Below are positions 1 through 33,956 of a stretch of DNA of 33,956 nt, one piece after another. The position numbers and the translations under genes are program-made. The notes under the pieces were generated by a model. The model had not been told where the DNA came from. It saw only the letters and a program-made list of their open reading frames with translations, and made no database searches. The number at the start of each line of letters is the position of its first letter. Positions within the stretch are counted from its first letter, which is position 1. The stretch covers positions 1 to 33,956 of the forward strand of contig CALGRI010000373.1 of the NCBI GenBank assembly GCA_937880875.1. The letters are read 5' to 3'. The stretch comes from an uncultured Pseudomonadota bacterium (GTDB taxonomy: Bacteria > Desulfobacterota > Desulfobacteria > Desulfobacterales > Desulfobacteraceae).

Positions 1-219
1 ATACACTGATCAGATGTCTGTGCCAATAGATAAAATTACTCTTTTTTAAGCCTTTGAATTGTTTGGTTTTGGTCCTTTTATCTTAAAACCTGAATCCCCC
101 ATTTAAAAAAATCAGCTAAAGGATTCGAGTAAAACCAAGGCCTTTGATATTTATTTTCAGGTATGATAGTATCCCAAATCAGAATCATGGGAGTTTAACA
201 AATTGCAAGGAAATCTGTA

Positions 220-1719
220 ATGCCTTTTCCTGAGAATAATAGCCCTTCAGTCCTTTTGGATATAAAAAGCATTGATTTTTTATCTGTGCTGAACCTGCTG
301 GATGATGGGGTTATTATTGCTGACATTAAAGGGAACATTCTTTTTTATAATATTGCTCAATCTATAATAGACGGCCTGGTTCCCGAAGAGGTCATCGGAC
401 TCAAGGTAACCGATGTTTATGACCTCAACAATCGGTCCAGTATGATTATGCAGGTGATTTACAGACATGCCGCCATAAAGAACCGGGCCTTTTTCTACAG
501 AACCCGCAAGGGAAATGTTGCCAACACCATTACCAGTGTTTACCCCCTTTTCAATGGAGAAATTGTCAATGGGGTAATCTGTTTTGTAAAGGACTATGAA
601 CTGCTCTACAGATCCACTCCCATGACATCCATCACTGAATCCAGACCTGATCTTGGCAATGGTACCCAATACATCTTTGCCGACCTCATCGGCAGCGACC
701 CTGCCTTCCAGAGGGTAGTAGGAACAGCCAGGAAGGCCGCATCTTCTTCATCGCCCATCATGATCCAGGGGGAAACCGGTACAGGCAAGGAGCTATTTGC
801 CCAATCCATCCACAATCACAGCCAGCGCAGGAAACAAAAATATGTGGGCATCAATTGCGGGGCCATACCCCATGACCTTTTGGAGGGTATTCTATTTGGC
901 ACCACAAAAGGAGCCTTTACCGGTGCTCTGGACAAGCCCGGACTTTTTGAAATTGCCCATGACAGCACCCTGTTCCTTGACGAAATCCTGGCCATGCCCG
1001 TGGATCTCCAGGCAAAACTGTTAAGAGTTCTGCAGGAAAAACGCGTTCGCAGGGTGGGTTCTGACAAGGAAATCCCCGTTGATGTAAAAATCATCAGTTC
1101 CGTGAGCCAGGATCCCCGCATTGCCATCCGGGAAAAACGATTGCGAACCGACCTGTTTTACCGGCTGGGAGTGGTCATGGTCAAGCTGCCACCCCTTAGA
1201 GAACGGCAGGACAATATGAATGAACTGATCAGCCATTTTATCCAAAAATTCAATAATAGTCTGGGCACCAATGTAAATTACATTTCAGAGGAAGTCCTTG
1301 AATTATTCACAAGCTATCAATGGCCTGGAAATGTAAGAGAACTTGAGCACCTGATAGAAGGCGCAATGAACATGGCAGGCAGGGAAGAAACCATTGGAAC
1401 CGAGCATTTCACACCAGGCCTGGATTGTTTGGAACCCCTTGATTTTAACAGCCTTACGACGGCTTTTCCCATGATGAAAACCCTTGGCACCCCAAGGCTT
1501 GAGGAACCAGCCCATGCTCCTGGTCCGGATCGGCCTAACAATTTTGCCCAGACCCAGGCAGATTGGGAAAAATCAGCCATTAGATCCGCCCTCACCGAAA
1601 CAGGGGGTAATGTGACAAAGGCAGCAAAAAATCTTGGTATTTCAAGACAATTGCTTCATTATAAGATCAAAAAAAATAAATTTTTTCGCACGGATTTTAT
1701 CTTACGTTCCAATATTTAG
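220..1719 (+). CDS. Sigma54-dependent transcriptional activator (PAS sensor - AAA+ - Fis-type HTH)
   Basis: 499-aa ORF. Walker A GETGTGKE, GAFTGA sigma54-contact motif, WPGNVREL, and C-terminal Fis-like HTH 'GGNVTKAAKNLGISRQLLHYKIKK'; the N-terminus resembles a PAS domain. Confidence 0.93.
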   Translation: MPFPENNSPSVLLDIKSIDFLSVLNLLDDGVIIADIKGNILFYNIAQSIIDGLVPEEVIGLKVTDVYDLNNRSSMIMQVIYRHAAIKNRAFFYRTRKGNVANTITSVYPLFNGEIVNGVICFVKDYELLYRSTPMTSITESRPDLGNGTQYIFADLIGSDPAFQRVVGTARKAASSSSPIMIQGETGTGKELFAQSIHNHSQRRKQKYVGINCGAIPHDLLEGILFGTTKGAFTGALDKPGLFEIAHDSTLFLDEILAMPVDLQAKLLRVLQEKRVRRVGSDKEIPVDVKIISSVSQDPRIAIREKRLRTDLFYRLGVVMVKLPPLRERQDNMNELISHFIQKFNNSLGTNVNYISEEVLELFTSYQWPGNVRELEHLIEGAMNMAGREETIGTEHFTPGLDCLEPLDFNSLTTAFPMMKTLGTPRLEEPAHAPGPDRPNNFAQTQADWEKSAIRSALTETGGNVTKAAKNLGISRQLLHYKIKKNKFFRTDFILRSNI

Positions 1720-1892
1720 TCAATTTTTTTTCAAGTGAAAATTTCTTTTCTATTTATCATGGAACTAAAGCGAAAAAAAATTTTCTATTTGCTTTAAACC
1801 AAAAACCATTCACTTATGTATATATAAATTTTATCTATTATATTAACGAGTTAAATTATTAAAATACAAAATAAGCCGTAAGTCATATTTCA

Positions 1893-1908
1893 TGGTATAC
1901 TATCTGCA
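1893..1908 (+). promoter_or_regulatory. Putative sigma54 -24/-12 promoter for the mttB1-corrinoid-MT operon
   Basis: TGGTATACTATCTGCA: GG and GC with the canonical 10-nt gap (consensus TGGCACN5TTGCA), upstream of 2027 and downstream of a sigma54 activator gene. Confidence 0.55.
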
Positions 1909-2026
1909 TTGTGTCATGAAAATTTATCGGTCCCCTTATTTTAAAGACGGTCAGGATGGATAGATAATATTTAATTTAAAAAAATAACACTGGGGCAACC
2001 AAAACCTCCCTAAAGGAGAAAAGACA

Positions 2027-3448
2027 ATGGTCGATCGAATGCAGGAACTGAGTATCCAAAACATGAAGAAGATCCATTCTGCTGCCATGGATCTTCTAAA
2101 GTACACTGGTGTTTCCTTTAAAGAAAAAGAAGCCCTTGAAATTTTCAAGGCCAACGGACAAAGGGTGGAAGGTACCACGGTTTTTTTTAAAGAATCCGAC
2201 ATTCAAAAAGCTTTAGCAACTGCACCCAAAAAGTTTACCGTCCATGCCAGGAATCCTGAAAAAAACGTGGAAATCGGAGAAGATGATTTTGTCTTCCTGC
2301 CCGGGTATGGCGCCCCTTTTATCATGGATGCTTTGGGAAACCAGCGCCAGGCCACTATGGAAGATTACGATAATTTCTGCAAACTGATCCAGACCTCCCC
2401 TTATATTAAAATGAATGGATGGATGATGGTGGAACCGGCTGACATGCCACATGAAACCGTCCACCTGGACTTGAATCTATCTAATATGCTCTTGTGTGAC
2501 AAGCCCTTCATGGGAAGTCCGGTCTCCCGTCAGGGTGCTCTGGACGGTATTGAAATGGCAGGCATCCTCTGGGGCGGCAAGGAAAATATCATGGACAAGA
2601 CAGTGTCTGTCTCCCTGATCAACTCCCTTTCCCCGTTACAGTTTTCCGAAGAAATGGCCGGGGCACTTATCGAGCTTGCCCGTCACAACCAAGCCTGTGT
2701 AGTGGCTTCTCTTATCATGGCCGGCGGTTCCGGACCTGTGACCCTGGACGGGGTTCTGGCCCTGCAGAATGCAGAAATCCTGGCCGGCATCACCCTGGCC
2801 CAGCTGGTCAGACCGGGAGTTCCCGTGATTTATGGCTCCACTTCCTCTGCCATGGACATGCAAACCGGGGCTTTGTCCATTGGTGCGCCTGAATTGTCTA
2901 AAAACATCCATCTGGTGGCCCAGATGGCACGGTTCTATAATCTTCCCTCCAGATCCGGCGGTGCCTTGACCGATGCCCTGTGTGCCGATGCCCAGGCTGG
3001 TGCGGAATCTGCCATAGCCCTTTCCACTGCGGTCAGGAGCGGAATTAATTTCATCCTCCACTCCTGCGGCATACTGGGCTCCTATATTGCCATGAGTTTT
3101 GAAAAATTTCTCATTGACGAAGAAATCTGCGGTATGGTGCTAAACATGATCAAACCCCTTGCCCTTACGGATGAATCCATTGATCTTGACATGATAAAGC
3201 AGGTGGGCATTGGCGGCCAGTACCTGACACATCCCAAAACTTTCCAGCTCTGCCGGACCGAATTTTTCATGCCTGCTCTCATGAGCCGGAAAAATTTAGA
3301 TGCCTGGACAAAAGATGGAAAGAAACGAATCGACCAGATAGCTGAAGACAAGGTTGCCCTGCGACTGGCTTCCTATGAAAAACCAGATATTGACCCAAAA
3401 ATTGAACAACAATTAACCGAATATGTTGAAAAACGTAAAAACACTTAA
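2027..3448 (+). CDS. Trimethylamine methyltransferase family (MttB/COG5598) protein, non-pyrrolysine
   Basis: 473 aa, uninterrupted by TAG. RBS AAAGGAGAA. Strong similarity by eye to the ORF at 16674 (HARNPEKNV, YGAPF, LQNAEILAGITLAQLVR). Followed by corrinoid protein and pterin MT genes. Confidence 0.93.
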   Translation: MVDRMQELSIQNMKKIHSAAMDLLKYTGVSFKEKEALEIFKANGQRVEGTTVFFKESDIQKALATAPKKFTVHARNPEKNVEIGEDDFVFLPGYGAPFIMDALGNQRQATMEDYDNFCKLIQTSPYIKMNGWMMVEPADMPHETVHLDLNLSNMLLCDKPFMGSPVSRQGALDGIEMAGILWGGKENIMDKTVSVSLINSLSPLQFSEEMAGALIELARHNQACVVASLIMAGGSGPVTLDGVLALQNAEILAGITLAQLVRPGVPVIYGSTSSAMDMQTGALSIGAPELSKNIHLVAQMARFYNLPSRSGGALTDALCADAQAGAESAIALSTAVRSGINFILHSCGILGSYIAMSFEKFLIDEEICGMVLNMIKPLALTDESIDLDMIKQVGIGGQYLTHPKTFQLCRTEFFMPALMSRKNLDAWTKDGKKRIDQIAEDKVALRLASYEKPDIDPKIEQQLTEYVEKRKNT

Positions 3449-3459
3449 AGGAGAAAAAA

Positions 3460-4092
3460 ATGACTGATTTTAATGCAATAATCGATGCCCTGGTTTCCTG
3501 TGATATTGCCAAAGTAAGCACCCTTGTAAACGAGGCTCTAGCCCAGAATACACCGGCCTTCGATATTCTCAACAAAGGCCTGATAGCCGGCATGGACATT
3601 GTGGGCGAAAAAATGGAAAATGGTGACATGTTCATCCCTGAAGTTCTTATGGCCGCCAAGGCCATGGCTACCAGCGTAGCTATCCTCAAGCCTCTGTTGA
3701 AAGAGGGTGAGTCTGTCGCCGGTGCCATAGTGATCATTGGCACGGTTAAAGGCGACCTCCATGACATCGGTAAAAACCTGGTGAGTATGATGATGGAAAG
3801 CGCAGGCATGGAAGTTCATAATCTTGGGGTGGACATCAGCCCTGAGGGTTTTGTGGCCCAAATCAAAGAAAAAAACGCCCAGATCGTATGTCTGTCTGCT
3901 CTTTTGACCACCACCATGCCCATGATGAAACAAACCATTGATGCCATTGTTGAAAGCGGTCTTCGGGACCAGGTTAAAATCCTTGTGGGTGGTGCGCCTG
4001 TTACCCAGTCCTTTGCCGATGAAATTGGTGCAGACGGGTTTGCAGCCGATGCCGGTGCTGCCTCAAAACTTGCCAAGTCCCTTGTCAAATAA
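3460..4092 (+). CDS. Methyltransferase cognate corrinoid protein (MtbC/MttC/MtgC-like)
   Basis: 210 aa. B12-binding DxHDxG motif in 'VKGDLHDIGKNLVSMMM'; N-terminal helical B12-methyltransferase cap; RBS AAAGGAG. Confidence 0.95.
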   Translation: MTDFNAIIDALVSCDIAKVSTLVNEALAQNTPAFDILNKGLIAGMDIVGEKMENGDMFIPEVLMAAKAMATSVAILKPLLKEGESVAGAIVIIGTVKGDLHDIGKNLVSMMMESAGMEVHNLGVDISPEGFVAQIKEKNAQIVCLSALLTTTMPMMKQTIDAIVESGLRDQVKILVGGAPVTQSFADEIGADGFAADAGAASKLAKSLVK

Positions 4093-4125
4093 GTTGGACG
4101 TATAAACACAGGAGAAAAATAGACC

Positions 4126-4926
4126 ATGTTTGAAGTAATAGGCGAAAGAATAAACACCTCAAGAAAATTGGTCCAGGCTGCCGTGGCAGAACGGGATGCC
4201 GACTATATCATTGATGATGTAAAAAAACAGCAGGAAGCAGGCGCCAACTTTATTGATGTCAATGCCGGGGCTCGCATCGGACATGAAACAGAGGACATGA
4301 AATGGCTGCTGGACACTATCCAGCCCATTGCAACTATACCTCTCACCCTGGACAGTCCAGACCCTGCTGTCCTGGAAATGGCCTTTAAGATGGTGGAAAA
4401 GACACCCATGATCAACTCCATCAGCCTGGAAAAAGAACGGTTTAATGCCATGATGCCCTTTCTTGAAGGAAAGGACTGCAAGGTAATCGCCCTGTGCATG
4501 GACGATTCAGGCATGCCAACCTCTTTTAATGACATCCTGGACCGCGCCAGAGACCTGGTGGAAAAACTCAACAAGATAGGCATCCCCACTGCATCCATTT
4601 ATGTGGATCCTCTGGTCCAGCCCATCAGCGTCGAATCCAACAAAGGCACTATGGTTCTGGATGCTGTCAGAGCCATAAAAGCTGAATTCCCCGAGGTTCA
4701 TATCACGGGCGGCCTGTCCAATATTTCCTATGGCCTGCCCCAGAGAAAAATCATCAATCGGACCTTTGTCTCCCTGATGATGGATGCCGGCATGGATTCC
4801 GCTATTATTGATCCTCTGGACAAAAAAATCATGGCCACCATCAGAACGGCTGACATGCTTTTAGGCAAGGATGATTTCTGCATGAACTATCTTAAAGGGG
4901 TTCGTTCCGGAGCCATTGAAAGTTAA
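4126..4926 (+). CDS. Methylcorrinoid:tetrahydrofolate methyltransferase, MtgA/MetH pterin-binding family
   Basis: 266 aa. 'FEVIGERIN', 'GANFIDVNAG', 'ITGGLSNISYGLPQRKIINRTF' are typical of the AcsE/MtgA/MetH pterin-binding domain. Confidence 0.9.
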   Translation: MFEVIGERINTSRKLVQAAVAERDADYIIDDVKKQQEAGANFIDVNAGARIGHETEDMKWLLDTIQPIATIPLTLDSPDPAVLEMAFKMVEKTPMINSISLEKERFNAMMPFLEGKDCKVIALCMDDSGMPTSFNDILDRARDLVEKLNKIGIPTASIYVDPLVQPISVESNKGTMVLDAVRAIKAEFPEVHITGGLSNISYGLPQRKIINRTFVSLMMDAGMDSAIIDPLDKKIMATIRTADMLLGKDDFCMNYLKGVRSGAIES

Positions 4927-4943
4927 AGGCAAACAGAAACAGC

Positions 4944-4961
4944 GCCTTGTTTGAACAAGGC
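4944..4961 (+). terminator. Intergenic hairpin after the mttB1 operon
   Basis: GCCTTGTT-TG-AACAAGGC inverted repeat; no strong T-run. Confidence 0.4.
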
Positions 4962-4977
4962 CTTATGTTATTCTTGA

Positions 4978-5019
4978 CCCGATGCTGCTTCGTCATTCAA
5001 TGGCCGGCATCGGGTTTTT
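4978..5019 (+). terminator. Rho-independent terminator of the mttB1-corrinoid-MT operon
   Basis: CCCGATGC ... GCATCGGG followed by TTTTT. Confidence 0.8.
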
Positions 5020-5409
5020 CTACTTCACAGAAAGAACAGGACAATGTGCCTCTAAGATAATGTATTGAGCTGTTGAACCAAAAACAAGCTTTCCTACTTT
5101 TGATTTCTTTTTGATGCCGATTATGATTTCATCAACCTTTTTTTCCCTGGCATACCATACAATATCTTCTCCAGGGTCAAGACCCCTGATAAGAACATGG
5201 GTTTCGCATTCAACTCCATTGTTTTCAAAGACTTCCTGTCTAAGCTCTTCGAGCTCGGTTTCCAGCTTCCTTATTGTCAGCAGTTTTGTATCAGGTTCGC
5301 AGGTTGTGGCCAGGTAGACATGTGCCCCCAGTTTTTTGGCCCTTAAAAGTGCCTCGTCCAAAACCCTTGAAATGGACACATTTTTGTCATATGCAATTAA
5401 TATTTTCAT
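5020..5409 (-). CDS. Universal stress protein (UspA family)
   Basis: 'MKILIAYDKNVSISRVLDEALLRAKKLGAHVYLATTCEP ... IIIGIKKKSKVGKLVFGSTAQYIILEAHCPVLSVK'. The start is placed at the ATG preceded by AAAGGAGGATC, not at the upstream 5535 start. Confidence 0.85.
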   Translation of the reverse strand: MKILIAYDKNVSISRVLDEALLRAKKLGAHVYLATTCEPDTKLLTIRKLETELEELRQEVFENNGVECETHVLIRGLDPGEDIVWYAREKKVDEIIIGIKKKSKVGKLVFGSTAQYIILEAHCPVLSVK

Positions 5410-5513
5410 GATCCTCCTTTGTTTTGCCTTTGCCCATTTCATAAACAACCCTGTATTTCTCAATATAGGGCCTTCTACATATTGGATGTTTTTTCTCACC
5501 CTGTCAATTGGTA

Positions 5514-5550
5514 ACTTAATCAAGGATTTCTGCAATATCCTTGATTAAGT
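5514..5550. terminator. Perfect 14-bp stem-loop between etfA and usp
   Basis: ACTTAATCAAGGAT - TTCTGCAAT - ATCCTTGATTAAGT; a T-run follows only on the + strand side. Confidence 0.6.
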
Positions 5551-5576
5551 ATTTTTCATATCTCAAAACTAATAGG

Positions 5577-6509
5577 TTAAAGTTTTTCAGTTAATACAGG
5601 GACCACATCAAAAATATCTCCCACAATGCCATAATCACACTTGGAAAAAATAGGTGCATCCTTGTCTTCATTAATGGCCACAATGACCTTTGATGTCTTC
5701 ATGCCTGCAAAATGCTGAACTGCACCGGAAACGCCGCAGGCAATGTAGAGCCTTGGGCTTACTGTTTTACCGGTCTGGCCCACCTGCATGGAATGGGGTG
5801 CATAGCCCGCATCCACGGCGGCCCTGGACGCACCCACGGCAGCTCCCATTTTTTGGGCACAGGCTTCAAGCATTTGATAGTTTTCAGCAGCCTTAATGGC
5901 CCGGCCACCCGTTATGATTACCGGAGCTTCAGTCAGATCCAGTTTTTTCCCGGCATCTTTTTTGATTTCCACGATCTTGATCAATCCTGGATCTGCTACA
6001 TCAGCCTTGAACTCCACTATTTCTCCAGCAGCAGGTGCTGCCAGAGGTTCCATGGAATTAGGGCGGATGGTACACAGAAGAAGGGAACCGTTTACCTTAA
6101 GCGTGGCAAAGGTTTTACCGGAAAAATGTGATTTTTTCACTGTTTTATCTTCAATATTGACTTGCACACAATCTGATACCAGGGGTTCATCCAAGGTAGC
6201 GGCAATTCTTGCAAACAAATCTTTACCTGTTGCACTGGCTGTTCCTAAAAGGGTTTCAAAATTATATTCCTTTACAGCGGCTGCAATCATTTGTGCCTGC
6301 AGGTCCGGACTTGATGAAACATCTCCCGGGGCTGTAATACTGACGATTACAGCTGCTCCATATTCTGCCAATTTATCTTTAACTGTAGAGACATCATCAC
6401 CCAATACCAGTGCATAGATCTCTTCACCGGCGGCAGCCGTCATTACACCAAAGCTGGTCTCTTTTACTGCATTGTTTTCGATTTCAATTAAAATTCCTGT
6501 CCTGGCCAT
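5577..6509 (-). CDS. etfA: Electron transfer flavoprotein alpha subunit
   Basis: 310 aa; FAD-domain signature region 'MQVGQTGKTVSPRLYIACGVSGAVQHFAGMKTSKVIVAINEDKDAPIF'. Confidence 0.95.
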   Translation of the reverse strand: MARTGILIEIENNAVKETSFGVMTAAAGEEIYALVLGDDVSTVKDKLAEYGAAVIVSITAPGDVSSSPDLQAQMIAAAVKEYNFETLLGTASATGKDLFARIAATLDEPLVSDCVQVNIEDKTVKKSHFSGKTFATLKVNGSLLLCTIRPNSMEPLAAPAAGEIVEFKADVADPGLIKIVEIKKDAGKKLDLTEAPVIITGGRAIKAAENYQMLEACAQKMGAAVGASRAAVDAGYAPHSMQVGQTGKTVSPRLYIACGVSGAVQHFAGMKTSKVIVAINEDKDAPIFSKCDYGIVGDIFDVVPVLTEKL

Positions 6510-6526
6510 ATCCTTTTCTCCTTATC

Positions 6527-7297
6527 TTATAAAACCTTTTCATCCTCTTTAAGGATTCTGACAAGTTCAGTTACCTGATCATCCACAGATCCCGCAAGCA
6601 TTTTTGCACCGGATCGTTCAGGTACAGATTCCAATTTTTCAATCGTAACTTTGCCTTGAGATACGTCAATACCCAGTTCAGAAAGCTCAATCTCCTTAAT
6701 CTCTTTTTTCTTGGCTTTCATGATGTCAGGAAACTTGGGGTATCTTGGTTCATTCAGGCCCTTTGTTGCCCCGATCACACAGGGGAGACTCATTTCAATG
6801 ACCTGTATTTTCCCACCTTCAGCTTCTCTTTGGGCAATTGCTTTACCTCCATCAATAGTCAGAGAAGAGACTTCATTTACAATGGGCATGCCAAAGAATT
6901 TAGCCAGGCGGTACTGGGTCTGAAAACTTTCTGTATCAACAGATCCTTTTCCCGTAAAAATCATATCTGGCTTCCCATCCTGATCCATGACCGCTTTTAA
7001 GGCCTTTGCTGTCAGGTCACTGTCCAGAAACTGGCTGTCGGTTTTAACAAGGATAGCCCTGTGGGCACCCATGGCCATGGCACTCCTTATTGTTGTTACA
7101 GCTGAAGCTTTACCCACCGTCACAACGACAACCTCGCCGCCTTGCTTTTCCACCAGGCTGACCGCTTCTTCAATCCCGTATTCATCATAGGGGTTGGACA
7201 CAAATTTAATTTCTGAATCTTCAAACCCGTTGTCACCAGCAAGTTTTATGCTTGCTGCAGTGTCAGGTACATGTTTTACACATACACAAATTTTCAT
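6527..7297 (-). CDS. etfB: Electron transfer flavoprotein beta subunit
   Basis: 256 aa; 'MKICVCVKHVPDT', 'NPYDEYGIEEAV', 'FTGKGSVDTESFQTQYRLA'. Confidence 0.95.
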   Translation of the reverse strand: MKICVCVKHVPDTAASIKLAGDNGFEDSEIKFVSNPYDEYGIEEAVSLVEKQGGEVVVVTVGKASAVTTIRSAMAMGAHRAILVKTDSQFLDSDLTAKALKAVMDQDGKPDMIFTGKGSVDTESFQTQYRLAKFFGMPIVNEVSSLTIDGGKAIAQREAEGGKIQVIEMSLPCVIGATKGLNEPRYPKFPDIMKAKKKEIKEIELSELGIDVSQGKVTIEKLESVPERSGAKMLAGSVDDQVTELVRILKEDEKVL

Positions 7298-7311
7298 TAT
7301 TCCGCTTCCTT

Positions 7312-9732
7312 CTAGCTCTTCATTCTCTCATTTTTCGGATCGTACAATGGCATGGTCACGACTTCGGCTATCCGCGCCCGTCCTAAGATTTCCACTTCCA
7401 TTTTTGTTCCGGCCTTTGCAAATTCAGGTTTTATATATCCCATGGCAATACTTTTTTCAACCCTGTGGCCATATCCGCCCGAGGAAGTCATGCCAATACG
7501 TTCTCCATCTTTGAGAATCGGATTATATCCCCATGGATCAGAATCTTTAGCATCTACGACCAGACAAACCAGTTTCAACGGCACACCTTTTTCCTTCTGC
7601 TTAAGAATCCCTTGTTTACCGATAAATTCCTTGTCCATTTTCACGGTCCAGGCCACATTGGTTTCAAGGGGGGTATGGTGAACATTCATTTCACTCTTCC
7701 AGGCCAGGTATCCTTTTTCAAGACGCATGGAATCCATGGCATGCATGCCTATCAATTTAATATCGAATTCCTTGCCTGCCTCCATCAATGAGTTGTAAAC
7801 GGCAATCTGCTGCTCAATGGGATGAAAAATTTCAAACCCCAGTTCTCCCACATAATTCATGCGGTTGATTCGACATTTTGTCCGACCTACATAAATTCCC
7901 CGGGAAGTGGAAAATTTGAAAACCTCATTGGAAACATCATTATAAGCGACCTTGGCAAGCACTTCACGAGATTTGGGGCCGGCAAGGACCAGGCATCCCA
8001 TCTGGTAGGTTATATCTTCCATGGCAACACTTCCGTCCTTCGGAAGGTTTTCAAGCATCCAATGCTGGTCATGCTTTTTACCCACAGATGCCGTGACGCA
8101 GAAAAATTCTTCTTCGCTCACCCGGGTGATGGTCATGTCTGACTTAAAGTTTCCATTATGATCCAGCATGGGGCAAAGGGCAATTCGGCCGTCTGTTTCC
8201 GGCACATTCTGGCAGGTCATGTTGTTAAGCCAGGCTTTGGCGCCTGATCCTGAAATTTTTGTCTTGGCAAAACGGGTAAGATCGATTATCCCCACATGGT
8301 TCATCATATGTTTACATTCATTGGCCACATGCTTGAATGCATTGGAACGTCTCCAGGAAGGTTCTTCATAGGAGTCTTCACCCTTGGGTGGGAAATAATT
8401 GGGGCATTCCCAGCCATAGTAATCTCCAAATACGGCATTGGCCTGCTTCTGATATTCGTAGATGGGGCTGGTTCTGTTAGGCCTTGCTGCATCCCTGAAT
8501 TCGTTGGGATAAATGGTGGAATAAAGTCTTGGATAAGTATCTGCAATCTTTTCCGTATTATATGCCCAGTTTGCAAAGGAACCATAACGTCTGGAATCCA
8601 CAGCCCAGAGATCAATTTCCGGTTCCCCGTTCATGATCCAGCCGGCAAGATAATGGCCGATACCACCGGCCTGGGTAATTCCAAAGCTGTAGCCGCAGGC
8701 CTGGAAAAAGTTTTTCAAGGGGGCGGCAGGTCCCACCAGGGGATCTCCATTGGGAGTGTAGGTAATGGGGCCGGCTGTCACATGTTTGAAACCTGTTTCT
8801 CCAAGGATAGGGAACCGATCCATTCCTGCTTCAATGCAGTCGGAAATATTGTCGATATCCGGTTTTATTTCTTCCTGGGCATAGTCCCAGGGTACTCCAT
8901 GCTTTTTCCATTGCTGGCCATTTGCTTCGTACATGCCCAGGATCAAGGAATCCATTTCCTGGCGAAGATAAATTGATTTATCAGGATCACGAATAAGAGG
9001 CAAATAGGTATCTGCATCGGCAATGGCATTGATTTTTTCATATAGAATATGGGTATGTGCAATGGCAATAGAGGGAATTTCGATTCCAACCATCTTGGAT
9101 ACTTCCGGGGCCCAGAGACCTGCAGCATTGATCACATACTCGCAGGTAATATCTCCTTTGTCAGTCTTTATAAGCCATTCTCCGGAAGGTGTTTGTTCAA
9201 TACTTTTTACAAGGGTATGAAGGTTGATCTCAACGCCGTGCTGTCTTGCGCCCTTGGCCATGGCCTGGGTCACTGAGTTGGGATCCACATCCCCGTCATC
9301 CGGCCAGTATAGGCCTCCTAACAACCCTTTTGTATTCATAAAAGGATGCATTTTTCCAATTTCTTCCGGGGTCACATAACTGACATCCAAACCAAGACAA
9401 CGGTTCATTGAATAAGCATATCCCAGTTCATCCATACGGCCGGGATTATCGGCTGTCCGAATGGAACCCGTGGTATGCCATCCTGTGGATTGTCCGGTTT
9501 CTTTTTCCAGTTCCTTGAATATTTCAATACTTTTCATGTTCACCTGGGTGCCATAAAAGTTTGAATGAAAAAAGGAGACATTTCCAGCTGCCATCCAGGT
9601 GGACCCTGAGGTCAACTCATGTTTTTCCACCAGGACAACTTCATCCTTCCATCCATATTTTGCCAGATGATAGGCAACGCTCACCCCGATGGCACCACCA
9701 CCAATTATAACTGCTCTTGCATTGGTTTTCAT
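7312..9732 (-). CDS. Dimethylglycine/sarcosine dehydrogenase-like protein: FAD-dependent oxidoreductase (DAO) fused to GcvT aminomethyltransferase domains
   Basis: 806 aa. N-terminal FAD motif 'AVIIGGGAIGVSVAYHLAKYG'; C-terminal GcvT-like 'GYLAWKSEMNVHHTPLE..VAWTVKMDKEFIGKQ'. Next to etfBA. Confidence 0.9.
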   Translation of the reverse strand: MKTNARAVIIGGGAIGVSVAYHLAKYGWKDEVVLVEKHELTSGSTWMAAGNVSFFHSNFYGTQVNMKSIEIFKELEKETGQSTGWHTTGSIRTADNPGRMDELGYAYSMNRCLGLDVSYVTPEEIGKMHPFMNTKGLLGGLYWPDDGDVDPNSVTQAMAKGARQHGVEINLHTLVKSIEQTPSGEWLIKTDKGDITCEYVINAAGLWAPEVSKMVGIEIPSIAIAHTHILYEKINAIADADTYLPLIRDPDKSIYLRQEMDSLILGMYEANGQQWKKHGVPWDYAQEEIKPDIDNISDCIEAGMDRFPILGETGFKHVTAGPITYTPNGDPLVGPAAPLKNFFQACGYSFGITQAGGIGHYLAGWIMNGEPEIDLWAVDSRRYGSFANWAYNTEKIADTYPRLYSTIYPNEFRDAARPNRTSPIYEYQKQANAVFGDYYGWECPNYFPPKGEDSYEEPSWRRSNAFKHVANECKHMMNHVGIIDLTRFAKTKISGSGAKAWLNNMTCQNVPETDGRIALCPMLDHNGNFKSDMTITRVSEEEFFCVTASVGKKHDQHWMLENLPKDGSVAMEDITYQMGCLVLAGPKSREVLAKVAYNDVSNEVFKFSTSRGIYVGRTKCRINRMNYVGELGFEIFHPIEQQIAVYNSLMEAGKEFDIKLIGMHAMDSMRLEKGYLAWKSEMNVHHTPLETNVAWTVKMDKEFIGKQGILKQKEKGVPLKLVCLVVDAKDSDPWGYNPILKDGERIGMTSSGGYGHRVEKSIAMGYIKPEFAKAGTKMEVEILGRARIAEVVTMPLYDPKNERMKS

Positions 9733-9763
9733 TATTGTAAATCTCCTTTAAATCAATTTTTTC

Positions 9764-10789
9764 TTATTCTTTACCATTAAAAAAATAACGTAAAATTTTG
9801 TTTTTAGTCTTTCTGATATTCATTTCGTAAAAATATGAAAATCCCCCGGGATAATATATCATTACCAGGATTAATACCAGAGCATAAATAACCAGATTCA
9901 ATCCCGGCAGATTTGTCAGGTTGGATCGGACAATTTCCATGAGAAATATAAAGGGAAATGCAATAACAGCCCCACCCCATAAACTTCCTCTTCCGCCTAT
10001 ATATGCTACGGCAAGAACCTCAACAGTTTTTGAGGTATGCATGATGTCCGGGGTCAAAATACCATAAAAATGGGCATAAAATCCACCAAGAACACCTGCT
10101 ATTGCACAGGACAGAGTAAAATTAAAAACCCGGTAATTAACCGGATTGATTCCCGAAGTTCTTGCAGCATCCATGTTCTGGCCAATGGCCTGGAAGGCCA
10201 GCCCAATTTTTGAGCGGACAATCCATTTACAAACCAGGTAGATTAAAAACAACAATATGATAATAAGAAAATAATATAGCACATTTGAATCGGTCTCAAA
10301 AAGACGGGGAACACGAAGGCCTAAAGGTCCCCGGGTCAGCCAGACCATTTTAGTTGCAAGCCCCATAATCGCCAGACCGAAAAACCAGGAAAGACATGCC
10401 GCGAAAATCCCTCTGAGACGCAGAGAGATCATTCCGATAATCAGCCCCATAGAGCCTGCGGTAATTCCACCTGCCACCATGGCCAGCCAGGGAGATAACC
10501 CCAGGTTGACGACCAGAAGTGCCGAGGTATAACCTCCAAAACCGGCTACTGCGGCATACCCGAAGTTGACAATATTAATATAGCCGGCTGTCAAGTCAAA
10601 TCCCACACTCATGGCTGCAATGAAGCCGCTGTAAATCAGCCACCTGAGCATATACTCCTGGTTGAAAGGCGGGATAAAAGGAAGGGCAAATAATAAGACC
10701 AGTCCTGATAATCCAGCCGGCGTCAGGCATAATTTATCAAGCAACTTATCAAATGGATTCATTTGCTGACTTGTTATTGTGTTATCCAT
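9764..10789 (-). CDS. Branched-chain amino acid-type ABC transporter permease (LivM family)
   Basis: 341 aa hydrophobic; 'GFDLTAGYINIVNFGYAAVAGFGGYTSALLV', 'GGRGSLWGGAVIAF'. Confidence 0.92.
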   Translation of the reverse strand: MDNTITSQQMNPFDKLLDKLCLTPAGLSGLVLLFALPFIPPFNQEYMLRWLIYSGFIAAMSVGFDLTAGYINIVNFGYAAVAGFGGYTSALLVVNLGLSPWLAMVAGGITAGSMGLIIGMISLRLRGIFAACLSWFFGLAIMGLATKMVWLTRGPLGLRVPRLFETDSNVLYYFLIIILLFLIYLVCKWIVRSKIGLAFQAIGQNMDAARTSGINPVNYRVFNFTLSCAIAGVLGGFYAHFYGILTPDIMHTSKTVEVLAVAYIGGRGSLWGGAVIAFPFIFLMEIVRSNLTNLPGLNLVIYALVLILVMIYYPGGFSYFYEMNIRKTKNKILRYFFNGKE

Positions 10790-10821
10790 ATAATCTCCTA
10801 TTTTTCCAATGATTTGACAAA

Positions 10822-11850
10822 TTATTTGTCTAGGGCACCGCGGACATCTGAACCAAATATCCCACTGGGTTTAAAAATCAAAATCAACATAATCAAGGCG
10901 GAAGGAATAACAAAATCCCATCCTGAACCGAAATATTCAACTGTAATTGCCTTAAGCAAAGCCACCATGAATGCACCGGCTACTGCTCCCAGAATATTTC
11001 CAAGACCTGAGAGAATAACTACAAACCATGCCAGATATAAAGGTTCTAAACCCACAGTGGGGTATGAAGGATACATGAATAAAAGGCTGCCACCGGCCAC
11101 AGCTGAAAGGGCACAGGCAAGGGAAATAGTTAAGAGAACAACATTCTCAATATCTATACCCACAATCTGAGCGCCTGTGATATCCTGAGAAACCGCCCGT
11201 ATTGACATACCCGTGCGGGTATAAGTCATAAAAAACCAGAAAAGTGCAACAATTACGGCCGAAATCACAAAGGCCATGGCTCTGTCCCTGGATATGAACA
11301 CATCTGCAATGGAAATCGGCATTCCGCTCCAATACGCGACAATGCCTTTGAACTCAGCTCCGAATATGAGCTGATGCATGTTAACCAAAAGGACACTTAA
11401 CCCGACACAGAGTAAGAAAGAATTCATTACCCAGTTATCAGAGGAGCGCCTTCTCAGGGGGCCAAACACAATTTTTTCCGCAATAATACCGCTGATAGCC
11501 CCCGCTATGGCGGCACAGACGATGGCGACCAAAGGGCCAATCACTGCCATGAATGACTCTGGATTTTCACTGATATAATTGCTGATGGGAGTAAATACAT
11601 AATAGGCCGTCAAAGAACCGATCATAAAGAATTCACCATGGGCAAACATGGCAATATTGAGTACACCCAGCATCAGAGTAAGGCCTGTGGCGACCAACGC
11701 AAGCATGCCGCCTGTGATTATTGTATTAACCAGCAGGTAAGGACCGGAATTTATCGCTGCAAACACGGCAATCAAAATCGTTGCCACGATAGATATGCCT
11801 GCTGAGGATTTTGTCCAGGTTAAAAATTTGGAAACATAGTTATTTGACAT
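10822..11850 (-). CDS. Branched-chain amino acid-type ABC transporter permease (LivH family)
   Basis: 342 aa; 'TLMLGVLNIAMFAHGEFFMIGS', 'GLGNILGAVAGAFMVALLKA'. Confidence 0.92.
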   Translation of the reverse strand: MSNNYVSKFLTWTKSSAGISIVATILIAVFAAINSGPYLLVNTIITGGMLALVATGLTLMLGVLNIAMFAHGEFFMIGSLTAYYVFTPISNYISENPESFMAVIGPLVAIVCAAIAGAISGIIAEKIVFGPLRRRSSDNWVMNSFLLCVGLSVLLVNMHQLIFGAEFKGIVAYWSGMPISIADVFISRDRAMAFVISAVIVALFWFFMTYTRTGMSIRAVSQDITGAQIVGIDIENVVLLTISLACALSAVAGGSLLFMYPSYPTVGLEPLYLAWFVVILSGLGNILGAVAGAFMVALLKAITVEYFGSGWDFVIPSALIMLILIFKPSGIFGSDVRGALDK

Positions 11851-11874
11851 GAATTTATTTCTCCAAAAAGAAAA

Positions 11875-12582
11875 TTAAACGCCTAGAAATACTTTTCTGA
11901 CATAGGGATCATCTGCCAGGTCATGACTTTTGCCTTCCAGGCCAACTTTACCATTTTCAAGGATATATCCTCGATCAGTGACAGCCAGGGTCTTGGTGAC
12001 ATTTTGCTCCACCAAAAGGATGGTCACGCCTGCTTTAATAAGAATATCAAGGGATTCAAACACATTTGCCACCAATTGTGGTGCAAGCCCAAATGAAGGT
12101 TCATCCACCAGAAGCAGTTTGGGATCAGACATCATACCACGGCCAATGGCCAGCATTTTTCTCTCCCCTCCACTCATGGTACCGGCCAGTTGATCCTTTC
12201 TTTCAGCCAGGCGGGGAAAAAGGCTGAACACAAAGTCAAGGCGTTCATTCTGGACTTTTTTGTCCTTGATAATATAGGCACCCATGTAAAGATTTTCCTG
12301 CACCGTCATATTTACAAACAGATTTAATTCCTCAGAAACAAAAGAAATTCCTTTTTTTGTGATCTGAGATGCAGGAAGTCCTGTAATATTTTCTCCATTG
12401 AAAAAAATACTGCCTCCCATAGGAGATATCAGACCTGCAATGGTTTTCATGGTGGTGCTTTTTCCGGCGCCATTGGGTCCTACAATACAGACATACTCAC
12501 CCTTCTCTATATTTAAAGAGACTGAACGTAATATCTGCAGGTATCCATATCCTGCATCAAGATTTTTCACTTCTAACAGCAT
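11875..12582 (-). CDS. ABC transporter ATP-binding protein (LivF family)
   Basis: 235 aa; Walker A GPNGAGKST, signature MSGGERKM, Walker B LLLVDEPSFGLAP. Confidence 0.93.
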   Translation of the reverse strand: MLLEVKNLDAGYGYLQILRSVSLNIEKGEYVCIVGPNGAGKSTTMKTIAGLISPMGGSIFFNGENITGLPASQITKKGISFVSEELNLFVNMTVQENLYMGAYIIKDKKVQNERLDFVFSLFPRLAERKDQLAGTMSGGERKMLAIGRGMMSDPKLLLVDEPSFGLAPQLVANVFESLDILIKAGVTILLVEQNVTKTLAVTDRGYILENGKVGLEGKSHDLADDPYVRKVFLGV

Positions 12583-12633
12583 AAAGTCTCCGTTGATTCT
12601 TAAAGTTAATTGTCATCTGAGCTATCCGATTCA

Positions 12634-13347
12634 CTATCCGAGATAGGCTTTGGTAACCTTTGGATCATTTGCTACTTCTTCTGTTAAGCCTTCAGCTATT
12701 TTTGTTCCGAACTGGATACATAAAAGCCTGTTACACACTGCCATGATAAGCTGCATGATATGTTCGATCATAAGAATGGTAATGCCTTTTTTGCTGATCT
12801 TTTTAATGATTCCCATGATATCTTTCAGTTCTCCTTCACTGAGACCTGAAGCCATTTCATCCATGAACAAGACTTTGGGATTGCTGGCAAGCGCACGTGC
12901 CAAATCCAGGCGTTTGAGCTGAACTGTGTTAAGCTGTTCCGCCACAACCGTTTCCTCCATGGGGAACTCTACAAAAGCAAGCATTTGTCTGGAATGCTCA
13001 ACCGGGTCCTTAACCCTTCCGGCTTTATTACCAAATATGGTGGCCGTCATTACGCTTTCAATGGCCGTCATTTTTGGAAATGGACTGGGAATCTGGAATG
13101 TGCGGGAAAGACCGTTACGACACATTTTTTCAGGAGTTAAACCCGTAGTATTCTTCCCAAACATTTTTACTGTTCCTTCAGTTGGGGGATTTAACCCGGA
13201 AATGGCATTTATAAATGTTGTTTTCCCGGCCCCGTTGGGACCGATCAAACCATAGATATCCCCTTCATATAATGTCATGGAGACATTGTTTACTGCGATC
13301 AAACCACCAAATCTTTTCGTTAAATTATTGGTTTCCAATACAATCAT
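12634..13347 (-). CDS. ABC transporter ATP-binding protein (LivG family)
   Basis: 237 aa; GPNGAGKTTFINAISGL, 'VLFMDEMASGLSEGE'. Confidence 0.92.
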   Translation of the reverse strand: MIVLETNNLTKRFGGLIAVNNVSMTLYEGDIYGLIGPNGAGKTTFINAISGLNPPTEGTVKMFGKNTTGLTPEKMCRNGLSRTFQIPSPFPKMTAIESVMTATIFGNKAGRVKDPVEHSRQMLAFVEFPMEETVVAEQLNTVQLKRLDLARALASNPKVLFMDEMASGLSEGELKDIMGIIKKISKKGITILMIEHIMQLIMAVCNRLLCIQFGTKIAEGLTEEVANDPKVTKAYLG

Positions 13348-13381
13348 TTTCGCCTCTAATTCTATTGATTTTATAGATTAA

Positions 13382-13419
13382 ACAAACAGGGGATAACCAT
13401 TTTCGTATCCCCTGTTTGT
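13382..13419 (-). terminator. Intercistronic stem-loop between livJ-like and livG-like genes
   Basis: Perfect 14-bp stem ACAAACAGGGGATA ... TATCCCCTGTTTGT with a 10-nt loop. Confidence 0.75.
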
Positions 13420-13431
13420 ATTCATGTCAGG

Positions 13432-14688
13432 CTATTTTTGTTTGAAATCCGCTTGTTTCCAGTCATCAGGATAGATGATGTTACTTTTTCCGTCCATGTA
13501 TTGAAGAACGGGGAAAAAGAAAGCGTCGGAAGCAATGACAGGATCAGGTAGTGTTTCTGCGGTATACTTGTACTCATTCATGATAAGGGCACCGTCCGCC
13601 TTGCCGTATGTCAGTTTGCCCGTATTGAGTTCACTGATAACGACCTCGTGGATGGATTCTTTATCGAGTTTTCCATGTTTTTCAATGGTTCTTTTGGCAA
13701 TTTTGATGAAAAAATTGGCATAATCGTATGACAGTCCGGATGCTGAAGGACTCGGGTTGTATCCGAATTTAGCCTTGATTGATTCTGCCCAGTCCTGGGC
13801 AGCCTTTGTTGTAAGCTCGGGGATCATGTCCAGAACGTAGTTTGAAGAATTTCCTGTCAGCTTGTACCAGTCGGCATTCCAGCCGAACCCATCGGCAATG
13901 ATTACGGCTTTAACTCCGACCTCACTGGCCTGTTTGATAAAACCCGAGATGGAAGGTGCGGATGTGGATGTTCCGGCCAGGACTGCCGCCCCGCCTTTTT
14001 TATACTTGCTCAGAAGAGAATAGAAATCGGTCTGGGTGAAGGGGAAGTAATCTTCGGAAAGAACTGTCCATCCTGTAGCTTCAAAACCCTTTTTGACTGC
14101 TGCTCCCACGCTTCTGCCCCAGTCAGTCTCTTCGCCGTAAATGGCTACGATCTTTTTTTCAGGTGTGAATTTACCGCTTGCAATAGCTGCATTGATACTC
14201 TCTACATAACCCGGAATAAGGTCTCCGGGAATTGGCCATCCCTTGGCAGCCCAATAACTGTATTTTTCAGGATCTGATTTATATTTTTCATTTACAATCT
14301 CGGCTGCACCCATTGCGAACAAATGCTGCACTTTGTACTGGACCGCAACATCCATTACCGCCGCTGCGACCGAACTGTGCCAATTCAGTATGGCAACCTG
14401 AACATCCTTTGATTCCGCAGCTTCTGCATAGGCGCTTGTGGCTTTTGCCGGGTCTGATTGAGAGTCGATCCATACAAGCTCTATCTTGTAATCACCAATT
14501 TTATAATCGATGTTTTCCATGGCCATTGTGACAGATCCCTTGAATTCACCACCGGTTTTAGCCGATGGACCGGTGAAGGGACCCAATACTCCAAGCTTAA
14601 AAGTTTCTGCTGCGAATGCCCCCGTTGAAAAAATAAAAAGAAATGCTGCGAAAAAAGCGATGATGAGTTGAACTTTTTTTGTACCCAT
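13432..14688 (-). CDS. ABC transporter substrate-binding protein (LivJ/Peripla_BP_6 family)
   Basis: Signal peptide 'MGTKKVQLIIAFFAAFLFIFSTGAFAAETFKLGVLGPFTGPSAKTGGEFKGSV'. ATG at 14688 is preceded by GGAGGC. The longer ORF start (14769) lies upstream of a putative sigma54 promoter. Confidence 0.92.
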   Translation of the reverse strand: MGTKKVQLIIAFFAAFLFIFSTGAFAAETFKLGVLGPFTGPSAKTGGEFKGSVTMAMENIDYKIGDYKIELVWIDSQSDPAKATSAYAEAAESKDVQVAILNWHSSVAAAVMDVAVQYKVQHLFAMGAAEIVNEKYKSDPEKYSYWAAKGWPIPGDLIPGYVESINAAIASGKFTPEKKIVAIYGEETDWGRSVGAAVKKGFEATGWTVLSEDYFPFTQTDFYSLLSKYKKGGAAVLAGTSTSAPSISGFIKQASEVGVKAVIIADGFGWNADWYKLTGNSSNYVLDMIPELTTKAAQDWAESIKAKFGYNPSPSASGLSYDYANFFIKIAKRTIEKHGKLDKESIHEVVISELNTGKLTYGKADGALIMNEYKYTAETLPDPVIASDAFFFPVLQYMDGKSNIIYPDDWKQADFKQK

Positions 14689-14752
14689 AAATCTTGCCTC
14701 CAAAATTAATGTAAATAAAAAATAGTGCCACACAAACGAACATTTTTTCGGT

Positions 14753-14768
14753 TGCAGTTTGTATGCCA
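14753..14768 (-). promoter_or_regulatory. Putative sigma54 -24/-12 promoter for the livJGFHM-dmgdh-etfBA operon
   Basis: Minus strand TGGCATACAAACTGCA: GG-N10-GC; close to consensus TGGCACN5TTGCA. Confidence 0.72.
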
Positions 14769-14947
14769 AAGCTACTTGTTCTTTTGATGAAAAACAAAAA
14801 AACAGTCGATTAAAGCTATTTTTAACCTTGACACAGTAATATGTAGAATAAATATCTTAAAAAAAACTTAAAAATACAAGGTAAAATTTGGTTTTGATAG
14901 TTTTATTTTAAAATGGTTATCCCTGTTTTCAATCATTTTTCATCTGC

Positions 14948-16393
14948 TTATTTTGATCTAAATTCTTTTCGGTTCAACCCATACTTTTTAAGCTTATAAT
15001 GGAAAGACTGGGGGGAAATCCCTAAACTTCTGGCAGCTTTTGCCGCATTACCGCCAGTGTAGTTTAAAGCATTGCTAATGATCTGCCTTTCATTTACTGC
15101 CTGGGTTTGGAGCAGGTCTGAAGAAAAAATATCTTTGCTTGAAACCTGGGTATTGGAAGCCTTTGCTTCAAACTGTTTTGGCAGTATTTTTTTTGCAAAC
15201 GAAAAAATATGGGATGGCAAATGTGCAAACCGGATAGTACTGCCGCCGGCTATCAAATTCATTGAGGCTTCAATAACATGTTTGAGTTCCCGGACATTTC
15301 CAGGCCAATGATATTTCCTAAACAAGGAAGACACATTTTTTGAGATATGGGTCACCTGCTTATTTAATGTTTTATTATATTCTACAATAAAATACCGGAC
15401 CAGCTCATTTAATTCATCTTTCCTTTCCCTTAAAGGCGGCAGCATGATGAAGACCACTCCCATCCTGTAAAACAAATCCATTCTTAATGCGCCCTTCTGG
15501 ATAATCTCCAACGGTGACTGTCCCACTGAACTGATTATTTTTATATCCAGATCTTGTTCTTTTAGAGACCCTAGTTTTCTAACCTTCTTCTCCTGAATAA
15601 CCCTTAAAAATTTAGCCTGAAGTGCCAACGGCATGGAATCCAGCTCATCTAAAAAAATGGTTCCCCCATCAGCCTGCTCGAAAAGACCGCGTTTATTGAT
15701 AGCACCGGTAAAAGCCCCCTTTGAAGTCCCGAACAAAATCCCTTCCAAAAGGTTTTCCGGAATCGCCGCACAATTTATCGGAATAAAGGGCTTTTCCCTT
15801 CTTGAACTGTGATTATGGATAGACTGGGCAAACAATTCCTTTCCCGTTCCCGTCTCTCCATAAATCATGATTGGAGATGGCGAATTAGAGGACATGGTGG
15901 CAATCCGCACAGCATTAAGCATATCTGGATCTGATCCAATGATATCAGAAAAATGAAACTGCGCACCATTATCCGCCTTCTTCTTTTTGGAAGCCCTATG
16001 ACCCATCACAATGGTTTTTTCCAAAAGTTGATAGTCCTTACAAAAGTTAATGGCGCCTATCAATATTCCGGATTTATATAAGGGGTAAACATTATTGATG
16101 ATATTGGCTACTTTGCCGAATCTAGTCTGGTACACCTTTGGTTCATTCATTATGGCCTGACCGCTTTTCAGGCAACGCATGGTGGTGCTGGTATCATCGG
16201 TAAGCTGGTAAATATCTATAATTCTCTTTCCGATCACATCTTCGGGATCTAAATCATCTATCCTGGCCTGGGTTTCGTTATAAAACAATACCTTCCCCGT
16301 GGTATCCGCAATCAATATGCCTTCATGCATGGATGATAAAACCCTGTAAATATCAATATCCTCCAGAATAAGCTTTTCCATCATATCACCCAT
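14948..16393 (-). CDS. Sigma54-dependent transcriptional activator (PAS - AAA+ - Fis HTH)
   Basis: 481 aa; GETGTGKE, GAFTGA, WPGNVREL, HTH 'TGGNAAKAARSLGISPQSFHYKLKKYG'. Paralogous to the ORF at 220. Confidence 0.93.
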   Translation of the reverse strand: MGDMMEKLILEDIDIYRVLSSMHEGILIADTTGKVLFYNETQARIDDLDPEDVIGKRIIDIYQLTDDTSTTMRCLKSGQAIMNEPKVYQTRFGKVANIINNVYPLYKSGILIGAINFCKDYQLLEKTIVMGHRASKKKKADNGAQFHFSDIIGSDPDMLNAVRIATMSSNSPSPIMIYGETGTGKELFAQSIHNHSSRREKPFIPINCAAIPENLLEGILFGTSKGAFTGAINKRGLFEQADGGTIFLDELDSMPLALQAKFLRVIQEKKVRKLGSLKEQDLDIKIISSVGQSPLEIIQKGALRMDLFYRMGVVFIMLPPLRERKDELNELVRYFIVEYNKTLNKQVTHISKNVSSLFRKYHWPGNVRELKHVIEASMNLIAGGSTIRFAHLPSHIFSFAKKILPKQFEAKASNTQVSSKDIFSSDLLQTQAVNERQIISNALNYTGGNAAKAARSLGISPQSFHYKLKKYGLNRKEFRSK

Positions 16394-16613
16394 AAAATCA
16401 AAAAATTTTTATAATTTTTTTTTACTACCACAATGTATTTCTTATAAATGCCTCTTTTATAAGGAAAATGCAAGAAATATCAAAAAATTTTTATTTTTTC
16501 AGTTTTATTTAAACCTTTATTTTTTTAAAAACCTTTAAGACAATGACATTAAACTGTTTAAATAATACAAAAATATCTAAGTATCGCTTAATACCAATCA
16601 CCTGAAAATCATG

Positions 16614-16629
16614 TGGCATGGATCATGCA
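16614..16629 (+). promoter_or_regulatory. Putative sigma54 -24/-12 promoter for the mttB2 operon
   Basis: TGGCATGGATCATGCA: GG-N10-GC, about 45 nt upstream of the 16674 start codon. Confidence 0.72.
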
Positions 16630-16673
16630 AATTTTTTGCATATTGACAACCTTTAGACCAGGAGAGAAGTACC

Positions 16674-18092
16674 ATGCATTTTTTCGAATATTTTTCAACC
16701 AATGAATTAGAAAAAATCCATGAGGCCACGCTGATTATAATGGAGACAGCAGGCCTTAATTTTTCTTATGAACCCGCAAGAAACCTTTTTGCCAAGGCTG
16801 GCTGTAAAATAGACGGACACAGGGTATTTTTTCCAAAAAAACTGGTTGAAGAACAGATCAAAAAAGCCCCGTCTCAATTTACTCTCCATGCCAGGAATCC
16901 TGAAAAAAATGTCACGATCGGGGGAGATAATATCGCTTTTATGCCGTGTTACGGCGCCCCTTTTGTCAATGACCTAGATAAAGGCCGAAGAAAGGGAACC
17001 CTTGAAGATTTTAACAACTTTGTTAAATTGGCATATGAAAGTCCTTACATGGATATCACCGGCGGTATGATGACAGAGCCAAATGATATTCCTGTTGCCC
17101 ATAGGAATGCTGAAAGAATTTATGGTGCAATGATATTGTCTGACAAACCGTTTATGGGAGCCGGAACCGGTGCCATGGATGCACGACAAACCATTGAAAT
17201 GGCATCTCTTGTTTTTGGAAGCCGTAAAGAAATGGCAGACAAACCGCCTTTTATCAGCATTCTGTGTTCTTTAACCCCTTTGGGTTTTGATGACAAGATG
17301 TGCGGCGGCATCATGGAATATGCCAGAGCCGGTATGCCGCAATTGATATCCTCCCTTGCCATTGCAGGGGCCACCTCCCCGGTCACCATGGAGGGAACCC
17401 TGGTGGTCCAGAATGCTGAAATACTGGCGGGTATCACTCTGAGCCAGCTTGTCCGGGAAGGCGCACCCGTTGTATTTGCAGGGTCATCATCAGCCACTGC
17501 CATGCGGTACGGCACTTTGAGTATCGGCGCACCGGAAATGGCCATCAATACAGCTGCCACAGCCCAAATGGGTCGTTTCTATAATCTCCCTGTCCGGGGC
17601 GGCGGGGCTTTAACTGATTCAAAAACAGTGGATTCCCAGGCTGCCTATGAATCCATGATGAGCATGATGATGGCCACCATGAGCGGCATTAACTTTGTTC
17701 TTCACTCTGCCGGCATCCTTGAAGGGTATATAACGGCATCCTATGAAAAATTCATCATTGACAATGAAATCTGCGGGATGTGCAAGAGGATCTTACGGGG
17801 AGAGGACATCACTGCTGAAAAACTGGCAGTAGATGCGATCATGCAAGTCGGTCCAGGGGGTGAATATCTAACCCATATGCATACATTCCAGCATTTTAAG
17901 GAGGCGCTTTACACCCCGCTCATGGAAGAACGGGACAATTTTACCAGCTGGAAAAGCAAAGGCGCTTTGACCATGGAGCAGCGGGCCAATGCCCGGTACA
18001 AAAAAATCCTTGAAACCTATGAAGAACCTGATATGGATGATAATATCCGAAAAGACCTGGATGCGTATATCAAATCAGTTCGAAATACATGA
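16674..18092 (+). CDS. MttB-superfamily methyltransferase, non-pyrrolysine
   Basis: 472 aa; paralog of the ORF at 2027 (HARNPEKNV, YGAPF, VQNAEILAGITLSQLVREGAPVVFAGSSSA); no TAG interruption; RBS AGGAGAG. Confidence 0.93.
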   Translation: MHFFEYFSTNELEKIHEATLIIMETAGLNFSYEPARNLFAKAGCKIDGHRVFFPKKLVEEQIKKAPSQFTLHARNPEKNVTIGGDNIAFMPCYGAPFVNDLDKGRRKGTLEDFNNFVKLAYESPYMDITGGMMTEPNDIPVAHRNAERIYGAMILSDKPFMGAGTGAMDARQTIEMASLVFGSRKEMADKPPFISILCSLTPLGFDDKMCGGIMEYARAGMPQLISSLAIAGATSPVTMEGTLVVQNAEILAGITLSQLVREGAPVVFAGSSSATAMRYGTLSIGAPEMAINTAATAQMGRFYNLPVRGGGALTDSKTVDSQAAYESMMSMMMATMSGINFVLHSAGILEGYITASYEKFIIDNEICGMCKRILRGEDITAEKLAVDAIMQVGPGGEYLTHMHTFQHFKEALYTPLMEERDNFTSWKSKGALTMEQRANARYKKILETYEEPDMDDNIRKDLDAYIKSVRNT

Positions 18093-18108
18093 ATAAGGAG
18101 AGATTAAC

Positions 18109-18984
18109 ATGTTACTGGGATTACACACATACAGCTTTCATCTGCACGGCATGGGACAGAACTGGGGAGGGCACACACTCTCCTGGCCAAGGGTAATGGA
18201 TATTTTTAAACTCATGGACTGGGCCGTGGACAATGGTCTGGACGGGCTTCACATCACCGCGGTTGACTGCGAATCCACGGATGCAGCACAGCTTACAAAA
18301 ATCAAGGACGCGGCAAAAGATCATGGGCTTTACCTGGAATACAATTTTTCCCTGGATGAAGAATTTGACCCAAGACTGACCCATCCCCTGGAGCAGGGAA
18401 TCAAAATTGCCCATGCCCTTGGAACTGATATTGGAAAAGTCAGCCTGGATTTGAGACGTCCCCGTCCCCTCTGCGCAAGCCGTCATCATCCGGACATTAT
18501 GAAACAGCTTATCCATATTGCAAAGCTTACCCAAAAAGTTGTACCCTTGTTAGAAAATACGGGTGTCAAACTGGCATTTGAAAACCATACTGAATCTTTT
18601 GCCAGTGAGATATTATGGCTGATTGATGAGGTCAACCATGCAAGTGTGGGTGCCTGTGTGGATACGGTTAATTCAGTAATGGTTCTGGAAGATCCCATGA
18701 CAGCCATTGAAAACCTGGCGCCCAGATCCTTTACAAATCATTTTTGTGATCACAGGATTGAAAGGGATCAGTTCGGGTGCAAATTTACAGGTGTAGCCTG
18801 CGGGGATGGGGACATTGATTTGAAAAAGGCCCTCCAGATTTTTAAAGAAACCTCGTCCATGAACCGTATCAACATTGAAGTGGAATGGGATGCAGGAGAT
18901 GACGGGCCTGAGACCGCCCGGAAAAAAGAGTATGAAGCGGTTGTAAAAAGCATCCAATACTGCCGTAATGTTTTAAATATTTGA
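18109..18984 (+). CDS. Sugar phosphate isomerase/epimerase-like TIM barrel (AP_endonuc_2 family)
   Basis: 291 aa; 'KLAFENHTESFASEILWLIDEVNHASVGACVDTVNS', 'INIEVEWDAGDDGPE'; RBS AAGGAGAG. Confidence 0.82.
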   Translation: MLLGLHTYSFHLHGMGQNWGGHTLSWPRVMDIFKLMDWAVDNGLDGLHITAVDCESTDAAQLTKIKDAAKDHGLYLEYNFSLDEEFDPRLTHPLEQGIKIAHALGTDIGKVSLDLRRPRPLCASRHHPDIMKQLIHIAKLTQKVVPLLENTGVKLAFENHTESFASEILWLIDEVNHASVGACVDTVNSVMVLEDPMTAIENLAPRSFTNHFCDHRIERDQFGCKFTGVACGDGDIDLKKALQIFKETSSMNRINIEVEWDAGDDGPETARKKEYEAVVKSIQYCRNVLNI

Positions 18985-19008
18985 ACCTATTAATTATTGG
19001 AGGATACA

Positions 19009-20445
19009 ATGGGCATAGCAACCGAAAATCTATATTTTAAACCGAGTCTGCGTGTTATTAACGATGCACAGATCAGCCGGATTCATGCGGCAACACTTGA
19101 GGTCCTGGAACGCACAGGCATTAAAATGACGCATTCAGAGGGACTTGAAATATTAGAGGCTGCCGGAGCAAAAGTCACAGGTAATCGTGTCAGAATTCCT
19201 TCGTGGATGGTGGAGGATGCTATTGCCGCTGCCCCACACCGGGTGATTCTTGGCAATCAAAAAGGGGAGCGCACTGTTTTCCTTGAAAAGGACAACTCCT
19301 ACTTTGGTCCCAGTCTTGACTGCATTGATTACATGGACCCCAAAACCCATGAAAGAGTCCGGTTTACAAGTGACCATGTCAAGGCAACAGCCGCCTTGTG
19401 TGATGGTCTTGATCGGTTCGACTGGTGCATGATCATTGGCATGGCAGATGATGTGCCGCCGGATATTGCCGATCGCGTGGTGGTGAGAAATACATTGGAA
19501 AATTGCGAGAAACCACTTGTTTTCTGCTGCAAAGACACCAACAGCGTCAAGGATATTTATGAAATGGGACTGCTATTGTGTGGCGGCAAGGAAAATTTTG
19601 ACAAAGCCCCCTGTCTTGTCCATTATTCCGAACCGATTTCCCCTTTGCTCTATTATGATCCTGCTGTGGATAAAATTATTTTCTGTGCTGAAAAATCCAT
19701 CCCCCTGATCAATTTTCCGGCACCACAGGCCTGTGGTTCCGCACCGGCCACCTTTGCCGGCACCATTGTACAGGGAAGTGCAGAATCCTTAAGCGGCCTG
19801 GTTCTTCACCAGCTTGTCAATCCGGGCGCCCCCTTTATCTATGGTGCATTCACCACGATAATGGACATGAAAACAACTATTTTTTCCTATGGTGCCTCTG
19901 AACTGAGCCTGATGACAGGTGCCATGGCACAGATGGCACAACATTATCAATTGCCTTTTTTTGGGACGGCCGGCGCAACGGATTCAAAATTCTGTGATGC
20001 CCAGGCAGGAGCAGAGGTGGCATTTCAATGCCTTTCCTCTGCCGCTGTCGGTTCAGGTCTGATCCATGACTGCTCAAGCTGGATGGATCATGGCAGCCTG
20101 GTATCGCCTGAATTTATGGTATTAACCCATGACATTGTGGATTCGGTCCATCATTTTATGAAAGGCATCCCGATAACCAAAGAGACCCTTGCCATTGATG
20201 TCATTGACCAGGTAGGTCCAGGCGGTCACTACCTTACCCAGAAACATACCATGGATAATTTCAGGCAGATAAAATACTCAGAACTTTTTGATCGAAGTAT
20301 TTATCAAAAATGGGTGGATGCCGGTGCCAAAAAATTTGAAGACCGCCTACAGGCCCTGACTTTGAAAAAAATGAAGCACGAGCCAAGAGTGCTTCCTGCA
20401 GAAATCATTAAAGAGCTGGACCGGATGCAGGCATCCTGGAAATAA
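19009..20445 (+). CDS. MttB-superfamily methyltransferase, non-pyrrolysine (third paralog, divergent)
   Basis: 478 aa from ATG 19009 (preceded by TTGGAGGATACA; the annotated TTG at 18997 overlaps the RBS). 'SRIHAATLEVLERTGIKM', 'GASELSLMTGAMAQMAQHYQLPFFGTAGATDSK', 'DQVGPGGHYLTQKHTMDNFR'. Confidence 0.92.
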   Translation: MGIATENLYFKPSLRVINDAQISRIHAATLEVLERTGIKMTHSEGLEILEAAGAKVTGNRVRIPSWMVEDAIAAAPHRVILGNQKGERTVFLEKDNSYFGPSLDCIDYMDPKTHERVRFTSDHVKATAALCDGLDRFDWCMIIGMADDVPPDIADRVVVRNTLENCEKPLVFCCKDTNSVKDIYEMGLLLCGGKENFDKAPCLVHYSEPISPLLYYDPAVDKIIFCAEKSIPLINFPAPQACGSAPATFAGTIVQGSAESLSGLVLHQLVNPGAPFIYGAFTTIMDMKTTIFSYGASELSLMTGAMAQMAQHYQLPFFGTAGATDSKFCDAQAGAEVAFQCLSSAAVGSGLIHDCSSWMDHGSLVSPEFMVLTHDIVDSVHHFMKGIPITKETLAIDVIDQVGPGGHYLTQKHTMDNFRQIKYSELFDRSIYQKWVDAGAKKFEDRLQALTLKKMKHEPRVLPAEIIKELDRMQASWK

Positions 20446-20478
20446 AAAGATTTTAATCCATTTTAGGAACAATTGTAA

Positions 20479-20886
20479 ATGAATATACAATTCAATCATA
20501 AAAACTGTTCAGGATGTGGTATCTGCAAACTGGCCTGCAGCATTATAAATTTCAAACAGGTCACATCTGCCAAGGCACTGTTGAGGATTGAAGGATTATT
20601 CCCGGCACCCGGGCATTATCAGATCCATTTTTGTGATCAATGCGGTGCTTGCGCTGACGTCTGTCCTGTAGATGCCATTACGCTTGAAGACGGCATTTAC
20701 CGGATCATTGAAGAAGACTGCACTGCCTGCCATGAATGCGTGGAGGCATGCCCCCGATCGGTCATGATTATTAAAGCAGGAGATGACCTGCCGGCCAAAT
20801 GTATTCTTTGCGGAGAATGTGCACAGGTCTGCCCCAGAGAGGCCATTATGATATCTGAAAAAGAAAATATAGCGGAGGGCAAATAA
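20479..20886 (+). CDS. 4Fe-4S polyferredoxin, probable AOR electron-transfer subunit
   Basis: 135 aa with four CxxCxxCxxxC motifs (CSGCGICKLAC, CDQCGACADVC, CTACHECVEAC, CILCGECAQVC); directly upstream of the AOR gene. Confidence 0.92.
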   Translation: MNIQFNHKNCSGCGICKLACSIINFKQVTSAKALLRIEGLFPAPGHYQIHFCDQCGACADVCPVDAITLEDGIYRIIEEDCTACHECVEACPRSVMIIKAGDDLPAKCILCGECAQVCPREAIMISEKENIAEGK

Positions 20887-22775
20887 TGGATGGATATGCA
20901 GGCAAAATTCTACGGATTAACCTTGGTATAGAAGAAATTTTAAAACCTAAGCTGTCAGAAAAAATGTGTGATGAGTTCATCGGCGGCAGGGGCTTTGTGG
21001 CAAAAACCTTGTATGAAGAACTGTTGCCCGATACTGACCCTTTTGATGAGAACAACCTCTTTGTTATTGCCACAGGTCCTTTGTCCGGGCATTTTCTTCC
21101 GGCCAGCGGCAAAACCCACTTTGGATCAAAATCCCCGGCCACGGGCGGATATGCAGATTCAAATATGGGGGGGCATTTTGGACCGGCCTTAAAATATGCT
21201 GGATATGATATGGCGGTCATCACTGGAAAAGCAAAGGTTCCAAGCTATCTGTATATCAAGGATGACACCGTTGAAATCAGGCCTGCCAAAGACTATTGGG
21301 GCAAGGGATCACTCACCTGCGAAGAAATGATGAAAAAAGACCTTGGAGAAGACTTTCAGATTCTGACCATTGGTCCTGCCGGGGAAAAGCTTGTAAAATT
21401 TGCCTGCATTTCCCATGATTTCGGACGTCAGGCCGGCCGAACCGGCATTGGTGCAGTCCTGGGGTCTAAAAACATCAAGGCCATTGCTGTCAAGGGCACG
21501 GGCAGCATCCCAGTTCATGATATTGAAAAAGCCTATGCCAAAGGGCGACAGGCATTTGAAAAAGTCTCTCAAAAGCCGGGATTCAAGGGCTGGGCCCCTG
21601 AAGGAACAGCCGGTATCACTGACTGGGTTAATGAGGTCGGTGCTTTTCCCACTAAAAATTTTAAGACCTCCCATATTGATCACAGCCATATGATTAATGG
21701 GAAAATGGTTCTGGAGCGGATAAAAATAACGGATAAGGGATGTTATTGCTGTCCCACGCCATGTGGCAAATACGGCCACACTAAAACGGCTGTCGGATCT
21801 GCCTATTTGGAGGGCCCGGAATTTGAAACCATTGCGCTGTTTGGCGGCAGCTGCATGCTCAAAACCATTGAAGAGGTGGCCTATGCCAACTATCTGTGTG
21901 ATGAGCTGGGTATTGATACCATATCAGGTGCTTCTGTTGCTGCCTTTGCCATTGAATGCTTTGAAAAGGGAATAATTTCCACAGATGAGATCGGAAAAAA
22001 AGTTGAATTCGGGGACCTTGAATCTATTGTTTACCTGTTGAATCTGATCAGCTTAAGACAGAATGATCTTGGTGATCTGCTTTCTCAAGGGGTTAAAATT
22101 GCTTCGGAAAAAATCGGTGGCGGCTCTGAAAAATTTGCCATTCATGTCAAGGGCCTGGAATGGACGGGATATGAATGCCGCAATGCGCCGTCCATGATGC
22201 TGGCCTATATGACGGCCGATATCGGAGCTCACCATAACCGTGCCTGGGTGCTGGGCCATGATGTGGTAGGGGCGGCCACCAATGTGCATGACTTGATCTC
22301 TGCCGGTGCTGTTGAAGATAAAAGACCCAAAGCAATTGTTTCGGGCAGGGATTCAGCCGGATTTGTCATTGATTCCCAGCATACCCGCCCGGCCTTTGAC
22401 TTGCTTGGATGTTGCCGCCTCCAGATGATGGAGCTGGGTTTTGAAGTTGAAAATTATGCTGAATTGTATTCAGTTATTACGGGGAAAGAAATAACCTGGG
22501 ATGACCTTATCAAGATCTCTGAAAAAGTTTGGAATCTGACACGGATGATATCGGCAAGAGAAATCAAGGATTTTGGCCGAAGCCTGGATTATCCGCCGCC
22601 GCGGTTTTATGAGGAACCCACCCCCAGCGGTCCCAACAAGGGGCACTACCTCTGCCTTGAGGAGCTGGACGAACTTTTGGATGCCTATTATAGCGCGCGG
22701 GGATGGGATAAAAACGGCATCCCGACAAAAGAAACACTGGTTCGTGTCGGGTTAAAAGATATGATAAAATTATGA
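20886..22775 (+). CDS. Aldehyde ferredoxin oxidoreductase family (tungsten) protein
   Basis: 629 aa; 'GYAGKILRINL', 'FIGGRGF', 'ATGPLSG', 'MGGHFGPALKYAGYDMAVITGKA', 'GRTGIGAVLGSKNIKAIAVKG', CxxC-type cluster 'CYCCPTPCGKYG'. Confidence 0.95.
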   Translation: MDGYAGKILRINLGIEEILKPKLSEKMCDEFIGGRGFVAKTLYEELLPDTDPFDENNLFVIATGPLSGHFLPASGKTHFGSKSPATGGYADSNMGGHFGPALKYAGYDMAVITGKAKVPSYLYIKDDTVEIRPAKDYWGKGSLTCEEMMKKDLGEDFQILTIGPAGEKLVKFACISHDFGRQAGRTGIGAVLGSKNIKAIAVKGTGSIPVHDIEKAYAKGRQAFEKVSQKPGFKGWAPEGTAGITDWVNEVGAFPTKNFKTSHIDHSHMINGKMVLERIKITDKGCYCCPTPCGKYGHTKTAVGSAYLEGPEFETIALFGGSCMLKTIEEVAYANYLCDELGIDTISGASVAAFAIECFEKGIISTDEIGKKVEFGDLESIVYLLNLISLRQNDLGDLLSQGVKIASEKIGGGSEKFAIHVKGLEWTGYECRNAPSMMLAYMTADIGAHHNRAWVLGHDVVGAATNVHDLISAGAVEDKRPKAIVSGRDSAGFVIDSQHTRPAFDLLGCCRLQMMELGFEVENYAELYSVITGKEITWDDLIKISEKVWNLTRMISAREIKDFGRSLDYPPPRFYEEPTPSGPNKGHYLCLEELDELLDAYYSARGWDKNGIPTKETLVRVGLKDMIKL

Positions 22776-22790
22776 TAAAGGAAACTTAAA

Positions 22791-23996
22791 ATGAGTCGCA
22801 TAACGATTCCACAAACTTTTAATACTAAAACAGCAGATGCCGTTGTCATCGGCGGCGGCATCGTGGGTGCAGCCACGGCTTTCTGGTTATCCAAAACCGG
22901 TATGAAGGTCATTCTGGTTGAAAAACGAGACGGTCTGTCAAGCCTTACCACTGCAGCCAGTGCAGAATGTTTTCGCACCCAGTTCACGGAAAAATCCATG
23001 GCCGATATTGCCCTTACCAGTGTGGAAATGTTTGAAAACTTCCGGGACGTGGTGGAACTGACGAATATTGACATTCATCTTTGCCAGAAAGGATACCTGT
23101 TTGTAACGGATGATCCGGCCCAGATACCGGATCTTGAAAAAGCCATTCAGACCTATCAGACCCTTGGAATACCCGGATCTGAACTGATCACGGGGAAAGA
23201 TCTTCACGACCGCTTTGCCTTTCTTGCGCCGGATGCTCTTGCCGCCACGTTCAACAACAGGGATGGATGGCTGTCCACCCATGAAACCACCTATGGGTTT
23301 GCAAAAGGGGCAAAAAATGTTGATTTTTTCATGAGAACAATGGTTACGGGCATCCAAAAGGATAACCAGGGAATCTGTGCTGTAGAAACAGATAAGGGTC
23401 TGATCAGCACCCGCCTTGTTGTCAACTGCGCAGGACCCTATGCCGGGGTCATTGGTAAAATGGCCGGTCTTGACATGCCGTTAACAACGATTCGGCGCCA
23501 AAAAGCATATATTCGGACCAGCCATCCGCTGGTGCCCATGGATGCGCCTTTTACCGTGGATCTTAAAAACCACAGCTATTGGCGGCCGGAAGCAGGCGGC
23601 GTACTCTGCGCATGGGTGGACCCAGGAGAACCGGAAAGCCCGCCTGCAGATGAGCTGCCCACCGACTGGGACTTTGCTGCGGAGTCCATCCACCGGGCAT
23701 CCCGCCTGAACCCGTTTTTTGAAACCATTGCCGATGACCTGAAAGCAGACGACGTTGATGTATCAGCAGGAATGTATGTTTACACCCCAGATGACAAACC
23801 CGTGATCGGGCCTTGTGAAGAAATCAAGGGATTCCATCTGAATTGCGGGTATTGGTGCGGTGTGATGATGTCTCCTGCAGCCGGTAAAAGAGTGGCAGAT
23901 ATTGCCACAGGCAAAATGGATAACAAGGATAATCCCTTGCGCTACAGTCGATTCAAAGAAGGAGATTTTGAAAAAGGAGATACCTTTTTAAAATAA
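22791..23996 (+). CDS. FAD-dependent oxidoreductase, DAO family (sarcosine oxidase beta / glycine oxidase-like)
   Basis: 401 aa; 'DAVVIGGGIVGAATAFWLSKTGMKVILVEK', 'VVNCAGPYAGVIGKMAG', 'YTPDDKPVIGPCEEIKGFHLNCGYWCGVMMSPAAGKRVADI'. Confidence 0.9.
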   Translation: MSRITIPQTFNTKTADAVVIGGGIVGAATAFWLSKTGMKVILVEKRDGLSSLTTAASAECFRTQFTEKSMADIALTSVEMFENFRDVVELTNIDIHLCQKGYLFVTDDPAQIPDLEKAIQTYQTLGIPGSELITGKDLHDRFAFLAPDALAATFNNRDGWLSTHETTYGFAKGAKNVDFFMRTMVTGIQKDNQGICAVETDKGLISTRLVVNCAGPYAGVIGKMAGLDMPLTTIRRQKAYIRTSHPLVPMDAPFTVDLKNHSYWRPEAGGVLCAWVDPGEPESPPADELPTDWDFAAESIHRASRLNPFFETIADDLKADDVDVSAGMYVYTPDDKPVIGPCEEIKGFHLNCGYWCGVMMSPAAGKRVADIATGKMDNKDNPLRYSRFKEGDFEKGDTFLK

Positions 23997-24104
23997 AAAC
24001 AGATTTCTATCTGGTTTACCTTGACACATAGCTCAACCGGTACCAGATTAGAACCTGCACCAGTTTAAAACGATGAACAGAGAATAAATGATCGGGGTAA
24101 TAAT

Positions 24105-26921
24105 TTGGAAAAAAAGATTTATGCAATTGGGTGTGCTGTTCTGGCCATTGATATGAAGCACAGCGCCAAAAAGCTGGGGATTGATATTGATTATAAATTC
24201 CTGGAGGCAGGACTTCACAACAATCCAAAACTGCTCAAGGAAAAGCTTCAAACCGCTATTGATGAAATTTCAGCAACAAGTTTGTGCGACCGCATTATAA
24301 TCGGGTATGGTATCTGCGGTAAAGGAACCATTGGCATTCAATCCCGGGGCGTTCCCTTGACCATTCCCAAAGTGCATGATTGTGTTGCTTTATTCCTGGG
24401 GGGAGATCAGGCCTATAAACGTGAATTTAAAAAATATCCCGGGACATATTATCTTTCAGCCGGATGGTGTGAAGAAAAAACAGAACCTATGTCTCAGAGA
24501 AAACAGTGGGCCTATTTTGGTGATAAAAAATTAAACTTCAATGACCTGGTTGAACAACACGGCAAAGATGCTGCCCGGGAAACATTTGATTTTCTCAATT
24601 CATGGCAGAAAAACTATCAAAGGGTTGCTCTTATTGAAACCGGCGCAAAAACATCCCCCAGGTATGAAAAATTGGCCCTGGAGATGGCCAATGAATACAA
24701 GTGGAAGTATGATAAAATAAAAGGGGGGCAAGCCTTGATCGAAAAAATGATCACCGCCCTTGATTCCAGCGATGACATCCTGTTTGTACCGCCGGAACAT
24801 GTGATCGGGTTTGATGCAATACAATCCACCCTGTCTGCCAATCCCATCCTGAATTTTAAAGCAAATTTGGATGACACCTCTTCTAAGATAGAGATACAAA
24901 ATCAAAAAATTCATATCAACTCTTATATAAAAACAGGATTGGGTATTGATGCCGGGGGCACCTACACAGATGCGGTGATTTATGATCTTAAAACAAATAA
25001 AACTCTTTGCAAAAGCAAATCTTTGACCACAAAATGGGATTTTACCAAAGGAATTCACAGCGCATTAAAAAAACTGGATCAGGAAAAACTGCTCCAGGTG
25101 GAATTGATTGCTTTGTCCACAACCCTTGCAACCAATGCCATTGTCGAAAATGAAGGTCAAAAAGTCGGTGTGATTCTCATGCCGCCCTATGGCCTTGACG
25201 TTGATAAAAACTTATCCTTTCACCCCAAATCCATTATTAAAGGGCAGCTGGAAATCACGGGTAAAGAAATCATTGCCATTGATCCGGATGAGGTCAGACA
25301 AAAAGCGGTACAAATGATTGAAAACCATGGAGTAACCGCCTTTGCAGTGTCAGGATTTGCAGGTTCCATTAATCCTGAGCATGAAATTAAGGTCAAAGAA
25401 ATTATTCATCAACACACGGGCCTCTTTGTCAGCTGTGGTCATGAATTATCTGACACCTTAAATTTTCAGACAAGGGCTATAACTGCCATGCTTAATGCAC
25501 GGATTATCCCGCGGCTGGCCAGCCTGCTTCTTGATCTTGAAAAAGTCATGGCAGCCCTTGGTATTCTTGCCCCAATCGTCGTGGTCAAAGGTGATGGAAC
25601 ATTAATGAGTTCATCCATGGCCAAACAACGACCCGTTGAAACCATTCTTTCGGGTCCTGCTGCCAGCGTTGCAGGGGCAAGACATCTGACGGGAATTAAA
25701 GATGCTCTGGTCGTGGACATGGGGGGAACAACAACCGATACTGCAGCTCTGACAGACAACCTGGTAAACCTCAATGAAAAAGGATCAATTGTAGGGGGGC
25801 ACAGGACCCATGTTAAAGCCCTTGAAATTCGAACGACAGGCCTTGGCGGAGACAGTTTAATCGAATTTACAAAGGGACAATTTTCCATCGGTCCCAAAAG
25901 GGTGGCTCCAATTGCCTGGCTGGGTCAAATGTACCCAGGGACTTACGAGGCGTTACAATTTTTAAATCAAAACCTGCATCGCCATGCCACCACTACCCGG
26001 AAAATGCAGATTCTTGCTTTGACCGGCTCTATAAAGCAGCTTGAATTGACCTCCATGGAAAAAAAAATTGTTTCCCTGCTTACAGCAAGACCGCATTCCA
26101 TTGAGGAACTTGTTCAAAAAACCAATGTTCTCGCCGACTTCAGCCTTCCTTTGCAGCGGCTTGAAGAAAATTTTATCCTGCAGAGATGCGGACTTACCTT
26201 AACGGATCTTTTACATATCACAGGTCAGTTTATTAAATGGGACACACAGATGGCTCAAGAATACTGCCAGATGTTTTGCTTTCTGACTAAAAAATCAATG
26301 CCTGAATTGACCCGGCATCTTCTGGATATGGGAGTTAACCTGTTAACCATTGAACTTTTAAAACGCCAGCTGGATGATGAGACAGATCCTGAAGCGATAA
26401 ACACCTGCCCCGTATGTAAAGTCCTGATAGATAATCTGCTGACCCATGAAAATCCTCATTATGAGGTTTCCATTAAGCTTAAACGTCCCGTTATCGGCAT
26501 AGGCGCTCCCACTAAATTTTTTCTTCCCAAAGCAGTAAAACCCCTTGGTGCAAAAGCCATCCTGCCTGAGGATGCAGATGTGGCCAATGCCATAGGTGCC
26601 ATTACCTCTAGTGTGGTCATAAAAAAACAATTAAGAATTGTACCCGGGGACAAGGGCGAGTTTATAGTGGAAGGGATTGCCGGAACCCGTCACTTTAAAA
26701 GCTTTAAAAATGCAGACCGTTTTGCCAGAAAAAATTTGGTCCGAATTGTGAGGGAAAGGGCCCGGGTTTCCGGGACCAGCTGCCAGGAAGTTATGCTGGA
26801 AACCCAGGACAAGATCCCAACCACTGCCGGCGGTGATCCGATTTTTATGGGAAGAACCCTTTATGCCAGCTTAACAGGCAGGCCTGACATTGTATTAAAA
26901 GAATCGGTGAAGCCGTCATAA
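24105..26921 (+). CDS. DUF1638 domain fused to hydantoinase/oxoprolinase-like ASKHA domain; candidate corrinoid protein activator
   Basis: 938 aa, TTG start after GGGGTAATAAT. N-terminal DUF1638-like 'IIIGYGICGKGTIGIQ ... IPKVHDCVALFLGG'. ASKHA motifs 'GLGIDAGGTYTDAVIYD' and 'DALVVDMGGTTTDTAAL' (HyuA-like). Confidence 0.82.
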   Translation: MEKKIYAIGCAVLAIDMKHSAKKLGIDIDYKFLEAGLHNNPKLLKEKLQTAIDEISATSLCDRIIIGYGICGKGTIGIQSRGVPLTIPKVHDCVALFLGGDQAYKREFKKYPGTYYLSAGWCEEKTEPMSQRKQWAYFGDKKLNFNDLVEQHGKDAARETFDFLNSWQKNYQRVALIETGAKTSPRYEKLALEMANEYKWKYDKIKGGQALIEKMITALDSSDDILFVPPEHVIGFDAIQSTLSANPILNFKANLDDTSSKIEIQNQKIHINSYIKTGLGIDAGGTYTDAVIYDLKTNKTLCKSKSLTTKWDFTKGIHSALKKLDQEKLLQVELIALSTTLATNAIVENEGQKVGVILMPPYGLDVDKNLSFHPKSIIKGQLEITGKEIIAIDPDEVRQKAVQMIENHGVTAFAVSGFAGSINPEHEIKVKEIIHQHTGLFVSCGHELSDTLNFQTRAITAMLNARIIPRLASLLLDLEKVMAALGILAPIVVVKGDGTLMSSSMAKQRPVETILSGPAASVAGARHLTGIKDALVVDMGGTTTDTAALTDNLVNLNEKGSIVGGHRTHVKALEIRTTGLGGDSLIEFTKGQFSIGPKRVAPIAWLGQMYPGTYEALQFLNQNLHRHATTTRKMQILALTGSIKQLELTSMEKKIVSLLTARPHSIEELVQKTNVLADFSLPLQRLEENFILQRCGLTLTDLLHITGQFIKWDTQMAQEYCQMFCFLTKKSMPELTRHLLDMGVNLLTIELLKRQLDDETDPEAINTCPVCKVLIDNLLTHENPHYEVSIKLKRPVIGIGAPTKFFLPKAVKPLGAKAILPEDADVANAIGAITSSVVIKKQLRIVPGDKGEFIVEGIAGTRHFKSFKNADRFARKNLVRIVRERARVSGTSCQEVMLETQDKIPTTAGGDPIFMGRTLYASLTGRPDIVLKESVKPS

Positions 26922-26947
26922 TATCGGCTCAAAAACCGCTTTAACTG

Positions 26948-26982
26948 AAAACAGGCCGAAAGTATTACTTTCGGCCTGTTTT
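26948..26982. terminator. Bidirectional rho-independent terminator between convergent operons
   Basis: AAAACAGGCCGAAAG-TATTA-CTTTCGGCCTGTTTT, perfect 15-bp stem. Confidence 0.92.
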
Positions 26983-27007
26983 AGTTTGAATTAATTATAA
27001 GGGATTA

Positions 27008-28597
27008 TTATTTCTTCCACCAGCGTTCACCAACTCTCATTCCATCCAGGGCCATGGCCGCAGACAGAGGTCCATGATCGAATTTATCTGAACTGGCTTC
27101 AACCATCTGGTTGAACATGGGAACAACGGTTCCGCCGTCATTTCTGCATATTTCCTGCATATCATAGTACATTTTCCGGCGTTTTTCTTTATCCAGCTCT
27201 GCTCTTGCAGCTATCAAAATTTCGTTAAACTGTTTATTTTTCCAATGGGTATCATTCCAGGGAGCGCCGTCTGAGTATGCAACTGAGAACATCATGTCCT
27301 CAATGGCACGTCCGCCCCAATAACACATACACCATTCTTTTTTGATCCAGACATTGCTCCAATAACCATCATCAGGTTCCCGGACAACATTTATGTTGAT
27401 GCCGGCTTTTTTGGCGTGTTCCTTGATAAGGATAGCAGCATCCACTGCTCCTGCAAATGCAGCATCTGCAGCATGCAGATTAAAGACATGGTCAAGCATG
27501 CCGGCTTTTTTCATATGAAATTTGGCTTTTTCCGGATCATATTTTCTTTGCTCCAGATCTTTTGCATGAAATTGCTGTACCGGTGCAATGGGATGATCAT
27601 TACCAACAGAGCCATAGCCCCGCAGAATTTGTTTCACCAATGCCTCACGATCAATGGCAAGCTTTAAAGCCGTACGAACATCATTGTTACCATAAGGTTC
27701 TTGATCTACCATCATGGGGATGGTGTAGTGTGCCGTTCCTGTTGTAGCATTGACATTTACCCCGGGCATCTTTTTCATGAGATGGACTGTTTTAAGATCA
27801 ACACGATCCATGTAGTCTATCTGACCTGTTTTTAAAGCATTTGTTCTGGCATTGGTATCCACGATGGACAGGGTCTCAATTTCATCAAAATGGGCTCTTC
27901 CCTCTTTCCAGTAATTAGGATTGCGTTTTGTAAAAGACCCGACACCCGGTTCCCATTTCTCCAGCATATAACCGCCCGTTCCAATGCCTTTTTCGAATTC
28001 CGGTCCTGCTGTTCCGGCCGGACAAATGGTCAAGTGATAATCACCCAGGATAAACGGGAAATCAGCAGCACCGCCGGAAAGTTCGAAAACCACTTCATTG
28101 GGTCCATCTGCTTTAATACTGGTAATACTTTTTAAATTACCTTTGGCTGCAGATTTGGATTCTTCACTCAGGTGATGGTTTATGGAAAAGATAACATCTT
28201 CTGATGTCATGGTTTTGCCATTATGAAATTCTACACCCTTGCGCAGCTTGAAAGTCCAGGTTTTAGCGTCTGCAGAGGCGCCCCAGGACTCGGCCAGTTC
28301 AGGAATGGCGTTGAAAGTATGGTCGATTTCAACAAGATTGTTTCTGAGCTGCCAGTTGATGTTCTGGTTCATGTTGGAAGTCAGTGTCCCAGGATCCATG
28401 GAGTCAGTAGTGGACCCACCCGTGATTCCGATTCTAAAACGACCGCCTTTTTTGGGAACAGATGCCTGGGCCGTTCCCGCCAGAAGCGCAGGGGAAATAG
28501 CTGCTGCAAGACCAAGAGCTGAAACCTGTGTGATAAACTGCCTTCTACTAATTTTGTTTTGATTAAACATTTTAGTTAACCTTGATAGTTCTGACAT
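27008..28597 (-). CDS. Oligopeptide/dipeptide-type ABC transporter substrate-binding protein (SBP_bac_5), Tat-like signal
   Basis: 529 aa; 'NKISRRQFITQVSALGLAAAISPALLAGTAQA' (Tat-like), 'TWTFKLRKGVEFHNGKTMTSEDVIFSINHHL'. Confidence 0.93.
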   Translation of the reverse strand: MSELSRLTKMFNQNKISRRQFITQVSALGLAAAISPALLAGTAQASVPKKGGRFRIGITGGSTTDSMDPGTLTSNMNQNINWQLRNNLVEIDHTFNAIPELAESWGASADAKTWTFKLRKGVEFHNGKTMTSEDVIFSINHHLSEESKSAAKGNLKSITSIKADGPNEVVFELSGGAADFPFILGDYHLTICPAGTAGPEFEKGIGTGGYMLEKWEPGVGSFTKRNPNYWKEGRAHFDEIETLSIVDTNARTNALKTGQIDYMDRVDLKTVHLMKKMPGVNVNATTGTAHYTIPMMVDQEPYGNNDVRTALKLAIDREALVKQILRGYGSVGNDHPIAPVQQFHAKDLEQRKYDPEKAKFHMKKAGMLDHVFNLHAADAAFAGAVDAAILIKEHAKKAGININVVREPDDGYWSNVWIKKEWCMCYWGGRAIEDMMFSVAYSDGAPWNDTHWKNKQFNEILIAARAELDKEKRRKMYYDMQEICRNDGGTVVPMFNQMVEASSDKFDHGPLSAAMALDGMRVGERWWKK

Positions 28598-28626
28598 GTT
28601 TTTCTCCTTCTTGTTGCGTTATTAAA

Positions 28627-30243
28627 TTAAATAAATGTTGAAGCACGCTTTTCTAAAAGGTTGTCCAGCCAATCCGGGTCCATTTCAGGTACTGATGCCA
28701 ACAATTTATCCGTATACTCATGGTGGGGCGGAGACAGAATCTCCTTTTTTACACCTTGTTCAATGATTTTGCCTTGAAGCATAATAACAATATTATCGGC
28801 AATGGCTTTGACTGTAGCAAGATCATGGGTAATAAACAAATATGCCATGTTGGTTTTATTTTGCAGGTCCTGCAAAAGATCCAGTATGCCCTCTGCCACC
28901 AGTTGATCCAAAGCGGATGTGACTTCATCGCAAATGATCAGTTCCGGTTCTGCAGCCAGGGCTCTGGCAATGCAGATCCGCTGTTTTTCCCCGCCGGAAA
29001 GCTCTGTGGTCAAACGACCAATATAGTGATCTGGATCCAGTTCAATATCCACTAAAAGCTCCCTGATTCGATCTTCAGCCTTTTTACCCCGTATCCCGAA
29101 ATAAAATTCAAGGGGCCTGCCAATTACTTGTCTGACAGTCTGCCTGGGATTTAATGCAGTATCAGGCATCTGATAAATCATCTGCATTTTTCTTAAATCA
29201 TCTTTTTTCCTGTCTTTCAATTTTCGGGGAAGTTCTTTTCCAAGGAACTTTATAGACCCATTAATTGCGGGAAGAAGACCGGTAATCACCTTTGCAAGGG
29301 TACTTTTCCCACTGCCGGACTCTCCCACCAGCGCCACTGTTCTACCTTTTCTGACGGTTAAATCAATATCTTCAACAACATTATCATATCCTGTGTAAGT
29401 TGCAGCCACATCCTTGATATCCAGGATCACATTCATTTTATCCGTAATCGTTTTGTCTTCCCTTAAGGATCTGACATTTAACAATTCCCTGGTATATTTT
29501 TCCTTGGGGTTTTTAATCAATTCCCTTGTTTCATTCACTTCAACAAGCCGGCCGTTTCTCAATACCATAATTCTATGGGCGACCTGGGCCACAACAGCCA
29601 GGTCATGGGTAATATAAAGAGCCGCTTTATTCATCTTTTCTGTTATTTCCTTGACAGCTGCCAGAACCTCGATCTGGGTGGTAACATCCAGTGCTGTTGT
29701 GGGTTCATCAAATACAATAATCTCCGGATGGCAGGACATGGCCATGGCCACCATGGCTCTCTGGAGCTGGCCCCCTGAAAGTTCGTGGGGATAACGAAAT
29801 CCAATTTTTTCAGGGTTTGGCAAAAAAAGGCGACGATAAATTTCAATCGCCTCTTTTTCAGCCTTTGCGTGGTTCATCAGCCCATGGTGGACAGGTGCTT
29901 CTGCATATTGTTTTATCACACGATGGGCTGGATTAAAGGATGCAGCCGCACTCTGGGCCACGTAAGAGATCTTTGATCCCCTTATCAGTCTTAAATCTTC
30001 CTCAGACGCTTCAAACAATTCTTTGCCGTCAAGATTTATAGATCCGGATGCAATCCTGCACCCCTGGCGTGCATATCCCATGGCAGCCAGGCCGATGGTT
30101 GATTTGCCGGCACCGGATTCACCGATCAGCCCAAGAACCTCTCCCCTTTTCAGATCAAGACTGATGTTATGGACTATGGGTTGCCATTTTTCATCATAAT
30201 GGGCTTCAATATACAGATTTTTTATTTCCAGCAGATTGTTCAA
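28627..30243 (-). CDS. Fused double ATPase of oligopeptide-type ABC transporter (DppD-DppF fusion)
   Basis: 538 aa with two ABC cassettes: GESGAGKST/LSGGQLQR and GESGSGKST/LSGGEKQR. Confidence 0.93.
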   Translation of the reverse strand: MNNLLEIKNLYIEAHYDEKWQPIVHNISLDLKRGEVLGLIGESGAGKSTIGLAAMGYARQGCRIASGSINLDGKELFEASEEDLRLIRGSKISYVAQSAAASFNPAHRVIKQYAEAPVHHGLMNHAKAEKEAIEIYRRLFLPNPEKIGFRYPHELSGGQLQRAMVAMAMSCHPEIIVFDEPTTALDVTTQIEVLAAVKEITEKMNKAALYITHDLAVVAQVAHRIMVLRNGRLVEVNETRELIKNPKEKYTRELLNVRSLREDKTITDKMNVILDIKDVAATYTGYDNVVEDIDLTVRKGRTVALVGESGSGKSTLAKVITGLLPAINGSIKFLGKELPRKLKDRKKDDLRKMQMIYQMPDTALNPRQTVRQVIGRPLEFYFGIRGKKAEDRIRELLVDIELDPDHYIGRLTTELSGGEKQRICIARALAAEPELIICDEVTSALDQLVAEGILDLLQDLQNKTNMAYLFITHDLATVKAIADNIVIMLQGKIIEQGVKKEILSPPHHEYTDKLLASVPEMDPDWLDNLLEKRASTFI

Positions 30244-30257
30244 TCTTATTTTCCTTT

Positions 30258-31076
30258 CTATTCGTGCAGGCCGCTTGATAAATGCAAAAACCAGTCAACA
30301 ATTAAATTGACACCCACGGTTAAGACGGCAATGGCTCCGGCCGGGATTAAAGGGATAAATATACCGAATGTAATTGCTCCGGAATTTTCCCTGACCATTC
30401 CGCCCCAGTCTGCAAGTGGTGGTTGAAGGCCCAGTCCAAGAAAACTTAAAGAAGCAATAAAAAGGAATACAAAACAGAATCTCAGGCCAAATTCTGCAAT
30501 CAGCGGGGGCAGGGCATTGGGCAGAATTTCATGCCTTATTAGCCACCATAGCCCTTCGCCCCTTAGTCTTGCTGCCTCAACAAATTCCATTACCTCAATG
30601 TCCATGGCAACGGCTCTGGATAATCGATAAACCCGGGTGGAATCTAAAATGGCGATGGTAAAAATCAAGGTGGGGATAGAGGACCCTAGAACGGATAAAA
30701 TCATCAAGGCAAAAATAAGCGTTGGAAATGCCATGATGATATCAACCGCCCGGCTTAACAGCTGATCAGTCCAGGCGCCTTTAACAGCAGAAATAAAACC
30801 GAGAAATGACCCAAGCAGAAATGAAATAGCCGTGGTGACAAATGCAAGTGCAATTGTATTTCTGCCACCGTAAACCATTCGAGTAAAAAGATCCCTTCCG
30901 AGATGATCGGTTCCAAAATAAAATTTGGCAGAAGAACTTTCCCAGACATCTCCGACCACACTGGTTTCTCCATAGGGTGCGATCAAAGGTGCAAAAACAG
31001 CAATCAGAATATTAACAATAACGATACCCATACCGATCCGGGCTGAAAGGGGGGATTGTCGTAATAACTTAAGCAC
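30258..31076 (-). CDS. Oligopeptide-type ABC transporter permease (DppC family)
   Basis: 272 aa; 'FGTDHLGRDLFTRMVYGGRNT', 'EAARLRGEGLWWLIRHEILPNALPPLIAEFGL'. Confidence 0.93.
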   Translation of the reverse strand: MLKLLRQSPLSARIGMGIVIVNILIAVFAPLIAPYGETSVVGDVWESSSAKFYFGTDHLGRDLFTRMVYGGRNTIALAFVTTAISFLLGSFLGFISAVKGAWTDQLLSRAVDIIMAFPTLIFALMILSVLGSSIPTLIFTIAILDSTRVYRLSRAVAMDIEVMEFVEAARLRGEGLWWLIRHEILPNALPPLIAEFGLRFCFVFLFIASLSFLGLGLQPPLADWGGMVRENSGAITFGIFIPLIPAGAIAVLTVGVNLIVDWFLHLSSGLHE

Positions 31077-31090
31077 TAAGGGGCTCCTTT

Positions 31091-32050
31091 CTAAATTTGG
31101 GATTGTCTCAATTTCGGGTTGGAAAGCATGGCCAGAATATCAGCCAAGAGGTTTAAAGTAATATAAACAACTGAAAAGACCAATCCTGAAGCCTGAACAA
31201 CGGGAAGATCCCTTTTGGCAACAGAATCAACCAATAGCTGCCCTAAGCCCGGATATACAAACACCACTTCAACAATGACGACCCCCACAATAAGATATGC
31301 CATATTAACTGCAATAACATTGATCACAGGGGACAAAGAATTGGGAAATGCATGGAGCACAATTATTCTTGCTCGCCTGATCCCTTTGATCTCTGCCATT
31401 TCAATATATGCACTGGCTAAAACATTGATTATGGCCGCCCTTGTCTGCCGCATCATGTGTGCCGTCACCACAAAGGTGAGTGTCAGTGAAGGCAGTATGA
31501 TGGAATATATTTTGCTGCCAAGCCCCATGTTTGGATCACTGATTGCCAGGCTGGGGAAAATATTGAATTTTACCGAAAAAAGACTGATCAGAATATAGGC
31601 TATAAAAAATTCCGGAAAAGAAATAAACGAAAGAGTCGTTGTTGAAATCATCTTGTCAAAAAAAGTATTCCGATAAAATGCTGCAACCATGCCTAAAATA
31701 ATTGCCAAAGGAATTGCAATCGCGGCAGTGAACAGGGCTAGGAACAAGGTGTTGCCGAAGCGCCAGCCGATCAACTCAGAAACAGGCCTGCCATTGGCAA
31801 GGGAATTGCCGAATTCACCATGTACAAAATCATTCAGCCAGGTGCCATATCGGATATGCGGCGGCAAATCAAGTTTGAGCGCTTTTCGAAACTGCTCCAC
31901 CGTCTCAGGTGTTGCGCCCTGGCCCAGAACGGTTTCAGCCACGTCCCCGGGAAGCAACTCCACACCGATAAAAATAATAAGCGAGATAATAAATATAGTT
32001 ATCAGGCTTGCTCCACTTCGTTTGAAAATCAATATCAACACATTTCTCAT
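31091..32050 (-). CDS. Oligopeptide-type ABC transporter permease (DppB family)
   Basis: 319 aa; 'SLIIFIGVELLPGDVAETVLGQGATPE', 'VVIVEVVFVYPGLGQLLVDSVAKRDLPVVQ'. Confidence 0.93.
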   Translation of the reverse strand: MRNVLILIFKRSGASLITIFIISLIIFIGVELLPGDVAETVLGQGATPETVEQFRKALKLDLPPHIRYGTWLNDFVHGEFGNSLANGRPVSELIGWRFGNTLFLALFTAAIAIPLAIILGMVAAFYRNTFFDKMISTTTLSFISFPEFFIAYILISLFSVKFNIFPSLAISDPNMGLGSKIYSIILPSLTLTFVVTAHMMRQTRAAIINVLASAYIEMAEIKGIRRARIIVLHAFPNSLSPVINVIAVNMAYLIVGVVIVEVVFVYPGLGQLLVDSVAKRDLPVVQASGLVFSVVYITLNLLADILAMLSNPKLRQSQI

Positions 32051-32375
32051 AGATGAACCTAATTTTTTTTATTATTTTAATTTTTTCTTTAAACCATATC
32101 TAACGCTAATAGGTTTGTCAAATACGTATTTTAATTTTTTGAAATTTCAGCATCTATTTTGCGTATAAACCGGTGGGCTATCCTGTTTTTATGCCAGCCC
32201 GACATGGGGGTCAGCCCCCATAAGTTGAAGATGTTGTCAAAGCACTTGTAGATCAAGGCTGCTCCAGTACATCTGCTGTTGCCGATATTTTTACCTCCTG
32301 ATAATAAAAAAAATTTAATTACAGGCTAAATTATAATGGAAACATAACTCTTTACTGATATTGCAAATGTGAATT

Positions 32376-32391
32376 TGCAAACTGTATGCCA
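32376..32391 (-). promoter_or_regulatory. Putative sigma54 -24/-12 promoter for the oligopeptide-type ABC operon
   Basis: Minus strand TGGCATACAGTTTGCA: GG-N10-GC; nearly the same -24 half as the livJ promoter (TGGCATACA). Confidence 0.65.
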
Positions 32392-32709
32392 AGTGGAGAA
32401 AAAAACTATAATAGGCTGATTTAATATCGTTTATTGAACCATACCGACGTCGCTCAAATAAAATATGAGTCAATAATGATTTTGCGGGAACCTGATAACC
32501 AATTGAAATATTAGAATATATTTTAAAATTTCAGCGCTTTTCAAAATTGATTTAGTGAAATATGTTATAATATTGAATGGTTACGTTTATAACGATTTTT
32601 TTGAGAAGCAATAGTGAATCAAAATGGAATTGCAGCGGCCATCGTTAGGCTTGACAAAAAAATCAATACCTGGGTATTTTATTTGTCCGATCAATGGGGA
32701 ATTTCACCA

Positions 32710-32741
32710 CTTTACAATGAGGGAAACTCCCCATTGTAAAG
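32710..32741 (+). repeat. Stem-loop CTTTACAATGAGGGAAACTCCCCATTGTAAAG upstream of the BKACE gene
   Basis: Inverted repeat CTTTACAATG/CATTGTAAAG plus GGG/CCC with a one-nt bulge. Confidence 0.75.
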
Positions 32742-32847
32742 CAACCGCTTTGATTATAAAATCCAAGCATCAACATATGAAGCAATGATTTGTCTTTCTG
32801 CAATGCTGTAAAACTTTTGGAAAAGGCGAGTATTAACCATAGAGGAA

Positions 32848-33726
32848 ATGATTATGAATACAAATGTTATTTTAACCTGTGCCGTGACCGGCGGAAGTGA
32901 TATCAAAGATAAACATCCGGGAATACCGGTGACACCTGAACAAATCGCAAAAGCAGCCATCGAGGCAGCACAGGCCGGTGCAGCAATCGCCCACATTCAC
33001 GTTCGAGATCCAAAAACAGGCCTTCCCGCAAGAGACCTGGAACTTTACAAAGAAACTGCAAAATTGATCAGAGCCAGCGACACGGATATCATTTTGAATA
33101 TTACCACGGGCATGGGCGGAGACCTGATTCCCGGCAAAGAAAATCCTGCCCTGGCCGGTCCCGGATCAGACATGATTACACCGGCCCAGCGGGTCCACCA
33201 CATCCAGGTCATCAAACCGGAAATATGTACCCTGGACTGCGGGTCATTCAACTATAGCAGCACGGCCTATGTCGCCACCATGGACATGCTCAGAGAAAGT
33301 GCAGGTCTGATTCAGAAGGCCGGTGTCAGACCTGAGATTGAAGCCTTTGAGTTAGGGCATATCTGGCAGGCCAAACAATTGATAAAAGAAAATCTGCTGG
33401 ATAAAAAAGCCCTTTTTCAATTGTGCATGGGAATTCCCTATGGCGCAGAAGGCACCACCCGAAATGTGGTCACCATGTTTGATGCCTTACCCCCGGGTGT
33501 CGCCTGGGGCGCTTTCGGCATTGGAAGGCAGGAGATGCCCATGGTGGCTCAGTCAGTGATCATGGGAGGCAACGCCCGGGTTGGCCTGGAAGACAACCTG
33601 TACCTGGACAAAGGTATACTGGCGACAAACGCTCAATTGGTGGTACGGGCAAAAGAAATTATTGAAAGGCTGGGAGCCAGATTGGCAACCCCGGCCCAGG
33701 CCAGAACAATCCTGGGGTTGACATAA
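32848..33726 (+). CDS. BKACE (beta-keto acid cleavage enzyme, DUF849) family protein
   Basis: 292 aa (ORF-track start; MNTNVIL, two codons later, at 32854, is an alternative). 'AHIHVRDPKTG', 'NITTGMGGD', 'GNARVGLEDNLYLDKG'. Confidence 0.93.
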   Translation: MIMNTNVILTCAVTGGSDIKDKHPGIPVTPEQIAKAAIEAAQAGAAIAHIHVRDPKTGLPARDLELYKETAKLIRASDTDIILNITTGMGGDLIPGKENPALAGPGSDMITPAQRVHHIQVIKPEICTLDCGSFNYSSTAYVATMDMLRESAGLIQKAGVRPEIEAFELGHIWQAKQLIKENLLDKKALFQLCMGIPYGAEGTTRNVVTMFDALPPGVAWGAFGIGRQEMPMVAQSVIMGGNARVGLEDNLYLDKGILATNAQLVVRAKEIIERLGARLATPAQARTILGLT

Positions 33727-33727
33727 A

Positions 33728-33956
33728 ATGAGAATTGCTTTAATCGGAGCCGGGTCCATTGGAATGATATTAGGGGCTCTCATCAGCCGGGCAGGAGCGG
33801 ATATTGAACTGGTTGACTCCTACAAAGAACACGTAGATGCGCTGAATCGGGATGGGGCCAGAATTGTGGGATTCATGGATGCCACCATTCCAGTCAAAGC
33901 AGTCATGTCCGATCAAATGACAGGCAAATATGACCTGATCATTTCAACAACAAAAC
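33728..33956 (+). CDS. 2-dehydropantoate reductase-like (ApbA/PanE) NAD(P)-binding protein, truncated by window end
   Basis: 'MRIALIGAGSIGMILGALISRAGADIELVDSYKEHVDALNRDGARIVGFMDATIPVKAVMSDQMTGKYDLIISTTK', open at the window edge. Confidence 0.8.
   Translation, partial: MRIALIGAGSIGMILGALISRAGADIELVDSYKEHVDALNRDGARIVGFMDATIPVKAVMSDQMTGKYDLIISTTK

Follow-up and report, generated by a model that had tools for sequence, protein, structure and literature searches.

A predicted betaine-catabolism operon of a Desulfobacula genome joins MttB-family methyltransferases to an amine dehydrogenase and an FOR-type aldehyde:ferredoxin oxidoreductase

Results

Gene content and regulation of the locus

Seven same-strand genes occupy positions 16674-26921 (+ strand) of the window, i.e., the whole stretch of 33,956 nucleotides that was analysed, which derives from a Desulfobacula MAG. 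In order, their products are an MttB-family protein (M1), a xylose-isomerase-like TIM barrel, a second MttB-family protein (M2), a ferredoxin, an aldehyde:ferredoxin oxidoreductase (AOR), a DAO-family flavoprotein and a DUF1638-HyuA fusion, with intergenic gaps of 16, 12, 33, -1, 15 and 108 bp, and they are predicted to be co-transcribed. Every reading frame is present at its place, and all seven, together with their Pfam families, agree with the composition given in the original prediction.

Upstream of M1, a sigma-54 -24/-12 promoter element, TGGCATGGATCATGCA, was read directly at 16614..16629 (+ strand), and a Pfam-assigned sigma-54 enhancer-binding activator of the PAS-AAA-Fis type (14948..16393, - strand) is divergent from the operon. 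Sigma-54-like elements also lie upstream of M1 orthologs at the remaining Desulfobacteraceae loci that were examined, where in nearly all cases 0-2 of 300 shuffles reached the score, and the activator ortholog is divergent and adjoins M1 in almost all of them; in loci of other families, the shuffle-controlled scan revealed no such element upstream of the orthologous gene. On the regulator's other side, genes for EtfA, EtfB, a dimethylglycine-dehydrogenase-like DAO-GCV_T protein and a Liv-type ABC transporter (5577..14769, - strand; Pfam) form a context that is kept in other Desulfobacteraceae. Further upstream lies an mtgBCA-like unit of MttB, corrinoid protein and pterin methyltransferase (2027..4926, + strand; Pfam, NCBIfam).

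The methyltransferases and the TIM-barrel isomerase

M1 (16674..18092, + strand; PF06253, 546 bits) is predicted to be a non-Pyl, MtgB-like betaine:corrinoid methyltransferase and shares 47% identity with MtgB of D. hafniense (2qne), a level that does not fix its substrate. M2 (18997..20445, + strand; PF06253, 303 bits) is a divergent second member of the family, with 27% identity to M1 and 29% to MtgB. Both cover nearly the whole PF06253 profile in open frames with no in-frame TAG. Corrinoid and pterin methyltransferase genes are absent from the operon itself and are found at 3460-4926 in the window, within the mtgBCA-like unit, which is a possible methyl acceptor for M1 and M2; in relative G021 they stand inside the orthologous operon, in the place of M2, which is also missing in several other relatives. 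The description of a composite operon with two MttBs thus fits the gene content here, but M2 is a variable member across relatives, as is an extra enolase-superfamily gene.

The TIM-barrel protein (18109..18984, + strand; PF01261, AP_endonuc_2) resembles isomerases and epimerases: its AF2 model (pLDDT 89) matched tagatose/psicose 3-epimerases, IolE and DgpB in Foldseek. Residues E158, D185 and H211 are invariant and E257 is near-invariant, which we take to be the Glu-Asp-His-Glu metal site of xylose-isomerase-like TIM barrels. Left unexplained in the original prediction, this isomerase is among the most tightly linked members of the operon; its orthologs (at least 53% identity) co-occur with the AOR and the DAO, and in 97 relatives an AOR was accompanied by the TIM barrel in 18 of 21 cases (p=8e-17, phylogeny ignored).

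The oxidoreductase and its polyferredoxin

The ferredoxin gene (20479..20886, + strand; Fer4) encodes a four-cluster polyferredoxin with 16 Cys in four CxxCxxC...C motifs, resembling the Fe-S subunits of WOR5, AorA and 9mqx, and overlaps the start of the AOR gene (20886..22775, + strand; AFOR_N and AFOR_C) by 1 bp. A multi-cluster ferredoxin gene directly 5' of the AOR gene is likewise a feature of AorABC of Aromatoleum, of WOR5 and of 9mqx; unlike AorABC, the operon lacks an AorC-type NAD(P)H flavin subunit, and its sole flavoprotein, the DAO, belongs to another family.

The best solved relative of the AOR is the P. furiosus FOR (1b25/1b4n; 452 bits and 41% to 1b25), with which it shares the four cluster cysteines together with E308, Y416, H437, R481 and R492, residues reported for the second shell of the FOR active site (Hu et al. 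1999), with identities that match the sequence. The set is complete throughout the AOR clade, whereas the 14 other AORs of the genome and P. furiosus AOR all lack it as a set. By these features the operon enzyme is FOR-type, and its metal is presumably tungsten, as judged from the family, since this is not readable from the sequence. It differs from the P. furiosus enzyme in coming from mesophilic sulfate reducers, in having a dedicated adjoining polyferredoxin and in being placed among betaine genes.

The DAO flavoprotein and the DUF1638-HyuA fusion

The sixth gene (22791..23996, + strand; PF01266, 401 aa) encodes a predicted DAO-family FAD amine dehydrogenase. Its profile is closest to 1y56_B and dimethylglycine dehydrogenases (DMGDH); it weakly resembles proline dehydrogenase-beta, DMGDH and glycine oxidase, and no substrate can be read from its sequence. 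Though its fold is of the SoxB/DMGDH/proline dehydrogenase-beta type, as in heterotetrameric sarcosine oxidase and DMGDH, it has no C-terminal GCV_T folate domain, which the neighbouring protein at 7312-9732 does have, and the operon holds no alpha, gamma or delta subunits.

The last gene (24105..26921, + strand; PF07796, PF05378 and PF01968, i.e., DUF1638, Hydant_A_N and Hydantoinase_A) encodes a fusion of DUF1638 with a HyuA-type ASKHA ATPase, the genome's only DUF1638; its two ASKHA phosphate motifs are invariant, as are four Cys of the DUF1638 part. DUF1638 has been genetically implicated in B12 reactivation through the protein of the split methionine synthase systems of Phaeobacter (PMC5764234), and ASKHA ATPase motifs are shared with the corrinoid activases RamA and RACo, so that the fusion is a probable corrinoid-reactivation protein. 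It differs from all of these in joining the two domains, and from RamA/RACo in carrying HyuA domains in place of DUF4445 (PF14574) and the ferredoxin domain; three PF14574 proteins of the RACo type are encoded on other contigs of the genome. Its overlap with the AOR is looser (Jaccard 0.53) than that of the DAO (0.78) or the TIM barrel (0.86), which suggests that it serves demethylation more broadly. A hydantoin or lactam hydrolase role was rejected, as the window ORFs that were scanned include no Hydantoinase_B gene, and the structure model of the fusion (pLDDT 50) was too poor to use.

Conservation across genomes

With 15 AORs and 20 MttBs in the source genome, proximity of the two is not remarkable by itself; three of the AORs have an MttB no more than two genes away (roughly estimated chance 0.005). 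Judging such single-genome evidence weak, we relied on cross-genome tests, on which chance proximity was set aside: it is the conservation across genomes that exceeds chance. In 291 class-level genomes, the AOR clade was detected in 34, the DAO in 35 and both in 30, spread over ten families (Fisher p=2e-31, phylogeny ignored), the pair lying within 3.4 kb in 17 of these 30 and unlinked in the same genome in 13. The 97 relatives gave a similar picture (AOR 21, DAO 20, both 18; p=1.4e-14, phylogeny ignored), both within the genus (p=5e-5) and among the family's other genera (p=3e-6), and yet AOR and DAO could both merely mark betaine generalists.

The arrangement itself varies. Outside Desulfobacula, most Desulfobacteraceae genera have an operon of M1, DAO and DUF1638-HyuA only, with ferredoxin-AOR and TIM barrel elsewhere in the genome, and several families retain ferredoxin, AOR and DAO together with MttB and/or TIM barrel in varying order. 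Desulfosarcina alkanivorans L062 and L058 both have BCCT betaine/carnitine/choline transporter genes in their clusters. Members of this AOR clade in Bacillota/Clostridia stand 3' of genes for sarcosine-oxidase-like subunits and a DAO, and the stretch mapped there contains no MttB; this places the AOR with the amine dehydrogenase and not with methyl transfer. The original prediction had called for a synteny search; the linkage recurs in several Desulfobacterales families and is not strain-specific, and the proposed association of AOR and ferredoxin with the MttB-DAO genes is borne out by this recurrence, by co-occurrence even where the genes are unlinked and by the BCCT genes in the same clusters.

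Discussion

We read the locus as an operon for betaine catabolism that would first demethylate the substrate in a corrinoid-dependent manner and then cleave the resulting amine oxidatively, and give this reading a probability of roughly 0.6. The 13 genomes in which AOR and DAO do not share an operon count against it. Gene content, families, promoter element, linkage, co-occurrence and the FOR-type active site are read from the sequence; the reactions and the substrate we infer. M1, and with it M2, would take a methyl group from a quaternary amine and pass it via a corrinoid protein to tetrahydrofolate, the DUF1638-ASKHA fusion helping to hold the corrinoid as Co(I) at the expense of ATP. The DAO, probably with ETF, would then attack the demethylated amine oxidatively at a C-N bond and set free an aldehyde, on which, or on whose precursor, the isomerase/epimerase might act, and the FOR-type AOR would convert the aldehyde to the acid, passing two low-potential electrons to the four-cluster ferredoxin.

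The component families are all known; their combination appears undescribed. M1 is MtgB-like, recalling the glycine betaine methyltransferase system MtgBCA of Desulfitobacterium hafniense, and genes for corrinoid and pterin proteins are found in the neighbourhood here and within the operon of relatives, but the described non-Pyl MttB systems (MtgBCA, MtpB, MtcB, MtyB, MthB) end at the demethylated amine, and none has been reported with a DAO, an FOR-type AOR, a ferredoxin and an isomerase. Our search of the literature for AOR or FOR in connection with betaine, sarcosine, MttB or demethylation found nothing joining these genes, nor any paper describing a chain from DAO via aldehyde to AOR, in line with the earlier view that the pathway is undescribed.

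That the DAO makes an aldehyde which the AOR oxidises, as had been proposed, stands as the best reading of co-occurrence, synteny and BCCT genes. The DAO may simply demethylate: lacking a folate domain, it would strip the remaining N-methyls as free formaldehyde, from which the FOR-type enzyme would make formate. We regard this as rather unlikely, even though FOR does oxidise formaldehyde, so that the Arg pair is not decisive, and the missing GCV_T domain, which sets the DAO apart from its neighbour at 7312-9732, its SoxB/DMGDH-like profile and the place of the same AOR clade 3' of sarcosine-oxidase-like genes in Bacillota would all suit it; several MttB subfamilies tied to one AOR clade are likewise what a common product would lead one to expect. 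The neighbourhood, however, also encodes ETF and a folate-linked DMGDH, which together would capture the C1 unit, and the tightly linked isomerase would have no role in formaldehyde oxidation. In the same genome, AOR subfamilies lacking the FOR-type Arg pair are joined to other MttB/DAO sets (L178, L179), which suggests substrate-specific aldehydes. Together with the Arg pair itself, this leads us to favour slightly, over formaldehyde in its free form, a backbone aldehyde bearing a carboxylate, e.g., glyoxylate or a semialdehyde of malic, succinic or glutamic type. Glutarate is a ligand of the P. furiosus FOR, glutaric semialdehyde a possible substrate, and the native substrate may be a C5 semialdehyde (PMC12096430). 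A hydroxyproline or proline betaine route via an HpbD-type epimerase was rejected as such and kept as one substrate option only, since the best matches of the extra 394-aa enolase-superfamily gene (G025/G004) are not HpbD and no family cut-off was reached.

An aldehyde/acid couple has a potential low enough for corrinoid activation, and the ferredoxin gene stands in one operon with those of an ASKHA protein and of corrinoid methyltransferases. The original prediction had suggested that AOR electrons could drive this step. We found no direct support for it, the DUF1638-ASKHA fusion being the better reactivation candidate, and supply of such electrons as the pair's main purpose seems very improbable: a source of aldehyde would still be needed, AORs are missing from many of this genome's MttB loci, three genes at other sites code for RACo-type activases, and the AOR-DAO pair of Bacillota stands without MttB in the mapped stretch. 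It is also improbable, if slightly less so, that the genes have separate purposes, one sigma-54 promoter merely co-regulating a demethylase for betaines, an amine dehydrogenase unrelated to it and a scavenger of aldehydes in general. Membership does vary by species, M2 and the enolase-family gene being variable and ferredoxin-AOR lying elsewhere in most genera; AOR, DAO and TIM barrel are nevertheless found in the same genomes also where they are not linked, and of the genome's 15 AORs it is one particular subfamily that is involved.

Returning to cleavage of the demethylated amine, we tentatively propose a new anaerobic betaine degradation, for which the gene set makes a possible though not a strong case: the DAO and a dedicated isomerase would feed an FOR-type tungsten enzyme that oxidises a substrate-derived semialdehyde and stores the energy in reduced ferredoxin, while further methylated amines would be handled by parallel routes built on different AOR subfamilies. 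The DAO-isomerase-FOR set addresses two gaps, the fate of the demethylated amine and the natural FOR substrate, the latter being unsettled for FOR-type tungsten enzymes (PMC12096430). If the semialdehyde pathway is true, these enzymes would gain a physiological substrate class; oxidation of the amine to an aldehyde and on to an acid would already give them a first clear genomic role outside heat-loving archaea. Desulfosarcina alkanivorans is a cultured species in which the pathway can be tested. For the marine sulfate reducers that carry it, the operon suggests that abundant marine osmolytes may be oxidised under anoxic conditions beyond their methyl groups, with ferredoxin reduction as the energetic gain and trimethylamine bypassed.

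Gene Content and Conservation

The window represents one complete contig (C373) of a metagenome-assembled genome (MAG) of 3.63 Mb in 528 contigs (G000), whose nearest named relatives are Desulfobacula MAGs. As originally predicted, all seven genes of the operon (16674-26921) were found on the forward strand with the expected Pfam domains, namely the MttB-family methyltransferase M1 (472 aa), a xylose-isomerase-like TIM barrel (TIM, 291 aa), a second MttB (M2, 482 aa), a ferredoxin (Fd, 135 aa), an aldehyde:ferredoxin oxidoreductase (AOR, 629 aa), an FAD amine dehydrogenase (DAO, 401 aa), and a DUF1638-HyuA fusion (938 aa), with gaps of 16, 12, 33, -1, 15, and 108 bp in this order. A sigma-54 -24/-12 element, TGGCATGGATCATGCA (16614-16629), precedes M1, and a sigma-54 activator (14948-16393) lies divergently upstream. 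M1 orthologs of the other Desulfobacteraceae loci examined also have an upstream element, in nearly all cases with a score matched by 0–2 of 300 shuffles; the same shuffle-controlled scan found none upstream of the operon in the examined loci of other families. Near the operon are an mtgBCA-like unit (2027-4926, +) and, on the minus strand, EtfAB, a folate-linked DMGDH-like protein, and a Liv transporter. Together with a separate sigma-54 activator, the former occupies 220-4926 (+), and its MttB, MtgC-like corrinoid protein, and pterin methyltransferase probably constitute a complete Mtg-type demethylase. Just past a nearby Opp-type transporter, a beta-keto acid cleavage enzyme (BKACE) is encoded (32848-33726, +); such enzymes occur in carnitine breakdown, and the gene is a possible hint at the operon substrate.

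The closest solved relative of the AOR is the formaldehyde:ferredoxin oxidoreductase (FOR) of P. furiosus (452 bits, 41% identity), followed by P. furiosus AOR at 387 bits. E308, Y416, H437, R481, and R492, the FOR residues reported by Hu et al. 1999, whose identities agree with the sequence, are kept together with the cluster cysteines. This residue set is retained in every aligned clade member, including those of Clostridia and Chloroflexi at identities as low as about 50%, and is complete in none of the 14 other AORs of G000, nor in P. furiosus AOR. On sequence grounds, the operon enzyme is of the FOR type. Its ferredoxin has 16 cysteines and resembles Fe-S subunits that partner AORs.

Of 97 relatives, 21 carry the AOR clade, 20 carry DAO, and 18 have both (p = 1.4e-14; 5e-5 within the genus and 3e-6 for other genera of the family, values that ignore phylogeny); most of the genomes with just one of the two are incomplete or have their locus cut by a contig end. 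Orthologs of TIM (≥53% identity) occur in 18 genomes, all with the AOR. At the class level, 34 of 291 genomes carry the AOR, 35 DAO, and 30 both, spanning ten families; 17 of these pairs are no more than 3.4 kb apart, and the other 13 are unlinked. Common descent alone explains this co-occurrence poorly, since the genes are patchily distributed within the genus and occur together even where unlinked.

All or most of the order M1-TIM-(enolase-family gene)-M2-Fd-AOR-DAO-DUF1638Hyu is kept in seven Desulfobacula genomes, some of the loci being interrupted by contig ends. In two Desulfobacula genomes, a 394-aa enolase-superfamily protein, to which no known reaction could be assigned, is encoded between TIM and M2 (L031:9240-10424, -; L032:8707-9891, +). 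The M2 position is taken in one related genome (G021) by genes for an MtgC-like corrinoid protein and a pterin methyltransferase, which supports methyl transfer as a step of the pathway. For most of the remaining Desulfobacteraceae genera, the regulator/Liv/DMGDH context bears only M1-DAO-DUF1638Hyu, with Fd-AOR and TIM elsewhere in the genome; in G052, it bears M1-TIM-DAO-DUF1638Hyu, with Fd-AOR elsewhere. Other Desulfobacterales families display the orders M2-Fd-AOR-DAO-TIM, Fd-BCCT-AOR-DAO-TIM-M1, and AOR-TIM-DAO-M1-Liv-DMGDH, the BCCT genes encoding betaine/carnitine/choline transporters. Since AOR/DAO/MttB/TIM gene sets are conserved across families, the synteny is not limited to one strain, the objection that had been anticipated.

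Two further AORs of G000, from other subfamilies, adjoin MttB genes, as MttB-AOR on contig C332 (L178) and in a row of DMGDH-like, DAO, EtfBA, AOR, and MttB genes on C324 (L179), and at two other loci (L091 and L068) a second, distant AOR comes after DAO. Distinct AOR subfamilies accompany distinct MttB/DAO sets. In Bacillota (L079) and Clostridia (L085), a FOR-type AOR and ferredoxin directly follow Pyr_redox, Fe-S, and DAO genes of the sarcosine-oxidase type, with no MttB within the stretch mapped; thus, the AOR accompanies an amine dehydrogenase even without methyl transfer. Three of the 20 MttB genes of G000 (contigs C253, C98, and C499) contain an in-frame TAG and probably encode pyrrolysine-type trimethylamine methyltransferases, alongside many paralogs of the non-Pyl kind.

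Putative Pathway

In the proposed pathway, M1 and M2 would demethylate a quaternary amine, DAO would oxidise the product to an aldehyde, and the FOR-type AOR would convert this to the acid, reducing ferredoxin. The tight linkage between the TIM isomerase and the AOR suggests that the isomerase acts at the aldehyde step; in structure comparison, its predicted model shares the fold of tagatose/psicose 3-epimerases and IolE. Genetic evidence implicates DUF1638 in B12 reactivation alongside a RamA-like protein (PMC5764234; also PMC12478193). The operon protein joins this domain to an ASKHA ATPase whose two phosphate motifs are invariant, and a genome search revealed no other DUF1638 in G000.

The aldehyde released by DAO may be formaldehyde, consistent with a DAO without folate domain, with the known activity of FOR, and with one AOR clade common to several MttB subfamilies. 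The other candidate is a backbone semialdehyde; the Arg pair of the FOR-type AOR points to it, as do the nearby folate-linked DMGDH, already available for the methyl carbons, the pairing of different MttB sets with different AOR subfamilies, and the isomerase, which this route would require. According to a review, FOR binds glutarate, glutaric semialdehyde being perhaps a substrate (PMC12096430).

The original prediction, that DAO or another step releases an aldehyde from which the AOR gains low-potential electrons, is borne out in part: the AOR is linked to MttB and DAO genes across families, but the chain from DAO via the aldehyde to the AOR is one that we infer. The component families are all known, and their combination appears undescribed, no description having been found in the literature searched, which took in only a minority of subscription journals. 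This gene combination is open to testing in a cultured species.
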